Assembly: GCF_001293525.1 (NCBI RefSeq)
Contig: NZ_BBYR01000069.1
Span: 1 to 64,000, forward strand
DNA: 64,000 bases
Direction of reading: 5' to 3'
From: Pseudideonella sakaiensis
GTDB lineage: Bacteria > Pseudomonadota > Gammaproteobacteria > Burkholderiales > Burkholderiaceae_C
Shown here: one piece after another, positions 1-64,000 of the stretch
How the letters are laid out: each line of letters begins with the position of its first letter
How positions within the stretch are numbered: position 1 is the stretch's first letter
Notes under the pieces: model-generated
Database searches by the model: none
What the model saw: the letters and a program-made list of their open reading frames with translations, nothing else
What the model was told of the DNA's origin: nothing
Position numbers and translations under genes: made by a program

Positions 1-16
1 GTTCGTTCACAGCTTC

Positions 17-1177
17 TCAGCGCGCCGGCCGCGGCGCGAGCGCCCGTTCGACCAGCGCCTGCGTGCGGGCCCGCTGGGCCGTGCGCCCGAACTCGGCCCG
101 CAGCGTCGCCGACTGCCGCTGCGCGTCGGCCGGCGCCAGCGGCGCCAGGTCCAGGCGCCCGAGGTCGCCGACCGGCAGGCCGCGCGCCTGCATCCAGGGC
201 CGGATCGGGTTCTCGCGCCGCAGGTGCAGCCGGGCGCCCAGCATCCCGCTGATCACGAGGTTGCCCAAGGCCTGCTGCCGCACGTGGTTCATCAGCACGT
301 GGCCGCAGGACTGCAGCAGCGCGATGTACTGCGCCACCGGCAGGTGCTCGCGCAGCGGCACGAAGGCCGCGCCGAAGGCCTGGCGTCCGGCGCGCTGCAC
401 CGCGTCGAGGTAGCTGCCGTCGGGGTCGCCGTAGGTCAGCGGCACGACCAGGCGGCGGCCGTCCAGGTCGTCGCGCGCGCGCAGCGCCGCGAAGGCCTCG
501 AGGTGGTTGTTCGCCGCTGTCGCGCTGTTGCCCACCAGCAGGTCCGGCCCGAGCGGCACCGGCCCCGGCGGCTGGCCGGGCAGGCTGAGGTCCTCCTCCA
601 CCGTGCCGTAGTTCCAGCGCAGGTAGTCCGCGCGCAGCGTGGGCTGGTGGCGCGCCACCATCGCGTGCTCGTTGTCGAGCACCGGGCTGAAGACGTCGAT
701 GCGCGCCAGCGCCTGCTGCTCCACATGGCTGGGCTTCGGGAAGGGGCGCGCCAGCGACAGCTGCGAGGCCCGCATGCGGCCGGGCTGCAGCGCGGGCTCG
801 CGCGGCAGCAGCCGGGCCAGCAGGGCCGCGGTCTGCGGCCCGAGCAGGCCCTCGGGGAAGGCGTCGGCCGCGAGGCCGCAGTAGTCGAAGCCCCAGCCGA
901 TCCAGACCACCTGCGGCCCGGGCGGCAGCTGCGGCAGCAGCAGCAGGTGCTCGCGCGGCAGGCTGTGCAGCACCACCGCGGCCACGTCGGGCTCGGCGGC
1001 GCGGCGCAGCCAGTCGGCGCGGGCGGTGCCGCGCACGCGCTCGCTGCGCAGCCAGCGCCAGGGCGGCTGCGCGTCCAGCAGCCACCATTCGTGCCGCCCG
1101 GGCGCGACCGCCTCGAACTCGCGCACGGCGCTGTCGACGAACTTGTCGTCGACCACCAGGTGCAGCAGGCGCTTCAT
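17..1177 (-). CDS. GT56 (WecF-like) 4-acetamido-4,6-dideoxy-galactose-type glycosyltransferase
   Basis: A 386-residue protein. It resembles the Fuc4NAc transferase family (GT56), which in enterobacteria adds a TDP-sugar to a lipid-linked saccharide. Supporting blocks are VWIGWGFDYCGLA near residue 95, LLVGNSATAANNH in the middle, and MNHVRQQALGNLVISG followed by LGARLHLRRENPI near the C-terminus. The ATG start at 1177 lies 2 bases after the TGA of the upstream glycosyltransferase, so the pair is probably co-translated. No other enterobacterial-common-antigen genes are seen here, so the acceptor is unknown. Surface glycan or flagellin is an inference from the neighbouring genes. Confidence 0.8.
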   Translation of the reverse strand: MKRLLHLVVDDKFVDSAVREFEAVAPGRHEWWLLDAQPPWRWLRSERVRGTARADWLRRAAEPDVAAVVLHSLPREHLLLLPQLPPGPQVVWIGWGFDYCGLAADAFPEGLLGPQTAALLARLLPREPALQPGRMRASQLSLARPFPKPSHVEQQALARIDVFSPVLDNEHAMVARHQPTLRADYLRWNYGTVEEDLSLPGQPPGPVPLGPDLLVGNSATAANNHLEAFAALRARDDLDGRRLVVPLTYGDPDGSYLDAVQRAGRQAFGAAFVPLREHLPVAQYIALLQSCGHVLMNHVRQQALGNLVISGMLGARLHLRRENPIRPWMQARGLPVGDLGRLDLAPLAPADAQRQSATLRAEFGRTAQRARTQALVERALAPRPAR

Positions 1178-1179
1178 CG

Positions 1180-2697
1180 TCACTCGGCGGCGTGCACGAC
1201 CAGGGCGCGGCCGCCGAGCGCACGCTCGACATAGGCCAGCTCCGGCGCCGCGCGCCGCCACAGCGCGAGCGCCTGCTGCAGCGTGCGCGGCTCGTCCGGC
1301 GCCCACAGGTTCAGCCGGAAGCGCGGCCCCAGCCGCGGCGCCACCATCGGCAGCGCCAGCACGGCGTCGGCCGACAGCTCGCCGCCCTCGCCGGCCGCGA
1401 CGATCACCGCATCGAGCTCGCCGAGCGCCTCCGGCAGCAGCGCCAGGTTCGGGAACTGGCCGGCGTGGCCCTCGAACTCGGCCGCCACGGCCGGCGCGTG
1501 GCGCACGTCGCCGGCCAGGCCGGCGCTGTCGAGCCTTGCGTAGAGGGCCATGGCACGCTCCGCGTCGCCGCTGACCACGGTGCAGCGGCCGCCCAGGCCC
1601 TGGACCAGCGCGGTCCAGGCCGCGCTCAGCGGGCCGGCGCCGATCTGCAGCACGCGCGGCGCGGCCGGGCCGCGCTGCAGCCACTGCCACCAGGTCCACA
1701 GCAGCGCCACCGGCGGTGGCGGCGCCTGGCCGTCCAGCGCGAGCGCGAGCAGGCCGGGGCAGCGGGCATGCAGTTCGGCGGCGGCCACGCGGCTCCACGT
1801 CTCCTCCGCGGCGGCGGGCGCCGGCGGCGTCGACACGGCCGCGGTGGCCGTGGCCACGGGCGGCGCGGCCCGCCCCGCCAGCGCCAGCAGCAGCCGCTGC
1901 TGCAGCGCCGCCAGCGCCGCATCGCCGGCGGCCTGCGGGCCGAACAGCCAGCGCCGGCAGGGCAGCGGCGGCTTGGCATCGACCACCTCGGCGCAGCGCT
2001 GCTGCTCGCGCGAGCTGAAGTTCACCGACTGCGGGTCGCGGTTGTGGTGCGACGCCGGGTTGCTGACGGTGTAGCGGTAGGCGCGCACCGGCAGGTGGCG
2101 GTAGCGGCGCGTCTGGTCCAGCACCGGCAGCGCGAGCGCCCGGTCGCAGGCCGCGCCGAGCCAGCGGCCGGTCTCGTCCTGGAAATAGCCGGCGTCGATG
2201 CCGTCCAGCAGCTCGGTGCGGAAGCTGAAGAAGTGGCTGGTCTTCCAGCCCTGCTGGCGCGGCGGCAGGAAGGGGTCGAGCGGGCCGCAGTGGCCGGGCT
2301 GGCCGGCGTCCGTCTCGTAGTTGGTCCAGACCACGTCCCAGCCGGCGGCGTACTCCGCCGCCAGCTCGGCCACGATGGTGGCGCTGAGCAGCTGGTCGTC
2401 GGCGTCGAGCACCGCGACGAACTCCCCGTGCGCCCGGTTGGCGCGCAGGTGGACGTGGGCGTTGTGCGCCTTGCCGAGCGGCTGCGGGTTGCGCACCAGG
2501 GTGTGGCGGCCGTGGAAGAACTGCGCCAGCGCCTCGCGCGCCAGCGCCTCGCTGCCGTCGTCCGAGGCGTCGTCCACGTAGAGCACGTGCAGACCCGGGT
2601 GGGTCTGCCAGGCGAGGCTTTCCAGCGCCGCACCGACGTAGCGCGCGCAGTTGCGCCCGTTCATGAAGACGAGGGCACGGGGCAGCGGGGCGTTCAT
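1180..2697 (-). CDS. family 2 glycosyltransferase with an extra C-terminal Rossmann-like domain
   Basis: 505 residues. The N-terminal half is a GT-A family 2 domain. It opens with a nucleotide-binding strand around ALVFMNGRNCARYV and then shows YVDDASDDGS near residue 40 and VLDADDQ near residue 95. Residues about 320-505 look like a separate alpha/beta domain, with a glycine-rich turn (VLQIGAGPLSAAW) and acidic strands resembling a SAM-methyltransferase fold, but no complete motif set is visible. A Pro/Ala-rich linker joins the halves. It is first in a minus-strand pair with the GT56 gene. Its sugar and acceptor cannot be told from sequence. Confidence 0.75.
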   Translation of the reverse strand: MNAPLPRALVFMNGRNCARYVGAALESLAWQTHPGLHVLYVDDASDDGSEALAREALAQFFHGRHTLVRNPQPLGKAHNAHVHLRANRAHGEFVAVLDADDQLLSATIVAELAAEYAAGWDVVWTNYETDAGQPGHCGPLDPFLPPRQQGWKTSHFFSFRTELLDGIDAGYFQDETGRWLGAACDRALALPVLDQTRRYRHLPVRAYRYTVSNPASHHNRDPQSVNFSSREQQRCAEVVDAKPPLPCRRWLFGPQAAGDAALAALQQRLLLALAGRAAPPVATATAAVSTPPAPAAAEETWSRVAAAELHARCPGLLALALDGQAPPPPVALLWTWWQWLQRGPAAPRVLQIGAGPLSAAWTALVQGLGGRCTVVSGDAERAMALYARLDSAGLAGDVRHAPAVAAEFEGHAGQFPNLALLPEALGELDAVIVAAGEGGELSADAVLALPMVAPRLGPRFRLNLWAPDEPRTLQQALALWRRAAPELAYVERALGGRALVVHAAE

Positions 2698-2792
2698 GGG
2701 ATCGGCGGCGCAGCGGCAGGCTCGGAAGCGGGCGCGGTGGCCCTCCTGCTGCGCACTCTAGGCGCCATGCGGCCGCCGCAGGGGCCGATCAG

Positions 2793-2827
2793 CCGGGCTT
2801 TGGCGCGTCATTTCGCGCCATGCCCGG
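2793..2827. promoter_or_regulatory. interrupted inverted repeat in a divergent intergenic region
   Basis: The 238-bp gap between the divergent glycosyltransferase (start 2697) and methyltransferase (start 2936) holds a long dyad. CCGGGC (2793-2798) pairs with GCCCGG (2822-2827), and TGGCGCG (2801-2807) pairs exactly with CGCGCCA (2814-2820) around a 6-base TCATTT loop. No U-tract follows, and it lies upstream of both genes. An operator or a 5' leader structure is therefore more likely than a terminator. No regulator can be named. Confidence 0.4.
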
Positions 2828-2935
2828 GTGGCCGGCCGCGGGATCATGGCGACCCGAAGCCCCCGGGCCGGTCGCCGTGCGCGCCGGCCCGCCGCCCGCG
2901 CCGCCGCTGCGGCCGCCCCTCTCCCAGGAGCCGAC

Positions 2936-3592
2936 GTGATCACCCAAGAAGAACTGGACGGCGTCATGCAGTTCGCCCGCCAGCAGGAGGCGCGCCAGCG
3001 CGAGGCGCGGGTGGCGGAGCTGCCGCGCGTGGCGCTGGCCGAGAAGCACATGCGCAACTGCCAGCTGCTGCTGAACCGCGCCCGCCTGCTGGAGCGCCTG
3101 CCGCGCTGGGCCACGGTGGCCGAGCTCGGCGTCGACCAGGGCCGCTTCAGCGAGCAGATCCTGAAGATCGCGCAGCCCGGCACGCTGCACCTGGTGGACC
3201 TCTGGGGCAGCGACCGCTACCACGGCGGCCTGTACGAATCCGCGCTGCAGCGCTTCGCGCCGGAGATCGACGCGGGCCGGGTGCACATCCACCGCAAGAG
3301 CTCGCTCGATGCCGCCGACGAGTTCGCCGACGGCCACTTCGACTGGGTCTACGTCGACACCGACCACTCCTACCAGACCACCGCGCTCGAGCTGCGCCGC
3401 TATGCGGCGAAGGTGAAGCCGGAGGGCCTGATCGCCGGCCACGACTACTGCATGGGCAACTGGGTCAGCAGCTACCGCTACGGCGTGATCGAGGCGGTGC
3501 ACGAGTTCTGCGTCGACGAGAACTGGGAGCTGGTCTACCTGACGCTGGACCCGCTGGAATCGCAGAGCTTCGCGATCCGCCGCATCCTGTGA
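2936..3592 (+). CDS. class I SAM-dependent methyltransferase (Methyltransf_24-like)
   Basis: 218 residues when started at the GTG at 2936, which has an AGGAG Shine-Dalgarno at 2926-2930 with 5-base spacing. The frame stays open upstream, but that stretch is low-complexity Arg/Ala and has no ribosome site. The SAM-binding motif I is VAELGVDQGRFS. Downstream LHLVDLWG and DWVYVDTDHSYQTT match small-molecule and sugar methyltransferases of the Methyltransf_24 type. It sits 43 bases before another methyltransferase inside a glycosyltransferase cluster, so methylation of a glycan is plausible but unproven. Confidence 0.75.
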   Translation: MITQEELDGVMQFARQQEARQREARVAELPRVALAEKHMRNCQLLLNRARLLERLPRWATVAELGVDQGRFSEQILKIAQPGTLHLVDLWGSDRYHGGLYESALQRFAPEIDAGRVHIHRKSSLDAADEFADGHFDWVYVDTDHSYQTTALELRRYAAKVKPEGLIAGHDYCMGNWVSSYRYGVIEAVHEFCVDENWELVYLTLDPLESQSFAIRRIL

Positions 3593-3635
3593 ACCACCGG
3601 CCCCTGCCGCCCTGCCCTCCCTCTGACCGGCCGCC

Positions 3636-4763
3636 ATGCACGCCCTCACCCTGAGCCCCAACCGCCCCGCTGCGCCGCTGCCGTCCGCGCCCGACCTGCC
3701 GGCGCGCCTGGCCGAACGCGAGGCCACGATCGACGGCTTGCAGCAGGCGCTGGCGCAGGCCGCCGCGCAGCTGCGCCAGGGCGGCGAACTGCTGCTGCAG
3801 ATGGCGCCGCTGGCGCAAGGGATCGACGCGCTGGCCACCGCGATCGCCGCGCTGCCGCTGGAGGCCGCGCAGCGCCGGCAGCTCGCCGGGCTGTTCGACG
3901 CGATGCAGGACGCTGCCGCCGCGGACCGCGTGCGGCGCGGGCCGGCTGGGGCGACCGCCGCGGCATCCGACGCGGACGCCGCCACGGCCGCGCTCCAGGC
4001 CTCGCGGGCCGCCGCACAGGCGGCGACCCCCCCGGCGCCGGCCCGGGCCCCGTCCCACCCGCGGCCCGCTGCGGCCGCCGACGACCGGCCGGCCTTCGCC
4101 CGCTGGTGCCCCTGCTGCCGCAGCGGCCACGCCGCCTTCGCCCCGTTCGGCACGCCCGCACGCGACGACGCGATGTGCCCCAGCTGCGGCTCGCTCGAGC
4201 GGCACCGGCTGATGCAGCTGTACTTCGAGCAGCGCACCGACCTGTTCGGCGAGCAGCCGCTGCGGGTGCTGCACTTCGCCCCCGAGGCCTGCTTCGTGCG
4301 CCAGCTCGACGGCAACCCGCGCATCGACTACGTGAGCGCCGACCTGAGCGCGCCGAACGCGAAGCACCGCATCGACATCACCGACATCCCCTTCGCCGAC
4401 GACAGCTTCGACGTGGTGATCTGCAGCCACGTGCTGGAGCACATCCCGGACGACCACCGCGCGATGCGCGAGCTGCGACGCGTGCTGCGCCCGAGCGGCT
4501 GGGCGCTGCTGCAGGTGCCGATCGACCCGGCGCTGCAGCTGACCTACGAGGACCCGTCGATCACCGACCCGCAGGAGCGCGAGCGCCTGTTCGGCCAGGT
4601 CGACCACGTGCGCTGGTACGGCCAGGACTACGCGGCCCGGCTGGCCGAGAACGGCTTCACGGTGCAGCGCGAGGACTTCCACGGCAGCCTGCCGGCGGCC
4701 GAGCGCGAGCGCCTCGGCCTGATGCCCGGCGAGGACATGTACCTGTGCACCAAGGCGGCGTGA
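3636..4763 (+). CDS. zinc-ribbon SAM-dependent methyltransferase with an N-terminal coiled-coil-like region
   Basis: 375 residues. The first 100 or so form a leucine/glutamine-rich helix that looks like a coiled coil, followed by an Ala/Pro linker. A zinc-ribbon-like segment (WCPCCRSGH, then MCPSCGSLERHR) precedes a Methyltransf_11 domain whose motif is FDVVICSHVLEHIPDD. LRVLHFAPE begins the SAM-binding domain. The stop codon overlaps the ATG of the next glycosyltransferase (ATGA at 4763). The CPxCGS-ERHR ribbon plus methyltransferase layout is common in polysaccharide clusters. The substrate is unknown. Confidence 0.75.
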   Translation: MHALTLSPNRPAAPLPSAPDLPARLAEREATIDGLQQALAQAAAQLRQGGELLLQMAPLAQGIDALATAIAALPLEAAQRRQLAGLFDAMQDAAAADRVRRGPAGATAAASDADAATAALQASRAAAQAATPPAPARAPSHPRPAAAADDRPAFARWCPCCRSGHAAFAPFGTPARDDAMCPSCGSLERHRLMQLYFEQRTDLFGEQPLRVLHFAPEACFVRQLDGNPRIDYVSADLSAPNAKHRIDITDIPFADDSFDVVICSHVLEHIPDDHRAMRELRRVLRPSGWALLQVPIDPALQLTYEDPSITDPQERERLFGQVDHVRWYGQDYAARLAENGFTVQREDFHGSLPAAERERLGLMPGEDMYLCTKAA

Positions 4764-5788
4764 TGGCCGCCGCGGCCGCCCCGCTGGTGAGCTTCGTCGT
4801 CGCGGCGTACAACGCCGAGCGCACGCTGCAGCGCACCCTCGGCTCGCTGGCCACCGACGTCGACCCGCAGCGCTGCGAGGTGCTGGTGATCGACGACGGC
4901 AGCACCGACGGCACCGCGCGCATCGCCGAGGGCTTCTGCCGCCTGAACCCGCAGTTCCGCCTGCTGCGCCAGGAGAACCGGGGCCTGGGCGCGGTGCGCA
5001 ACCGCGGCGTCGAGGAGGCGCGCGGCGACTACCTCGCGTTCTGCGATGCCGACGACGTCTTCCTGCCGGTCAACCACCTCGCATTCGCCGAGCGGCTGCA
5101 GGCCCAGCAGGCGGACCTGGGCATCGGCCTGGCCTTCTGCCTGACCGACAACGCCAGCGTCTGCGACTTCTGGGACCACGCGGTGGTGCGGCTGCTGGCG
5201 CGGCCCGAGGCCGCGCCGCTGCGTCCGGCGCTCAAGTTCCTGACCCAGCCGAGTGCCTGCAACAAGCTGTTCCGGCGCGAGCACGTGCTCGCGCACGGCA
5301 TCCGCTTCACGCCCGGCCGCCTGTTCGAGGACGTCGAGTTCACGACCGGCGCGCTGCTGCACACCGGGCGCGTGGCCTTCGAGGCGCTGCACCTCTTCAT
5401 CTACGACGTGCGGCGGCCCGGCTCGATCACCGGCTCGCGCTCGCCGCGCCGGATGGAGATCCTGGACAACCTGGTGCCGCTGATCGCGCGCGCCAACCGC
5501 TGCGCGCTGGACGGCGCCCAGTCCGTCTGCCTGCTGGTGGCGCTGCTGCGCACGGTGCTGTGGTGCCTGGACAACCTGCCGGACGAACTCGTGCCGGACT
5601 TCGGCCTGCGGCTGCTGACGACGGTGGCGCAGTGCCGCCTCGTGCTCCGGCCGGCGGACGCCGAGGCACTGGACCCGCTGATCACCGACCCCTGGGACCG
5701 GCGCGCCCTCGGCCTCGTGAAGGCCTTGTGGTTCTCGTCGCTGGATGCGCCGCAGCTGCTGCAGCTGCTGGCGCGGCTGCGCGGCTGA
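4763..5788 (+). CDS. family 2 glycosyltransferase
   Basis: 341 residues. A typical GT2 N-terminus (VSFVVAAYNAERTLQRTL) is followed by VLVIDDGSTDGTARIA and AFCDADDVFLPVN, which supply the nucleotide-sugar and metal-binding acidic residues. The ATG overlaps the TGA of the preceding methyltransferase by ATGA, so the two are probably translationally coupled. A downstream block, NKLFRREHVLAHGIRF then GRLFEDVEF, matches bacterial GT2 enzymes of capsule and LPS loci. The donor sugar is not predictable. Confidence 0.85.
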   Translation: MAAAAAPLVSFVVAAYNAERTLQRTLGSLATDVDPQRCEVLVIDDGSTDGTARIAEGFCRLNPQFRLLRQENRGLGAVRNRGVEEARGDYLAFCDADDVFLPVNHLAFAERLQAQQADLGIGLAFCLTDNASVCDFWDHAVVRLLARPEAAPLRPALKFLTQPSACNKLFRREHVLAHGIRFTPGRLFEDVEFTTGALLHTGRVAFEALHLFIYDVRRPGSITGSRSPRRMEILDNLVPLIARANRCALDGAQSVCLLVALLRTVLWCLDNLPDELVPDFGLRLLTTVAQCRLVLRPADAEALDPLITDPWDRRALGLVKALWFSSLDAPQLLQLLARLRG

Positions 5789-5890
5789 CGCCTCGGCTGC
5801 GGCGCGGGCCGGACGACACCGGGCCGGGCCCGGCAGGCTGCGCCGCCCGCGCGGCAGACCGCGCGTTCCCCGGCGCGCCGCCGGCGCGCG

Positions 5891-5922
5891 GCCCTCAGGC
5901 CCTCAGGCCGTCAGGCCGTCAG
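5891..5922. repeat. four tandem 8-bp units across the 3' end of a glycosyltransferase gene
   Basis: Two copies of GCCCTCAG are followed by two of GCCGTCAG without a break. The stop codon of the minus-strand glycosyltransferase (5911-5913) lies inside the tract. An 8-bp unit is not a multiple of three, so copy changes would move the reading frame at the extreme C-terminus. Each unit carries its own TGA on the minus strand, so most changes would have little effect. Confidence 0.6.
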
Positions 5923-7098
5923 CCACTGCCCCATGCGGGTGGCCCAGTTGTGGCGCGCCAGCAGCTCGGCGCGCGGACGCGCCGGCGTGGGCGCCGCCAG
6001 CCAGCCGCGCGCCTCGACGAGGGGCCGCAGCGCCGGTCGGTTCGCGTCGTAGCGCAGCAGCAGCTCGTCGGGCAGCGCGGCGGCCGCCAGGCCGCTGTTC
6101 TCGTTCGTGATGACCGGCACGCCCATCGCGGTGGCGGTGTAGACGCGGTCGTGCACGCCGCCGTCCCAGTTCGGGTCGAAGTTGACCAGCGCCGCGTAGT
6201 GCGGCAGCAGGCGGGCGATGTCGTCGTGGTTCACCTGGCCGACGTGGCGGAAGCCGGGCACCTCGCCGAGCAGCGCCTCCCAGCCGCTGCCGAAGAAGTC
6301 CACCGGCAGGCCGGCCAGGCTGCGCACGGCCTGCAGGCGGCGTTCGCGCTTGACCCAGGAGTCGGCGGCGATGAGCACCGGCAGCAGGTCGGCCTGCAGT
6401 GCCCGCAGCGGCGACAGGCCGAGCGCCTGCACGATGGCGCGTGCCGGCAGCGGATCGGCCTGCGGCGAGCGCAGCAGCTGGTCCAGGTGCTGGCGCCCGG
6501 CGCCGTCGAGGCGGCCCGCGAAGACCCGGCCGAGCAGGTCGGACAGGGTCTCGCCTGGCTGCGCGCCACCGAGCTCCGAGCCGACGGTGCCGATCACGCA
6601 CAGCCGCGGCTGCGGCACCACCGGCTCGGCCGGCGCCTCGCCGGCGGGCAGCGCGACGCTGGCGAAGCTGCCGAACGGCAGGTGGCCCCAGCGGACCGGC
6701 AGCGCCTCGCCGATCCAGTCGCGGTAGCCGGTCTCCGGCGACAGCAGGCCGAGCCGGCGGCTGCGCTGCGCGGCCGCGACGTACTCGCGCATCACCGGCA
6801 CGCGGGCCATGTCGTAGATCGGCGCGTCGAGCAGGAAGATGTCGAAGCGGCAGGGAAAGCGCTCCCACAGCGGCTGGCCGTCGAGGCGCACCGACAGCGG
6901 CAGCGGGCCGAGCGAGAGCACGCCGGCCACCTGGCCGGGCGCCAGCGCGGCGATCTCGGCCGCGTCGCGCGGCAGCGAGCAGGCGCGCGCGGGCACGCCC
7001 TGGCAGGCGAGGCCGGCGGCCATGCGCTCGGCCACGCTCTCGACGGCGCGCAAGGGGTGGTCGAAGGCCAGGACCAAAAAGACGGGGGCAGCGGACAT
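5911..7098 (-). CDS. CgeB-like glycosyltransferase (GT-B fold)
   Basis: 395 residues. The C-terminal third resembles the spore-maturation CgeB/GT1-like domain: VDFFGSGWEALLGEVPGF, then HVGQVNHDDIARLLPHYAAL, then NFDPNWDGGVHDRVYTATAM and GVPVITNENSG. The last part includes the region that usually binds the nucleotide sugar. The N-terminal half is less conserved (FDIFLLDAPIYDM). It lies 36 bases downstream of the OGT-like gene on the same strand, with which it may form an operon. Function as a glycosyltransferase is likely; the sugar and acceptor are unknown. Confidence 0.7.
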   Translation of the reverse strand: MSAAPVFLVLAFDHPLRAVESVAERMAAGLACQGVPARACSLPRDAAEIAALAPGQVAGVLSLGPLPLSVRLDGQPLWERFPCRFDIFLLDAPIYDMARVPVMREYVAAAQRSRRLGLLSPETGYRDWIGEALPVRWGHLPFGSFASVALPAGEAPAEPVVPQPRLCVIGTVGSELGGAQPGETLSDLLGRVFAGRLDGAGRQHLDQLLRSPQADPLPARAIVQALGLSPLRALQADLLPVLIAADSWVKRERRLQAVRSLAGLPVDFFGSGWEALLGEVPGFRHVGQVNHDDIARLLPHYAALVNFDPNWDGGVHDRVYTATAMGVPVITNENSGLAAAALPDELLLRYDANRPALRPLVEARGWLAAPTPARPRAELLARHNWATRMGQWLTA

Positions 7099-7134
7099 GG
7101 GGGCTCGCTCGGTGGAAGGGGGGTGGGCGGCCGC

Positions 7135-9099
7135 TCAGGCGGCCGCGACCGGCGCGTCCAGCGCCGGCAGATGGTCGGGGGGCAGGCCGGCGACGGCGCG
7201 GGCCCACATGCGGTCGTACAGGGCCTCGAGGTCGCGCGCGAAACGCACGCCGTCGAACAACGGGCCATGGTCACGGCCGGCCGCCACGCGGGCCCGCAGC
7301 GCGGCGCGCGCGGCCGGGTCGGCGGCGAGCGCCTGCACGCGCTGCAGGTAGGCCTCGTCGCTGTCGCAGACGAGCTCCGGCAGGCCGAGGGTCGTCAGCA
7401 GGCTGGCGGCCACGCGCTGGGCGAAGGGCTCGCCGATGCGCGTCACCACCGGCACGCCGACCCACAGCGCCTCGCCGGCGGTGGTGTGGGCGTTGCACGG
7501 CCAGGCATCGAGGTAGAGGTCGGCACAGGCCAGGCGGCGCAGGTGCTCGTCGACGGGCAGCAGCGGCGCGAACACCAGCCGCTCGGGGTCGATGCCCCGC
7601 GCCTCGGCGGCGGCCCGCAACCGGGCCTCGACGTTGACGTTCCAGCGCAGCAGCCACAGCACCGCGTCGGGCAGCCGGCGCAGCAGCTCGCACCAGGTGT
7701 CGAAGACCTCCTCGGAGATCTTGTACGACTGGTGGAAGACGCACAGCAGCAGCTTGTCGGCCGGCGCGCCCCATTCGGCGCGGTCGGACGCGGCGACCTG
7801 CAGGCGCCGCGCGTCGTTCGGCTGGTAGCAGTGCGGCAGCTGGGCGATCTTCTCGCTGTAGTGGTCGGCGTGCGCCAGCGGAGTGACCACCGGGTCGCCG
7901 ATGAAGTAGTCGATGCAGTCGGCGCCGCTGGTGCCCGGGAAGCCGAGCCAGCTGACTTGCAGCGGCGCCGGCCGGTGCGCGACGGCGCGCATCGGCGCGT
8001 CGAAGGTCGCGCCCTTGAGGTCGACCAGGATGTCGATGCGGGCCTCGCGGATGCGCTCGGCGATCGCGCGCTGGGTCGCGCCGCGCAGTTCGACGAAGTG
8101 CTCGCAGGCGGCCTCGATGCGCGCGCGCATCGGGCTGCCGTCGTTCGGTCCGGCGGAGAACAGGCTGACCTCGTAGCGCCCGCGGTCGTGCGACTCCAGC
8201 ATCTGCGCCATCAGCTGGCTGGTGGCGTGCTGGTGGAAATCCGACGAGAGGTAGCCGATGCGCAGGCGCCCCGGATGCGCCCGCGCGCGCTGCAGCGGCA
8301 GCGGCACGACCTGCGCGGCGATGTGGCGCGCATGGTGGCGTGCCGCCTTCAGCTGGCGCCGCGGGTCGGTGTCGAGCACGGCGGCGGTGAAGGGCCCGGT
8401 CTCCATCGGCCGGCCCTCGGGCAGCGCATCGATGCGCCGGCACCACTCGGCCATCTCCTCGGCCGCCTGCGGCCAGCGGCCCGCCTCGCGCTCGTAGAAG
8501 ACCAGCTGGGCGCGGGCGGCCAGGTCGGCCTCGTCGAGGCCGAGCAGCAGCGCGGTGCGCACGCACTCGGCCGCCTCGGCCTTCATGCCCTTGTCCTTGA
8601 AGGCGATGCCCAGGCGGTAGTGCGTCGGCGCATCGTCCATCTTGTGGCCGAGCGCCTGCAGGAAGGCGGCGATCGCCTCGTCGTGGCGGCCGCAGCGGTG
8701 CTGCGCGACGCCCAGCGACAGCCAGTGCGCATGGTCGCGCGGCAGTTCGGCCGGCATCTCCGCCAGGCAGCGTGCGGCCTCGTCCGCGCGGCCGCGCTCG
8801 AGCAGCGCATGCGATTCCAGCGTGTAGGCCAGCGCGGTCGACGGGCGCCGGCCGCGCAGGCGCGTGGTGCGCTGCAGCGCGTGGTCCGAGCGGCCCGCGC
8901 GGATCAGCGCATGGGCCGCGGCCAGGCCGTAGGCCTCGTCGGCGGCGAGCTCGTAGGCCTGGTCGAAGGCGGCGGCGGCATCGGCCCAGCGGCCGGCGTC
9001 GCCGCGCGCGCGCCCTTCGGCCCAGCGCTCGTAGGCGCGACGCAGGCGCGGCGCGGCGCCGGGGGGCGGGGCGACGGGGGTGGGGAGGACCAGGGCCAT
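7135..9099 (-). CDS. SPINDLY/O-GlcNAc-transferase family glycosyltransferase with TPR repeats (GT41)
   Basis: 654 residues. About 230 N-terminal residues form TPR-like helix pairs (for example WADAAAAFDQAYELAADEA). The GT41 catalytic region follows: IGYLSSDFHQHATSQLMAQM, then PLQVSWLGFPGTSGADCIDY, YSEKIAQLPHCYQPND, VFHQSYKISEEV with the expected lysine, and NAHTTAGEALWVGVPVVT. GT41 enzymes transfer a sugar from a nucleotide donor to protein Ser/Thr in the cytoplasm. Closeness to two flagellin genes makes flagellin the obvious candidate substrate, but that is inference. Confidence 0.85.
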   Translation of the reverse strand: MALVLPTPVAPPPGAAPRLRRAYERWAEGRARGDAGRWADAAAAFDQAYELAADEAYGLAAAHALIRAGRSDHALQRTTRLRGRRPSTALAYTLESHALLERGRADEAARCLAEMPAELPRDHAHWLSLGVAQHRCGRHDEAIAAFLQALGHKMDDAPTHYRLGIAFKDKGMKAEAAECVRTALLLGLDEADLAARAQLVFYEREAGRWPQAAEEMAEWCRRIDALPEGRPMETGPFTAAVLDTDPRRQLKAARHHARHIAAQVVPLPLQRARAHPGRLRIGYLSSDFHQHATSQLMAQMLESHDRGRYEVSLFSAGPNDGSPMRARIEAACEHFVELRGATQRAIAERIREARIDILVDLKGATFDAPMRAVAHRPAPLQVSWLGFPGTSGADCIDYFIGDPVVTPLAHADHYSEKIAQLPHCYQPNDARRLQVAASDRAEWGAPADKLLLCVFHQSYKISEEVFDTWCELLRRLPDAVLWLLRWNVNVEARLRAAAEARGIDPERLVFAPLLPVDEHLRRLACADLYLDAWPCNAHTTAGEALWVGVPVVTRIGEPFAQRVAASLLTTLGLPELVCDSDEAYLQRVQALAADPAARAALRARVAAGRDHGPLFDGVRFARDLEALYDRMWARAVAGLPPDHLPALDAPVAAA

Positions 9100-9227
9100 G
9101 GTGCGGCGCCCGCGACGGCGGGCGGAACGAGCGGATGCGTCAGCCTAAGGCGGGGCGCCAGCGGCGATGCCCCGAAAAGCGCCACCGCGGCGGGGCAGTT
9201 GCCGGGCCGGGGCACGCCGGTCCTGCG

Positions 9228-9266
9228 CGGCCGTCCCGGGCGGCCGTCCCGGGCGGCCGTCCTGCG
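9228..9266. repeat. 13-bp tandem repeat in the intergenic region between glycosyltransferase genes
   Basis: Three consecutive 13-bp units beginning CGGCCGTCC lie between the OGT-like gene (start 9099) and the next minus-strand glycosyltransferase (end 9303). The first two units are identical; the third differs at its 3' end. A looser GCGCGCCCG repetition follows to about 9290. No promoter or gene was recognised in this 203-bp gap. Confidence 0.55.
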
Positions 9267-9302
9267 CGCCCGCCCTGCGCGCCCGTTCCGCGCGCGGTCC
9301 CG

Positions 9303-10373
9303 TCAGCGCGCAGGCGGGATCCCCGCCGCGGCCCGCCACGCGGCCGCGCGCTCGCGCCAGGTGGCGGCGGCCGCGGCCTGGCCGAGGCTCTCGTGGAAGG
9401 CCGCCAGGTTGTGCGCCGCGAGGTAGCTGCCGCGGCCCTGGACGCTGTCGGGCAGCAGCGGCCGCTCGCCGATCTCGATCGCGCGCAGCCAGGCCGCCTC
9501 GATCATCGGCAGGCGTTCCAGCGCGCGGGCCGGGTCGGCCAGCGCCGCATCGAGCAGCAGGTCGCCGAGCACGAAATGGAAATCGGGCGACTCGGCCCAG
9601 TGCGGCTGCTCGTCGGCCGCCAGCGCCAGCGCCTCGGCATGGCGGCCCAGGCGCTTCAGCGTGACCATCCAGCGCAGGACCAGGTCGTGGCGCCAGGCCG
9701 CGCCGGCGGCGACGCCGCGCGCCGCGGCGGCGTAGTGTGGTGCCGCGCCGGCGACGTCGCCGTCGACCTCGTGGTCCTTGCCGAGCTGGTACTGCAGGTA
9801 GGCATCGCCGGGCGCCTCGGCCAGCGCCTGCACGAGCAGGCGGCGGTTGCGCCCGCGCTTGGCCGCGTGCTGCTGCGGCAGGTAGCCGTCGTGGCCGATG
9901 CGCAGCGGCAGCCGGCGCCGCGGCCCGGACCACACCGGCTGCTCGTGGATGCGGCCCGCATAGCCGACGCCGGCCGGCAGCAGCCGCGGCAGCCAGCTCG
10001 GCGCCAGCAGCCGGCCGCCGCGTCCGTCGTCGATCTCGCTGTCCACCGGGACCAGGCCCACGAACCCGGGCGCGGTGTCACGCAGCGCCGCCAGGCACTC
10101 GGCCCCGCCGGCGATCCACTCGTCGGCGTCCAGCACCAGCCGCCACGGGGCCGCGCTGAGCGCCAGCGCGCGGTTGCGCGCCGCCGCGAAGTCGTCCTCC
10201 CACGCGAAGGTGGCGACGCGCGCGCCGGCGGCCTGCGCGATGGCCACCGTGTCGTCGGTGGAGCCGGTGTCGAGCACGCACAGCTCGTCGACCCAGGGCC
10301 GTGCGCTGTCCAGGCAGCGCGCCAGGCAGCGCGACTCGTTGCGCACGATCATCACCAGGGCCAGCGGATACAT
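9303..10373 (-). CDS. family 2 glycosyltransferase (SunS-like) with a C-terminal helical repeat region
   Basis: 356 residues. The N-terminus LALVMIVRNESRCLARCL, then VLDTGSTDDTVAIA and LVLDADEWI, is the hallmark of the GT2 subgroup that contains SunS-type protein glycosyltransferases. The acidic DADEW motif would bind the metal and nucleotide sugar. From about residue 190 the sequence becomes helical and TPR-like (YLQYQLGKDHEVDGD). It is divergent from fliC1 across a 376-bp intergenic region. With the GT41 gene it makes two enzymes here whose relatives act on proteins, which supports a flagellin-modification role. Confidence 0.75.
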   Translation of the reverse strand: MYPLALVMIVRNESRCLARCLDSARPWVDELCVLDTGSTDDTVAIAQAAGARVATFAWEDDFAAARNRALALSAAPWRLVLDADEWIAGGAECLAALRDTAPGFVGLVPVDSEIDDGRGGRLLAPSWLPRLLPAGVGYAGRIHEQPVWSGPRRRLPLRIGHDGYLPQQHAAKRGRNRRLLVQALAEAPGDAYLQYQLGKDHEVDGDVAGAAPHYAAAARGVAAGAAWRHDLVLRWMVTLKRLGRHAEALALAADEQPHWAESPDFHFVLGDLLLDAALADPARALERLPMIEAAWLRAIEIGERPLLPDSVQGRGSYLAAHNLAAFHESLGQAAAAATWRERAAAWRAAAGIPPAR

Positions 10374-10511
10374 GGCGAGGATTGTGCGCGCCGGCCGCGC
10401 CGCGCGGGGCGCTGCCGACCGCGGCCGCTCGCGCGAGGAAGCGGCCGGCGGCCCCGCTTTTCGCCGCTTCGCCGCGCGGGCGAGGCGTCAAGGAATTTTG
10501 CGGGGGCGCCC

Positions 10512-10539
10512 TCAAGTTCCGCGAAACCGCCTCCGATAA
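10512..10539 (+). promoter_or_regulatory. sigma-28-like promoter for fliC1 in a 376-bp leader region
   Basis: TCAAG at 10512-10516 is followed after 16 bases (counted from TCAA) by TCCGATAA at 10532-10539, close to the flagellar sigma factor FliA consensus (TAAA, 15 bases, GCCGATAA). It lies about 210 bases before the fliC1 ATG, leaving a long 5' leader. The leader ends in a short CCGGC/GCCGG hairpin near 10710 and an AAGGAG ribosome site at 10735-10740. The rest of the 10374-10749 gap shows no gene. Confidence 0.65.
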
Positions 10540-10749
10540 GCATCCCAACGGTGATCACAAGCCGTTCCGGATAGCCGGTCCGAACCGAGCCCGCCCAGGC
10601 AGGCGACGAGGACGACCAGCACGGTTGGTGCCGGTGGGCGGGATGACCGTCTCGTGCACCGGTAAATGCGACGAAGCGCGGGCCGGACGCCCGGACTTCC
10701 GAGTTGACGCCGGCTAAGCCGGGAACTGTTTCTTAAGGAGTGCCTCATC

Positions 10750-11556
10750 ATGGCCGCTACGATCAATACCAACGTCCAGTCGATCAACGCCCAGCGCAAC
10801 CTGTCGGCTTCGCAGGGCTCGCTGTCCACCTCGATGCAGCGCCTGTCGTCGGGCCTGCGGATCAACTCCGCGAAGGACGATGCCGCCGGCCTGGCCATCG
10901 CCGACCGCATGAACGCCCAGGTGCGCGGCATCAACGTCGCGATCCGCAACGCCAACGACGGCATCTCGCTGGCGCAGACCGCCGAAGGCGCGCTGTCCAC
11001 CGTCACCGACGTGCTGCAGCGCATGCGTGAACTCGCGGTGCAGGCCCAGAACGGCAGCAACGGCACCTCCGACCGCGCCAACCTCGACACCGAGTTCCAG
11101 CAGCTGAACGAGGAAATCACCCGCATCGCCGGCCAGACCAAGTTCAACGGCACCGCGATCGTCGGCGCCAGCGCCGGCGCCCAGACCTTCCAGGTCGGCG
11201 CCAACAACGGCGACACGCTGACCATCACGACCAGCCAGGTCTCGGCGCTGTCCGGCAACAGCATCACCTCGGCGTCGAACGCCTCGACGGCGCTGGCCGC
11301 GATCGACACCAAGCTGGACTCGATCACGACCGACCGTGCGACCTACGGCGCGATGATGAACCGCTTCCAGTTCACCATCCAGAACCTGCAGACCACGAAC
11401 GAGAACCAGACGGCCGCCCGCGGCCGCATCATGGACACCGACTTCGCGGTGGAAACCGCCAACCTGTCGCGTGCGCAGATCCTGCAGCAGGCCGGCACGG
11501 CGATGGTGGCGCAGGCCAACCAGCTGCCGCAGCAGGTGCTGTCGCTGCTGCGCTGA
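10750..11556 (+). CDS. fliC: flagellin 1
   Basis: 268 residues, the subunit of the flagellar filament. The conserved D0/D1 N-terminus is present (INTNVQSINAQRNL, then SSGLRINSAKDDAAGLAIAD), as is the C-terminus (AVETANLSRAQILQQAGTAM, ending LPQQVLSLLR). The middle is only about 80 residues, so the D2/D3 surface domains are minimal. That middle is rich in Ser/Thr and could offer O-glycosylation sites. The start has AAGGAG 9 bases upstream and a sigma-28-like promoter. It is closely similar to the next gene, with long identical DNA stretches. Confidence 0.97.
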   Translation: MAATINTNVQSINAQRNLSASQGSLSTSMQRLSSGLRINSAKDDAAGLAIADRMNAQVRGINVAIRNANDGISLAQTAEGALSTVTDVLQRMRELAVQAQNGSNGTSDRANLDTEFQQLNEEITRIAGQTKFNGTAIVGASAGAQTFQVGANNGDTLTITTSQVSALSGNSITSASNASTALAAIDTKLDSITTDRATYGAMMNRFQFTIQNLQTTNENQTAARGRIMDTDFAVETANLSRAQILQQAGTAMVAQANQLPQQVLSLLR

Positions 11557-11610
11557 TCGACGGCGGCGCGCCGGCCTCCGGGCCGGCAACGCCGCACCGG
11601 CGACCCCTGG

Positions 11611-11638
11611 GCGGGCCGCACCGAAAGGTGCGGCCCGC
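11611..11638 (+). terminator. strong hairpin between the two flagellin genes
   Basis: GCGGGCCGCACC (11611-11622) pairs perfectly with GGTGCGGCCCGC (11627-11638) around a stable GAAA tetraloop, giving a 12-bp stem 54 bases after the fliC1 stop. A short T-containing run (TCGTCGTTT) follows. It is probably a rho-independent terminator, or an RNA-stabilising structure for the abundant fliC1 message, that separates fliC1 from fliC2. Confidence 0.75.
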
Positions 11639-11808
11639 TCGTCGTTTCGGCCCGCCCGGCAGGGAACTGGACCGTCGGAACCCGCCTTATCGCCCGATCG
11701 CCGCCGCATCCGCCACGGAACAATGCATCTCACGGGCCGTCATTGGGAAGGGCCTGAAGCCGCCGGACCGCTCCCGGCAGTGTGAACGGACCATTCAGAG
11801 GTGCTTCT

Positions 11809-12615
11809 ATGGCGCAAACCATCAACACGAATGTCGCGTCGCTGAACGCTCAGCGCAACCTGTCGATGTCGCAGAACTCGCTGTCGACCTCGATGCAGCG
11901 GCTGTCCTCCGGCCTGCGGGTCAACTCCGCGAAGGACGACGCCGCCGGCCTGGCCATCGCCGACCGCATGAACGCCCAGGTGCGCGGCATCAACGTCGCG
12001 ATCCGCAACGCCAACGACGGCATCTCGCTGGCACAGACGGCCGAAGGCGCGCTGTCCACCGTCACCGACGTGCTGCAGCGCATGCGTGAGCTCGCGGTGC
12101 AGGCCCAGAACGGCAGCAACGGCACCTCCGACCGCGCCAACCTCGACGCCGAGTACCAGCAGCTGAACGAGGAAATCACCCGGATCGCCACGCAGACCAA
12201 GTTCAACGGCACCGCGATCGTCGGCGTCAGCGCCGGTGGCACCACCTTCCAGGTCGGCGCCAACAACGGCGACACGCTGACCATCACGACCAGCCAGGTC
12301 ACCTCGGTCGGCGGGGGCATCACCACCGCCTCCGCCGCGTCGACCGCGCTGGCCGCGATCGACACCAAGCTCGACGCGATCACCACCGACCGCGCGAACT
12401 ACGGTGCGCTGATGAACCGCTTCCAGTTCGCGATCCAGAACCTGGCGACCACCAGCGAGAACCAGAGCGCCGCCCGCGGCCGCATCATGGACGCCGACTT
12501 CGCGGTGGAAACCGCCAACCTGTCGCGTGCCCAGATCCTGCAGCAGGCCGGCACCGCGATGGTCACGCAGGCGAACCAGCTGCCGCAGCAGGTGCTGTCG
12601 CTGCTCAAGGGCTGA
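11809..12615 (+). CDS. fliC: flagellin 2
   Basis: 268 residues, the same length as flagellin 1. The conserved ends are almost identical, and the centre differs mainly by scattered substitutions. The ATG at 11809 was chosen because the alignment with flagellin 1 starts there and AGAGG lies 7 bases upstream; an in-frame GTG further upstream (11782) was rejected. No sigma-28 box was found between the fliC1 terminator and this start, so its expression control may differ from that of fliC1. The shared stretches around codons 45-110 suggest recent duplication or gene conversion. Confidence 0.97.
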   Translation: MAQTINTNVASLNAQRNLSMSQNSLSTSMQRLSSGLRVNSAKDDAAGLAIADRMNAQVRGINVAIRNANDGISLAQTAEGALSTVTDVLQRMRELAVQAQNGSNGTSDRANLDAEYQQLNEEITRIATQTKFNGTAIVGVSAGGTTFQVGANNGDTLTITTSQVTSVGGGITTASAASTALAAIDTKLDAITTDRANYGALMNRFQFAIQNLATTSENQSAARGRIMDADFAVETANLSRAQILQQAGTAMVTQANQLPQQVLSLLKG

Positions 12616-12631
12616 GGCCGCGCCGGCCGGC

Positions 12632-12658
12632 TCAAGTCCGGCCCCGCCGCGCCGATAC
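12632..12658 (+). promoter_or_regulatory. sigma-28-like promoter for fliD
   Basis: TCAA at 12632-12635, 15 bases, then GCCGATAC at 12651-12658. Spacing and -10 sequence match the FliA consensus very well. It lies 17 bases after the fliC2 stop and about 95 bases before the fliD ATG, so the filament-cap gene can be transcribed independently of flagellin. Confidence 0.8.
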
Positions 12659-12751
12659 ACCGTCGAGCGGCTCGTCCGTTTCCCTTCCACGAGGCGCCTG
12701 CGGGACCTGATCGTCCCGCCGGCGCTTCGGCACATCCGAGGATTCCTGGTC

Positions 12752-14167
12752 ATGGCAGGCACCATCAGCTCCGCCGGCATCGGCAGTGGTCTCGACGTCG
12801 CGACCATCGTGTCGCAGCTGATGTCGATCGAGAAACAGCCGCTGAAGCAGCTGCAGACGCAGGCCAGCACGACCCAGTCGCAGATCTCCGAGGTCGGCAA
12901 GATCTCGAGCGCGCTGTCCACCTTGCGCGAGCTGTCGACCAAGCTCGCCTCCAGCACCTTCTGGGCGCAGACCACCGCGAAATCCAGCGACGCCGCGGTC
13001 TCGATCACCAACGACGGCACGGCCAAGCCGGCGACCTATTCGGTCGCCGTCAGCTCGCTCGCGTCGGCGCAGGCCGTCGTCGGCACGCAGCGCTTCGCCG
13101 CCACCACCGACACGGTCGGCAGCGGCACGCTGAGCATCGCGCTCGGCAGCTGGAGCGCCGACGGCAACAGCTTCAACGGCCGCACGCCGGCGTCCAGCGT
13201 CGACGTGGTGATCGAGGACGGCGACACGCTCGCGACGCTGCGCGACAAGATCAACGCCTCCGGCGGCGGCGTCACCGCGTCGATCCTGACCGACAGCACC
13301 GGCTCGCGCCTGGTGATGCGCTCGAAGGACACCGGCGCGGCCAACGGCTTCTCGGTCACGGTGGCCGGCGGCAGCGGCGGGGTGGCCAACCTGGGCTACG
13401 CGCCCGGCGCCAAGAGCGCCACCCTCACCTCCAGCGCCGCCGACAGCGTCGCGACGATCGACGGCATCGAGGTGCGCTCGGCCAGCAAGCAGCTCACCAA
13501 CGTGCTGGACGGCGTCTCGCTGACGCTGAACGCGGTCACGACCACGCCGGTGACGGCCACCGTCAGCAGCGACACCGACGCGATCAAGAAGGCCATCACC
13601 GACTTCGCCGCCGCCTACACCAGCGTCGCGACGCTGATCGCCAACGACACCAAGTACGACGCCGGCAGCAAGAAGGCCGGCGTGCTGCAGGGCGATTCGC
13701 TGATCACCGGCGCGCTGATGCGCATGCGCTCGACGCTGGGCAACGGCACCACCGCGAGCACGGTGTTCGCGCGCCTGTCCGACATCGGGCTGGAGCAGCA
13801 GCGCGACGGCTCGATCAAGGTGAACGACACCAAGCTCACGAACGCGGTCGCCAACGTCGACCAGCTGCGCGTGGCCTTCTCCAACCTGGACTCGGCCAAC
13901 CCCAGCAACAGCGGCTTCGCCAAGCAGTTCCAGAAGCTGGCCGACAGCCTGATCGGCGCCACCGGCAGCATCACCCAGCGCAGCACCGCGCTGAAGGACA
14001 AGCTGGAGCGCAACCAGGACCGCCAGGACGCGCTGAACGATCGCCTCGCGCGGGTGGAGGCGCGCCTGACCGCGCAGTACGGCGCGCTCGACACCAAGGT
14101 CAGCTCGGCCAACGCGCTGCAGAGCTACGTGTCGCAGCAGATCACGCAGTGGAACAAGGCGACCTGA
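12752..14167 (+). CDS. fliD: flagellar filament cap protein FliD (HAP2)
   Basis: 471 residues. FliD forms the cap that folds exported flagellin at the filament tip. Seen here are the N-terminal FliD signature (ISSAGIGSGLDVATIVSQLM), a coiled-coil-prone stretch after it, Ser/Thr-rich middle domains, and a C-terminal coiled coil (LNDRLARVEARLTAQYGALD) ending in SQQITQWNKAT. The ATG at 12752 has GAGG about 10 bases upstream. The frame is open further upstream but lacks conservation. It has its own sigma-28 promoter. Confidence 0.95.
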   Translation: MAGTISSAGIGSGLDVATIVSQLMSIEKQPLKQLQTQASTTQSQISEVGKISSALSTLRELSTKLASSTFWAQTTAKSSDAAVSITNDGTAKPATYSVAVSSLASAQAVVGTQRFAATTDTVGSGTLSIALGSWSADGNSFNGRTPASSVDVVIEDGDTLATLRDKINASGGGVTASILTDSTGSRLVMRSKDTGAANGFSVTVAGGSGGVANLGYAPGAKSATLTSSAADSVATIDGIEVRSASKQLTNVLDGVSLTLNAVTTTPVTATVSSDTDAIKKAITDFAAAYTSVATLIANDTKYDAGSKKAGVLQGDSLITGALMRMRSTLGNGTTASTVFARLSDIGLEQQRDGSIKVNDTKLTNAVANVDQLRVAFSNLDSANPSNSGFAKQFQKLADSLIGATGSITQRSTALKDKLERNQDRQDALNDRLARVEARLTAQYGALDTKVSSANALQSYVSQQITQWNKAT

Positions 14168-14438
14168 GCGGCGCGACGCCGCAGCCCCGCGCCTGACCCC
14201 CTCGACGGGCGGCCGCCGCGGCCGCCGTGCGGCCAGGCGCGGACCCCGCCGCATCCCGTGCGACCCGGTCTCGACGCCGCGATCGAACGCGCCGCCGCGC
14301 CCGCCGCAGGCCGCGCCACGCGCGTCCTCCTGCCCGCCCGGACCACCGTCGCGCGGTGTCGCGCGGGGACTCGCCCGGCCGCATGCACCCCGTTACACAC
14401 GACACCGAAGCGCCCGTCTTTTCGCCCCTGTTCCCGGC

Positions 14439-14465
14439 TCAAGCAGCGGCCGCCCGCGCCGATAC
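14439..14465 (+). promoter_or_regulatory. sigma-28-like promoter for fliS-fliT in a 332-bp gap
   Basis: TCAA at 14439-14442, 15 bases, then GCCGATAC at 14458-14465, the same arrangement as before fliD. It lies about 35 bases ahead of the fliS start and would drive fliST as a late flagellar unit. The rest of the 14168-14499 gap is GC-rich and shows no convincing gene. Confidence 0.8.
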
Positions 14466-14499
14466 TCCTGGCACCAGGACACAGCCCCCGCCCACCGCG

Positions 14500-14934
14500 A
14501 TGTACGCCCACATGTCCCCGTTCCGTTCCGCCAACCCGCGTTCCGCCGCCTCCGCCTATGCGCAGATCGGTCTCGAGAGCGGGGTCCAGTCCGCCGACCC
14601 GCACCTGCTGATCGGCATGCTGTTCGACGGCGCCCTCGAGGCGATCTCGCTGGCCCGCAAGGCCATCCAGGAGCGCTCCTACGAGGCCAAGTCGAAGGCG
14701 ATCACGCGGGCGCTGCGCATCGTCGACCAGGGGCTGCGCAGCAGCCTGAACATGAACAGCCAGCCGATGGCCGACGACCTCTGCGCGCTGTACAGCTTCG
14801 TGATCGACCAGCTCGGCCACGCCAACCTCAAGAACGACGACGCCGCGCTGCAGAACTGCAGCCGCGTGCTGAAGCCGCTGCGCGACGCGTGGTCGGACAT
14901 CCGCGGCAGCGTCGTCACCGGACCTTCCGCATGA
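14500..14934 (+). CDS. fliS: flagellin export chaperone FliS
   Basis: 144 residues, close to the family's usual 125-140. FliS binds the C-terminal helix of flagellin in the cytoplasm and prevents premature assembly. The core reads ADPHLLIGMLFDGALEAI, then AITRALRIVDQGLRSSLN and LCALYSFVIDQLGHANL, which is typical four-helix FliS. Start codons at 14500 and 14512 are both possible and neither has a strong ribosome site; the first was taken. The stop overlaps the fliT ATG (ATGA). Confidence 0.9.
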   Translation: MYAHMSPFRSANPRSAASAYAQIGLESGVQSADPHLLIGMLFDGALEAISLARKAIQERSYEAKSKAITRALRIVDQGLRSSLNMNSQPMADDLCALYSFVIDQLGHANLKNDDAALQNCSRVLKPLRDAWSDIRGSVVTGPSA

Positions 14935-15269
14935 TCTCCTCTTTCTGGACGCAGGCGACTGCGCTCGATCCCATGAACGCCAATCTGCTCAACTACTACG
15001 AAGCCATCGAGCGGGCGAGCCACGACATGCTCGAGGCCGCGCGCACCGGCAACTGGGACGAGGTGGTCAAGCTCGAAGGGGCCTGCGCCGTGCTGATCTC
15101 CCAGCTCAAGCACGCCGCCTCGCAGCAGCCGCTGGAGGCCGAGGAGGCGCAGCTGAAGACGCGTATCATGCAGCGCATCCTCGTCAACGATGCCGAGATC
15201 CGCTCGCTGGCCGAGCCCTGGCTGGACGACCTCGACGAGATGGTCGGCGGCCAGCCCACCGTCCACTGA
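14931..15269 (+). CDS. fliT: flagellar chaperone FliT
   Basis: 112 residues. A small helical protein with the FliT layout: NLLNYYEAIERASHDMLEAA at the N-terminus, then NWDEVVKLEGACAVLI and an acidic C-terminal helix (AEPWLDDLDEM). FliT chaperones FliD and in enterobacteria also restrains the master regulator. The family is weakly conserved, so the call leans on the ATGA coupling to fliS and the position after fliD-fliS. An in-frame ATG near 14973 is a less likely start. Confidence 0.85.
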   Translation: MISSFWTQATALDPMNANLLNYYEAIERASHDMLEAARTGNWDEVVKLEGACAVLISQLKHAASQQPLEAEEAQLKTRIMQRILVNDAEIRSLAEPWLDDLDEMVGGQPTVH

Positions 15270-15292
15270 CACCCCCTCCCCCGCCCGCCGCC

Positions 15293-16054
15293 ATGGACAC
15301 GCAGCCGATGCCGCTCGATGCGCTCGCCCGCCAGCACCCGGGCGGCCTGGACGAGTTCCGCATCACCTCGGCGAGCGAGATCAAGCAGATCCTGCGGCAG
15401 CTGCTGGACGGCGCGGTGCCGGTCAACATCAACGGGCCCGACGGCACCGTGCTGTCGACGACGCTGTGGACGGTCGACACGCTGCGCGGCGCGCTGAGCT
15501 TCAGTGCCAGCGCCGACGACCCGCACCTCGAGCAGCTGGTGCAGCAGGACGAGGCGGTCGTCGTCAGCTACCTCGACAGCGTGAAGCTGCAGTTCGACGC
15601 GACGCGCCTGGTGCTGGTGCACGGCCGCCGCCAGTCGGCGCTGAGCTGCGACTTCCCCGAGGTCGTCTACCGCTTCCAGCGCCGCAACACCTACCGCGTG
15701 CGCCCGCTGCACCGGGCCGCCCCGGTGGTCCGGCTGGACCACCCCGAGCAGCCGCGCCTGTCGCTCGCGCTGCGCGTGCTCGACGTCAGCCTCGGCGGCT
15801 GCGCGCTGTTCCTGCCGGAGGACGTGCCGCCGGTGCCCGCGGGCGCGTCGCTGCCCGGCTGCTCGGTCGAGCTCGACGCCGACACCCAGTTCACCGCCAC
15901 GCTGCGCCTGCAGCACCTCAGCTCGGTGCCGGGCGAGGCGCGCGGCCTGCGCATGGGCTGCGAGATGCTGCGCCTGTCGCCCGAGTCCGAGCGCATGCTG
16001 CAGCGCTACATCGAGCAGACGCAGAAGCGCCGCCGGCTGCTGGCGCTGGACTGA
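15293..16054 (+). CDS. ycgR: YcgR-type flagellar brake protein with PilZ domain
   Basis: 253 residues. An N-terminal YcgR domain (ITSASEIKQILRQLLDGAVP) precedes a PilZ domain with both c-di-GMP-binding motifs: RRNTYRVRP at about residues 129-137 and DVSLGGCAL at about 164-172. YcgR binds c-di-GMP and then contacts FliG/MotA at the motor to slow rotation. It is 23 bases downstream of fliT and probably belongs to the same late flagellar unit, linking c-di-GMP level to motility. Confidence 0.9.
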   Translation: MDTQPMPLDALARQHPGGLDEFRITSASEIKQILRQLLDGAVPVNINGPDGTVLSTTLWTVDTLRGALSFSASADDPHLEQLVQQDEAVVVSYLDSVKLQFDATRLVLVHGRRQSALSCDFPEVVYRFQRRNTYRVRPLHRAAPVVRLDHPEQPRLSLALRVLDVSLGGCALFLPEDVPPVPAGASLPGCSVELDADTQFTATLRLQHLSSVPGEARGLRMGCEMLRLSPESERMLQRYIEQTQKRRRLLALD

Positions 16055-16094
16055 AGGGCCCGGCGCGGGCCGAAGGCAAGCGGTGCAGGCCGGC

Positions 16095-16418
16095 TCAGAC
16101 CTGCATGTTCATGATGTCGCTGTAGGCCTGCACCAGCTTGTTGCGCACCTGCAGCGTGGCCTGGAAGCCGATCTGGGCCTTCTGCATCGCGACCATGGTC
16201 TCCTCGATGCTGACCGAGGGGTTGTCCATCTGGACCTCGCGCTGCATCGCGGAGGCCTGGGTCTGGCTGCGGCTGACGCCCTGCAGGGCCTGGCTGAGCG
16301 CCTGCTGGAAACCGGGCCCCTGGGTCGCGGCGCTGCTGCGCAGCGGCTGGCCGTTCGGCTGCAGGCCGGCGCGGGCGGCGGCCTGGGCGAAGTCGAAGGG
16401 TTTCAGCGAGACGTTCAT
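16095..16418 (-). CDS. fliE: flagellar hook-basal body protein FliE
   Basis: 107 residues, the usual FliE length. FliE joins the MS ring (FliF) to the proximal rod. The C-terminal half is conserved: VSIEETMVAMQKAQIGFQAT, then LQVRNKLVQAYSDIMNMQV, the last residues matching the family end. It is on the minus strand, divergent from fliF across 214 bases and convergent with ycgR. The fliE/fliF head-to-head layout implies a shared regulatory region. Confidence 0.95.
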   Translation of the reverse strand: MNVSLKPFDFAQAAARAGLQPNGQPLRSSAATQGPGFQQALSQALQGVSRSQTQASAMQREVQMDNPSVSIEETMVAMQKAQIGFQATLQVRNKLVQAYSDIMNMQV

Positions 16419-16632
16419 GGCGGGCTCCGCAGCGAGGCTCCGCAGGCCGCCGGCGATGCCGCACGGCCCGATGCGGGATGCTGCGCATTCTGGGTGCGGC
16501 GGCCCGCCGCGGGGCGCCGAATAGCGGCGGCTTCCCCGGGCTGTTCACCGCTTGCCGGCGGGGTGGGATCCGAATAATCCGGTCACGGGCCGATGCCGCC
16601 CGCACCGCCTCCCCGGACCCCGCCCCTGCCCC
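16419..16632. promoter_or_regulatory. divergent fliE/fliF control region
   Basis: This 214-bp gap must carry promoters for fliE (minus) and the long fliF operon (plus). A weak sigma-70-like candidate for fliF is TTGCCG (16552-16557), 17 bases, then TAATCC (16575-16580). No clear sigma-54 (TGGCAC...TTGC) or sigma-28 element was found by eye. The segment GGTGCGGCGGCCCGCCGCGG near 16495 is strongly self-complementary. Confidence 0.3.
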
Positions 16633-18300
16633 ATGGACAACGTCGTCGCCGCCAACCCCACCCCGCTGGTCCCGGCCACCGGCTTCGGCGCCCGCCTGGC
16701 CGCGCTGCCGGTGCGCTCGAAGATGATGCTCGGCACCGGCATCGCCGGCCTCGTGGCGATCGCCACCGCGATGCTGCTGTGGGGCAGCCAGGGCGACTAC
16801 AAGGTGCTGTTCGCGAACCTGGCCGACAAGGACGCGAACGCGATCCTGCAGCAGCTCGACGCGATGAACGTGCCGCGCCGCCTCGGCGACAACGGCGGCG
16901 CGATCCTGGTGCCCGCCGACAAGGTGCACGAGGTGCGGCTGAAGCTGGCCGCGTCCGGCCTGCCCAAGGGCTCGGTGGTCGGCTTCGAGCTGATGGACAA
17001 CGCGCGCTTCGGCCAGACCCAGTTCCAGGAGCGCCTGACCTTCCAGCGCGGCCTGGAGGGCGAGCTGACGCGCACCATCACCGCGATGGACGCGGTGGAG
17101 AACGCCCGGGTGCACCTCGCGCTGCCGAACCAGAACGGCTTCTTCCGCGAGCAGCAGAAGCCCACCGCGTCGGTGATGCTGACGCTGCGCGGCGGCCGCA
17201 CGCTGGACCGCTCGCAGATCGCCGGCATCGTCAACCTGGTCTCGCGCAGCGTGCCGGAGATGAGCGCGAAGTCGGTCAGCGTGCTGGACCAGACCGGCGC
17301 GCTGCTGTCGCAGACCGACGGCGCGCAGGCCGGGCTCGACGCCCAGCAGCTGCAGTACGTGAACCAGATCGAGTCCAGCTACACCAAGCGCATCCTGGAG
17401 CTGCTGGAGCCGGTGGTCGGCCGCGAGAACCTGCGCGCGAACGTCACCGCCGAGGTCGATTTCTCGCAGTCCGAGGCGACCTCCGAAGAGTTCAAGCCGA
17501 ACCAGGGCAACGACGCCCGGGTGACGGTGCGCAGCCAGCAGTCCTCCGAGCAGAACGGCAGCACCGCCACCATGCCCACCGGCGTGCCGGGCGCCGCGTC
17601 GAACACGCCGCCCACCAACCCGACCGCGCAGCTCACCGGCACCCCGCCGCCGCTGCAGACCGCCGGCGCCGGCAGCAACGGCAACAGCCGCCGCGAGGCG
17701 GTCACGAACTACGAGGTCGACAAGACCGTGCGCGTGACGCGCAACGCGACCGGCGCGATCAAGCGGATCAACGCCGCCGTGGTCGTCAACCACCGCACGA
17801 CGCTGGATCCGAAGGGCAAGCCGGTGACCACCGCGCTGAGCGCCGAGGAGATCGACAAGCTGACCGCGCTGGTGCAGGAGAGCGTCGGCTTCAGCAAGGA
17901 CCGCGGCGACTCGGTCAAGGTCGTCAACGCGCCCTTCAAGGTCGAGCCGGTCGAGAAGAACGAGCTGCCCTGGTGGAAGCAGCCCGAGGTGCTGGACCTG
18001 CTGCGCGCCGGCGGCGTGCCGGCCGCGCTCGCCTTCCTCGGCCTGCTGATCGTGTTCGGCCTGGTGCGACCGGCGGTGAAGGCCGCCCTCGCGCCGCCGC
18101 CCCCGCCGCCGGGCGCCACGCTGGACGCGGTGGTCGACGACGAGCAGGCGCTGCCCGGCCTGCCGGCGCCGGACGTCAAGGCGCTGGAGGCCCCGCAGGG
18201 CAATGACCGCCTGGCCGCGGCGCGCAGCATGGCGAAGGACAACCCTGCGGCGGTGGCGAGCATCGTGCGCGGCTGGGTCAACGGCGAGCAGCCGGCCTGA
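16633..18300 (+). CDS. fliF: flagellar MS-ring protein FliF
   Basis: 555 residues. FliF is the inner-membrane ring on which the basal body and export gate assemble. Transmembrane segment 1 lies near residues 35-52 (GIAGLVAIATAMLLWGS). The YscJ-like ring domain follows with YKVLFANLADKDANAILQQL and a conserved LALPNQNGFFREQQKP loop. A low-complexity Thr/Pro-rich loop lies near 310-350. Transmembrane segment 2 is near residues 459-481 and is followed by the FliG-binding cytoplasmic tail. The start ATG at 16633 follows a C-rich leader without a clear ribosome site. First gene of the fliF-R run. Confidence 0.97.
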   Translation: MDNVVAANPTPLVPATGFGARLAALPVRSKMMLGTGIAGLVAIATAMLLWGSQGDYKVLFANLADKDANAILQQLDAMNVPRRLGDNGGAILVPADKVHEVRLKLAASGLPKGSVVGFELMDNARFGQTQFQERLTFQRGLEGELTRTITAMDAVENARVHLALPNQNGFFREQQKPTASVMLTLRGGRTLDRSQIAGIVNLVSRSVPEMSAKSVSVLDQTGALLSQTDGAQAGLDAQQLQYVNQIESSYTKRILELLEPVVGRENLRANVTAEVDFSQSEATSEEFKPNQGNDARVTVRSQQSSEQNGSTATMPTGVPGAASNTPPTNPTAQLTGTPPPLQTAGAGSNGNSRREAVTNYEVDKTVRVTRNATGAIKRINAAVVVNHRTTLDPKGKPVTTALSAEEIDKLTALVQESVGFSKDRGDSVKVVNAPFKVEPVEKNELPWWKQPEVLDLLRAGGVPAALAFLGLLIVFGLVRPAVKAALAPPPPPPGATLDAVVDDEQALPGLPAPDVKALEAPQGNDRLAAARSMAKDNPAAVASIVRGWVNGEQPA

Positions 18301-18330
18301 GGACCGGGACCGGGTGCGGACGACGCGACG

Positions 18331-19332
18331 ATGAGCAGCGAAGACAAGGGCGTCGAGGACGCCGCCATCCTGCTGATGTCCCTCGGCGAGGAGGAGGCCG
18401 CCGAGGTCTTCAAGCACCTCGCGCCGAAGGAGGTGCAGCGGCTGGGCGAGACGATCGCGAAGATGAAGGCGATCCCGCGCGAGCGCGTCGAGAAGGTGCT
18501 CGAGCGCTTCTCCACGCTGGCCTCCGAGCAGAGCATGCTGGTGCAGGACACCGACGAGTACGTGAAGGCGGTGCTGCGCAAGGCGCTCGGCGACGAGAAG
18601 GCCAACATCCTGATCGACCGCATCCTGCAGGGCGGCGACATCTCGGGCATCGAGAGCCTGAAGTGGATGGACGCCGCCTCGGTGGCCGAGCTGCTGCGCA
18701 ACGAGCACCCGCAGATCGTCGCGGCGATCCTGGTGCACCTGGACTTCGAGCAGGCCGCGTCGGTGCTGAAGGCCTTCGCCGAGCGGCAGCGCAACGAGGT
18801 GCTGGTGCGCATCGCCACGCTGGACGGCATCCAGCCCACCGCGCTGAAGGACCTCAACGAGGTGATGAGCAAGGTGCTGGCCGGCGGCGACCGGCTGCGC
18901 AAGTCCTCGCTGGGCGGCGTGAAGACGGCCGCCGAGATGATCAACATGCTCGGCTCCAGCGTCGAGACCTCGGTGATCGACTACATCCGCGAGGCCGACG
19001 GCGAGCTGGCGCAGAAGATCATGGACAACATGTTCACCTTCGACGACCTGGAGAAGCTGGACGACAAGGCGGTGCAGACCCTGCTCAAGGAAGTGCAGAG
19101 CGAGTCGCTGATCATCGCGCTGAAGGGCGCCACGCCGGAGATGCGCGAGAAGGTCTTCCGCAACATGTCCAGCCGCGCCGCCGAGACGCTGCGCGAGGAC
19201 CTGGAATCGCGCGGCCCGGTGCGCGTCTCCGAGGTCGAGGCCGAGCAGAAGGAACTGCTGAAGATCGTGCGGCGCCTGGCCGACGAGGGCCAGATCATGC
19301 TCAGCTCGGGAGGCGACGATGACTTCCTCTAA
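18331..19332 (+). CDS. fliG: flagellar motor switch protein FliG
   Basis: 333 residues, full length. FliG is the rotor protein that receives torque from MotA. The N-terminal FliF-binding domain starts DAAILLMSLGEEEAAEVFKH. The middle domain carries the EHPQIVAAILVHL motif, residues about 124-136. The C-terminal torque domain includes MFTFDDLEKLDDKAVQTLLK and its charged helix. It follows fliF by 30 bases and overlaps fliH by 14 bases. Confidence 0.97.
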   Translation: MSSEDKGVEDAAILLMSLGEEEAAEVFKHLAPKEVQRLGETIAKMKAIPRERVEKVLERFSTLASEQSMLVQDTDEYVKAVLRKALGDEKANILIDRILQGGDISGIESLKWMDAASVAELLRNEHPQIVAAILVHLDFEQAASVLKAFAERQRNEVLVRIATLDGIQPTALKDLNEVMSKVLAGGDRLRKSSLGGVKTAAEMINMLGSSVETSVIDYIREADGELAQKIMDNMFTFDDLEKLDDKAVQTLLKEVQSESLIIALKGATPEMREKVFRNMSSRAAETLREDLESRGPVRVSEVEAEQKELLKIVRRLADEGQIMLSSGGDDDFL

Positions 19333-20095
19333 ACCCCCGCGCGGCGGCATCCGCAACGTGCCGGCGCCGCAGGGCGCCGCCAAGCCGTCGGTCTACGGGC
19401 GCTTCATCCCGCGCGAGGAGCTGAGCGAGTTCGCCGCCTGGTCGCCCGGCGCCTTCGGCGGCCAGGCCGCCCCGGCGCTCGGCGTGCAGCGCCCGGCCCC
19501 GCCGGCCCCGCCGCAGCCCAGCCCGGAGGAAGAGCTGCAGGCCCTGCTGGCCGCCAACCGTCAGCAGGCCTACCAGGACGGCTACCGCGACGGCCTGCAG
19601 GCGCTCGAGGGCTTCAAGCAGACGCATGCGCGGCAGCTGAGCACCCAGGTCGGCGCGCTGCTGCAGTCGATCGGCATGCAGCTCGACGAGATGCAGCAGG
19701 AGATGGCGCGCACGCTGGCGCTGGCGGCATCCAACCTGGCACGGCAGATCCTGCGCGAGGAGCTGACGCTGCGCCCGGAAAGGGTGGCCGGCGTCGCCGC
19801 GGAGGCGGTCGATGCGCTGCTGCTGAGCGCCCGCCACATCACGCTGCGCGTGCATCCCGACGACCACGCGCTGGTGTCGCAGGGCGCGTCCGAGGTGCTG
19901 GCGGCCCGCGGCGGCCGGGTGCTGACCGACGCCAGCGTCTCGCGCGGCGGCTGCCTGGTCGACTCGGACATCGGCGGCGTCGACGCCAGCATGGAAACGC
20001 GCTGGGCGCGCGCCGTCGCGGCGATCGAGGGCGCCGGCGACTGGAACGCGGCGGACGCCACGCCGGCCGCGGCAGCGCCGCAGGGTGACGCATGA
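19319..20095 (+). CDS. fliH: flagellar export stator protein FliH
   Basis: 258 residues. FliH holds the export ATPase FliI and resembles fused V/F-ATPase peripheral-stalk subunits. The N-terminus has Pro-rich low complexity. A middle glycine-spaced helix follows ([20 protein letters not shown]), then the FliH/YscL C-terminal domain with [20 protein letters not shown] and VHPDDHALV. The ATG lies inside fliG (14-base overlap) and the stop overlaps the fliI start by 4 bases. Confidence 0.93.
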
Positions 20096-21525
20096 TCAAC
20101 TCCCCGCTCGAGAACCAGGCCCTGGCCACCGGTGCGACGCGCACCCACTGGTCGCAGTTCCTGCAGTCGCTGGAGCGGCTCGGCCACGAGGACCTGCCGC
20201 TGGAGGCGCAGGGCGTGCTGGTGCGCGTGGCCGGGCTGGTGCTCGAGGCCGCGGGCATCCGTGCGCCGGTCGGCTCGGTCTGCGAGGTGCGCATGCCCGG
20301 CCAGCCGCCGGTGCTGGCCGAGGTGGTCGGCTTCTCCGGCGACCGCGCCTACCTGATGCCCACCGGCGACATCCAGGGCCTGGCCAGCGGCGCCAGCGTG
20401 GTGCCGCGGCCGGTGCCCGTGATGCCGCTGCGCCTGGGCGTGCCGCACCACGGCTGGCGCCGCAACGAGGACCGCACCCAGCACCTGCCGGTCGGCGAGG
20501 GCCTGCTCGGCCGGGTGGTCGATTCGCATGGCAACCCGCTCGACCGCAAGGGCCCGCTGCTCGAGGTGCGCAACGAGCCGCTGGTGCGCCGGCCGATCAA
20601 TGCGATGGACCGCGACCCGGTGCGCCGCCCGCTGGACACCGGCGTGCGGGCGATCAACGCGATGCTGACCGTCGGCCGCGGCCAGCGCATCGGCCTGTTC
20701 GCCGGCACCGGCGTCGGCAAGTCGGTGCTGCTGGGCATGATGGCGCGCTACACCGAAGCCGACGTGATCGTGGTCGGCCTGATCGGCGAGCGCGGGCGCG
20801 AGGTGAAGGAGTTCATCGAGGACATCCTCGGCGAGGAGGGGCTGCGCCGTGCGATCGTCGTGGCGGCCCCGGCCGACGCGCCGCCGCTCACGCGCATGCA
20901 GGGCGCCAACTACGCCACCGCGATCGCCGAGCACTTCCGCGATCAGGGCCAGCACGTGCTGCTGCTGATGGACTCGCTGACGCGCTATGCGATGGCGCAG
21001 CGCGAGATCGCGCTGGCGATCGGCGAGCCGCCGGCGACCAAGGGCTACCCGCCGAGCTGCTTCGCGAAGCTGCCGCAGCTGGTCGAGCGCAGCGGCAACG
21101 GGGTGGCCGGCGGCGGCTCGATCACCGCGTTCTACACCGTGCTGAGCGAGGGCGACGACCAGCAGGACCCGATCGCCGACGCGGCGCGCGGCATCCTGGA
21201 CGGCCACATCGTGCTGTCGCGCGAGCTGGCGGAATCCGGCCACTACCCGGCGATCGACGTCGAGAAATCGATCTCGCGCGTGATGACCAGCGTCGCGATG
21301 CCGCCGCACCTCGAGGCGGCGCGCCGCTTCCGCCAGCTGTCCTCGCGCTTCTCGAAGGCGCGCGACCTGATCCAGCTCGGCGCCTACACGCCGGGCCACG
21401 ACGGCGAGCTCGACCAGGCGGTGCGCCTGCACGAACCCATGGTGCAATTGCTGCAGCAGGGCATGCACGAGCCCGCACCGATCGCGCAGAGCGTGCAGCA
21501 GCTGCGTACGCTGATGGGCGGCTGA
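20092..21525 (+). CDS. fliI: flagellum-specific export ATPase FliI
   Basis: 477 residues. A hexameric ATPase of the type III export apparatus, homologous to the F1 beta subunit. The Walker A motif AGTGVGKS is at about residues 204-211, the Walker B region [19 protein letters not shown] follows, and the arginine-finger neighbourhood is near the [11 protein letters not shown]-like block. N-terminal residues about 20-90 form the hexamerisation barrel. ATGA coupling with fliH fits the obligate FliH-FliI complex. Confidence 0.97.
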
Positions 21526-21589
21526 GCCGCGCCCGCCCCCGACCCGCCCCCCGGACCACGATGACCCGCTGCTGCGAGAGGAACCGCCG

Positions 21590-22054
21590 ATGAGCCCGCT
21601 GCAACCCCTGCTGGCGCTGCTGGCGCTGGCCGAGAAGGAGCGCGACGCGTCGCTCGCCGCCCACCAGCAGGCCCAGCGCGCCGCCGAGGCGGCGCAGGCC
21701 CAGTCGCAGCAGCTGCTCGACTACCGCAGCGACTACGAACAGCGCTGGACCCACCAGTTCCAGACCCAGGGGACGATGCCGGTGCTGCACGCCTACCAGG
21801 GCTTCATGGGCCGCCTCGGCCAGGCCGTCACCCACCAGGACCGCATCGTCGCCCAGGCTGGCGACCAGCTGGCACGGGCCGCCCAGGTGCTGCGCGAGCA
21901 CGAGCTGCGCGTCGCCTCGGTGCGCAAGCTGATCGAGCGCCGCCAGCAGGAGCTCGGCCTGGTGGCCGAGCGCCGCGAGCAGAAGGCCACCGACGAGTTC
22001 GCCGCCCGCGCCGGCTGGAACCGCAGCAGCGGCTTCGGCGCCGACGCGCACTGA
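21590..22054 (+). CDS. fliJ: flagellar export chaperone/stalk protein FliJ
   Basis: 154 residues, almost entirely helical and Gln/Arg/Ala-rich, as expected for FliJ, a gamma-subunit-like coiled coil in the centre of the FliI ring. Typical blocks are LLALAEKERDASLAAHQQAQ and the C-terminal RRQQELGLVAERREQKATDE. The ATG at 21590 has AGAGGAA 7 bases upstream. Divergent in sequence as a family; the position after fliI supports the call. Confidence 0.9.
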   Translation: MSPLQPLLALLALAEKERDASLAAHQQAQRAAEAAQAQSQQLLDYRSDYEQRWTHQFQTQGTMPVLHAYQGFMGRLGQAVTHQDRIVAQAGDQLARAAQVLREHELRVASVRKLIERRQQELGLVAERREQKATDEFAARAGWNRSSGFGADAH

Positions 22055-22137
22055 GCGGCGCGGGCCGCCCCCGGCCACGCCCCCGTTCCCATTCCCGTCG
22101 ACATCCACGCCCCGCGTCCGAACCCTTGCCGCTCCCG

Positions 22138-24273
22138 ATGCCCGTCCTGTCCCCTGCCAGCGGTCCCGCCCTCCCCGCCGCCTCGCCGTCCGCCGGTGCC
22201 GTGGCCGGGGCTCGCCCGGCCGACGCGGGCCTGCCCGGCGCGGCATCGACCGGCCCGGGCGCGTTCGCGCGGCAGCTGTCGCGTCAGCAGAGCCGCTGGC
22301 AGGGCGCGGCGGGCAGCGGTGCCGGCGATCCGGCGACCGCGACCGGGGCCGGGGCCGGGGCCGGTACCGGGACCGGCAGCGGGGCCCGGGCCGCGGCCGG
22401 CAGCGGTGCCGCGGCCGGCGCCCTCGCCCGCTCGCCGGGCCGTCCCCTGGCGGTGCCGGCCGGGACCCCCGGCGGGCCGCCTGCCGCCGCCGCGGCGACG
22501 GCGGGCGCCAAGCTGCCGGGCAGCGCCGCCGAGGCCGGCAGCCGCGGGCGGCCAGCCGCCGCCGCGGGCACCGACCCGGGCACCGACGCGGATGCGACGG
22601 CCCACGCCGGGTCGGCGACCCCGCTGCCGGACGATGCGGCCGGCCGGGCCCGCTGGATGGCCGGCTGGACCCCGTCGGCCCCTGTCCCGGGGGACACGGC
22701 GGCCGGCGCCGCGATGTCCGACGCGGGCACGGCTGCGCTCCCACCGGCTGGCGCGGACAGCCCCGAGGCGGCCGTGCGGGCCGGTGCGGCGTGGACCGCC
22801 GCGGCGCCCGGCGCGGCCGCAGCGGCCCCCGATGTCCCCACGGACGCGTCGGTCATCCCGAGCGCGACCGGGCTGGCCGCGTCGCCGCCGTCCCGCGCGG
22901 GTCTGACGGACGCCGAGGCGAGGTCGGGCGATCCGCAGCCGACGACGGCCGCAGCCGCTGGACTGGCGGCGCCACCCGCGACGGCCGCCGCCACGGCCCC
23001 GACCGCCGGCCCGGTTCCCGGGGACGGCCGTGCCCCTGCCGACCCGACGGCGTCCCGGCCCGGCGCGCTGCCGGCCGCTGGCACCGACCGCCGCGAGGCC
23101 GCGCGTGCCGACGCCCGCAGCGATGCGCGCGCCGTCGCGGCGGCCAGCCGCGGGCGCCTCGCCGACACCGGCGCCGCGACCGAGGCCGCCGGCGAGGCCG
23201 TGGCCGATGGCTCCGCCGCCCGCCCGGCCGGCCGCGGCCGGCCCGCCGCCGACGAGCGGCCTGCCGCCGACGGCAGCGCCGGGTGGCCACCGGCGCCCGC
23301 CGCGCTGCCCGTCGCGCTGCCCGTCAGCACCCCCGAGGCCGGCGGCTCCGCGGGCGCGGCCACCGACGGCGCCGGATCGGCGCCGGCCGGCGTCGCCGAC
23401 CGCGCAGGCCGGCCGACGCCGGCGTTCGCGGCAGACGGCACCGCGTCGGGCGCCGCGGCCTTGCGCGGCGGCCCGGCCGCCGGCGCCGGACCCGACGACA
23501 GCGACCCGGGCGACGCCCTCGATGCAGCCGGCCCGTCCGCAGCCGGCGCGCCGCCGGCACCGGCCACGGCGCCCGCCGCGGCCCGCATGCGCCCACCCGC
23601 AGCCTCGGCCGCCGGCATGCCGGAGCTGGCCATGACCGCCCCGCCCGGCCGCTCGCCGGCGCCCGCGACGGCCGCGGCGCCCGCAGCGGAACACGCGCTC
23701 GAGGCCGCCGCCGCGGCGCCGCGGCGCGAGGCCCCGGCGCGGGCCGCCGGCAGCGGCGAGCCCGCCGCGCCGACGGCCGCGGCCTGGACGCCCCCGCCGG
23801 CGGCCACCGCGTCCGCGCCGCCGCCGGTCGAGGTGCAGCTGCCGACGCCGGTGCACGCCCCCGACTTCGCCGATGCGCTGGGCGCGCGCGTCAGCGTGCT
23901 GGCCGGCGACGGCGTGCAGGAGGCCGAGCTGCACCTCAACCCCGGCGACATGGGCCCGATCGCGGTGAAGATCACGCTCGACGGCGCCCAGGCCCAGGTC
24001 GACTTCGGCGTCGACAACGCCCGCACCCGTGCACTGCTGGAGGACAGCCTGCCGCAGCTGGCCAGTGCGCTGCACCAGGCCGGCCTGACACTCAGCGGCG
24101 GCGGCGTGTCGCAGCACCCGCGCGGCCAGGGCGGTGGCACGTCGGGCGACGCCAGCGGCAGCGGCGGCGCCCGCGGCGGGCCGGGCCGCCGGGGCGGCGG
24201 CGAGGACGAGGCCCCGCAGCGCGTGCGGGCGCGCCTGCCGCAGCGCATCGGCGGCGTAGACACCTACGCCTGA
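22138..24273 (+). CDS. fliK: flagellar hook-length control protein FliK
   Basis: 711 residues from the ATG at 22138; a TTG at 22126 is also in frame. FliK measures hook length and switches export from hook to filament. Only residues about 560-660 are conserved, with the FliK C-terminal domain signature AELHLNPGDMGPIAVKITLD then VDFGVDNARTRALLE. The preceding 560 residues are extreme low complexity, dominated by Ala, Pro, Gly and Thr, and probably act as the disordered ruler. Longer than the 400-residue enterobacterial protein. Confidence 0.9.
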   Translation: MPVLSPASGPALPAASPSAGAVAGARPADAGLPGAASTGPGAFARQLSRQQSRWQGAAGSGAGDPATATGAGAGAGTGTGSGARAAAGSGAAAGALARSPGRPLAVPAGTPGGPPAAAAATAGAKLPGSAAEAGSRGRPAAAAGTDPGTDADATAHAGSATPLPDDAAGRARWMAGWTPSAPVPGDTAAGAAMSDAGTAALPPAGADSPEAAVRAGAAWTAAAPGAAAAAPDVPTDASVIPSATGLAASPPSRAGLTDAEARSGDPQPTTAAAAGLAAPPATAAATAPTAGPVPGDGRAPADPTASRPGALPAAGTDRREAARADARSDARAVAAASRGRLADTGAATEAAGEAVADGSAARPAGRGRPAADERPAADGSAGWPPAPAALPVALPVSTPEAGGSAGAATDGAGSAPAGVADRAGRPTPAFAADGTASGAAALRGGPAAGAGPDDSDPGDALDAAGPSAAGAPPAPATAPAAARMRPPAASAAGMPELAMTAPPGRSPAPATAAAPAAEHALEAAAAAPRREAPARAAGSGEPAAPTAAAWTPPPAATASAPPPVEVQLPTPVHAPDFADALGARVSVLAGDGVQEAELHLNPGDMGPIAVKITLDGAQAQVDFGVDNARTRALLEDSLPQLASALHQAGLTLSGGGVSQHPRGQGGGTSGDASGSGGARGGPGRRGGGEDEAPQRVRARLPQRIGGVDTYA

Positions 24274-24387
24274 CGACGGGCCGCCGGCGGGCCCGGCGCG
24301 ACCGACCCCGGGTGACGCGCGCGGCCGATGGCCGCCGGAGGCCGGTTTTCGGGCCGCTTATCGCCGCTTCCGCGGCCGGCCGCGCTC

Positions 24388-24414
24388 TCAAAATCCTTCG
24401 CAATGCGCCGATGG
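24388..24414 (+). promoter_or_regulatory. possible sigma-28-like promoter before fliL
   Basis: TCAA (24388-24391), 15 bases, then GCCGATGG (24407-24414) has the FliA spacing but a poor end to the -10 element. It lies within the 189-bp fliK-fliL gap, about 50 bases before the fliL ATG, and could provide internal transcription of fliLMNOPQR. Chance occurrence cannot be excluded. Confidence 0.35.
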
Positions 24415-24462
24415 GCGTCCTCCTTCGGGAGGGCCCGCAGCGCCTGGACCGAAGGAGCACCG

Positions 24463-25059
24463 ATGGCCGCCGCCGCCGCTGACGCAAGCACCGCCCCGCC
24501 CGCCGGCAAGGGCAAGAAGAAGCTGATCATCATCCTCGTGGCCGCCCTGGTGCTGCTCGGCGGCGGTGGCGCCGCCGCGCTGATGGTCATGAAGAAGAAC
24601 GCCGCGGCCGCCGCCGAGGACGGCGAGGAGGCCCCGGTCGCGCACAAGGTCGAAAGCCACGCCAAGCCCGGCCAGCCGCCGACCTACGTCGCGCTCGACC
24701 CCTTCACCGTCAACCTGGCCGATAAGGAGACCGAGCGCTTCGCCCAGGTCGCGGTGACGCTGGAGGTGGACGACCCGAAGTTCGCCGAGCAGATGAAGGG
24801 CTACATGCCCTCGATCCGCAGCAACATCCTGATGATCCTGGCGCACAAGACCTCGGCCGAGCTGCTCGAGCGCAGCGGCAAGGAAGCGCTGGCCACCGAG
24901 ATCATGCGCGAGGCCGTGCGGCCGATGGGCATCGAGCTCGACGACGAGGACGCCGCCGACGAGGACGCCGGCGCGAAGTCGAAGAAAAAGAAGAAGAAGC
25001 GCGCCGCGGTGCACAACCCGGTGACCCACGTGCATTTCGCGAACTTCATCATCCAGTGA
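24463..25059 (+). CDS. fliL: flagellar basal body-associated protein FliL
   Basis: 198 residues. A single N-terminal transmembrane helix (residues about 22-45, KLIIILVAALVLLGGGGAAA) is followed by a periplasmic SPFH-like FliL domain: YVALDPFTVNLAD, then VAVTLEVDD and IRSNILMILAHKTSAELLE. FliL surrounds the stator and supports torque. An acidic then Lys-rich insertion (DDEDAADEDAGAKSKKKKKK) precedes the conserved C-terminal strand VHFANFIIQ. The start is well defined by GAAGGAG 5 bases upstream of ATG 24463. Confidence 0.95.
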   Translation: MAAAAADASTAPPAGKGKKKLIIILVAALVLLGGGGAAALMVMKKNAAAAAEDGEEAPVAHKVESHAKPGQPPTYVALDPFTVNLADKETERFAQVAVTLEVDDPKFAEQMKGYMPSIRSNILMILAHKTSAELLERSGKEALATEIMREAVRPMGIELDDEDAADEDAGAKSKKKKKKRAAVHNPVTHVHFANFIIQ

Positions 25060-25101
25060 CCCGCGCGATGAGCCCGAGCACCTTCGACCCCCGCCCGCTG
25101 C

Positions 25102-25300
25102 CGGCGACCGGGGGGCTGTCACCCCGGCGGGCCGAGCGCCGGGCCGCCCCAAGCCGGCCCGCCACCCCCTCGGGGGGTCGGGCGCCGTCTACGGCGACCG
25201 GGGGGCTGTCATCCCCGCGGGCCGAGCGCCGGGCCGCCCCAAGCCGGCCCGCGACCCCCCCGGGGGGTCGGGCGCCGCGCGCGGCGACCGGGGGGCAGTC
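25102..25300. repeat. 90-bp GC-rich tandem palindromic repeat between fliL and fliM
   Basis: Two full 90-bp units start at 25102 and 25192 (CGGCGACCGGGGGGCTGTCA) and a third begins at 25282, then runs straight into the fliM ATG at 25301. Units differ at a few positions. Each contains internal inverted repeats such as CCCCCTCGGGGGG and GGGCCG/CGGCCC-type arms. This fills the 241-bp gap inside an otherwise compact operon. Similar motifs recur at 39551-39613 and 56335-56375, so it looks like a dispersed REP-type family that has amplified locally. Confidence 0.85.
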
Positions 25301-26302
25301 ATGAGCCAGCAGATCCTGTCGCAGGACGAGGTCGATGCGCTGCTGCAGGGCATCACCGGCGAGAGCCAGAAGATCGAGGAGGAAGAGGTCGAGTCGGGCG
25401 GGATCCGCGAGTACGACATCTCCAGCCAGGAGCGCATCGTCCGCGGACGCATGCCGACGATGGAGATCATCAACGAGCGCTTCGCCCGCAACATCCGCAT
25501 CGGCCTGTTCAATTTCATCCGCAAGGCGCCGGAGATCTCGATCGGCGGCATCAAGGTGCAGAAGTACAGCGCCTTCCTGCGCGAGATCGTGGTGCCCACG
25601 AACTTCAACATCGTCAACGTCAAGCCGCTGCGCGGCAACGGCCTGATCGTCTGCGACCCGACCCTGGTGTTCGCGGTGATCGACGCGCTGTTCGGCGGCG
25701 ACGGCAAGTTCCACACCCGCATCGAGGGCCGCGACTTCTCGCCCACCGAGCAGCGCATCATCGGCCGCCTGGTGTCGGTGATCAGCGACGAGTACCGCAA
25801 GGCCTGGACCGGCATCTACCCGGTGGAGCTGGACTACCAGCGCTCCGAGATGCAGCCGCAGTTCGCGAACATCGCCACGCCGGCCGAGGTGGTGGTGGCG
25901 ACCTCCTTTACGCTGGAGATCGGCGACACCACCGGCACGATCCACTTCTGCATCCCCTACTCGACGCTGGAGCCGATCCGCGACGTGCTGTATTCCTCGG
26001 TGCAGGGCGACAGCAGCGAGCCGGACCGGCGCTGGGTCAACCTGATGAAGCAGCAGATCCAGTCGGCCGAGGTCGAGCTGGTGGCCGAGCTGGCGCATGC
26101 GCCGGCCACGGTCGAGCAGCTGCTGAGCTTCAAGCCGGGCGACTTCATCGAGCTCGACCTGGACCCGCAGCTCGAGGCCAAGGTCTCGGGCGTGCCGATC
26201 CTCAAATGCCACTACGGGACCTCCAACGGCAAGTACGCGCTGAAGGTCGATCAACTGTTGACCAGCTCCGAGCAGGGCTGGATCGGAGTCGCGAATGTCT
26301 GA
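25301..26302 (+). CDS. fliM: flagellar motor switch protein FliM
   Basis: 333 residues, full length. FliM sits in the C-ring and binds phospho-CheY. The N-terminal CheY-binding motif LSQDEVDALLQGITG is intact. The middle CheC-like domain includes INERFARNIRIGLFNFIRKA, and the C-terminal SpoA domain contains LDLDPQLEAKVSGVPILKCH. The start is fixed by the conserved N-terminus, but no classical ribosome site is present because the 90-bp repeat abuts the ATG. It overlaps fliN by 8 bases. Confidence 0.97.
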   Translation: MSQQILSQDEVDALLQGITGESQKIEEEEVESGGIREYDISSQERIVRGRMPTMEIINERFARNIRIGLFNFIRKAPEISIGGIKVQKYSAFLREIVVPTNFNIVNVKPLRGNGLIVCDPTLVFAVIDALFGGDGKFHTRIEGRDFSPTEQRIIGRLVSVISDEYRKAWTGIYPVELDYQRSEMQPQFANIATPAEVVVATSFTLEIGDTTGTIHFCIPYSTLEPIRDVLYSSVQGDSSEPDRRWVNLMKQQIQSAEVELVAELAHAPATVEQLLSFKPGDFIELDLDPQLEAKVSGVPILKCHYGTSNGKYALKVDQLLTSSEQGWIGVANV

Positions 26303-26732
26303 CAACGCCCAGCCCGCGGGCCCCACCGAAGAAGACGCGATGGCCGCCGAATGGGCGGCGGCGCTGGCCGAGTCCAAGGGCGGTGCCGATGCCGGCGCGG
26401 TCGCCGAGCAGGTGACGCCGGCGTCGTTCACGAACTTCGCGCCGACGGCGCACGCCGGGGCCGGCAACGACATCAACATGATCCTGGACATCCCCGTCCA
26501 GCTGACCGTGGAGCTCGGCCGCACCCGCATCCCGATCAAGCACATCCTGCAGCTCGCCCAGGGCTCGGTGGTGGAACTGGAGACCCTGGCCGGCGAGCCG
26601 ATGGACGTGCTGGTCAACGGCTACCTGATCGCGCAGGGCGAGGTGGTGGTCGTGAACGACAAGTTCGGCATCCGGCTGACCGACATCGTGACCCCGTCGG
26701 AGCGGATGCGGCGCCTGAGCCGCATGTCCTGA
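26295..26732 (+). CDS. fliN: flagellar motor switch protein FliN
   Basis: 145 residues. C-ring component and docking site for FliH. A variable Ala/Glu-rich N-terminus (about 50 residues) precedes the SpoA domain: [20 protein letters not shown], then [20 protein letters not shown] and [18 protein letters not shown]. The ATG lies inside the end of fliM, indicating coupled translation and matched FliM/FliN amounts. Confidence 0.97.
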
Positions 26733-26750
26733 GGCGCTCGGCGACCTGGC

Positions 26751-27104
26751 ATGAACAGCGCTTCCTCCCTGACCCCGCTGCTGTGGTTCCTCGCGGTCCT
26801 CGCGCTGATCCCGCTGGCGCTGTGGCTGCTGCGGCGCACGCCGCTCGGCGGCGCGTCCGGCCACGGCCTGCGCACGATCGGCACGCTGCCGCTGTCGCCG
26901 AACCAGCGCCTGCTGACGGTCGAGGTCGGCCACGGCGAGGAGCGGCGCTGGCTGGTGCTCGGCGTCTCGCCGGGCAGCATCACCACGCTGCACACCATGG
27001 CGCCGCAGGACGAGGCGCCCGGCGCCGCGCCGGCCGGCCCGGCCGCCGCGCCGCCCTTCGCCCAGCTGCTGGCCCGGCTGCGCCCGCCCGGGGGCCCGCG
27101 GTGA
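26751..27104 (+). CDS. fliO: flagellar biosynthesis protein FliO
   Basis: 117 residues. One transmembrane helix near residues 8-27 ([18 protein letters not shown]) and a short cytoplasmic FliO domain with [17 protein letters not shown] and [16 protein letters not shown]. FliO is an assembly factor for the FliP export-gate ring. The stop overlaps the fliP GTG start (GTGA at 27101), so FliO and FliP are translationally coupled. Confidence 0.93.
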
Positions 27105-27895
27105 CGGGCGCCGTCCGCCCGGCCGCGCCGGCCCGCCCGCGCGCATGGCGCGCACTGGCCGCCGGCCTGCTGCTGGCCGCGCTGCCGTGGGCGGCCGCGG
27201 CGCAGGGTGCCGGCGCGCCGTCCGGCGGCCTGCCGCTGGTCGTCGCGCAGGGCGCCGGCGGCACCAACTACTCGGTGCCGATCCAGACCCTGCTGTTCTT
27301 CACGGCGCTCAGCTTCCTGCCGGCGCTGCTGCTGCTGATGACGGGCTTCACCCGCATCGTCATCGTGCTCGGCCTGCTGCGCCAGGCCCTGGGGACCCAG
27401 GCCGCGCCGCCGAATCAGGTGATCGTCGGCCTGAGCCTGTTCCTGACCTTCTTCGTGATGGGCCCGACCATCGACCGCGTCTACACCGAGGCCTACCAGC
27501 CCTATGCCGAGAACCGCATCGGCTTCAACGACGCGCTGGCCCGCGGCGAGGTGCCGATGCGCGAGTTCATGCTCAAGCAGACCCGCCAGGCCGACGTGAT
27601 GCTGTTCGCGAAGCTGGCCAAGCTCGATCCGGCGGTGCCGGCCGCCGAGGTGCCGTTCAAGGTGCTGGTGCCGGCCTTCGTGACCAGCGAGCTGAAGAGC
27701 GCCTTCCAGATCGGCTTCCTGATTTTCGTGCCCTTCCTGATCATCGACATGCTGGTGGCCAGCGTGCTGATGAGCCTCGGGATGATGATGCTCAGCCCGG
27801 TGCTGGTCGCGCTGCCCTTCAAGCTGATGCTGTTCGTGCTGGCCGACGGCTGGAACCTGCTGCTCGGCTCGCTGGCCGCGAGCTTCGCCACCTGA
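27101..27895 (+). CDS. fliP: flagellar export gate protein FliP
   Basis: 264 residues from the GTG at 27101, chosen because it overlaps the fliO stop and gives a good N-terminal signal sequence ([18 protein letters not shown]). FliP characteristically has a cleaved signal peptide. Conserved FliP blocks: [20 protein letters not shown], then [34 protein letters not shown] and [20 protein letters not shown]. FliP5-FliQ4-FliR1 form the export gate in the MS ring. Confidence 0.97.
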
Positions 27896-27933
27896 CCCCT
27901 TCCCCCGCCTCTCCTCCTCCTGCCCCCGCCGCC

Positions 27934-28203
27934 ATGGATGCCCAGCAAGTCCTGACCTTCGGCCAGCAAGGCCTCGCGCTGCTGCTGACCACCGCCGCCC
28001 CGATGCTGCTGACCGTGATGGCCGTCGGCCTGCTGGTCAGCATCTTCCAGGCCGCCACGCAGATCCACGAGGCCACGCTGTCCTTCGTGCCGAAGGTGCT
28101 GGCCGCGGTGGCGGTGCTCGCGATCGCCGGCCCCTGGATGCTCACCTCGATGGTGGACTACCTGCAGCGCATGCTGCAGTCGATCCCGAGCGTGGTGGGC
28201 TGA
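27934..28203 (+). CDS. fliQ: flagellar export gate protein FliQ
   Basis: 89 residues with two transmembrane helices (about 16-40 and 50-75). The family signature ISIFQAATQIHEATLSFVPK-like block is present (LVSIFQAATQIHEATLSFVP). It follows fliP by 38 pyrimidine-rich bases and precedes fliR by 67. Full length for the family. Confidence 0.96.
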   Translation: MDAQQVLTFGQQGLALLLTTAAPMLLTVMAVGLLVSIFQAATQIHEATLSFVPKVLAAVAVLAIAGPWMLTSMVDYLQRMLQSIPSVVG

Positions 28204-28270
28204 CGGCCCGTCCCGGCGCGCTGCCGCGTTTCCCGCGCGCGCCGTCCCGCCGCACCCTGCCCCGGCTGCG

Positions 28271-29032
28271 ATGCTCACCTTCAGCGAGGCCCAACTGCTG
28301 GAATGGGTCAGCCCCGTGCTGTGGCCCTTCCTGCGCGTGCTGGCGCTGTTCGGCGCGATGCCGGTGCTGTCGCAGCGCACCGTGCCGGCCCGCCTGCGCG
28401 TCGCGCTGGCCTTCCTGATCGCGGTCTGCGCGCAGGCCTCGCTGCCGCCGATGCCGGTGGTGGCGCTGGATTCGGTGGCGGCCGGCCTGCTGGTGGTGCA
28501 GCAGCTGCTGGTCGGGCTGACGCTGGGCTTCGCGGTGCGCATCGTGTTCGCCGCGGTCGAACTGGCCGGCGAACTGGTCGGGCTGCAGATGGGGCTGAAC
28601 TTCGCCGGCTTCTTCGACCCGTCGTCCGGCGGCCAGGGCACGGCCACCGGCCGCTTCTACGGCACCAGCGTGGCCTGGCTCTTCATCGTCATCAACGGCC
28701 ACCTGCTGATGGTGGCGGCGGTGGTGCAGAGCTTCCAGGCCTTTCCGGTCGGCCCCGAGCCCTTCGCCTTCCTGCGTGCGGTGCAGCCGCAGCAGCTCGG
28801 TGCGGAGATCTTCCGGCTCGGGCTGTGGATCGCGCTGCCGGTGGTGTCGATGCTGCTGTTCACCAACCTGGTGCTCGGCGTGGTCGCGCGGGTCGCGCAG
28901 CAGCTGCAGATCTTCGCGATCGGCTTCCCGATCACGGTCACCGTCGGACTGCTGGGCATGCTCGCGACGCTGCCGCTGATGGCCACGCCTTTCGAGGCGG
29001 CGCTGGAGCGGATGCTGACGCTGTTCCAGTAG
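28271..29032 (+). CDS. fliR: flagellar export gate protein FliR
   Basis: 253 residues with about six hydrophobic helices. Recognisable blocks are FLRVLALFGAMPVLSQRTVP at the N-terminus, GFAVRIVFAAVELAGELVGL in the middle followed by the conserved GLNFAGFFDP, and ARVAQQLQIFAIGFPITVTV near the end. FliR completes the FliPQR export gate. It is the last gene of the fliF-R run here; flhBA and the flg genes are not in the window. Confidence 0.96.
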   Translation: MLTFSEAQLLEWVSPVLWPFLRVLALFGAMPVLSQRTVPARLRVALAFLIAVCAQASLPPMPVVALDSVAAGLLVVQQLLVGLTLGFAVRIVFAAVELAGELVGLQMGLNFAGFFDPSSGGQGTATGRFYGTSVAWLFIVINGHLLMVAAVVQSFQAFPVGPEPFAFLRAVQPQQLGAEIFRLGLWIALPVVSMLLFTNLVLGVVARVAQQLQIFAIGFPITVTVGLLGMLATLPLMATPFEAALERMLTLFQ

Positions 29033-29132
29033 CGGCGCGGTGCGGGCCGACGCCGCGCCGGGTGCGCGCGGTCGGCGGGTGGCGGCATGGGCGTTGCTTG
29101 CGGGCGCCGCCAGCATCACCCCGGGAGTCCCC

Positions 29133-31475
29133 ATGCGCCTGCCGCGCCGTCCGTCCGCCGTCCGTCCTGCCACGATGCACCTCGACGGTGCATTCCCTTC
29201 GGAGCCGGTCCCGGCCGGCGCCCCGGCGGGTGCACGACGGCGGCCCGGTGCACGCGCGGCGGCGGCGGCGCTGGCCGCGCTCGCGGCGGCCGCCCAGGCG
29301 CAGGACACGCGGCCGGCGCCGCCGGCGACGCCCGGCACGCTGGAGCGGGTCACCGTCACCGCGGAGCGGCGCAGCGAGGACATCAAGGACGTGCCGAGCG
29401 CCGTCTCCACGCTGTCGGGCGAGAAGCTGGACGTGATCAACTCCGGCGGCCAGGACGTGCGCATGCTGTCCGGCCGCGTGCCCAGCCTGAACATCGAGTC
29501 CTCGTTCGGCCGGGCCTTCCCGCGCTTCTACATCCGCGGCTACGGCAACACCGACTTCCGCAGCAATGCGTCACAGCCGGTGTCGCTGGTCTACGACGAC
29601 GTGGTGCAGGAGAACCCGATCCTGAAGGGCTTCCCGGTCTTCGACCTGGCGCGCATCGAGGTGCTGGCCGGGCCGCAGGGCACGCTGTTCGGCCGCAACA
29701 CGCCGGCCGGCGTGGTCAAGTTCGACTCGGTCAAGCCATCGAAGCAGCTCGACGCCTACGGCAGCCTCGCGGTCGGCAGCCTGCAGACGATCAACGTGGA
29801 GGGCGCCGGCAACGTGCAGCTCGGCGAGGCGCTGTCCGCGCGCATCGCCGGCCAGGTGCAGCACCGCAAGGACTGGGTGACCAACGCGCGGCCCGATGGC
29901 GTCGCGGTGCCGACCGACAGGCTCGAGGGCTACGACGACCGCGCGCTGCGGCTGCAGGCCGCCTGGACACCCTCGCGCGACCTGCAGGCCCTGTTCAACC
30001 TGCACCACCGCAACCTCGACGGCTCGGCCCGCCTGTTCCGCGCCAACATCATCCGCAAGGGCAGCAACGACCTGGTGCCCGGCTTCGACGAGAAGCGCAT
30101 CTCCACCGACGGCCGCAACCACCAGGAGCTCGAGAACACCGGCGGCAGCGCCCGGCTGCGCTGGTCGCTCGGCAGCGTCACGCTGTACTCGATCACCGGC
30201 TTCGAGACGGTCGACGCCTACAGCCGCGGCGACATCGACGGCGGCTACGGCGCGGCCTTCCTGCCCACCGGCGGCGGCCCCGGGCTGATCCCCTTCCCGT
30301 CCGAGACGGCGGGCGGCATCCGCGACCACCGGCAGATCAGCCAGGAGTTCCGGGCCGAATCGAACGGCAGCGGCCCGCTGGGCTGGCAGGGTGGCGTCTA
30401 CCTGTTCGACGAGACGTACACGATCGACAGCTTCGACTACGACACGCTGGGCGGCGGCGGGCAGTCCGCCTACAGCTACGCGACGCAGAAGAACAAGGCC
30501 TGGGCCGTCTTCGGTTCGCTGAACTACGCCGTCTCGCCGCGCCTGAAGCTGCGCGGTGGCCTGCGCTACACCAACGACCGCAAGGACTTCGCCACCACCG
30601 TCGTCCAGGGCACCGTGGTGACCTCGAACGGCCTGACCGCGCGCACCAAGGACGCCAAGCTCAGCTGGGATGCCAGCGGCAGCTGGGCGCTCGACCGCGA
30701 GCTGAACGCCTATGCGCGCGTGGCCACCGGCTTCCGCGGTTCCAGCATCCAGTCGGCGTCGGCCTTCGGCGCGCAGACGCAGGCCGGCCCCGAGACCACC
30801 ACCTCCTACGAGCTCGGCCTGAAGGGCGACCTGCTCGACAAGCGGGCCCGCGTCTCGCTCAGCGTCTTCAGCTACGACGTCAAGAACCTGCAGCTGACCG
30901 CGGTGGGCGGCGCGGCCAACGTGACGCAGCTGATCAACGCGAAGAAGGCCACCGGCCGCGGCGTGGAGCTGAACCTCGACGCCTACCTCGGCGAGCGCCT
31001 GCTGGTCACGCTGGGCGCGAGCGTCAACGACACCGCGATCAAGGACCCCACCCTCGCGGTGGCCGGCTGCGCGCAATGCACGGTGACCGACCCCGCGGTG
31101 ACGATCGGCGGGGCCACCTACTACCGCATCGACGGCAACCCGCTGCCGCAGGCGCCGAAATACACGCTGAACCTGACGGCCCGCTACGGCGTGCCGGCCG
31201 GCCCGGGCGCGGAATGGTTCGTCTACACCGACTGGGTCTGGAGGAGCAAGGTCAACTTCTTCCTCTACGAATCGATCGAGTTCACCGGCAAGCCGCTGAC
31301 CGAGGGCGGCCTGCGGCTGGGCTACAGCTGGGCCAACGGCAAGTACGAGGCGGCGCTGTACGGCCGCAACATCACGAACCAGATCCGCGCCGTCGGCGGC
31401 ATCGACTTCAACAACCTGACCGGCTTCATCAACGAGCCGCGGATGATCGGCGCGCAGTTCAAGGCGGTGTTCTGA
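29133..31475 (+). CDS. TonB-dependent outer membrane receptor
   Basis: 780 residues from ATG 29133, which has GGGAG 5 bases upstream; ATG 29175 is an alternative. A signal sequence ends near AAAAQAQ. A TonB-box-like segment RVTVTAER is followed by the plug domain (DVRMLSGRVPSLNIESSFGR, IRGYGNTDFRSN, then EVLAGPQGTLFGRNTPAGVV). The rest is a 22-strand barrel ending in phenylalanine (AQFKAVF). The general form resembles siderophore/FyuA-like receptors, but the ligand is not predictable. No regulator, ABC uptake or sigma/anti-sigma genes adjoin it. Confidence 0.88.
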   Translation: MRLPRRPSAVRPATMHLDGAFPSEPVPAGAPAGARRRPGARAAAAALAALAAAAQAQDTRPAPPATPGTLERVTVTAERRSEDIKDVPSAVSTLSGEKLDVINSGGQDVRMLSGRVPSLNIESSFGRAFPRFYIRGYGNTDFRSNASQPVSLVYDDVVQENPILKGFPVFDLARIEVLAGPQGTLFGRNTPAGVVKFDSVKPSKQLDAYGSLAVGSLQTINVEGAGNVQLGEALSARIAGQVQHRKDWVTNARPDGVAVPTDRLEGYDDRALRLQAAWTPSRDLQALFNLHHRNLDGSARLFRANIIRKGSNDLVPGFDEKRISTDGRNHQELENTGGSARLRWSLGSVTLYSITGFETVDAYSRGDIDGGYGAAFLPTGGGPGLIPFPSETAGGIRDHRQISQEFRAESNGSGPLGWQGGVYLFDETYTIDSFDYDTLGGGGQSAYSYATQKNKAWAVFGSLNYAVSPRLKLRGGLRYTNDRKDFATTVVQGTVVTSNGLTARTKDAKLSWDASGSWALDRELNAYARVATGFRGSSIQSASAFGAQTQAGPETTTSYELGLKGDLLDKRARVSLSVFSYDVKNLQLTAVGGAANVTQLINAKKATGRGVELNLDAYLGERLLVTLGASVNDTAIKDPTLAVAGCAQCTVTDPAVTIGGATYYRIDGNPLPQAPKYTLNLTARYGVPAGPGAEWFVYTDWVWRSKVNFFLYESIEFTGKPLTEGGLRLGYSWANGKYEAALYGRNITNQIRAVGGIDFNNLTGFINEPRMIGAQFKAVF

Positions 31476-31485
31476 ACGTCCCCGG

Positions 31486-31506
31486 GGGCCGGGCACTGCC
31501 CGGCCC
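31486..31506. terminator. bidirectional hairpin between convergent genes
   Basis: GGGCCGGGC (31486-31494) pairs perfectly with GCCCGGCCC (31498-31506) around an ACT loop. It is placed 10 bases after the TonB-receptor stop and 21 bases before the end of the convergent AEC permease gene. No T-run follows on either strand, so it may act as a barrier or mRNA-end structure rather than a classical intrinsic terminator. Confidence 0.6.
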
Positions 31507-31527
31507 GGCGCATCGCGGCGGCCTCGC

Positions 31528-32427
31528 TCAGCTCGTCCGCAGCACCGCCAGCCAGGCGGCAATGGACACCATGCCCAGCAGCGTCGACACGGTGACCAGC
31601 CCGGCCGTGTAGGGCCCGTCGCCGCCCATGCGGGCGGCCAGCACGTAGGCGCTGCTGGCGGTGGGCAGCGCCGCGAAGGCGACCACCACGGTGGCCTGCG
31701 CCGGCGGCAGGCCGACGGCAGCGACCAGGCCGATCGCCACCAGCGGCAGCACGGCGTGGCGGATCGCCAGCAGCGCGGCCGCCAGCCGCGGCCCGCGCGC
31801 CAGGCCGCCGAGCTGCAGCCCGGCGCCGGCGGCCATCAGGCCAAGCGGCAGCGCCGCCAGCCCGATGCGATCGAGCGTGGTGGCCACCGGCTGCGGGAAG
31901 CGCAGCCCGGCCAGGTTGGCGAGCAGGCCACCGAGCGTCGCGAGGATCAGCGGGTTGCGCAGCAGCTCGCGGTGGTAGGCCTGGCCGCCGTGGCGCGCCA
32001 GCGGCCAGACGGCGGCGATGTTGCACAGCGGCACGCACAGCGCGATCAGCAGCGCCATCCAGGCCAGCCCCTGGCTGCCGCCGAGGCGCTCGGCGAGCGC
32101 GAGCGCGACGAAGGAGTTGAAGCGGAAGGCCACCTGCGCCCCCGAGGCATGCAGCCGCCCGGCCACCCCGGGCCAGCGGCCGAGCGCGAAGGCCAGCAGC
32201 ACGCCGACGCCGACCGTCGCCACGCCCACGCCGGCCAGCGGCAGCGTCTGCCCGGGCTGCAGCGGGCTCTTCATGATCGCGTTGAACAGCAGCACCGGGA
32301 ACAGCAGGAAGTAGACGATCTTCTCGATCGACTCCCAGACGCTGCGGTTCAGCGCCGTGTGGCGGCACAGCAGGAAGCCGCTGAGGATCAGCAGGAAATC
32401 GGGCAGCAGGAGCCAGGCGGTCGACAT
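31528..32427 (-). CDS. AEC-family (auxin efflux carrier-like) permease
   Basis: 299 residues with about ten hydrophobic helices in two halves. Family blocks: LSGFLLCRHTALNRSVWESI and YFLLFPVLLFNAIMKSPL in the N-terminal half, then NPLILATLGGLLANLAGL and LPTASSAYVLAARMGGD in the C-terminal half. AEC members export small carboxylates, including malonate and amino-acid-like acids; the substrate here is unknown. ATG 32427 was preferred over an ATG 21 bases earlier because the first helix begins directly after it. Confidence 0.85.
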   Translation of the reverse strand: MSTAWLLLPDFLLILSGFLLCRHTALNRSVWESIEKIVYFLLFPVLLFNAIMKSPLQPGQTLPLAGVGVATVGVGVLLAFALGRWPGVAGRLHASGAQVAFRFNSFVALALAERLGGSQGLAWMALLIALCVPLCNIAAVWPLARHGGQAYHRELLRNPLILATLGGLLANLAGLRFPQPVATTLDRIGLAALPLGLMAAGAGLQLGGLARGPRLAAALLAIRHAVLPLVAIGLVAAVGLPPAQATVVVAFAALPTASSAYVLAARMGGDGPYTAGLVTVSTLLGMVSIAAWLAVLRTS

Positions 32428-32633
32428 CCCGCGAGTGTGCACGAGCACGCAAGCGCCTCAGGGTTGACCCGCAGCCCGGCGTCCGGCGGGCGCGTGATTC
32501 CCCGATGGGCCGCTGCGGCAAGGGCCGCCGCGGCCACCGTCCCGGGTATCCTCGTCGCTTCGCATGCCGGCGCGGCGACGGTCGGCCCGGCCGGCTCCTT
32601 CCCTTCCGCTTCCCCCGTACCCCAGGAGAACTC

Positions 32634-33608
32634 ATGCATCGCAGAACCGTCGTGACCTCGCTCGGCCTGATCGCCGGCCTCGCCACCACCGGCGCGGCCT
32701 GGGCCCAGGCCTATCCCGCCAAGCCGGTGCGGCTGGTGGTGCCCTTCGCGCCGGGCGGCACGACCGACATCATCGCCCGCGTGGTGTCCGAGAAGCTGGG
32801 GGGAAACCTCGGCCAGCAGGTGATCGTCGAGAACAAGGCCGGCGGCGGCGGCTCGATCGGCGCGCTGGAGCTGATCAAGTCGGCGCCGGACGGCTACACG
32901 CTGGGCATGGCCACGGTGTCGACCACCGCGGCCAACCCGGCGATCAACAAGAAGATCGGCTACGACCCGACCACCGACTTCCTGCCGGTGATCAACATCG
33001 CCGCGACGCCGAACATCATCGCGGTGCACCCGAGCTTCCCGGCCAAGGACTACAAGGGCTTCCTCGAGGTGCTGAAGAAGAACCCGGGCAAGTTCAGCTA
33101 CTCCAGCTCCGGCACCGGCGGCATCGGCCACCTGCAGACCGAGCTGTTCAAGAGCCTGGCCGGCGTCTTCATGACGCACATCCCCTACCGCGGCGCGGGC
33201 CCGGCGCTGAACGACACGGTCGCCGGCCAGGTGCCGATGATCTTCGACAACCTGCCGTCGGCCCTGCCCTTCATCAAGGACGGCCGGCTGGTGCCGATCG
33301 TGGTTGCCGCGCCGCAGCGCCTGGCCGCGCTGCCGAACGTGCCGACCTTCAAGGAGGTCGGGCTGGAGCCCGTCAACCGCGCCGCGTACTACGGCATCCT
33401 GGTGCCCAAGGGCACGCCGCGCGAGATCGTCGACAAGATCCACGCCGCGGTGAAGAAGACCATCGACGACCCGGCCGTGCGCAAGCGCATCGAGGACACC
33501 GGCTCGCTGATCATCGGCAACACCCCCGAGCAGTTCGGCGAGCAGATCAAGGCCGAGTTCGCGGTCTACAAGGAGGTGGTGGCCAAGCAGAAGCTGAGCC
33601 TCGATTGA
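32634..33608 (+). CDS. tripartite tricarboxylate transporter substrate-binding protein (Bug/TctC family)
   Basis: 324 residues. An N-terminal signal peptide ends at GAAWAQA. The mature protein starts YPAKPVRLVVPFAPGGTTDI, the Bug-family signature, and continues QVIVENKAGGGGSIGALELI and PYRGAGPALNDTVAGQVPMI. Bug proteins bind carboxylates in the periplasm and are very numerous in Burkholderiales. AGGAG lies 5 bases before ATG 32634. No TctA/TctB membrane subunits adjoin it, which is usual for orphan Bug genes. The TGA overlaps the probable xerD start (TTGA). Confidence 0.92.
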   Translation: MHRRTVVTSLGLIAGLATTGAAWAQAYPAKPVRLVVPFAPGGTTDIIARVVSEKLGGNLGQQVIVENKAGGGGSIGALELIKSAPDGYTLGMATVSTTAANPAINKKIGYDPTTDFLPVINIAATPNIIAVHPSFPAKDYKGFLEVLKKNPGKFSYSSSGTGGIGHLQTELFKSLAGVFMTHIPYRGAGPALNDTVAGQVPMIFDNLPSALPFIKDGRLVPIVVAAPQRLAALPNVPTFKEVGLEPVNRAAYYGILVPKGTPREIVDKIHAAVKKTIDDPAVRKRIEDTGSLIIGNTPEQFGEQIKAEFAVYKEVVAKQKLSLD

Positions 33609-34621
33609 CCCGGCGCGCGGCGGCCCCGGCCGGCCCGGCGCCGGCCGCGCCTCCCGGCCCTCCCGGCCCGGGCACGCGGCACGCCGCAGCCCCCGGCGAC
33701 GAAGCGGCCGCCGACGCCGGGCCGGCGCGCGCCGCCAGCGCCGACGCGATCGACCGCTTCGCCGACGCGCTCTGGCTCGAGGACGGCCTGGCCCGCCTGA
33801 CGCTGGAGGCCTACCGGCGCGACCTGCGCCTCTATGCGGACTGGCTCGCCAGCACCCGCGGCCGCGCGCTGGACACGAGCGGCGAGGCCGACCTGCTCGC
33901 CTACGCGGTAGCCCGGCACGCCGGCAGCAAGGCGACCAGCAGCAACCGCCGCCTGAGCGTCTTCAAGCGCTACTTCCGCTGGGCGCTGCGCGAACGGAGG
34001 ATCGCCGCCGACCCGACGCTGCGGCTGGGCTCGGCGCGCCAGCCGCTGCGCGTGCCGAAGGTGCTCAGCGAGGCCCAGGTCGAGGCCCTGCTGGCCGCGC
34101 CCGACACTGGCGTGCCGCTCGGCCTGCGCGACCGCGCGATGCTGGAGCTGATGTACGCGAGCGGGCTGCGCGTCAGCGAGCTGGTCGGGCTGAAGTCGGT
34201 GCACCTCGGCCTCGCGGAGGGCGCGTTGCGCGTCGTCGGCAAGGGCGGCCGCGAGCGCCTCGTGCCCTTCGGCGCCGAGGCCGAGGACTGGCTGCGGCGC
34301 TACCTCGCCGAGGCCCGGGCGGCCATCCTCGGCGGGCAGTCCAGCGATGCCCTGTTCGTCACCGCGCGCGGCGGCCCGATGACGCGCCAGATGTTCTGGA
34401 AGGTGGTCAAGCAGCAGGCATGGCGCGCCGGCATCGCGGTGCCCCTGTCGCCGCACACCCTGCGCCATGCCTTCGCGACCCACCTGCTGAACCACGGCGC
34501 CGACCTGCGCGCGGTGCAGATGCTGCTCGGCCACGCCGACATCTCGACCACCACCATCTACACCCACGTCGCGCGCGAGCGCCTGCGCCAGCTGCACGCC
34601 CGCCACCACCCGCGCGGCTGA
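33605..34621 (+). CDS. xerD: tyrosine recombinase XerD
   Basis: 338 residues from TTG 33605. XerD with XerC resolves chromosome dimers at dif. The catalytic set is complete: Arg189 (GLRVSELVGL), Lys213 (VGKGGRERL), His284 and Arg287 (HTLRHAFATHLL), His310 (LLGHADIS) and Tyr319 (IYTHV). The HLRHAFATHLLNHGADLR-type block is XerD- rather than XerC-like. No ATG or GTG occurs before the conserved core, so the TTG overlapping the upstream stop is the best start. It adds a 40-residue Ala/Pro tail not seen in short XerD proteins. Confidence 0.93.
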   Translation: MTRRAAAPAGPAPAAPPGPPGPGTRHAAAPGDEAAADAGPARAASADAIDRFADALWLEDGLARLTLEAYRRDLRLYADWLASTRGRALDTSGEADLLAYAVARHAGSKATSSNRRLSVFKRYFRWALRERRIAADPTLRLGSARQPLRVPKVLSEAQVEALLAAPDTGVPLGLRDRAMLELMYASGLRVSELVGLKSVHLGLAEGALRVVGKGGRERLVPFGAEAEDWLRRYLAEARAAILGGQSSDALFVTARGGPMTRQMFWKVVKQQAWRAGIAVPLSPHTLRHAFATHLLNHGADLRAVQMLLGHADISTTTIYTHVARERLRQLHARHHPRG

Positions 34622-34644
34622 GCGGCGCGCGCCGGACGCGCCGC

Positions 34645-34661
34645 CCCGGGCCTTTCCCGGG
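34645..34661. terminator. short hairpin between convergent xerD and pcaR
   Basis: CCCGGG (34645-34650) and CCCGGG (34656-34661) can pair across CCTTT in the 49-bp gap between the convergent genes. The stem is GC-only but short. A GGCGCGCGCC-type segment just before it could extend the structure. No T-run. A weak terminator call based mainly on position. Confidence 0.4.
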
Positions 34662-34670
34662 CTCGCGCGC

Positions 34671-35507
34671 TCAGGCACGGCGCGTCGCCAGCAGCCGCGA
34701 GATCGCCTGCGCGGCGCGCTGCAGCGCCGGCAGCATCTCCGCGTGCATGCGCCCGGCCGGCGTGCGGTGCGTCTGCCCGCTGATGTTCAGCGCCGCGACG
34801 ACGCGGCCGCTGCGGTCGCGCAGCGGGGCGGCGAGCGAGATCAGCCCCTCCTCCAGTTCCTGGTTGACGAGGCACCAGCCCTGCTCGCGGGCGGCGTCGA
34901 TGCGCGCGAGCAGGCCGGCGTCGTCGAGCACCGTGTGCGGCGTCAGCGCGCGGCGCGGCAGCGCCGCCAGGCGGCGCCGCAGTTCCTCGGGCGGCAGCGC
35001 GGCCAGCAGCACCCGGCCCATCGAGGTCCAGAAGGCCGGCAGGCGCGAGCCGACGCCGAGGTTGGTGCTCATGATCTTGTGCGTGTGCACGCGCATCACG
35101 TAGACCACCTCGTCGCCGTCGAGCACCGCCGCCGAGCAGGACTCGTGCACCTCGTCCACGAGCTGCTCCATCACCGGCTCGGCCAGGTCCCAGATCGGCA
35201 TCGACGACAGGTAGGCGAAGCCCAGGTCGAGGATGGGCGGCATCAGGCGGAACAGCCGGCCGTCGTGCTCCACGTAGCCGAGCGCCTGCAGCGTCAGCAG
35301 GATGCGGCGCGCACCGGCCCGCGTCAGCCCGGTGCGGGCGGCGACCTCGCTCAGCGTCTGCGCGGGCGCGGCGGCGCTGAAGGAGCGGATCACCGCGAGG
35401 CCGCGCGCGAAGGACTGCACGTAGGCATCGCCCGGCGCCGGCGGCGCGGCGGCGGCCGCGACGGTGGGCGCGTCGGTCGCGGGGGGCGTGGGGGCTCGGG
35501 CTTCCAT
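34671..35507 (-). CDS. pcaR: IclR-family regulator, PcaR/PcaU/PobR subgroup
   Basis: 278 residues. The N-terminal winged-helix domain (VQSFARGLAVIRSF, then LSEVAARTGLTRAGARRILL) is followed by the IclR effector domain: FAYLSSMPIWDLAEPVMEQL, then SCSAAVLDGDEVVYVMRV and LTPHTVLDD. FARGLAVI and TRAxARRxLLTL are typical of regulators that sense protocatechuate or beta-ketoadipate. It is divergent from pcaIJF with an operator-like region between, so it probably activates that operon. The effector is inferred from neighbours. The N-terminal 30 residues are low-complexity Ala/Pro. Confidence 0.88.
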   Translation of the reverse strand: MEARAPTPPATDAPTVAAAAAPPAPGDAYVQSFARGLAVIRSFSAAAPAQTLSEVAARTGLTRAGARRILLTLQALGYVEHDGRLFRLMPPILDLGFAYLSSMPIWDLAEPVMEQLVDEVHESCSAAVLDGDEVVYVMRVHTHKIMSTNLGVGSRLPAFWTSMGRVLLAALPPEELRRRLAALPRRALTPHTVLDDAGLLARIDAAREQGWCLVNQELEEGLISLAAPLRDRSGRVVAALNISGQTHRTPAGRMHAEMLPALQRAAQAISRLLATRRA

Positions 35508-35540
35508 CGGCAGGCGGATGTCCTTAGAATATTCTTTAGC

Positions 35541-35564
35541 CGAACACAAGTTCGACATACGAAC
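35541..35564. promoter_or_regulatory. three-half-site operator for the PcaR-type regulator
   Basis: CGAAC (35541-35545), 4 bases, GTTCG (35550-35554), 5 bases, CGAAC (35560-35564). The last two half-sites form the perfect dyad GTTCGACATACGAAC. IclR-type Pca regulators are known to bind repeated GTTCGATAATCGCAC-like sites, with three repeats described for PcaU. A palindrome AGAATATTCT lies just upstream at 35526-35535. The operator is 61 bases before the pcaI start and 34 bases before the pcaR start on the other strand. Confidence 0.7.
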
Positions 35565-35624
35565 GACTGCCCCGGATTCTCCGCATCCGCGGGCCGATGT
35601 CCACCCCCTCCGACGAGGAAACCC

Positions 35625-36326
35625 ATGGTCAACAAGATTGCCGACTCGGTGGCCGACGCGCTGGCGGGCCTGCACGATGGCGCCACGGTGCTGATCGGCG
35701 GCTTCGGCACCGCCGGCATCCCGGCCGAACTGATCGACGGCCTGATCGCGCAGGGTGCGCGCGAGCTGACCGTCGTCAACAACAACGCGGGCAACGGCGA
35801 GACCGGCCTGGCCGCGCTGCTGAAGGCCGGCCGGGTGCGCAAGATCATCTGCAGCTTCCCGCGCCAGGCCGATTCGCAGGTCTTCGACGGCCTGTACCGC
35901 AGCGGGCAGCTCGAGCTGGAGCTGGTGCCCCAGGGCAACCTGGCCGAGCGCATCCGCGCCGCCGGCGCCGGCATCGGCGCCTTCTTCTGCCCGACCGGCT
36001 ACGGCACCGAGCTGGCCGCCGGCAAGGAGACGCGCGAGATCGGCGGGCGGATGCACGTGCTGGAGATGCCCATCCACGGCGACCTGGCGCTGATCAAGGC
36101 CGAGCGCGGCGACCGCTGGGGCAACCTCACCTACCGCCAGGCGGCCCGCAACTTCGGCCCGGTGATGGCCACCGCGGCGAAGAAGACGGTGGCCTCGGTG
36201 CACGAGGTCGTCGAGCTCGGCGCACTCGACCCCGAGGCGGTGGTCACGCCCGGCATCTTCGTCACCCACGTGGTGCGCGTGCCGCGCGTCGCCACCCAGG
36301 CCGGCGGCTTCAAGGCCGCTGCCTGA
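35625..36326 (+). CDS. pcaI: 3-oxoadipate CoA-transferase subunit A
   Basis: 233 residues. With PcaJ it transfers CoA from succinyl-CoA to 3-oxoadipate in the beta-ketoadipate pathway. The CoA-transferase family I subunit A signature is present: DGATVLIGGFGTAGIPAELI near the start, then ELTVVNNNAGNGETGLAALL. GAGGAA lies 4-9 bases before the ATG at 35625. It precedes pcaJ by 37 bases. 3-Oxoacid (acetoacetate) CoA-transferase is the nearest alternative; the linked thiolase and regulator favour PcaI. Confidence 0.9.
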   Translation: MVNKIADSVADALAGLHDGATVLIGGFGTAGIPAELIDGLIAQGARELTVVNNNAGNGETGLAALLKAGRVRKIICSFPRQADSQVFDGLYRSGQLELELVPQGNLAERIRAAGAGIGAFFCPTGYGTELAAGKETREIGGRMHVLEMPIHGDLALIKAERGDRWGNLTYRQAARNFGPVMATAAKKTVASVHEVVELGALDPEAVVTPGIFVTHVVRVPRVATQAGGFKAAA

Positions 36327-36363
36327 GCCGGTCCGCAGCACCCCGCCCGACACGAGCCCGCCC

Positions 36364-37020
36364 ATGAGCACCCCCTCCTACTCCCGCCGCAGCAAGGACG
36401 AGCTGGCGCGCCGCGTCGCGCAGGACATCCACGACGGCGCCTACGTCAACCTCGGCATCGGCCAGCCCACGCTGGTGGCCAACCACGTCCCGGCCGACCG
36501 CGAGGTCATCCTGCACAGCGAGAACGGCATCCTCGGCATGGGGCCGGCGCCGGCCGCCGGCGACGAGGACTACGACCTGATCAACGCCGGCAAGCAGCCG
36601 GTCACGCTGCGCCCCGGCGGCGTGTTCTTCCACCACGCCGACAGCTTCGCGATGATGCGCGGCGGCCACCTGGACATCTGCGTGCTCGGCGCCTTCCAGG
36701 TCTCGGCCACCGGCGACCTGGCGAACTGGAGCACCGGCGAGCCGGGCGCGATCCCGGCGGTCGGCGGCGCGATGGACCTCGCGATCGGCGCCAAGCAGAC
36801 CTGGGTGATGATGGACCTGCTGACCAAGCAGGGCGCCAGCAAGGTGGTCGAGCGCTGCAGCTACCCGCTGACCGCGATCGGCTGCGTCAAGCGCATCTAC
36901 AGCGACCTGGCGACGCTCGCCTGCACGCCGCAGGGCCTGCAGCTGATCGACCTCGTGCCCGGCCTGAGCCACGCCGAACTGGAGCGCCTGGTCGGCCTGC
37001 CGATCGCGGCGGCCGCCTGA
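36364..37020 (+). CDS. pcaJ: 3-oxoadipate CoA-transferase subunit B
   Basis: 218 residues. Carries the catalytic glutamate in SENGILGMGP (residues about 58-67), preceded by YVNLGIGQPTLVANHV. Conserved later blocks are GGHLDICVLGAFQVSATGDL and KVVERCSYPLTAIGCVKRIY. Pairs with the upstream subunit A. Its place between pcaI and the thiolase gene fits an operon for the last two steps of aromatic degradation. Confidence 0.92.
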   Translation: MSTPSYSRRSKDELARRVAQDIHDGAYVNLGIGQPTLVANHVPADREVILHSENGILGMGPAPAAGDEDYDLINAGKQPVTLRPGGVFFHHADSFAMMRGGHLDICVLGAFQVSATGDLANWSTGEPGAIPAVGGAMDLAIGAKQTWVMMDLLTKQGASKVVERCSYPLTAIGCVKRIYSDLATLACTPQGLQLIDLVPGLSHAELERLVGLPIAAAA

Positions 37021-37090
37021 CGCGGCATCCGCCGCCCTTCCGCCGCGGCCGCCCTGGCCGCGCCCCGTCCCCTTCCGTCCCCCCTGCCCG

Positions 37091-38296
<1,206 letters not shown>

Positions 38297-38304
38297 AGCC
38301 CGCG

Positions 38305-38335
38305 GCCGCCGGCGCGCGACACCGGGCCCGGCGGC
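38305..38335. terminator. hairpin between convergent pcaF and queG
   Basis: GCCGCCGG (38305-38312) pairs with CCGGCGGC (38328-38335) around a 15-base loop in the 43-bp gap between the converging genes. There is no T-run. It is a plausible shared end structure, but the loop is long. Confidence 0.4.
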
Positions 38336-38339
38336 ACCT

Positions 38340-39521
38340 TCAGCCGGCCGCCAGCGCCCAGTCGAGGTGCTCGCGCAGCAGCGGGTCGGCCGCGTCGCGC
38401 GCCGCCGCCAGCGCGGCCTGCACCGCCGCCCGCAGCGCGGCCGGCACCGCGGGCGCGCGCAGCAGGTTGCCCAGCGCGACCGCGAGGTTGCGGCGCCAGC
38501 GGCGGTAGCCGATGCGTCGGATCGCGCTGCCCTCGGTGCGGTGCAGGAAGGCCGCCTCGTCCCAGGCCCACAGTGCCAGCAGCGTCGGGTCGGCGAGGTC
38601 CTCGCGGGGGTCGAAGTCCGGCAGCGGGCTGCGCTGGGCGAACTTGTTCCACGGGCAGGCGAGCTGGCAGTCGTCGCAGCCGTAGATGCGGTTGCCGAGC
38701 GCCGGTCGCCATTCGACCGGGATCGCACCCTCGTGCTCGATCGTCAGGTAGGACAGGCAGCGGCGCGCGTCCAGCCGGTACGGCGCGACGATGGCCCCGG
38801 TCGGGCAGACGTCGAGGCAGGCCCGGCACTGCCCGCAGTGCGCCTGCACCGGGGGCGTCGGCGGCAGCGCCAGGTCGATGCAGATCTCGCCGAGGAAGCC
38901 CATCGAGCCCTGGCGGTCCAGCACCAGGGTGTGGCGGCCGCGCCAGCCCAGGCCGCTGCGCACCGCCAGCTCGACCTCCAGCAGGGGCGCCGAGTCGGTG
39001 AACACGCGGTGGCCGAAGGGGCCGACCTCGGCCTGCAGCCGCTCGGCCAGCCGCTGCAGCCGGCGCCGCAGCACCTTGTGGTAGTCGCGGCCGCGGGCGT
39101 AGAGCGAGACCGTCGCCGCCTCCGGGCGTGCCAGCCGGGCCCATTCGACGGCGCGCCAATCGGCCGCGCGGTCCGCCTGGTCCGCTTGGTCCGCCTGGTC
39201 CGCCGGGTCCCCGGGGTCCCGGACACCCGGTCCGTCCCCGGAAGCACCGGCGCCGGACACCGCCCGCGGCAGGTAGTCCATGCGCGCGGTGATCACGCTC
39301 AGCGTGCCCGGCACCAGCTCGGCCGGCCGCGCGCGGCGCAGCCCGTGGCGCGCCATGTAGTCCATGTCGCCGTGGCAGCCGGCGGCCAGCCACGCGAGCA
39401 GCCCCGGCTCGGCCTCGGTCAAATCGACCGGGGCCACGCCGATCTGGGAGAATCCCAGCGCCGCGGCCTCGCGCCGCAGGCACTGCATCACCCACGCGGC
39501 ATCGACCTGGCGGTCGTTCAC
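38340..39521 (-). CDS. queG: epoxyqueuosine reductase QueG
   Basis: 393 residues. Converts epoxyqueuosine to queuosine in tRNA using cobalamin and two [4Fe-4S] clusters. The cysteine motifs are intact: CGQCRACLDVCPTGAI and CDDCQLACPWN. The N-terminal domain shows GFSQIGVAPVDL and GCHGDMDYMARH, and the HRVFTDSAPLLEVELAVRSG block is diagnostic. An unusual acidic insertion made of repeated Ala-Asp-Gln (near residues 110-118) breaks the N-terminal domain. Divergent from tsaE, as a variant of the E. coli queG-tsaE order. Confidence 0.95.
   Translation of the reverse strand: MNDRQVDAAWVMQCLRREAAALGFSQIGVAPVDLTEAEPGLLAWLAAGCHGDMDYMARHGLRRARPAELVPGTLSVITARMDYLPRAVSGAGASGDGPGVRDPGDPADQADQADQADRAADWRAVEWARLARPEAATVSLYARGRDYHKVLRRRLQRLAERLQAEVGPFGHRVFTDSAPLLEVELAVRSGLGWRGRHTLVLDRQGSMGFLGEICIDLALPPTPPVQAHCGQCRACLDVCPTGAIVAPYRLDARRCLSYLTIEHEGAIPVEWRPALGNRIYGCDDCQLACPWNKFAQRSPLPDFDPREDLADPTLLALWAWDEAAFLHRTEGSAIRRIGYRRWRRNLAVALGNLLRAPAVPAALRAAVQAALAAARDAADPLLREHLDWALAAG
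39171..39220. repeat. 9-bp minisatellite inside queG
   Basis: About five imperfect copies of GTCCGCCTG occur in tandem. On the coding strand they encode repeated Ala-Asp-Gln or similar triplets. The unit is a multiple of three, so copy-number changes would keep the frame and only lengthen or shorten a surface loop. Confidence 0.75.
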
Positions 39522-39550
39522 GAGCGCCCCCAGGGCCGGGCGGTGCCCGT

Positions 39551-39613
39551 CCCGCCCCCCGTCGGGGTCAAGAAAACGCGGGGCGGCCCGGCGTTTTCTT
39601 GGGGCGACAGCCC
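39551..39613. repeat. REP-like element with a 10-bp perfect stem, upstream of tsaE and queG
   Basis: AAGAAAACGC (39570-39579) pairs exactly with GCGTTTTCTT (39591-39600) around an 11-base GC loop. The flanks CCCCCCGTCGGGG and GGGGCGACAGCCC match, in the opposite orientation, the ends of the 90-bp units at 25102-25300 (GGGCTGTC-CCCC and ACCCC-CGGGGGG). It therefore looks like another member of that family. It fills the region between the divergent genes, so it may also affect their expression. Confidence 0.65.
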
Positions 39614-39628
39614 AGAAGCCCGTTGCAT

Positions 39629-40132
39629 GTGACGATTTTAGAGACCCGAACCCTCCACTGGCCCAACGAGGCCGCCTGTGCGGCGACCGCCGCGGCCCTC
39701 GCCGCGCGCCCCGGCCTGGCCGAGGCTTTCGTGACGCTGCACGGCACGCTCGGCGCCGGCAAGACCAGTTTCGCGCGCCACCTGCTGCAGGCCCTGGGCG
39801 TGGCCGGGCGCATCAAGAGCCCGACCTACACCGTGGTCGAGTCCCACGCGGTGCCGGCCTCGCCCGCCGGTCGGCCCGCCTTCGAGGCCCACCACTTCGA
39901 CTTCTACCGCTTCGAGGACCCGCAGGAATGGGAGGACGCGGGCCTGCGCGAGCTGTTCGCCGGGCCTGGCCTGAAGCTGGCCGAGTGGCCGGAGCGGGTC
40001 GGCGGGCTGCTGCCGCCGGCCGACCTGGCGCTGCACCTCGCGATCGACGCCGGCGACCCGGGGGCGCGGACGGTGCGGCTGGAGGCCGGCAGCGTGCGCG
40101 GGCGCGCGCTGCTGCCGGAGCCGGCCGCGTGA
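39629..40132 (+). CDS. tsaE: tRNA threonylcarbamoyladenosine synthesis ATPase TsaE
   Basis: 167 residues from GTG 39629. TsaE is the small ATPase that supports TsaD/TsaB in making t6A37 in tRNA. The Walker A motif is LHGTLGAGKTSFARHLLQAL, followed by the conserved IKSPTYTVVESH and FDFYRFEDPQEWEDAGL with the Walker-B-like region, and LAEWPERVGGLLP. The start is uncertain: GTG 39629 and TTG 39623 both lack a good ribosome site. The stop overlaps the amidase ATG (ATG at 40132). Confidence 0.93.
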   Translation: MTILETRTLHWPNEAACAATAAALAARPGLAEAFVTLHGTLGAGKTSFARHLLQALGVAGRIKSPTYTVVESHAVPASPAGRPAFEAHHFDFYRFEDPQEWEDAGLRELFAGPGLKLAEWPERVGGLLPPADLALHLAIDAGDPGARTVRLEAGSVRGRALLPEPAA

Positions 40133-41733
40133 TGCGCCGCCAGCGCCCCGCCCTTCCCGGCCCCGCGGCCGCCGACGCCGCGGCACCGAGCCGCCGCGCG
40201 CTGCTGCGCCGGCTGGCCGGCGGCGCCGGCCTGGTGCTGCTGCTCGGTCCGGCCGAGCTGGCCTTCGGCGCCAGCATCGTCGCGGTGCGGGTCTGGCCGG
40301 CGAAGGACTACACGCGCGTCACGATCGAGAGCGACACCGCGCTGCAGGCCCGCCACTTCCTGGTCGAGCAGCCCGCCCGGCTGGTGATCGACGTCGACGG
40401 GCTCGAGCTCAGCCCGGCGCTGCGCGAGCTGGTGGGCAAGGTGCGCGCCGACGACCCCTACATCGCCGGCGTGCGCGTGGGCCAGAACCAGCCGCGCGTG
40501 GTGCGCCTCGTGATCGACCTGAAGCATCCGGTGGCGCCGCAGCTGTTCACGCTGGCGCCGGTCGCGGCCTACCAGCACCGCCTGGTGTTCGACCTCGTGC
40601 CCACCGATCCGCCGGACCCGCTGTGGGAGCTGATCCGCGACAAGGAGCAGGCCGAGCGCGAGGCGGCGCGCACCGTGCAGGATGCGCTGGGGGAGTTCAT
40701 CGGCCGCATCGACCCGGGGCGGCGCCCGCCGGCGCCCGGCCCCGGCGACGGTCCCGCGGTGGCCGCGGCCCGCCCGCCCGCGCCCGGCAGTTCGGCCCCG
40801 TCGGACGCCGCGAGCGGCGGCCGGACGCTGCCGCCGGTGGCCGGTGCAGGGGCTGCCACCGGCGCGGCTGGCGCGGCCGGCGCAGCGCGCGCGCCGGGCG
40901 CCCCGGGCGTTCCGGTGCCGGCCGGGTCCGAGCCCGCACCGGGGCGGGCCCGGCCGCCGGGCGGGCCCACCACCGCCGCGGCCGACGACGAGCGCCCGTC
41001 GCCCGCGCTGCAGAAGCGCATCGACCGGCTGATCGTGGTCGCGCTCGACCCCGGCCATGGCGGCGAGGACCCGGGCGCCATCGGCCCGAGCGGCCTGCGC
41101 GAGAAGGACGTGGTGCTGGCCATCGCGCTGCAGCTGCGCGACCGGCTGAACACGGTGCCCAACCTGCGCGCGATGCTGACCCGCGACGCCGACTACTTCG
41201 TGCCGCTGCACGAGCGCGTGCGCAAGGCGCGCCGCGTGCAGGCCGACCTTTTCGTGTCGATCCACGCCGACGCCTTCTTCACGCCCAAGGCGCGCGGCGC
41301 CTCGGTCTACGCGCTGAGCGAGCGCGGCGCATCCAGCGCCGCCGCGCGCTGGATGGCCAGCCGCGAGAACGCCTCCGACGTGGTCGGCGGCGCCAACCTG
41401 AACGCGAAGGATGCGACGGTGCTGCAGGCCCTGCTCGACATGAGCACGACCGCGCAGATCAAGGACAGCCTGCACGTCGGCCGCGAGGTGCTGGGGCAGA
41501 TCGGCCGCGTCGGGCACCTGCACAAGCGCCAGGTCGAGCAGGCCGGCTTCGCGGTGCTGAAGGCCCCGGACATCCCGTCCATCCTGGTCGAGACCGCGTT
41601 CATCTCCAACCCCGACGAAGAGGCCAAGCTGCGCGACGCGGACTACCAGGCCGAGCTGGTCGAGGCGCTGGTGACCGGCATCCGCCGCTACTTCGCGAAG
41701 AACCCGCCGCTGGCGCGGCAGCGCACGCTGTAG
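40132..41733 (+). CDS. amiC: N-acetylmuramoyl-L-alanine amidase, AmiC type
   Basis: 533 residues. A Tat-like signal (SRRALLRRLAGGAGLVLLLG) is followed by an AMIN domain, residues about 50-160, that targets the septal wall. A 140-residue Ala/Pro/Gly-rich linker leads to the zinc amidase_3 domain from about residue 300. The zinc and catalytic residues are visible in ALDPGHGGEDPGAIG, GLREKDVVL, SIHADAFF and LVETAFISN. It splits daughter cells by cleaving peptidoglycan side chains. Coupled to tsaE by a one-base overlap, as in the tsaE-amiB arrangement of E. coli. Confidence 0.93.
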   Translation: MRRQRPALPGPAAADAAAPSRRALLRRLAGGAGLVLLLGPAELAFGASIVAVRVWPAKDYTRVTIESDTALQARHFLVEQPARLVIDVDGLELSPALRELVGKVRADDPYIAGVRVGQNQPRVVRLVIDLKHPVAPQLFTLAPVAAYQHRLVFDLVPTDPPDPLWELIRDKEQAEREAARTVQDALGEFIGRIDPGRRPPAPGPGDGPAVAAARPPAPGSSAPSDAASGGRTLPPVAGAGAATGAAGAAGAARAPGAPGVPVPAGSEPAPGRARPPGGPTTAAADDERPSPALQKRIDRLIVVALDPGHGGEDPGAIGPSGLREKDVVLAIALQLRDRLNTVPNLRAMLTRDADYFVPLHERVRKARRVQADLFVSIHADAFFTPKARGASVYALSERGASSAAARWMASRENASDVVGGANLNAKDATVLQALLDMSTTAQIKDSLHVGREVLGQIGRVGHLHKRQVEQAGFAVLKAPDIPSILVETAFISNPDEEAKLRDADYQAELVEALVTGIRRYFAKNPPLARQRTL

Positions 41734-41884
41734 GCGCACCGTCCGTCGCCGCGCCGCGTCGATCGGCGCCCTCCGGCGACGCTTCGTCGCAGCGCGACGG
41801 CGCGTTGCCGCGCGGCCGCGCAGACTGCCGCCATGGCGTCGCGCGGGGTGCGCGGCGCACGTCCCCGGAAAAAAGGAGCCCGCG

Positions 41885-42256
41885 ATGTCTTCCCTGCCCT
41901 TCGTCGGCCGCCCGCTGCACGACCTGCAACGCGCCGTCGTGCTGCCCTTCAAGGCCGTGTTCGTGGTCGGCCTGTGCGGGCTGATCAACGCGATGACCTA
42001 CAGCGGCCAGTGGTGGGTGAAGTGGGTCGCGCTCGGCATGGGGATCGCGGTGGTGGTGGCGCTCGCCCGGGTGCTGCGCTGGCTGCTGCTGGCGCTGGCG
42101 GTGCTCTGGGTCGGCCGCTGGCTGCAGCGGCGCCACGGGGCCGCGGCCGCCGCGGCCTTCGAGGCCTGGGCGGCGCGCACGCCGGCCGTGGCGGACGCGC
42201 TGGCAGCCTGGCGCCGTCGTGCGGCCGGCGGCACGGCGCCGGTGGCCGGCGGCTGA
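41885..42256 (+). CDS. small membrane protein, function unknown
   Basis: 123 residues. Two hydrophobic helices near residues 24-38 and 47-77 (VALGMGIAVVVALARVLRWL and following) sit between a short cytoplasmic start and an Arg/Ala-rich tail. AAAGGAG lies 8 bases before the ATG, so it is a real gene. I do not recognise the family. It lies 151 bases after amiC and is convergent with the DedA gene. Confidence 0.7.
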   Translation: MSSLPFVGRPLHDLQRAVVLPFKAVFVVGLCGLINAMTYSGQWWVKWVALGMGIAVVVALARVLRWLLLALAVLWVGRWLQRRHGAAAAAAFEAWAARTPAVADALAAWRRRAAGGTAPVAGG

Positions 42257-42299
42257 GCCCCTCGCGCGGGCGGGCCCGACAGGCCGCGGCGCGGCTTCG

Positions 42300-42959
42300 T
42301 CAGGCCGTCCGCGCCGCCGCGTCGGCGCGGCGGCGGGCCCGCCAGGCTCCGCCGATCGCGATCAGGCCCGGCACCAGGATCATCGCCCAGATGATCTTGT
42401 CCAGGTGCTCCTGCACCCAGGGCAGGTTGCCGAACAGGTAGCCGGCCAGCGTCAGCGAGACCACCCACAGCAGCGCCCCGCCGACGTTGTAGGCCGTGAA
42501 CTTCGGGCGCGACATCGCCGCCACGCCGGCGACGAAGGGCGCGAAGGTGCGGATGAAGGGCATGAAGCGCGCGAGCACGATCGTGATGCCGCCGTGGCGC
42601 TCGTAGAAGGCGTGCGCCTGGTCGAAGGCGCGGCGGTTGAAGAAGCGCGACTGCTCCCACTGGAAGACGCGCGGCCCGACGCGGCGGCCGATCGAGTAGT
42701 TCACCTGGTCGCCGAGGATGGCCGCGACGACCAGCAGCGCCATCGCCAGCGGCAGGTTCATCAGCCCGGCGCCGCACAGCGCGCCGACGACGAAGAGCAG
42801 CGAGTCGCCCGGCAGGAAGGGCATCACCACCACGCCGGTCTCGACGAAGACGATCAGGAACAGCAGCGCATAGACCCAGGCGCCGTAGGCTTCCACGAAG
42901 CTGCGCAGGTGCACGTCGACGTGCAGCACGAAGTCAACCAGGGTGGCGAGCAGTTCCAT
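42300..42959 (-). CDS. DedA-family membrane protein
   Basis: 219 residues. Family blocks: VEAYGAWVYALLFLIVFVET, then GVVVMPFLPGDSLLFVVGAL, GRRVGPRVFQWEQSRFFNRR, and the conserved RFMPFIRTFAPFVAGVAAM. DedA proteins are inner-membrane half-transporters linked to undecaprenyl-phosphate or phospholipid flipping and to membrane homeostasis. The start at 42959 is 40 bases from the divergent mutL start. Full length for the family. Confidence 0.93.
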   Translation of the reverse strand: MELLATLVDFVLHVDVHLRSFVEAYGAWVYALLFLIVFVETGVVVMPFLPGDSLLFVVGALCGAGLMNLPLAMALLVVAAILGDQVNYSIGRRVGPRVFQWEQSRFFNRRAFDQAHAFYERHGGITIVLARFMPFIRTFAPFVAGVAAMSRPKFTAYNVGGALLWVVSLTLAGYLFGNLPWVQEHLDKIIWAMILVPGLIAIGGAWRARRRADAAARTA

Positions 42960-42999
42960 GGGGCGCGGATTATCGGGGCCGCTTCCTACAATCGCGGCA

Positions 43000-45069
43000 A
43001 TGACCGCACACCCCGCCCTCGCGACGCCGGCGACGCCGCGCCGTCCGATCCGCGAGCTGCCCGACGAACTCGTCAGCCAGATCGCCGCCGGCGAGGTCGT
43101 CGAGCGGCCGGCCTCGGTGGTGCGCGAGCTGGTGGACAACGCGCTCGACGCCGGCGCCGCCGAGGTCGGCGTGAAGCTGCTGGCCGGCGGCATCCGCTCG
43201 GTGCTGGTGGAGGACGACGGCGCCGGCATCCCGGCGGCCGAGCTGGCGCTCGCGCTGCGCCGCCATGCCACCAGCAAGATCGCCTCGCTGGAGGAGCTGG
43301 AGCGGGTGGGCACGATGGGCTTCCGGGGCGAGGCGCTGGCGGCGATCGCGTCGGTCAGCGAACTGAGCCTGCTCAGCCGCACCGCGGACGCGCCACACGC
43401 GCACCGGCTCGACGCGCGCAGCGGCGAGCTGGCGCCGGCCGCGCGCGGCACCGGCACCAGCGTCGAGGTGCGCGAGCTGTTCTTCTCGACGCCGGCGCGG
43501 CGCAAGTTCCTGAAGACCGAGTCCACCGAGCTGGCCCACTGCACCGAGGCGCTGCGCCGCCATGCGCTGGCCCGGCCGGACGTCGGCTTCGGGCTCTGGC
43601 ACGACGGCAAGCCGCTGCAGCAGTGGCGCCGCAGCAGCCCCGAGCAGCGCCTCGCGCAGGTGCTGGGCGAGGACTTCATCGGCGCCAGCCGGCCGGTGGC
43701 GCTGGACCTCGGCGTGCTGCGCATCGCCGGCCGCACCGGCCTGCCCGAGGCCGCGCGGGCGCGGGCCGACCACCAGTACGTCTACGTCAACGGCCGCCAC
43801 GTGCGCGACAAGCTGATCGCGCACGCGGTGCGCGCCGCCTACGAGGACGTGCTGCACGGCGGCCGGCAGCCGGCCTACGTGCTGTTCATCGAGATCGCGC
43901 CGGAGCGCGTCGACGTCAACGTGCACCCGACCAAGACCGAGGTGCGCTTCCGCGAGTCGCGCGAGGTGCACCAGGCGGTGCGCAAGGCGATCGAGGCGGC
44001 GCTGGCGGTGCCGCGCGCCGGGCTCGCCGGGCCCGGATCGGCGGCGGGCAGCCCTGCGGCGGCGGACCTGGCCCCCGGTGCCCCGGCGCCGGCCGGTGAG
44101 GCCGGCGGGCCCACGGGCGCCTTCGCCGCGGCGCGGCCGCGCGCCGGCGCCTGGCCCGGCGCGGCGAGCTACCCGCCGGTGCAGGGCCGCCTCGGGCTCG
44201 CGCAGGCGGCGCTGCTGCATGCGCGCGAGCCCGGCGTGGCGGCCGGCCCGTCGTGGGGAACCGTGCCGGGCGCCGGACCGGGCACCGGCGCGCTGGCCGG
44301 ATCCCCCACGGAGCGGCAGGCGCCCGGGCCGGGTGGCACGACCGCGCCGGTCGCCGGCGGCCGCACGCCCGGGGGGCCGGCAGACGGCGGGGACGCGGCC
44401 GGCGCGCGCGACGCGTTCGGCAACGCGCCGGCCGGCGGCCCCGCCGCGGCGCATGCCGCAGTCGAGGCCGGGGCCGGGGAGTGGCCGCTGGGCCGCGCGC
44501 TGGCACAGGTCGCCGGCATCTACGTGCTGGCCGAGAACGCCCAGGGCCTGGTCGTGGTCGACATGCACGCGGCGCATGAGCGCATCGTCTACGAGCGCCT
44601 GAAGGCCGCGTGGGCCGACGGCGCACGCCCGCTGGACACGCAGGCGCTGCTGATCCCGGCGACCTTCGCCGCCACCCCGCAGGAGATCGCCGCCGCGGAG
44701 GCGCATGCCGAGACCCTGCTGCAGCTCGGCCTGGACGTGGCCCCACTGTCACCGGGCGTGCTGGCGGTGCGTTCCCGCCCGGTCGCGCTGCCCGGCGGCG
44801 ACGTGGTGGAGCTGGCGCGCGGGGTGCTGGCCGAGCTGGCCCAGGTCGGTGCCAGCGCGGCGGTCGAGCGGGCGCGCCACGAGATCCTGTCCACCATGGC
44901 CTGCCACGGCGCGGTGCGCGCGAACCGGCCGCTGACCCTGGTGGAGATGAACGCGCTGCTGCGCGACATGGAGCGCACCGAGCGCGCCGACCAGTGCAAC
45001 CACGGCCGGCCGACCTGGCGCCAGGTGAGCCTGCGCGAGCTCGACGCCATGTTCTGGCGCGGCCGCTGA
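43000..45069 (+). CDS. mutL: DNA mismatch repair protein MutL
   Basis: 689 residues. The N-terminal GHKL ATPase has IAAGEVVERPASVVRELVDN, DDGAGIP, GTMGFRGEALAAIASV and the Mlh1-type NVHPTKTEVRF block. Residues about 345-500 form an Ala/Gly/Pro-rich linker longer than usual. The C-terminal dimerisation domain carries DMHAAHERIVYE (residues 521-532), a variant of the DQHA-x2-E-x4-E endonuclease motif, and ACHGAVRANRPL and CNHGRPT near the end. Nicking activity is therefore plausible. No upstream mutS here. Confidence 0.96.
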   Translation: MTAHPALATPATPRRPIRELPDELVSQIAAGEVVERPASVVRELVDNALDAGAAEVGVKLLAGGIRSVLVEDDGAGIPAAELALALRRHATSKIASLEELERVGTMGFRGEALAAIASVSELSLLSRTADAPHAHRLDARSGELAPAARGTGTSVEVRELFFSTPARRKFLKTESTELAHCTEALRRHALARPDVGFGLWHDGKPLQQWRRSSPEQRLAQVLGEDFIGASRPVALDLGVLRIAGRTGLPEAARARADHQYVYVNGRHVRDKLIAHAVRAAYEDVLHGGRQPAYVLFIEIAPERVDVNVHPTKTEVRFRESREVHQAVRKAIEAALAVPRAGLAGPGSAAGSPAAADLAPGAPAPAGEAGGPTGAFAAARPRAGAWPGAASYPPVQGRLGLAQAALLHAREPGVAAGPSWGTVPGAGPGTGALAGSPTERQAPGPGGTTAPVAGGRTPGGPADGGDAAGARDAFGNAPAGGPAAAHAAVEAGAGEWPLGRALAQVAGIYVLAENAQGLVVVDMHAAHERIVYERLKAAWADGARPLDTQALLIPATFAATPQEIAAAEAHAETLLQLGLDVAPLSPGVLAVRSRPVALPGGDVVELARGVLAELAQVGASAAVERARHEILSTMACHGAVRANRPLTLVEMNALLRDMERTERADQCNHGRPTWRQVSLRELDAMFWRGR

Positions 45070-45136
45070 GCGGCGCCACGCCCGCAGCGGCCCCCGCGAC
45101 GGAACTCGGCACCCGCTTCGACGATCCCTGCCGCCC

Positions 45137-46096
45137 ATGCGCCTGCCGTCGACCCCGTCCCCCGCCCTGTCGCGCCGCCTGCGGCGCCCGCTGCTCTCGC
45201 TGGCCCTGCTGGGCGCGCTGGCGAGCGGCCTGTTCGCCGGCTGCAGCACGCTCGACGAGCAGCAGCGCCGCTGGATCTTCCAGGCCAGCGCCGACGCGCC
45301 GTGGCCGCAGGAGCGCCGCGGCCCGCGCGACGACGGGCTGGAGAACGTCTGGATCGAGCACCCCTCCGCGCTCAGCGGCCGCCCGGTGACGCTGCATGCG
45401 CTGTGGTCGCCGAACGAGTCCGCGGACGCGCCGCTGCTGCTCTACCTGCACGGCGCGCGGCGCAACATCGAGGCCTCGCGCTTCCGCATCGCGCAGATGC
45501 GGGCGCTGGGCTTCTCGGTGCTGGCGATCGACTACCGCGGCTTCGGCCAGAGCACCGACGAGCTGCCCTCCGAGGCCGGCGTGCTGGAAGACGCGCGCGC
45601 GGCCTGGGACTGGCTCGCGCGCCAGCACCCGGGACGCCCGCGCTACGTCTTCGGCCACTCGCTGGGCGGCGCGATCGCGGTCCAGCTGGCCGAGGCGGTC
45701 GACGACGAGCGCGGCCTGATCGTCGAGGGCAGCTTCACCTCGATCGCCGACGTCTTCCGGACGTTCAAGTGGGGCTGGCTGCCGGTGACGCCGCTGATCA
45801 CGCAGCGCTTCGACTCGGCCGACGCGATCGCGCGCGTCGGCTCGCCGGTGCTGATCGTGCACGGCAGCCGCGACGGCCTGATCCTGCCGCAGCTCGGCCG
45901 GGCGCTGTACGAGCGGGCGGTCGAGCCCAAGCGCTTCGTGCTCGTCGAGGGCGGCACCCACTACAGCACCAACGGCGTCGGCCAGCCGCTGTACCGCGAG
46001 GCGCTGCGCGAGCTGTTCGGGATCGGCGCCGTGCCGCGGCCGACCGCGACCGGGGCAGGCGCGCCCGCGCCGGCCGCAGCGCCGGCCGGCTCCTGA
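45137..46096 (+). CDS. alpha/beta hydrolase lipoprotein
   Basis: 319 residues. A signal sequence leads to a lipobox (LFAGCS, Cys near residue 36), so it is probably a membrane-anchored lipoprotein. The hydrolase core has LLLYLHGARRNIEASRFRIA with an oxyanion-type HG, the nucleophile elbow FGHSLGGAIAV, and the late acid/His region VLIVHGSRDGLILP then GGTHYSTNG. It resembles serine aminopeptidase S33/BAAT-like hydrolases. Substrate unknown. Confidence 0.85.
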   Translation: MRLPSTPSPALSRRLRRPLLSLALLGALASGLFAGCSTLDEQQRRWIFQASADAPWPQERRGPRDDGLENVWIEHPSALSGRPVTLHALWSPNESADAPLLLYLHGARRNIEASRFRIAQMRALGFSVLAIDYRGFGQSTDELPSEAGVLEDARAAWDWLARQHPGRPRYVFGHSLGGAIAVQLAEAVDDERGLIVEGSFTSIADVFRTFKWGWLPVTPLITQRFDSADAIARVGSPVLIVHGSRDGLILPQLGRALYERAVEPKRFVLVEGGTHYSTNGVGQPLYREALRELFGIGAVPRPTATGAGAPAPAAAPAGS

Positions 46097-46227
46097 GGGC
46101 CGGCGCCGCGGGCCGTGCTGCCGCGGCCGCGGCGCCCGGCGCGGCCCCTGCCGGGTCTCCGGCACGGGCCGCCGGTGCCACGCGGCCGGCGACCGTGGTC
46201 CAATCGCGCCTCGCTCCCCGCACCGCC

Positions 46228-47859
46228 ATGGCCACCCTGACCCTCAAGCGCAAGCCGCGCCCCGACGCCCCCGACGACCGCCGCCGCGAGCCGGCGCGTG
46301 CGCCGGTCCGCGGCCACCGCAGCGGCCTCGCGCGGCGACCGACGCTGGCCGAGGCCCAGGCCGAGCGCGCCCGGCGCGACGCGGAGACGCCCGCGTGGGC
46401 CCGCGGGCCGGCGGCCGCCGGCGCGGCCGACCGCCCGGGCCCGCGCGCGGCGGGCCGGGACCGGGGCCGCGAGGGCGACCGCGGCCGGGGGCGGGACCCG
46501 GGCCGCCCCGGAGACGCCCGCCGCGACGGCGGGCCGCGCCGCGAGCCGCCGGGCCCCTTCGGTGGCGACCGGCGCGGGGACCGCGCGGCACCCCGGCGCG
46601 ACGCCATGCCTGCCCGCCGCGAGGGCCCTCCACCGCACGGACGACCGACCCGCGAGCCGCGGCCGGACGGCCCGCGGGACAGCCGCGTCCGCCGCCAGGA
46701 CGGCGGCTGGCCCCGCGACGACGGCGGGTGGCCGCGCCACGACGACGGACGGCCCCATCCGGCCGCGGACCGGCCGCGCCGCGACGCCCCCTCGCCGCAC
46801 GACGCCCCCGCGCCGCGCCGCGCCGCGCCCGCGGGGCCGCCGGCCGGCCGCAACACCGCCTTCGATCGGCGGCCCGGCCCGGCCGGCGCACCGCTGGCGG
46901 CACCACGCCGGCACCCCGCGGACCCCCGGCCCGACCGCCCGCCGTTCGCATCCGGCGCAGCCGCCGCAGCCGGCCGGGCGGCCGCGCCGGGCGCCGGCAC
47001 CGGGGCCCGGGACCCGCGCGACGCCGGCCCCGGCCCGACGCCCTCCCCGCGCCAGCCCCGCCCGCTGGCGCCGCCGGCCGGCGACCTGCTGCGCCTGTCG
47101 AAGTACATGGGCGAACTCGGCCTGGCCTCGCGTCGCGAGGCCGACGAATGGATCGCGAAGGGCTGGGTGCGGGTGGACGGCGAGGTCGTCGACACGCTGG
47201 GCGCGCGCGTGCGCCGCGGCCAGGCGGTGCAGATCGACACGCCAGCGCAGCGCGCCCAGGCCGACAAGGTCACGGTGCTGCTGAACAAGCCGGTCGGCTG
47301 GGTCAGCGGCCAGGCGGAAGACGGCCACCTGCCGGCCGTCACCCTGGTCACCCCGGCCAACCGCTGGAGCGGCGACCGCAGCCCGCGGCGCTTCAACCCG
47401 CAGCAGCTGCGCAGCCTGGTGCCCGCCGGCCGGCTCGACATCGACTCGGTCGGCCTGCTGGTGCTCACGCAGGACGGCCGCATCGCGCGCACGCTGATCG
47501 GCGAGGACAGCCCGGTCGAGAAGGAGTACCTGGTGCGGGTGCAGCCGATCGACGGCGGCGGCTGGGACGAGTCCGCCGGGCTGGCCGCGCTGCGCCACGG
47601 CCTGTCGCTGGACGGCGTGGCGCTGCGCCCGGCCGAGGTCGAGCGGCTCAACGAGGACCAGCTGCGCTTCGTGCTGCGCGAGGGCCGCAAGCGGCAGATC
47701 CGCCGCATGTGCGAGGCGGTGGGCCTGGCGGTGGTGGGGCTGAAGCGCGTGCGCATCGGCGGGGTGCGGCTCGGCGAGCTGCCCCCCGGCCAGTGGCGCT
47801 ACCTGGGCGCGGACGAGTCCTTCGTGCCGGCGTCGCCGCGCGCCAGCCGGCGGCCGTAG
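46228..47859 (+). CDS. RsuA/RluB/RluF-family pseudouridine synthase with a long disordered N-terminus
   Basis: 543 residues. The C-terminal half has an S4 RNA-binding domain (LRLSKYMGELGLASRREADE, from about residue 287) and a pseudouridine synthase domain with the catalytic aspartate at 404 in AGRLDIDSVGLLVLT, plus KKPVGW-like KPVGWVSGQ and REGRKRQIRRMCEAVGL. The target is probably 23S rRNA (RluB/RluF type), but the exact site is unclear. The first 286 residues are Arg/Asp/Gly/Pro-rich and disordered. Its end overlaps the convergent peptidase gene by 61 bases. Confidence 0.88.
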   Translation: MATLTLKRKPRPDAPDDRRREPARAPVRGHRSGLARRPTLAEAQAERARRDAETPAWARGPAAAGAADRPGPRAAGRDRGREGDRGRGRDPGRPGDARRDGGPRREPPGPFGGDRRGDRAAPRRDAMPARREGPPPHGRPTREPRPDGPRDSRVRRQDGGWPRDDGGWPRHDDGRPHPAADRPRRDAPSPHDAPAPRRAAPAGPPAGRNTAFDRRPGPAGAPLAAPRRHPADPRPDRPPFASGAAAAAGRAAAPGAGTGARDPRDAGPGPTPSPRQPRPLAPPAGDLLRLSKYMGELGLASRREADEWIAKGWVRVDGEVVDTLGARVRRGQAVQIDTPAQRAQADKVTVLLNKPVGWVSGQAEDGHLPAVTLVTPANRWSGDRSPRRFNPQQLRSLVPAGRLDIDSVGLLVLTQDGRIARTLIGEDSPVEKEYLVRVQPIDGGGWDESAGLAALRHGLSLDGVALRPAEVERLNEDQLRFVLREGRKRQIRRMCEAVGLAVVGLKRVRIGGVRLGELPPGQWRYLGADESFVPASPRASRRP

Positions 47860-48905
47860 ACCTCGCGCAGCAGCGCGGTGGTCTCGGCCCGAAACGCCGG
47901 GTCGTTCAGGTACTCCGCCTCCAGCGCCACCCGCCACGCGGCATCGACGAGGCCGGCATCGAGCAGCGTGTGGCCGAGGTTGATCCACGCGGGCGCGCTG
48001 CGGTGGCGCTGGGCCGCCGTCTGGAAGGCATCCGCGGCGAGCGCCTTCTGTCCGGACGCGAAGGCGGCGTTGCCGAGGCCCACGCGCAGGCCCAGGCTGT
48101 CCGGCCAGCGCTGCACCGCGGCCGCGTAGGCGCGCAACGCCAGCGCCGGCCCGGCCACCCGCTCGAAGCCGACCGCGGCTTCCAGCGCCGCGGGCTCCTC
48201 GGCGCCGGACGGCCAGGTGCCCGGCGGCGTGACGACCATCGCCCAGCTGCCGGCGCGCACCCAGGTGTTCTCGAACAGCGGCAGCACCAGCGGCAGGCGG
48301 CGCACCAGGCCGGAGCGCAGCACCACCTCGCCCGCGCCCTGCAGGTCGTAGGCCACCAGCACCGCGTAGTGCCAGACCGGCGCGAGGTCGAGGCCCAGGT
48401 TCTGCAGCACCACCACCGGCCGACCTTCGGCCAGCGCGGCCAGCAGCGCCGGCACGCGCGGCGGCAGCCGCGTCGCGACCAGGCCCTGGCGGCGCGCCGC
48501 GGCCAGCAGCTCGAGCTGCAGGCTGCCCTCGCGCGCCGGCAGGTAGACCTGCGGCGCCAGCGCCTGCGGTGTCGTGTCCACACCGGCCGCGCCCAGCACC
48601 GTGGCCAGTGCCGCCGGGCCGCACTGGTAGGCGGTCTGCGGGAAGTGCGGCACCCGCTCCTCGAGATCGACCGCGCCCGGCAGCTCGCCGGGCAGGGCCT
48701 CGAGCAGGCCGGGGCCGCGGCTGGCGCAGCCGGCCGCGGCAGCGGCAGCCGCCAGCGCCGCCAGGGCCCGCGGCGCCGGGGACAGGGCCCAGCGCGCCAG
48801 CGCGGACCCGCCCGGGACCGCGGCGGACAGCGGCCACGCGGCCGTCGCCAGGCCGCGGCCCAGCAGGCGGCGGCGGTCGGCGCGGGGCGGAGCGTCCGCC
48901 GTCAA
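47799..48905 (-). CDS. C39-like cysteine peptidase lipoprotein with TPR tail
   Basis: 368 residues from TTG 48905. It resembles the PA2778-family cysteine peptidases. A signal sequence ends in a lipobox (AAAAGCAS). The peptidase domain has the catalytic cysteine in PQTAYQCGPAALATVL and the histidine in VWHYAVLVAYD. C-terminal residues 240-350 look like TPR helices (LGNAAFASGQKALAADAFQT). The TTG overlaps the yegP-like stop (TTGA), and no ATG precedes the signal sequence. Some relatives sit beside a PA2779-type partner gene; none is seen here. Confidence 0.75.
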   Translation of the reverse strand: MTADAPPRADRRRLLGRGLATAAWPLSAAVPGGSALARWALSPAPRALAALAAAAAAAGCASRGPGLLEALPGELPGAVDLEERVPHFPQTAYQCGPAALATVLGAAGVDTTPQALAPQVYLPAREGSLQLELLAAARRQGLVATRLPPRVPALLAALAEGRPVVVLQNLGLDLAPVWHYAVLVAYDLQGAGEVVLRSGLVRRLPLVLPLFENTWVRAGSWAMVVTPPGTWPSGAEEPAALEAAVGFERVAGPALALRAYAAAVQRWPDSLGLRVGLGNAAFASGQKALAADAFQTAAQRHRSAPAWINLGHTLLDAGLVDAAWRVALEAEYLNDPAFRAETTALLREVYGRRLARGDAGTKDSSAPR

Positions 48906-49231
48906 GGACCGCGCACGTCCGTGCTCGGGCCGTTCTCCATCACCGAGGCGATGCCGTTCTCGCGCCCGGCCTCGGCCGCGTACATCTGGCTGGTGCCGAT
49001 CACCTGCCCATTGGCCGCCTTCAGGTTGAAGTAGGGCCGGCCGTCGCTCGCGGTCCGGCGCTCGTAGCGCGCCTCCAGCGGCGCGTTCTTCTGCACCGAC
49101 GCGATGCCGTTGTCGGCCGACGCGCGGGCCTCGTACTGCTCGCTGCGCAGGATGACCTGCCCGTTGCCCGCCTTCAGCACGAAGCCGAACTGGCCCTTGT
49201 CGTTCCTCGACACCTCGTACCAACCGGCCAT
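48902..49231 (-). CDS. yegP: YegP-like DUF1508 protein
   Basis: 109 residues made of two tandem DUF1508 units: AGWYEVSRNDKGQFGFVLKA with NGQVILRSEQYEARASADNG, then RPYFNLKAANGQVIGTSQMY with GRENGIASVMENG. E. coli YegP has the same length and repeat structure; its role is not established. The start ATG (49231) lies 114 bases from the divergent exporter gene. It overlaps the downstream peptidase start. Confidence 0.92.
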   Translation of the reverse strand: MAGWYEVSRNDKGQFGFVLKAGNGQVILRSEQYEARASADNGIASVQKNAPLEARYERRTASDGRPYFNLKAANGQVIGTSQMYAAEAGRENGIASVMENGPSTDVRGP

Positions 49232-49345
49232 CGCCACCCCTTCTCGGTCGCCAGGAAGAGCCCTCACTGTAACGTCAGGTGCCGGCGCTGCCGGCGCACA
49301 CCCGCCCGCCGCATCGCGCGCGCGGCGCTCTGGTAGGCTCCCCGC

Positions 49346-50599
49346 ATGTCCGCTCCCCCCGCCGGCGACGCCGCCCCGATGCGGCCCGCCACCGTCGTGG
49401 GCCTGCTGGTCCTGCTGCTCGGCATCCAGCCCATCACCACCGACCTGTACCTGCCGGCGCTGCCCATGCTGCAGCGCGAACTGGGCGCGGGCATGCCGGC
49501 CACGCAGCTGACGCTGTCGGCGCTGATCATCGCCTTCGGCCTGGCCCAGCTGGTGGCCGGCCCGCTGGCCGACCGGCACGGCCGCCGGCCGGTGCTGCTG
49601 GTCGGGCTGGCGGCGTACGCGCTCGCCAGCCTCGGCGCGGCGCTGTCGCCGAGCATCGAGGCGCTGGTCGCGTGGCGGGTGCTGCAGGGGGTGGCGATGG
49701 CCGCGTCCGTGACCGGCGCGCGTTCGATCCTGCGCGACCTGTACGAACCGCGCGAAGGGGCCCAGGTGATGTCGCGCGCGATGGGCGGGCTCGGGGTGAT
49801 CGCGCTGCTGAGCCCGCTGGCCGGTGGCCTGATCGCACAGCACGCCGGCTGGCATGCGGCGCTGGCGGTGCTGGCCGCCTTCGGCGCGGCGACGCTGGCG
49901 GCGGTCGCGCTGTGCTACGTCGAGACGGTGCCGCGCCGCGACCCCTGCGCGACCCGCCTCGCGCCGCTGGCGCGCAACTGGGCCATCGTGCTGGCCCACC
50001 CCGGCTTCCGGGCCTGGGCCGGGCTGTCGGCGCTGGCCTACGGCGGGCTGTTCGTGGTGCTGGCCGGCTCGTCCTTCGTCTACATCGAGGTGCTCGGCGT
50101 CTCGCGCATCGGCTACGGCGCGCTGATGGCGGGCAACGGCCTGGCCTACGTGGTCGGCACCGTGGTCTGCCGGCGCTGGCTGGTGCGGCACGGCCTGCGC
50201 GCCACCGTGCGCCGCGGCGCGTGGTTCAGCCTGGCCGGTGGGCTGGGCATGGCGCTGCTGGCGCTGGGCGGCCTGGCCGGCGTGGCGGGGCTCTTTGCCT
50301 GCCAGTGCCTGTTCGCGCTCGGCCACGGCGTCCACCAGCCCTGCGGCCAGGCCGGCGCGGTCGGCCCGTTTCCGGAGAAGGCCGGCACGGCGGCCTCGCT
50401 GAGCGGCTTCCTGATGATGCTGTCGGCCTTCGGCGTCGGCCTGTGGATGGGCACGGCGCTGGATGGCACGGTGCGGCCGCTCGCCTACGGCCTCGGCGTC
50501 TTCGGCTGCGCCATCGCGCTGGTCGCCTGGACCCTGGTGCAGCGCGACGGCGAACCGGCGGCGCGGCCGGCGCCGGCGGGCGGGGCCGTGTCGCCGTGA
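49346..50599 (+). CDS. Bcr/CflA-family drug resistance MFS transporter
   Basis: 417 residues with about 12 transmembrane helices. The N-terminus shows the Bcr motif ([19 protein letters not shown]), then [20 protein letters not shown] with the MFS motif A, and a [20 protein letters not shown] segment typical of Bcr/CflA. Relatives export bicyclomycin, chloramphenicol or small metabolites. The stop overlaps the miaA GTG (GTGA). Confidence 0.9.
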
Positions 50600-51630
50600 G
50601 CCCGCCGGGCCCGACCTCCCCGCTGCCCTGCCTGTGCCTGGCCGGGCCGACCGGCACCGGCAAGACGGCCGCCGCCCTCGCCTTCGCGCAGGCGCTGGCG
50701 CCGCGGCGCCGCGTGGAGATCGTCAGCGTGGACTCGGCGCTCGTCTACCGCGGCATGGACGTCGGCACCGCGAAGCCCACGGCCGCCGAGCGCGGGAGCG
50801 TGCCGCACCACCTGATCGACCTGATCGAGCCCGACCAGGCCTACTCGGCCGCGCGCTTCGTCGCCGACGCGGCGGCCGCCGTGGCGGCGATCCGCGGCCG
50901 CGGCCACGTGCCGCTGCTGGTCGGCGGCACCCTGCTGTACTTCAAGGCCCTGTTCGACGGCCTGGATGCGATGCCGCCGAGCGATCCGGCGGTGCGCGCC
51001 GAGATCGACGCCGAGGCCGCGCGCGCGGGCTGGCCGGCGCTGCATGCCCGGCTGGCGCAGCTCGATCCGGCGACGGCCGCGCGGCTGCCGCCGACCGACG
51101 CCCAGCGCATCCAGCGCGCGCTCGAGGTGCAGCGCCTGAGCGGCCGCCCGCTGTCGTCCTTCCACACGCGCGGGCCGGCGCCCGACACGGCCGGCCGGCC
51201 CCCGCCGGCAGCGCTGGTCTCGCTGGAACCGGCGGACCGGGCCGGCCTGCACGCGCGGCTCGCCGCGCGCTTCGACGCGATGCTCGCGGACGGGCTGCTG
51301 GACGAGGTACGCGCGCTGCGCGCCCGCGGCGACCTGCACGCGGGGCTGCCGTCGATGCGCTGCGTCGGCTACCGCCAGGCCTGGGAAGCGCTGGACGCGG
51401 CCGGCGACGGCCCGCTGGACGCCGCCGCGCAGGCCCTGCTGCGCGAGCGCGGCATCGCGGCGACGCGCCAGCTCGCGAAGCGCCAGCTCACCTGGCTGCG
51501 CGCGATGCCGTGGCGGACCGTGGTGGCCAGCGATGCGATGGACGCACCGGCGCAGACCGTCGCGGCGCTGCAGTCGATGCTGGCCGGCCTCGACGCGGCA
51601 GGCGCCGAACGCCCGCAGGAGTCCGGCTGA
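50596..51630 (+). CDS. miaA: tRNA dimethylallyltransferase MiaA
   Basis: 344 residues from GTG 50596. Adds a dimethylallyl group to A37 of tRNAs that read U-starting codons. The P-loop [16 protein letters not shown] is near residues 16-31. Further conserved blocks are [49 protein letters not shown] and CVGYRQAW, with the AKRQLTWLR end block. Coupled to the upstream exporter by GTGA. mutL and miaA lie in the same region, as in many Proteobacteria, though separated here. Confidence 0.95.
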
Positions 51631-51631
51631 C

Positions 51632-52300
51632 ATGCTCGAGGTGCGCGGCCTGGTCAAGCGGCACGGCGGCCTGCCGGTGTTCCACGGCGTGGACCTGGCG
51701 GTGGCGTCCGGCGAGTTCGTCGCGGTGCTCGGCGAGTCGGGCGTCGGCAAGTCCACGCTGCTGAACTGCATCGCCGGGCTGGAGCCGGCCGACGGCGGCG
51801 AGATCGTGCTCGCCGGCCAGCGCCTGCGCGGCCTCGGCGACGAGGCGCTGGCGCGGCTGCGGCGCGAGCAGCTCGGTTTCGTGTTCCAGGCCTTCCACGT
51901 GCTGCCGCACCTGGACGTGGCGCAGAACATCGGGCTGCCGCTGCGGCTGCTGGGCCGGCGCGACGAGGCCGGCATCGCCGACCGCGTCGGGCAGATGCTG
52001 GACCAGGTCGGCCTCGGCGGGCTCGGCACGCGGCTGCCGCAGACCCTGTCGGGCGGCCAGCTGCAGCGGGTGGCGATCGCCCGCGCGCTGGTGCACCGGC
52101 CGCGGCTGATCCTCGCCGACGAGCCGACCGGCAACCTCGACCCGGCGACCGCCGCGACGGTGATGGACCTGCTGGTGGACCAGGTGCACGCGCAGGGCGC
52201 CGCCTGCGTGCTGGTGACCCATTCGCGCGCCGCTGCGGCGCGCGCCGACCGGGTGCGGGTGCTGCACACCGACGGCCTGCGAGCGGCCGCGGCGGACTGA
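51632..52300 (+). CDS. LolD/MacB-like ABC transporter ATP-binding protein
   Basis: 222 residues. Walker A is GESGVGKST (residues 34-42), the Q-loop region reads LGFVFQAFHVLPHLDVAQNI, the signature is LSGGQLQRVAIARAL, Walker B is LILADEPTGNLDPAT, and the H-loop is VLVTHSRAAA. The subfamily pairs with FtsX-like permeases. It begins 2 bases after the miaA stop. No permease follows directly; the nearest FtsX-like permease gene starts at 57657 and is the likely partner. Confidence 0.9.
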   Translation: MLEVRGLVKRHGGLPVFHGVDLAVASGEFVAVLGESGVGKSTLLNCIAGLEPADGGEIVLAGQRLRGLGDEALARLRREQLGFVFQAFHVLPHLDVAQNIGLPLRLLGRRDEAGIADRVGQMLDQVGLGGLGTRLPQTLSGGQLQRVAIARALVHRPRLILADEPTGNLDPATAATVMDLLVDQVHAQGAACVLVTHSRAAAARADRVRVLHTDGLRAAAAD

Positions 52301-52327
52301 CGGCGGCGCTGCCGCGGGGCAGGCCGG

Positions 52328-52344
52328 CGGCGGCGCTGCCGCCG
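52328..52344. terminator. hairpin between convergent ABC ATPase and radical SAM genes
   Basis: CGGCGGC (52328-52334), GCT loop, GCCGCCG (52338-52344) gives a 7-bp perfect stem. A near-copy with one mismatch starts at 52301, so the 90-bp convergent gap contains two related hairpins. No T-run. Confidence 0.45.
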
Positions 52345-52390
52345 GGGGCAGGCGCCGCAGGCGCGCCACCGCCGCGGGGCCGGCGGCCGC

Positions 52391-53737
52391 TCAGCCGCAG
52401 GCCGCGTGCGCCAGCGCCGCCTCGCGCACCTGCGCCACTTCCTGCGCCGGCACGCCACGCGCCACCATCGCGTCGATGCGCGCCTCGGTCCAGCGGGCGT
52501 ACATCGCGTCGATGTCCTCGGGCGACACGCCGGGCAGGCGGAGGATCGAGCGGCGGTGCAGCGCCGGGCGCTCGAGGTAGTCGTCCGGCAGGTAGCCGCG
52601 CTCGCGGCAGAGCGTGAACAGCGCGGTGCCGGGATAGGGGTAGAACACGAAGAAGCCGAAGTCGTCCGGCTGCAGGCGCCGGTGCAGCGCCAGCGTCTCT
52701 TCCATCTCGGCCACCGTCTCGCCCGGCGTGCCGAGGATGTAGTTCGCGGTCACGCCGATGCCGGCCTCGCGCGTCCAGCGGAACACGTCGACGAAGCGCT
52801 GGTTGCTGGCCGAGCGCTGCATGATCTCGCGGCGCACGCGCGGCGAGCCGCTCTCGACGCCGTAGACGATCAGCCGGCAGCCGGCCGCGGCCAGCTCCTG
52901 CAGCATGCGCGGGTTGACCGTCTCCACGCGCGCATGCAGCGAGAACGGCCGGCCCACCTCCTGCGGGTAGCGGCGGCAGAACTCGCGCACCCAGGGGTGG
53001 TGGATGGTGAAGGTGTCGTCGAGGAAGATGACGTAGTTCAACGCGCCCGCGTCGCGCAGCGCGCGCAGCTCGGCCAGCACGTTGCCGTGGCTGCGGCGGC
53101 GGCCGTAGGCCGGGCCGTCCTCGCCGGCGTACAGCTCGTCGTACATGCGCGCGCCGCAGTAGGTGCAGGGGAAGGGGCAGCCGCGCTGGGTGCTGACGTG
53201 GACCACGCCCCAGCGCTCGTCGAGCAGGTCGCGCGCGGCGAAGGGGATCGCGTCGATCGGCTCGATCGGCGGGCGCAGGCCGGGGCGCAGGCCGCCGCGC
53301 GCCCAGATGTTGCGGATGCGGCCGAGGCGGGCATCGCGCAGCGCGCGGCCCTCGCGCAGCGCCTCCACGAGCTCGAGCAGCGCCGCCTCGCCCTCGCCCA
53401 GGCAGACGTAGTCGATGCCCGGGTGGCGCAGCACCTCCTCCGGCGAGAAGGTGGCATGCAGGCCGCCGAGGATGACCGGCACGTCCACGTGCTCGCGCAG
53501 CCCGGCGAGCAGGTCGCGCGCGCGCAGCCACTGGCGCGTCGTCACCGACACGCCGATCAGGTCGGGCTGCTCGCGCGCCACCGCGGCGCGCACCTCGTCC
53601 AGCCCGACCGCCGTGGTGACGCGGAAGAAGCCGGCGCCGTGGCCCTGCGCGCGCAGCGTGGCGGCCAGGAAGGCCGGCCCGAGCGAGGCCACCGCCCAGG
53701 CGCTCTCGGTGTCGACTTCGAGGAAGAGCACGTGCAT
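52391..53737 (-). CDS. B12-binding radical SAM protein
   Basis: 448 residues. The N-terminal cobalamin-binding Rossmann domain is typical (LVEVDTESAW-like start, LGPAFLAATLRAQGHGA, then VPVILGGLHATFSPEEVL). The radical SAM cluster motif is CPFPCTYCGARM (CX3CX2C). The barrel includes RVETVNPRMLQELAAAGCRL and ILGTPGETVAEMEETLALH. Members methylate or rearrange unactivated carbons, often in natural-product, lipid or polyketide-like pathways. Substrate unknown. It is divergent from the PAAR module that follows. Confidence 0.88.
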   Translation of the reverse strand: MHVLFLEVDTESAWAVASLGPAFLAATLRAQGHGAGFFRVTTAVGLDEVRAAVAREQPDLIGVSVTTRQWLRARDLLAGLREHVDVPVILGGLHATFSPEEVLRHPGIDYVCLGEGEAALLELVEALREGRALRDARLGRIRNIWARGGLRPGLRPPIEPIDAIPFAARDLLDERWGVVHVSTQRGCPFPCTYCGARMYDELYAGEDGPAYGRRRSHGNVLAELRALRDAGALNYVIFLDDTFTIHHPWVREFCRRYPQEVGRPFSLHARVETVNPRMLQELAAAGCRLIVYGVESGSPRVRREIMQRSASNQRFVDVFRWTREAGIGVTANYILGTPGETVAEMEETLALHRRLQPDDFGFFVFYPYPGTALFTLCRERGYLPDDYLERPALHRRSILRLPGVSPEDIDAMYARWTEARIDAMVARGVPAQEVAQVREAALAHAACG

Positions 53738-53809
53738 GCGCGACAGCGTAGCAGCGCGGCGCCGCGGCGCGCAGACCTAAGATCCGCGCATGCCGCCGAC
53801 CTGCCGCCG

Positions 53810-55462
53810 ATGGACCCGCTGCTCGCCTCCCAGCGCGCGCTGATCGACGCCTGGCAGCGCTGCTGCGGCCGGCGGCCCGTGCTGCATCGCCGGCGGCTGG
53901 CGGCGCTCGCGCGCGAGCGCGCGCTGGCCGACGCCGCGCCCGACATCCGCGGCTTCCTCGCCGCCGGCGGCCAGGGGCTGGAGGCCGGGCGGGCGCCCGA
54001 GCTCGACCGCTGGGCCGCCGAGTTCGCCCGGGCCCGCAGCCTCGGCTCGCCGATCGCCGCCGAGGCGGCGCTGCAGGCGGCCGCCGCCGCGCTGTCGGCG
54101 CGCGACGCGGCGGGCTGGCTGCCGGCGCTGGCGCAGGCCGAGGCGGCGGCCGCCCCGTGGCGCCAGCGCGCGGTCCCTGCGGATGGCGGCCTGGCCGAGG
54201 TGCTGCGCGCCCTGCTCTGGCAGGCCGCTGCACTGCCGGGCGGCCAGGAAGCCCGCGCCGTGGCACGCACCGCGTGGCAGCGCTGGGGCGAAGCCGACCC
54301 GGCGGGCCGCGCGCGGGCGCTGCACGGGGCCGGGCCGGCGCCCGCCGCGCTCGCGCGCCTGCCCTGGCGCGACGAGGCGCTGGCCGCGGCGCTGGACCTG
54401 TTGCGCACGCGGCTGCCGCTCGCGCCGGCCGGCTCGACGGCGCGTGGCGGCGACGCCGCGGCACCGGCACCGGCACCGGCGCCGGACCCGGCCGGGCAGG
54501 CCGCGCGCTGGCGCGCGCTGCTGGACGCCTGGGAACGGGGGCTGGCCGCCGCGCCCGGCGCCCCCGACGCATCGGCCGCGGCGCTCGCCGCCGCCGGCCC
54601 GGCCTGGGACACGCGCCCGGACCAGGCACTCGCCCCCTACGAGGCGCTCACCGCCGGCAGCGGCCCGACGGCCCGTGCCGCGCGCGCGTTGCTGGCGGCC
54701 GGCCGCGGCGCGACGGACGCGCTGGACGTGCAGCGCCGCTGGGTCGAGGCCGGCCTGGTGCCGGCGCTCGGCATCGCGGCGGTGGAGGCGCGGCTGGACG
54801 AGGACGAGGCCCGCGAGGCCGGCTGGCCGAGCCCGCTGCGCCGCGCGCATGCCCGCGCGCTGCGCGACCGGCTCGCCGAGGTGCGCACCGACACCGAGCT
54901 GGTCGCACTCACCGCGCACGCGGAGGCCTGCCTCGCCGTCGAGCACGCCTGGCAGGCGCTGCTGTTCGACACCGCGCTGGTGCCGCTGCAGGCCGCGGCG
55001 CTGGCCGCGATGCTCGGCCCGGAGCTGACCGCGCCCGACCTGCCCGGCCCGGCCGTCGACGCGGCGCGGGCGCTGCTCGGCGGCGGGCCGCGCGCCCGGC
55101 TGGCGGCGCCGTGGCTGGCCGGCTGGCTGGCCGGCAACCTCGCGCCGGCGCTGGCGGCGCCGGACGCCGATCCGCTGGCGGCGCTCGGCGAGGCCGGCCA
55201 CGGGGTGCTGCCGGCGCTGCGCGGCTGGCAGGCCTGGCGGGCCGCGCACGGCGCCCCCGCGCTGGACGCGCCCGCGCTGCCCGCCGCACTCGCCGAACTG
55301 CTCGACGCGGCCGGCGCCGCCGAAGCGCCACCGGCGGACCGCCGCGTCTGGCTGTGGGGCGTGCCGGCGCCCGCCCGGGCGGCCGAGGCATTGCTGCGCA
55401 GCCCGTCACGCCCGGCCCTCGCAGGATGGGCGCCGGGCGCCGGTGGCGACGAAGCCCTGTGA
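53810..55462 (+). CDS. unknown helical protein next to a PAAR gene
   Basis: 550 residues, Ala/Leu/Arg-rich and almost wholly helical in appearance, with a short Ala/Pro linker near residues 205-225. No enzyme motif or transmembrane helix is evident. It starts MDPLLASQRALIDAWQRCCG; a different-frame ATG 20 bases upstream was rejected. It is followed by two small genes, one with a VgrG-C-terminal-like region and one PAAR protein, so a role in a secretion-spike or effector module is possible. I do not recognise the family. Confidence 0.6.
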   Translation: MDPLLASQRALIDAWQRCCGRRPVLHRRRLAALARERALADAAPDIRGFLAAGGQGLEAGRAPELDRWAAEFARARSLGSPIAAEAALQAAAAALSARDAAGWLPALAQAEAAAAPWRQRAVPADGGLAEVLRALLWQAAALPGGQEARAVARTAWQRWGEADPAGRARALHGAGPAPAALARLPWRDEALAAALDLLRTRLPLAPAGSTARGGDAAAPAPAPAPDPAGQAARWRALLDAWERGLAAAPGAPDASAAALAAAGPAWDTRPDQALAPYEALTAGSGPTARAARALLAAGRGATDALDVQRRWVEAGLVPALGIAAVEARLDEDEAREAGWPSPLRRAHARALRDRLAEVRTDTELVALTAHAEACLAVEHAWQALLFDTALVPLQAAALAAMLGPELTAPDLPGPAVDAARALLGGGPRARLAAPWLAGWLAGNLAPALAAPDADPLAALGEAGHGVLPALRGWQAWRAAHGAPALDAPALPAALAELLDAAGAAEAPPADRRVWLWGVPAPARAAEALLRSPSRPALAGWAPGAGGDEAL

Positions 55463-55493
55463 TACGCTGCCGCGACACAGGAGTGAGCCGACC

Positions 55494-55916
55494 ATGACCG
55501 CCCGCGAAGCCCTTGCCGTCGACGCTGCCGACCCCGTCGACACCCCGGAAGGCCCCCCGCCGACCGCGCTCGACCCGGCCGCCCGCGCCCAGCAGCTGCC
55601 GCTGCAGCATGGCCGGCGCCTGAGCCTCGCGTCCAGCGGCGGCGACGACCTGGTCGAGGTGCGCGGTGCCGGCGGTGCGCTGGAACTGCGCATCCGGCTC
55701 ACGCCCGAGGGCCCGGTGCTGCAGATGGACAGCCTGAAGCTGTCGCTGAAGGCGGCCGAGTCGGTCGAGGTCGACTGCGCGCAGTTCTCGGTGCGCGCGC
55801 GCGACGCGCTGACGCTCGCCAGCGAGGGCGCGCTCGGCGTCCAGGCCGGCGGCGATGCGCGCGTCGAGGCCCAGGGCGAGGTGCGCGTCGCGGGCACGAT
55901 GATCTACCTGAACTGA
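55494..55916 (+). CDS. small VgrG/gp5 C-terminal-like beta-helix protein
   Basis: 140 residues. The first 45 are low complexity. The rest is a run of short beta strands with a VgrG/gp5-needle-like pattern (LQMDSLKLSLKAAESVEVDC, then VRARDALTLASEGALGVQ and RVEAQGEVRVAGTMIYLN). It follows the 550-residue gene by 31 bases, has AGGAG 10 bases upstream, and precedes the PAAR gene by 7 bases. It may be a truncated spike fragment or a separate accessory protein. Family name not certain. Confidence 0.6.
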   Translation: MTAREALAVDAADPVDTPEGPPPTALDPAARAQQLPLQHGRRLSLASSGGDDLVEVRGAGGALELRIRLTPEGPVLQMDSLKLSLKAAESVEVDCAQFSVRARDALTLASEGALGVQAGGDARVEAQGEVRVAGTMIYLN

Positions 55917-55923
55917 GCCGCCC

Positions 55924-56310
55924 ATGCCCCCCGCCGCCCGCATGACCGACAAGGTGCTGCACGACGCACCGCACTGCCACGCGCCGATCCACCCGGCCGC
56001 GCCGGTGCCCACGCCGGTGCCGCACCCGCCGAAGCCGCTGCAGATCGTGCTCGCCTGCGTGCCGACGGTGCTGATCGACAACCTGCAGGCCGCCGTCGTC
56101 ACCTCGCAGACCGAGCCCTGCCTGATGGCCACCTGCATCCCCGGCGGCCCGGGCATGGTGGCCAAGGGCTCGGCCACGGTGATGATCGGCATGCTGCCGG
56201 CCGCCCGCGCCGGCGACATGGTGGCCTTCCCGACCTGCGTCGCGCCGATTCCCAGCCCGACCGGCAAGATCATCCCGCCCTGCTCGACCACCGTGATGAT
56301 CGGCGGCTGA
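55924..56310 (+). CDS. PAAR-domain protein (type VI secretion spike tip-like)
   Basis: 128 residues. The pattern resembles PAAR proteins: AARMTDKVLHDAPHCHAPIH at the N-terminus, with histidines and cysteines suited to zinc, then VLIDNLQAAVVTSQTEPCLM, KGSATVMIGMLPAARAGDMV and a closing PPCSTTVMIGG. PAAR proteins sharpen the VgrG spike of type VI systems and often carry effectors. No other tss genes lie in the window. No cytotoxic C-terminal domain is present; it is a bare PAAR. Confidence 0.75.
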   Translation: MPPAARMTDKVLHDAPHCHAPIHPAAPVPTPVPHPPKPLQIVLACVPTVLIDNLQAAVVTSQTEPCLMATCIPGGPGMVAKGSATVMIGMLPAARAGDMVAFPTCVAPIPSPTGKIIPPCSTTVMIGG

Positions 56311-56334
56311 GAGCGCCCCCGGACCTGCCGCGTC

Positions 56335-56375
56335 GCGTCGCCCCCGAGGGGGATGACACTCCCCGGGCGGCCGCG
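56335..56375. repeat. degenerate member of the REP-like family
   Basis: CCCCCGAGGGGG (56341-56352) followed by ATGACACTCCCCGGGCGG matches, in reverse orientation, the arms of the 90-bp units at 25102-25300 (GTCATCCCC and CCCCTCGGGG). It lies in the 151-bp gap between the PAAR gene and the zinc-ribbon methyltransferase. Confidence 0.5.
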
Positions 56376-56461
56376 CATGGGCCCAGGCGGCCGCCGCGGC
56401 CCCGCGGGTGCCGCCGCACCGGCCGCCCTGCCCCAGCACACGGCCCGGCCCCCATCGACAC

Positions 56462-57592
56462 ATGCTCACCTCGCACCTGGCGCAGCTGCGCCCCCTGTGC
56501 CCCACCTGCCGCCTCGCCGGACGCGGCGCGCAGGCGCTGACGCTCGGCCACGTCGCGCAGGCGCAAGGCGAGGAGGTGATCGAGGGCGTGCTGCTCTGCC
56601 CGCACCCGGCCTGCCAGCGCGAGCACCCGGTGCTGGACGGCATCCCGGTGGTGGTGAGCGACATCGCGGGCTGGGCCGCGCACCAGCTCGAGGGCACGCT
56701 GCGGCGCGACGACCTGAGCCCCTTCGCCGAGAGCCTGCTCGGCGATGCCGCGGGGCCGGGCTCCGGCTTCCACGCCGAGCGCACGAACCTGGGCATCTAC
56801 GGCTGGGGCCACTGGGGCGACTGGGTCGCCGCGGCCGGGCGGGCGCACGGCGGCGCCTACGCCCGGCTGCTGGAGGACGCGCTGGCGCTGGCCGAGGCCA
56901 CGCCCGGTGGCCTGGGTCGGGGCTCGGAGGCGCCGGCGACGGCCCCCCACCCCCCGCGCCTCGGCGGCACCTGGCTGGACCTCGGCTGCTCGGTCGGCCG
57001 CGGCCCCTGGGCGCTGGCGCGCGAGGGCGCCTCGCTGGTGGTCGGGGTGGACCTCAACATGTCGATGCTGCGCGTCGCCGAGCACGCGCGGCGCGCCGGC
57101 CGGGCCCGCTTCCCGCTGCGCCGCAGCGGCATCGTCTTCGACCGCGTCGACCAGCCGCTGCCCGCGGCCGACCCCGCGCGCACCAGCCACTGGTGCTGCG
57201 ACGTCGGCCTGCTGCCCTTCGCCGAGGCAAGCTTCGACGGCGCGCTGCTGCTGAACCTGGTCGACTGCGTGCCCCAGCCGCTGGCCCTGCTGGCCGAGGC
57301 CGCGCGGGTGCTGCGGCCCGGCGCGGCCGCGCTGTTCGCGTCACCCTACGACTGGTCGCCGAGCGCGACCGCGCCGGGGCAGTGGATCGGCGGCCACTCG
57401 CAGCGCAGCGCCTCGCGCGGCGACCCGCCGACCGAGCTGCGGCGCCTGCTGTCGCCCGACTGTGCCGCCGGCATCGACCTCGGCCTCGTGATCGACCGCG
57501 AGCGCGACGACGTGCCCTGGCACGTGCAGACCGGCGAGCGCTCCACCATGGCCTACCGCGTCCACCTGGCGGCGCTGCGGCGCAAGGGATGA
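56462..57592 (+). CDS. zinc-ribbon SAM-dependent methyltransferase
   Basis: 376 residues. The N-terminal Trm112-like zinc ribbon (CPTC, then CPHPACQREHPVLDGIPVVV) precedes a Rossmann methyltransferase: TWLDLGCSVGRGPWALA (motif I), VVGVDLNMSMLRVAEHA, LPFAEASFDGALLLNLVDCV and EAARVLRPGAAALFASPYDW. The substrate is unknown. The stop overlaps the ATG of a 23-codon frame that in turn overlaps the permease start, so the three are probably translated together. Confidence 0.8.
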   Translation: MLTSHLAQLRPLCPTCRLAGRGAQALTLGHVAQAQGEEVIEGVLLCPHPACQREHPVLDGIPVVVSDIAGWAAHQLEGTLRRDDLSPFAESLLGDAAGPGSGFHAERTNLGIYGWGHWGDWVAAAGRAHGGAYARLLEDALALAEATPGGLGRGSEAPATAPHPPRLGGTWLDLGCSVGRGPWALAREGASLVVGVDLNMSMLRVAEHARRAGRARFPLRRSGIVFDRVDQPLPAADPARTSHWCCDVGLLPFAEASFDGALLLNLVDCVPQPLALLAEAARVLRPGAAALFASPYDWSPSATAPGQWIGGHSQRSASRGDPPTELRRLLSPDCAAGIDLGLVIDRERDDVPWHVQTGERSTMAYRVHLAALRRKG

Positions 57593-57660
57593 GCCCGCCG
57601 GGCCGCCTGCTGCGCGCCGGGTGCGCCGGCGCCGGGCACGACGCGCAGGCGGCCGCGTGA
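57589..57660 (+). CDS. 23-residue open frame coupling methyltransferase to permease
   Basis: The ATG at 57589 overlaps the methyltransferase TGA (ATGA), and its own TGA (57658-57660) overlaps the permease GTG at 57657 (GTGA). It encodes MSPPGRLLRAGCAGAGHDA and four further residues, without recognised motifs. It may be a coupling leader frame or a chance open frame in GC-rich DNA. Confidence 0.35.
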   Translation: MSPPGRLLRAGCAGAGHDAQAAA

Positions 57661-60254
57661 GACGCAGCGCCGCGCCACGCGATGGCGGCGCGCGCCTGGG
57701 CTGGCAGCTGGCGCAGCTGACCTGGCCGGAATGGCGGCATGCGCCGTGGCGCCACCTGGCGGCGCTGGCCGCGGTGATGCTCGGCGTGGCGCTCGCCTTT
57801 GCCGTGCACCTCGTCAATGCGTCGGCACTGAGCGAGTTCAGCGCCGCGGTGCGCAGCGTCAACGGCAAGCCCGACCTGGAGCTGCGCGCGCAGCGCGAGG
57901 GCTTCGACGAGACGCTGTACGCCCGGGTCGCGCTGCATCCGCAGGTGCGCGCCGCGAGCCCCGTGGTCGAGATCGACACGGTGGCGCTGGACGCCAGGGG
58001 CCGGCGCGTCGCGCTGCGGGTGCTCGGCATCGACCCGCTGGGCGCCGCGGCGGTCACGCCGGACCTGCTGCCGCGGCCAGGCATCGGCGGCGCGGCGCCA
58101 CCGGACGCCGGCGCGGACCGCCGTCGGATCTTCGACCCGGACGCCGTGGCGCTGAACGCCGCCGCGCGGGCCCGGCTCGGACTGGAAGGCGCGGCCGCCC
58201 CCGGCGGCCCGCCCGAGGTGCTGCGACTGCTGAGCGGCAACGGCCCGGTCGAGCTGCGCTGGACGGGCCGCGTCGCGGCCGGCGGCCCGCCGCTGGCGGT
58301 GATGGACATCGCCGGGGCCCAGGCCCGCTTCGGCTGGCTGGGCCGGCTGTCGCGGCTGGACGTGCGCCTGGTGCCGGGCGCCGACCGGGCGCGCGTGCTG
58401 GCCGAGCTCGACCTGCCGCCGGCGGTGCGCGCGGCGGCGCCCGACGAGGCCGCCGAGCGCGTCTCCAACGTCTCGCGCGCCTACCGCGTCAACCTCACGG
58501 TGCTGGCGCTGGTGGCGCTGTTCACCGGGGCCTTCCTGGTGTTCTCCATCCTCTCGCTGTCGGTGGCACGGCGCCTGCCGCAGCTGGCGCTGCTCGGCGT
58601 GCTCGGCCTCAGCGCGCGCGCGCGGCGGCGGCTGGTGCTGGCCGAGTCGCTGGCGATCGGCGCGACCGGCAGCGTGCTGGGGCTCGCGCTCGGGACCGCG
58701 CTGGCCGCCCTCGCGCTGCGCCTGCTCGCCGGCGACCTCGGCGGGGGCTACTTCCCCGGCGTGGCGCCGACGCTGCAGTTCGACGCGCTGGCGGCGGCGG
58801 TGTTCGGGGCGCTGGGCATCGCGGCCGCGGTGGTCGGCGGCCTCGGACCGGCCCGGACCGCCGAGCGCCTGGCCCCCGCGCAGGCGCTGAAGGGCCTCGG
58901 CAGTGCGCCGGCACCGGGCCGGCGCCAGGCGCTGCCCGGGCTCGCGCTGCTGGCCGCCGGCACCGCGCTGGCCTTCGCGCCGCCGGTCGGCGGGCTGCCG
59001 ATCGCCGCCTACGTCGCGGTGGCGCTGCTGCTGCTCGGCGGCATCGTCGTCGTGCCGGCCGCCGTGGCCGCGCTGCTCGCCGGCCTGCGGCCGCCGCGCC
59101 ACCCGCTGGCGCTGCTCGCGGTGGAGCGCGCGCGCCACCAGCGCTCGGCCGCGACGATCGCGATCGCCGGCGTGGTCGCGAGCCTCGCGCTGTCGGTGGC
59201 GCTGACGGTGATGGTGACCAGCTTCCGCGAGGCCGTCGCCGAGTGGCTGGACACCGTGCTGCCGGCCGACCTCTACCTGCGCGTGGCCGGCGCCGGTGCC
59301 GGCGACACCCTGGTGCTGCCGCCCGGCATCGTGCAGACCCTGGCCGCGATGCCGGGCGTCGCGCGGGTGGAGGCGCAGCGCGTGACCCAGGTGCAGTGGG
59401 CGCCGGGACGCCCGACGGTGGCGCTGATCTCCCGGCCGCTGGCCGACCCGCTGCGCAGCCTGCCGCTGGTCGGCGAGCGCGCCGCGGTGCCGGCGGGCGA
59501 GGCGGCGGCCTGGGTCAGCGAGGCCATGGTCGCGCTGTACGACGCCCGGCCCGGCACCCGCCTCGCGCTGCCGCTGCCGGACGGCCGCCGGGTGCCGGTC
59601 ACCGTGGCCGGCGTCTGGCGCGACTACGCGCGCCAGAGCGGCGCGGTGCTGCTGGCGCGCGAGGACTACGAGCGCCTGAGCGGCGACCGCCGGCTCAACG
59701 ACCTCGCGATCTGGCTGGCCCCCGGCGCCGCACCGGCGCGGGTGCAGGACGCGGTGCGCGCGCGGCTGCCCGACGCGCCGGGCGGCGCCTTCGAGATGGC
59801 CTCGGCCGGCGAGATCCGCGCGCTGTCGCTGCGCATCTTCGACCGCAGCTTCGCCGTCACCACCTGGCTGCAGGCGATCGCCATCGGCATCGGCCTGTTC
59901 GGCGTCGCGGCCAGCTTCTCGGCCCAGGTGCTGGCGCGGCGCAAGGAGTTCGGCCTGCTGGCCCACCTCGGCCTGACGCGGCGCCAGATCCTGGCACTGG
60001 TGGCCGCGGAAGGCGCGGTGTGGACCGCCGCGGGCACCGTGCTCGGGCTGCTGCTCGGGCTCGCGGTGGCGGTGGTGCTGGTCCACGTCGTGAACCCGCA
60101 GAGCTTCCACTGGACCATGGAACTGCGCCTGCCCCCAGGGCGCCTCGCGGCGCTGTGCGGCGCGGTGCTGGCCGCCGGCGTCCTGACCGCCTGGCTGGCC
60201 GGCCGGGCCGCCGTGGGGCGCCTGCCGGTGGTGGCGGTGCGCGAGGACTGGTGA
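57657..60254 (+). CDS. FtsX-like ABC transporter permease
   Basis: 865 residues from GTG 57657. The arrangement is the long MacB/LolC-type permease with two FtsX domains: one transmembrane helix near residues 30-48, a large periplasmic domain, three helices near 280-400, four or more near 415-530 and a final set near 735-850. Typical blocks are LGVLGLSARARRRLVLAESL and FGLLAHLGLTRRQILALVAA. It exports or extracts envelope molecules, with ATP supplied by a LolD-like protein. The ATPase gene at 51632 is the only fitting partner here. Confidence 0.88.
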   Translation: MRRSAAPRDGGARLGWQLAQLTWPEWRHAPWRHLAALAAVMLGVALAFAVHLVNASALSEFSAAVRSVNGKPDLELRAQREGFDETLYARVALHPQVRAASPVVEIDTVALDARGRRVALRVLGIDPLGAAAVTPDLLPRPGIGGAAPPDAGADRRRIFDPDAVALNAAARARLGLEGAAAPGGPPEVLRLLSGNGPVELRWTGRVAAGGPPLAVMDIAGAQARFGWLGRLSRLDVRLVPGADRARVLAELDLPPAVRAAAPDEAAERVSNVSRAYRVNLTVLALVALFTGAFLVFSILSLSVARRLPQLALLGVLGLSARARRRLVLAESLAIGATGSVLGLALGTALAALALRLLAGDLGGGYFPGVAPTLQFDALAAAVFGALGIAAAVVGGLGPARTAERLAPAQALKGLGSAPAPGRRQALPGLALLAAGTALAFAPPVGGLPIAAYVAVALLLLGGIVVVPAAVAALLAGLRPPRHPLALLAVERARHQRSAATIAIAGVVASLALSVALTVMVTSFREAVAEWLDTVLPADLYLRVAGAGAGDTLVLPPGIVQTLAAMPGVARVEAQRVTQVQWAPGRPTVALISRPLADPLRSLPLVGERAAVPAGEAAAWVSEAMVALYDARPGTRLALPLPDGRRVPVTVAGVWRDYARQSGAVLLAREDYERLSGDRRLNDLAIWLAPGAAPARVQDAVRARLPDAPGGAFEMASAGEIRALSLRIFDRSFAVTTWLQAIAIGIGLFGVAASFSAQVLARRKEFGLLAHLGLTRRQILALVAAEGAVWTAAGTVLGLLLGLAVAVVLVHVVNPQSFHWTMELRLPPGRLAALCGAVLAAGVLTAWLAGRAAVGRLPVVAVREDW

Positions 60255-60336
60255 AACGGCCCGGCCCGACGGGCGTGGCCTGCCACCGACGCCGAGCCGG
60301 CGGCGCGGTCGCCGGCCCGTCCGGGCTGCGAGGCGC

Positions 60337-60732
60337 TCAGCCGCCGGCGGTCTCGCGCACCTGGAAGACGTTGCCCTCGGGGTCGTGGCCGTCGCAGGCC
60401 CGGAAGCCGCGGGCTTCCCAGGCACGCGCGGGCGGTGCGATCCGTCCGCCGAGCGCGGCCGCCTGGCGCCGGGCCTCGGCGATCGAGGCGACCGGCAGTG
60501 CCAGCTTGATCGGCACGTCCTCGCGCACGCGCGGCGGCACGCCGATCTCGATCGCCGCGGCCACGCGCTTCGGCAGGCCGTGCACGACGAGCTGGAAGCC
60601 CGGGGTCTCCAGCACCACGTGGTCCGCGGCGCGCTCCCGCGCGACGAGGCCGGCGACGGCTTCGTAGAAGGCGGCAAGGCGGGCGACGTCCTTCGCGAAG
60701 ACGACGGCGCTGGGCAGCGGCAGGGGGGACAT
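60337..60732 (-). CDS. VOC/glyoxalase-family protein
   Basis: 131 residues with the VOC fold: SAVVFAKDVARLAAFYEAVA, then VVLETPGFQLVVHG and ACDGHDPEGNVFQVRE at the end, where the usual metal-site Glu/His positions lie. Relatives are glyoxalase-like, bleomycin-resistance or dioxygenase proteins. The exact function is unknown. It is the first of three minus-strand genes seen from the 3' side and lies about 100 bases from the cupin gene. Confidence 0.8.
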   Translation of the reverse strand: MSPLPLPSAVVFAKDVARLAAFYEAVAGLVARERAADHVVLETPGFQLVVHGLPKRVAAAIEIGVPPRVREDVPIKLALPVASIAEARRQAAALGGRIAPPARAWEARGFRACDGHDPEGNVFQVRETAGG

Positions 60733-60831
60733 CGGGACTCCTCGGGCGGTCCGGCCGCCGGCGCCGGCGCGGGGGCGACGCGCGCGCGGCCGGCGGCCCA
60801 TGGTATGCCGCCGGCGGGCGGCGTGGCGACT

Positions 60832-61209
60832 TCAGCCGGGGCCGGTCGGCGGCTCGCCGTCTACCGGCTCGAAGCCGGACAGCGCCGGCGACACGACCGA
60901 CACGAAGCGCAGCGGCACGTCGCCCGTGGCGAGCACGCCGTGCACCGCGCCGGCCGGCGCGATCGCCACCACGCCCGGCGCCAGCGGCCGGGTCGTGCCG
61001 GCGGTGTCGGTGACGTAGAGGCCCTCGCCGGACAAGACGATCCAGGTGTCCTGCCCGCTCGGGTGACGGTGCAGCGCGAGGCGCTGCCCCGGCTCGACCT
61101 GCCAGCACACGACGGCGGCCTCGGCCGTCTCGGCGATCACGACGCGCGGCGGCTCGTCTTCGCCGGAGCGGAAATGGTCGGCGGCATCGAGCACGCGGTC
61201 CTGGTGCAT
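60832..61209 (-). CDS. cupin-domain protein
   Basis: 125 residues. A single cupin 2 barrel with motif 1 LALHRHPSGQDTWIVLSGEG, where the usual Glu is Asp, and motif 2 APAGAVHGVLATGDVPLRF. These histidines would bind a metal. The role is unknown. It lies 67 bases downstream of the deacetylase-like gene on the same strand and has AGGAG upstream of the ATG at 61209. Confidence 0.8.
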   Translation of the reverse strand: MHQDRVLDAADHFRSGEDEPPRVVIAETAEAAVVCWQVEPGQRLALHRHPSGQDTWIVLSGEGLYVTDTAGTTRPLAPGVVAIAPAGAVHGVLATGDVPLRFVSVVSPALSGFEPVDGEPPTGPG

Positions 61210-61276
61210 GCGGTTCTCCTGGGGCAGGTCGCCGCCGCGGACACGCAAGAGCCGGACCGGTCGCTGGCCCGGCCGA

Positions 61277-62335
61277 TCAGCCTCCTGCCGCGTTCGCGCC
61301 CTCGAGCACGTTGACCACGTTGACGCCGACGGCGTCGACCGCGTAGCCGCCCTCGTAGACCCAGACGCAGGGCCGTCCACCGAGCGCCGCCGCGATGCGC
61401 CGGCCGATCTCGGTGTAGTCCGCGCTGTCGAGCGTGAAGCCCGAGATCGGGTCGCCGGCGTAGGTGTCGACGCCGAGGCTGACGACGCAGGCGTCGGCGC
61501 CGAAGGTGCCGAGCGCGGCCAGCGCGGCGTCGAGCGCGGCCGCCCAGCCGGCCCAGCCGGTGCCGCGCGGCAGCGGCAGGTTCAGGTTGTGGCCGAGCCC
61601 GGGCCCGGCGCCGCGCTCGTCGGCATGGCCGAGGTAGAAGGGGTACTCGGTGCGCGGGTCGCCGTGGATCGACGCGGTGAAGACGTCGGCGCGCTCGTAG
61701 AACAGGCTCTGGGTGCCGTTGCCGTGGTGGTAATCGATGTCGAGCACGGCCACGCGCGCGGCGCCGGCCTCGCGCAGGGCCTGGGCCGCGACGGCGGCAT
61801 TGTTCAGGAAGCAGTAACCGCCGAAGAAGTCCGCGCCGGCGTGGTGCCCGGGCGGTCGCGTCAAAGCGAAGGCCTGGCGCTCGCCGCCGCCCGTGACGGC
61901 CCGCGCCGCCGTCAGCGCGCAGGCGGCGCCGGCGCGCGCGGCGGCCCAGCTGCCCGCGGTCAGCGGCGTGCCGGCGTCGAAGGAATAGAGGCCGAGCCGG
62001 GCGGCGAAGTTGTCCGGCTCGAGGTCGGCACGGAAGCCGCGCACCGGCCAGACCGAGGGGATCGCATCCAGCGCCGCGTTCGCCGGGTCCAGCGCGACCC
62101 AGTCGTCCCACGCCCGTCCCAGGAAGGCCAGGTAGCGCGGCGCGTGGACGCGGGCCAGCAGGGCGTCCAGGCCGGCGTCGTCCGGCAGCACGACCGGGCC
62201 CTGCGGGCGCCGCCCGAGCTCGGCCAGCACGTGGTCGACGCGGGCCGGCGTTTCGTGGCAGGGCACGAGGCGGCCGCGGAACATCTCGAGGCGACCCTGG
62301 TGGCGATGGTGGTCGGGGTTGTGGACGATGCGCAT
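61277..62335 (-). CDS. histone-deacetylase-family / acetylpolyamine amidohydrolase
   Basis: 352 residues. The arginase/deacetylase fold is clear: FALTRPPGHHAGADFFGGYC with the HH dyad, VAVLDIDYHHGNGTQSLFY with zinc ligands, VSLGVDTYAGDPISGFTL and the late tyrosine region VYEGGYAVDAV. Bacterial members deacetylate polyamines or other small acetylamides, or proteins. The start at 62335 is 39 bases from the divergent lipocalin-like gene. Confidence 0.9.
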   Translation of the reverse strand: MRIVHNPDHHRHQGRLEMFRGRLVPCHETPARVDHVLAELGRRPQGPVVLPDDAGLDALLARVHAPRYLAFLGRAWDDWVALDPANAALDAIPSVWPVRGFRADLEPDNFAARLGLYSFDAGTPLTAGSWAAARAGAACALTAARAVTGGGERQAFALTRPPGHHAGADFFGGYCFLNNAAVAAQALREAGAARVAVLDIDYHHGNGTQSLFYERADVFTASIHGDPRTEYPFYLGHADERGAGPGLGHNLNLPLPRGTGWAGWAAALDAALAALGTFGADACVVSLGVDTYAGDPISGFTLDSADYTEIGRRIAAALGGRPCVWVYEGGYAVDAVGVNVVNVLEGANAAGG

Positions 62336-62374
62336 GGGGCGGGGAGGCCGGAAGGCTTGTGCGATGCTCGGCGG

Positions 62375-63496
62375 ATGCGCCGCCGCGTCGCCCTCTTCTA
62401 CCCGATCGGCCTGTGGGCCGGCAACGCGCGGGCCGCCGACGCCGCGGCGCAAGCCCCCGCGCTCGGCGTGAGCGAGCGCCGGCTGCAGTTCCCGGCCGAT
62501 TTCGGGGCCCACCCCGACACCCGCATCGAATGGTGGTACGCCACCGGCGCCCTGGTGGCGGCCGAAGCGCCACGCGGCGCCGCACCGACGCACGGCTTCC
62601 AGCTGACCTTCTTCCGTGCCCGCACCGGGCTCGACGCGGCCCAGCCCAGCCGCTTCGCCGCGCACCAGCTGGTGTTCGCGCACGCCGCGGTGAGCGAGGT
62701 CTCCGGCGGCCGGCTGCGCCACGACGAGCGGATCGCGCGCGCCGTGCTCGGCGTCGCCGGGGCCGCCACCGGCGACACCCGCGCCTGGATCCGCGACTGG
62801 CAGCTGGCGCGCGAAGACACGGCGAGCCCGCCGGGCAGCCGCTACCGGGCGCGCCTGGCCAGCGATGCGGCCGGCTTCACGCTCGACCTGGCGCTGTCCA
62901 CCACGCAGCCGCTGCTGCTGCAGGGCCGCGCCGGCTACTCGCGCAAGGGCCCGGACCCCGGCCAGGCCAGCCACTACTACAGCCAGCCGCAGCTCGCCGT
63001 CGAGGGCACGCTGGTGCTGGACGGCCGGCGCCGCCCGGTGCGCGGCCGCGCCTGGCTGGACCACGAGTGGAGCGACACCCTGCTGCATCCCGAGGCCGTG
63101 GGCTGGGACTGGATCGGCATGAACCTGGACGACGGCAGCGCGCTGACCGCGTTCCGGCTGCGGCGCGCCGACGGGCGCACGCTGTACGCGGGCGGCAGCT
63201 GGCGCACCGCCGGCGGCCCGGTGCGCGCCTTCGGCGCCGACGAGCTGCGCTTCGCGCCGGGCCGCTCGTGGACCAGCCCGCGCACCCGCGCCCGCTACCC
63301 GGTGGCCTGGCAGGTCGACACGCCGCTCGGCCGCTTCGGCGTGGAGGCCCTGTTCGACGACCAGGAGCTGGACAGCCGCGCCAGCACCGGGACGGTGTAC
63401 TGGGAAGGGCTGAGCCGGCTCACGGATGCGGCCGGGCGCCCCGTCGGCGGCGGCTACCTGGAGATGACCGGCTACGTCGAGCGGCTGCGGCTGTAG
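62375..63496 (+). CDS. AttH/CrtC-like lipocalin-fold protein
   Basis: 373 residues. A short signal-like N-terminus (MRRRVALFYPIGLWAGNARA) precedes the AttH/CrtC domain: DTRIEWWYATGALV, HGFQLTFFRARTGLD, LDHEWSDTLLHPEAVGWDWI, then LTAFRLRRADGR and LEMTGYVERLRL. True CrtC hydrates carotenoids, but many relatives have unknown envelope roles and are encoded with a LolD-like ATPase and FtsX-like permease. The permease is 2.1 kb upstream, so this is probably the third member of that set, now separated. Confidence 0.85.
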   Translation: MRRRVALFYPIGLWAGNARAADAAAQAPALGVSERRLQFPADFGAHPDTRIEWWYATGALVAAEAPRGAAPTHGFQLTFFRARTGLDAAQPSRFAAHQLVFAHAAVSEVSGGRLRHDERIARAVLGVAGAATGDTRAWIRDWQLAREDTASPPGSRYRARLASDAAGFTLDLALSTTQPLLLQGRAGYSRKGPDPGQASHYYSQPQLAVEGTLVLDGRRRPVRGRAWLDHEWSDTLLHPEAVGWDWIGMNLDDGSALTAFRLRRADGRTLYAGGSWRTAGGPVRAFGADELRFAPGRSWTSPRTRARYPVAWQVDTPLGRFGVEALFDDQELDSRASTGTVYWEGLSRLTDAAGRPVGGGYLEMTGYVERLRL

Positions 63497-63525
63497 CGCG
63501 GGCGGGACACGCGCCGCCGGCCGGC

Positions 63526-63555
63526 TTGACGCACGGGGGCCATCGCCCCTAAAGT
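63526..63555 (+). promoter_or_regulatory. sigma-70-like promoter for the SPFH gene
   Basis: TTGACG (63526-63531), 18 bases, TAAAGT (63550-63555). An AT-rich stretch unusual for this window follows, including the palindrome TGATATCA (63555-63562) just where transcription would start. That palindrome could be an operator. The ATG at 63599 has GGAGGA about 6 bases upstream. Confidence 0.65.
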
Positions 63556-63598
63556 GATATCATTTTAATTTCAATCCAATGTCGAGCGGAGGACCCCC

Positions 63599-64000
63599 AT
63601 GGACCTGAACCCCACCCGCCGCGAGCGGCCCCTGCATTCCGCCAACGGCTACGCCGCGCTGTCGCTCGGGCTGCTGGCCATCGCCGCCGGCGTGGCGCTG
63701 CTGGTGCTGCGCGTGCTGCCCGGCTGGCTGATGCTGCTGCCGATCGCCACGATCGTGGTGGCGGCGCTGATGCTGATCGGGCTGTACATGCTGCAGCCGA
63801 ACGAGGCGGCGATCCTGACCCTGTTCGGCGAGTACCGCGGGACCGACCGCGCCGAGGGCCTGCGCTGGACCAATCCCTTTTACGTGCGGCGCCGGCTGTC
63901 GCTGCGGGCCCGCAACCTGAACGCGCCGACGCTGAAGGTCAACGACAAGCGCGGCAACCCGATCGAGATCAGTGCCGCGGTCGTCTGGCGGGTGCGCGAC
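63599..64000 (+). CDS. SPFH/band-7 domain membrane protein (partial, runs off the window)
   Basis: 134 residues seen. Two hydrophobic segments (residues about 20-42, 46-65) are followed by the start of the SPFH domain: [20 protein letters not shown], then [20 protein letters not shown] and [19 protein letters not shown] proteins form membrane rings or microdomains and regulate proteases. The window ends inside the domain. Its promoter is one of the clearest in the window. Confidence 0.88.

Follow-up and report, generated by a model that had tools for sequence, protein, structure and literature searches.

A probable flagellin O-glycosylation island with a TPR-GT41 and SunS/GmaR-like core upstream of twin flagellin genes in Pseudideonella sakaiensis

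Introduction

Do the glycosyltransferase and methyltransferase genes located upstream of two flagellin genes in Pseudideonella sakaiensis serve to decorate the flagellum, and if so, which of them do? This question is raised by the first 64,000 nucleotides of contig NZ_BBYR01000069.1 (assembly GCF_001293525.1), hereafter the window, in which the original prediction had seen a flagellin O-glycosylation system. We consider that the locus is probably such an island, with two genes, G and H, as its conserved core and the other genes as lineage-specific cargo, and that its enzymes very probably decorate flagella. This reading is the best explanation for the gene content, the conserved adjacency of G and H to flagellin genes, the predicted folds and the aligned active-site residues.

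Gene content and layout of the island

Positions 17-10373 were read as eight intact open genes, A to H, all upstream of fliC1 and fliC2 (Table 1), and each of the eight products passes a Pfam cut-off, which bears out the eight sugar-transfer or methylation genes previously proposed there. Six code for glycosyltransferases, GT41 and GT2 enzymes lying side by side. The genes form three blocks of orientation and not a single run, namely, A and B on the minus strand, C, D and E on the plus strand, with a one-base overlap between D and E, and F, G and H on the minus strand, divergent from the flagellin genes. The latter are at the head of a flagellar cluster, with downstream Pfam matches to FliD, FliS, FliT, YcgR, FliG, a FliI-type ATPase, FliK and FliM; the frame at 16593-18206 has no Pfam match. 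The window begins at base 1 of its contig, which ends 16 bases past A, so the island's left border is out of view. By Pfam, none of the eight genes, up to the contig end at A, codes for nucleotide-sugar biosynthesis. None of the eight proteins matched PADLOC at 1e-5, and a role in anti-phage defence was dropped on this ground.

Table 1. Positions and assignments of the island genes and neighbouring flagellar features in the window.
Feature	Position	Strand	Assignment and supporting match
A	17..1177	-	GT56-like glycosyltransferase, WecF family C-terminal match; PF07429 (Glyco_transf_56), 61 bits vs cut-off 25, residues 213-355
B	1180..2697	-	GT2, probably fused to a C-terminal class I methyltransferase-like domain; PF00535 (Glycos_transf_2), 51 bits
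C	2846..3592	+	Class I methyltransferase; PF13578 (Methyltransf_24), 50 bits
D	3636..4763	+	Methyltransferase; PF08241 (Methyltransf_11), 61 bits, C-terminal half
E	4763..5788	+	GT2 glycosyltransferase; PF00535 (Glycos_transf_2), 102 bits
F	5911..7098	-	GT-B glycosyltransferase; PF13524 (Glyco_trans_1_2), 43 bits
G	7135..9099	-	N-terminal TPR + GT41, OGT-like protein O-glycosyltransferase; PF13844 (Glyco_transf_41), 307.5 bits vs cut-off 25
H	9303..10373	-	SunS/GmaR-like GT2 (GT-A), C-terminal TPR-type helical repeats, 356 aa; Glycos_transf_2 (Pfam)
Possible sigma-28-type promoter	10512..10539	+	Ahead of fliC1; identified by eye, with a spacer one base too long; unreported by strict consensus scans
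fliC1	10750..11556	+	FliC1 flagellin, 268 aa, presumed acceptor; PF00669 (Flagellin_N) and PF00700 (Flagellin_C)
fliC2	11809..12615	+	FliC2 flagellin, 268 aa, presumed acceptor; PF00669 (Flagellin_N) and PF00700 (Flagellin_C)
fliD	12752..14167	+	FliD filament cap; PF02465 and PF07195

The core proteins G and H

The assignment of G to GT41, the O-GlcNAc transferase family, is confirmed by a Pfam match of about 308 bits against a cut-off of 25, and G matches OGT chains (to 1e-85), XcOGT (4e-81) and SPINDLY (2e-50). It shares with human OGT, XcOGT and Arabidopsis SPINDLY the GT41 family, TPRs and the residues at the positions of K842 and H558 in OGT. K460 of G aligns with K665 of SPY, for which we take K842 to be the OGT equivalent, and H291 aligns with H558 of OGT and H495 of SPY. 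Both residues are also kept in GT41s devoid of flagellin adjacency, and thus mark GT41, not flagellin. C535 of G aligns with C917 of human OGT, whereas SPINDLY and XcOGT have a Tyr at this position. In an alignment of frames longer than 400 aa, the C917 equivalent is a Cys in 29 of the 32 flagellin-adjacent GT41s, and mostly a Tyr or a Val in the rest. According to the sections of PMC9715652 drawn on here, K665 is needed in SPY, a Cys at the C917 position leaves room for GlcNAc, and the residue at this donor-size position is a Tyr in SPINDLY (Y744) and XcOGT (Y463).

With regard to H, the proposed SunS-like nature holds for the fold but not for family membership. The AlphaFold model (mean pLDDT of 88.7) shows a GT domain with a short tail of helical repeats, and this predicted structure matches SunS/ThuS, which H also resembles in sequence, with a Z of about 24. 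H thus shares GT-A and a helical tail with the SunS/ThuS S-glycosyltransferases, but scores only 61.7 bits against the SunS family TIGR04195, far under the curated cut-off of 350. The substrates of SunS and ThuS are peptides. The best solved sequence relative of H is Listeria GmaR (1.6e-18, and 2.2e-30 by profile); the GmaR structure is absent from the best 50 matches listed in either fold search, so the link between both proteins is one of sequence. Like H, GmaR of Listeria monocytogenes has a GT domain followed by TPR-type repeats, and the part of PMC9638930 used here describes it as transferring GlcNAc to flagellin.

Conservation beside flagellin genes in relatives

The role of the island had been proposed from position, and the comparison across relatives now adds support to it. 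FliD was found in 143 genomes, and 140 neighbourhoods were used (G003, G041 and G000, the last being the window's own, were left out), of which 98 were measurable; in the other 42, the sequence upstream of fliD was shorter than 10 kb or no fliC start could be recognised. A GT41 scoring at least 250 bits is present in the 20-kb fliD neighbourhood in 39 of these 98 family loci, and within 6.5 kb upstream of fliD in 26, while the remaining 59 have none nearby. Uniform chance placement would yield about 0.5-1 loci against the 39 observed, a figure that is somewhat low because no more than some six candidates were scored in each genome. H is found in 20 of the 98 loci, G in 39, and both together in 13, each often being present without its partner. 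Ten related loci share the arrangement of the window, in which H and G lie upstream of a flagellin gene and are transcribed divergently from it. Among the matches listed at 1e-35, H homologues occur in 30 of 200 family genomes, including that of the window; 23 of the 30 were placed by eye within about 15 kb of fliD, and seven were not placed near it.

Across the class, a GT41 search matched 70 of 360 genomes, the window's included. In an 80-row GT41 tree, built by a quick method from frames longer than 400 aa, the flagellin-adjacency label needs 7 changes, compared with a mean of 25.2 after shuffling (0 of 500 shuffles being as low), although near-copies favour such clustering. The clade holding G comprises 17 rows, 11 of which are flagellin-adjacent and six on contigs ending before that place. 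In Leptothrix sp. C29, according to frames called here, the genes run fliC-fliD-GT41-fliS, and the gaps measure 42 and 102 bp. The cargo varies strongly between related islands, and in two of them (L006 and L224) it includes GHMP kinase, nucleotidyltransferase, epimerase and DegT genes; the scan covered 20 of the 42 genes predicted beyond G in L005, L006, L009 (Piscinibacter defluvii), L012 and L025.

Genes A to F and the extent of the system

For F, at least three other genomes of the family contain a homologue at 1e-10, and those three homologues share the contig of fliD, at about 5, 12 and 20 kb from this gene (within 21 kb, by eye). Two fliC loci, L042 of Leptothrix sp. C29 and L049 of Sphaerotilus sulfidivorans, contain homologues of B with 43% identity; a search of the 199 other family genomes at 1e-25 gave no match for B. 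Its C-terminus, which has no Pfam match, seems to be a methyltransferase-like domain, as the best 50 Foldseek matches listed for the predicted model are all methyltransferases; given the low confidence of this model (mean pLDDT of 48, 3 sequences), only that assignment was used, and cautiously. D matches proteins in five flagellin neighbourhoods (L018, L024, L125, L159 and L217) at about 100-130 bits, which is weak evidence because the family is broad. In our reading of its sequence, D would carry a Cys-rich, zinc-ribbon-like stretch N-terminal to the methyltransferase domain.

The Glyco_transf_56 match of A covers its C-terminal half only, and A passes the Pfam GT56 cut-off but scores 49-100 bits against the NCBIfam WecF/GT56 equivalogs, whose cut-offs are 457-754. 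A search for solved relatives of A and of F returned none. In the 199 other family genomes, homologues of A (1e-10) occur in at least four and homologues of C (1e-15) in at least two, and among the matches listed, read by eye, none of the four or of the two is on the fliD contig. The predicted flagellin O-glycosylation system is thus supported by the conserved adjacency of G and H, the F and B homologues in flagellin neighbourhoods and the resemblance of H to GmaR, but less so for A and C; eight genes are therefore an upper bound, and the multi-sugar, methylated glycan remains putative.

It is indeed quite possible, though not what we expect, that only H, G, F, and perhaps B and D, modify flagellin, and that A, C and E belong, as passengers, to another glycan pathway that continues past the contig end. 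The flagellin-linked homologues, found for B, D, F, G and H and not for A and C, the three separate orientation blocks and the end of the contig just after A all fit with this; against it, absence of linkage elsewhere is weak evidence because of the variable cargo of related islands. It is improbable that the whole cluster makes a surface polysaccharide (EPS or O-antigen), to which the GT2, GT56-like and methyltransferase genes would contribute, and is beside fliC by chance. The GT56/WecF family is associated with lipid-linked polysaccharide synthesis, and the GT56/WecF-type domain of A, as well as the A and C homologues off the fliD contig, would agree with such a pathway; yet H and G keep their fliC adjacency across many genomes, the F homologues found share the fliD contig, and G and H each possess a TPR-type domain and have relatives that act on proteins or peptides. 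That H, whose best solved relative is GmaR, might also be an anti-repressor regulating flagellar genes is hardly credible and was dropped, since GmaR is 637 aa long and, following its TPRs, contains a linker and an antirepressor domain (PMC9638930, in the part used here), whereas H, with its GT domain and short tail, is too short for them.

The flagellins as presumed acceptors

The Ser/Thr-rich centre ascribed to the short flagellins is real, residues 138-181 containing 34% Ser+Thr versus 14-18% in the flanks, but it is not diagnostic of glycosylation, since the Ser/Thr fraction of short flagellins shows no detectable difference between the 27 genomes with a strong neighbouring transferase (0.286) and the 24 without (0.269, p=0.19; four with weak or distant matches only were set aside). 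It was dropped as evidence. Flagellin length was also considered: with a GT41 of at least 600 bits nearby, 22 of 28 flagellins are short (<330 aa), versus 33 of 70, and with a GmaR-like H nearby, 19 of 20 versus 36 of 78, the statistics (p=0.006 and p=7e-5, respectively) ignoring kinship. When all neighbouring GT41s from 250 bits upwards are counted, p is 0.22, and, kinship being uncorrected, a short flagellin is not claimed as a mark of GT41. The exact sigma-28 pattern is absent from the window, and a looser one gives a single site there, with 3 mismatches, before fliD.

Proposed mechanism

For this probable flagellin O-glycosylation island, we infer a site, an acceptor, a donor, an order of steps and a target of methylation as follows. 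The core would consist of two transferases with TPR-type helical repeats for grasping protein, G through the TPR N-terminal to its GT41 domain and H through the tail C-terminal to its GT-A domain. Both would most likely act in the cytosol on new FliC1 and FliC2 before export, and most likely place the first sugar on exposed Ser or Thr. Because of its OGT-like pocket, G may use UDP-HexNAc as donor, HexNAc then being the first sugar. The glycan would be extended by F and B, with A and E as less certain contributors, and C, D and the tail of B may methylate it. A nonulosonic acid route was dropped, as NeuB has no match at E 0.001 in the window's genome (rated 100% complete), while the Caulobacter control matches. 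Maf (PF01973) gave no match in a search whose control matches are four archaeal genomes and whose sensitivity for bacterial Maf is unproven.

Comparison with known systems and significance

For Enterobacteriaceae, flagellin glycosylation islands with a GT41 have already been described (De Maayer and Cowan, 2016; PMC4875605). The portion of PMC4875605 drawn on here reports 198 island-bearing strains whose GT41 contains a SPINDLY-type domain, a methyltransferase domain also in all GT41-11 enzymes but eight, and islands located between fliC and fliA with one to three glycosyltransferases each, from a single family. As here, glycosyltransferases and methyltransferases accompany flagellin genes; however, the present island is upstream of twin fliC, in a Piscinibacter/Rhizobacter relative, combines GT41 and GT2 among six glycosyltransferases, and Pfam finds no methyltransferase domain in G. 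FlmG of Caulobacter crescentus, as described in the part of PMC7591256 used, binds flagellin through an N-terminal TPR followed by a C-terminal GT-B domain, and works in the NeuB/pseudaminic acid pathway. By description, its TPR and GT-B layout resembles that of G, but its donor is NeuB-dependent, and the window's genome is without a NeuB match. Among the matches listed in open-licence PMC (title and start of abstract), no report was found of a TPR-GT41 and GmaR/SunS-like pair beside flagellin in Sphaerotilaceae/Burkholderiales; one of the papers listed there, PMC3443583, concerns glycan-associated proteins of Burkholderia.

The sections of PMC9715652 drawn on here describe XcOGT as without O-GlcNAc activity on bacterial lysates and short peptides, one substrate being modified in Arabidopsis lysates, and TtOGT, which has a Tyr at the donor-size position as in XcOGT, as inactive in vitro for O-GlcNAc. 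We put forward, tentatively and with some doubt, that the flagellin-linked GT41s of the Burkholderiales lineage are true human-OGT-type O-GlcNAc (HexNAc) transferases dedicated to flagellin, marked by the Cys equivalent to C917 and paired with a GmaR/SunS-like TPR transferase in a dual-initiator system. With the human Cys and an adjoining likely acceptor, the group to which G belongs provides a concrete enzyme-substrate pair with which to ask whether bacteria perform OGT-type protein O-GlcNAcylation, and the island offers a model of how a single export substrate may be used by two transferases that carry TPRs.

Gene Layout

The original prediction placed eight genes for sugar transfer or methylation upstream of two flagellin genes, and all eight (A–H) are intact, lying in three strand blocks. 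H and FliC1 diverge across 376 bp, and the two flagellins are followed by fliD, fliS, fliT, ycgR, fliG, a FliI-type ATPase gene, fliK and fliM. The genome (6.1 Mb) is rated 100% complete, and base 1 of contig C69 is where the window begins; 16 bases separate gene A from the contig edge, and the island is visible only to that edge. Judged by the closest relatives of its GT41, the bacterium belongs to Burkholderiales, close to Piscinibacter/Rhizobacter. A sigma-28-like site with 3 mismatches lies between fliC2 and fliD (3 of 100 window shuffles yield one), and the highest 2-kb G+C step (84.7%) falls mostly inside a frame of 715 aa that has a hook-length domain of the FliK type.

Features of the island and its flagellar neighbours
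Feature	Position	Strand	Assignment
A	17–1177	−	Glycosyltransferase (Pfam)
B	1180–2697	−	GT2
C	2846–3592	+	Methyltransferase (Pfam)
D	3636–4763	+	Methyltransferase (Pfam)
E	4763–5788	+	Glycosyltransferase (Pfam)
F	5911–7098	−	Glycosyltransferase (Pfam)
G	7135–9099	−	TPR + GT41
H	9303–10373	−	GT2
FliC1	10750–11556	+	Flagellin, 268 aa
FliC2	11809–12615	+	Flagellin, 268 aa
Sigma-28-like site	12632–12657
FliD	12752–14167	+	Filament cap
Highest G+C step	22001–24000

Identity of the Island Proteins

G is indeed the GT41 protein it was proposed to be, matching PF13844 with 308 bits, and OGT chains (to 1e-85), XcOGT (4e-81) and SPINDLY (2e-50) by sequence. A second, distant GT41 (33% identity) is found in the same genome at G000:C35:67613-68737. 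The description of H as SunS-like fits its AlphaFold model (mean pLDDT 88.7), in which helical pairs follow a GT-A domain; the model aligns with SunS/ThuS at Z 23–24 across 265–298 residues, and its tail with TPR proteins at Z about 15–18 (VIA-align). By sequence, its best solved relative is instead GmaR (1.6e-18; 2.2e-30 with an 18-member profile), a SunS-like protein coming second (3.8e-17); the GmaR structure was not found among the matches listed in fold searches with the model. According to an excerpt of PMC9638930, flagellin receives GlcNAc from GmaR. With regard to B, homologues of Leptothrix/Sphaerotilus align at 43% identity, its C-terminal part has no Pfam match, and all 50 listed structural matches of a low-confidence model are methyltransferases.

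Recurrence Beside Flagellin Genes

A role in flagellin glycosylation had been deduced from position, and this adjacency recurs in relatives. Of 140 fliD neighbourhoods from same-family genomes, the count covered the 98 that extend 10 kb or more upstream and have a measurable fliC. A GT41 scoring 250 bits or more is present in 39 and absent from 59, against 0.5–1 of 98 expected by uniform placement, given roughly 1–2 GT41s per genome. The GT41 reaches at least 600 bits in 28 and lies at most 6.5 kb upstream of fliD in 26, while a GmaR-like H is present in 20, and H and GT41 together in 13. At 1e-35, 30 of 200 genomes, the window's among them, carry an H homologue, which lies within about 15 kb of fliD in 23; in five others it is on a contig other than that of fliD, in one (G057) it is 1.6 Mb off, and one genome (G037) has no FliD match. 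Homologues of F lie about 5, 12 and 20 kb from fliD in three other genomes.

A GT41 scan of genome contigs gave 79 loci (best 80 of 220 confirmed stretches), a set that shares some genomes with the fliD neighbourhoods and is not independent of them. Ten of these loci (L005, L006, L007, L008, L009, L012, L013, L015, L017 and L025) have H and G together, next to a flagellin gene; in Aquabacterium L018 and L024, H is ~10 kb off, on the far side of G. In a quick maximum-likelihood tree of 80 GT41 sequences, some of them long-branched or poorly filled, one Burkholderiales group (SH-aLRT 100) unites 32 flagellin-adjacent rows, including the window's, with 11 others, and the adjacency label requires 7 changes versus a shuffled mean of 25.2 (0/500 shuffles as low). 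Within the window's 17-row clade, 11 rows are flagellin-adjacent, and the six others (L004, L010, L011, L014, L016, L019) are on contigs ending short of the flagellin position.

Leptothrix sp. C29 (L042) has the order fliC-fliD-GT41-fliS, the gaps measuring 42 and 102 bp in our own frame calls. In L049, L048 and L054 (Leptothrix/Sphaerotilus), the GT41 gene likewise sits inside the flagellar run, between fliD and fliS. Elsewhere (L083, L095, L122, L124, L141, L150 and others), frames of ~170–250 aa with a weak GT41-profile match (28–43 bits), perhaps TPR-only proteins, occur just upstream of the first fliC; they are a recurrent flagellin neighbour, mostly at loci without a close full GT41. L139, L185, L189 and L205 combine longer flagellins (about 400–490 aa) with a different, lower-scoring GT41 ~9–12 kb upstream of fliD, which does not carry the Cys described below.

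The Donor-Size Position of G

Donor size in GT41 is argued in PMC9715652 to be set by one position (C917 in human OGT, Y744 in SPINDLY, Y463 in XcOGT, Y419 in TtOGT). In G this position is C535, within a gap-free alignment stretch and assuming chain numbering ten ahead of the published one; the XcOGT match end points (631 to 559) agree, putting 463 opposite 535 if ungapped. The anchor for this ten-residue offset is K842 of human OGT.

The 32 flagellin-adjacent rows have Cys 29, Val 2 and Tyr 1 here, and the 48 rows without flagellin in the locus Tyr 24, Val 15, Cys 8 and Ile 1. Seven of these eight Cys rows (L004, L010, L011, L014, L016, L019, L022) fall in that same Burkholderiales group and sit on contigs that stop shortly upstream of G; the eighth is L069. 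Among family loci, 32 of 40 GT41s lying from 7.5 kb upstream to 3.5 kb downstream of fliD have Cys; none of the 11 farther away does (one being a gap). Within the 43-row group minus the seven contig-end rows, the contrast (29/32 adjacent versus 0/4 non-adjacent, p=0.0006) is weak because L034 has fliD and fliS ~8 kb away, L035 and L066 are on short contig ends, and the test makes no correction for kinship. K460 and H291, kept in 80/80 rows, have no discriminating value; at the H498 position there is Phe (Leu in SPINDLY). From this Cys a UDP-HexNAc donor is predicted for G, a prediction drawn from one position in what is largely a single lineage.

Cargo and Core

The cargo differs with lineage. 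A–F have no match at 1e-6 among the predicted genes beyond G in L005, L006, L009, L012 and L025, 20 of 42 of which were covered by a domain scan. L005 has two methyltransferases, a GT4-type glycosyltransferase, an aminotransferase and a chemotaxis receptor, while one gene there has no match. L006 encodes a glycosyltransferase and a methyltransferase alongside a GHMP kinase, a DegT aminotransferase, a nucleotidyltransferase and an epimerase, a set resembled by that of L224. Three methyltransferases accompany a beta-lactamase-fold protein in L012, and two GGDEF proteins accompany a histidine kinase-like protein in L009; the one gene scanned in L025 has no match. In family genomes, A has four other homologues and C two, none on a fliD contig; for B, no homologue appears at 1e-25 in 199 other genomes. 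Because of these distributions, the eight-gene system stands in part: G and H are the core of the island, with F and B as plausible partners and with A, C and E as candidate members still unproven.

Known Systems and Proposed Mechanism

Enterobacteriaceae are known to have flagellin glycosylation islands that carry GT41, each with one to three glycosyltransferases of a single family in the excerpted text of PMC4875605, whereas the window has GmaR/SunS-like and OGT-like TPR transferases side by side. This pairing and the Cys are what is new relative to known islands; neither appears to be described among the matches listed in open-licence literature (titles and abstract starts).

A pseudaminic or legionaminic route is argued against, since NeuB has no match in the window's genome. 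Beyond gene content and adjacency, we infer that G and H most likely bind nascent FliC in the cytosol via their TPR-type domains, much as an excerpt of PMC7591256 presents for FlmG. They would then place the first sugar(s) on Ser/Thr residues exposed in the short centre of FliC; as H and G are also found without each other, either may be capable of initiation. The cargo glycosyltransferases and methyltransferases would most likely complete the glycan ahead of export.
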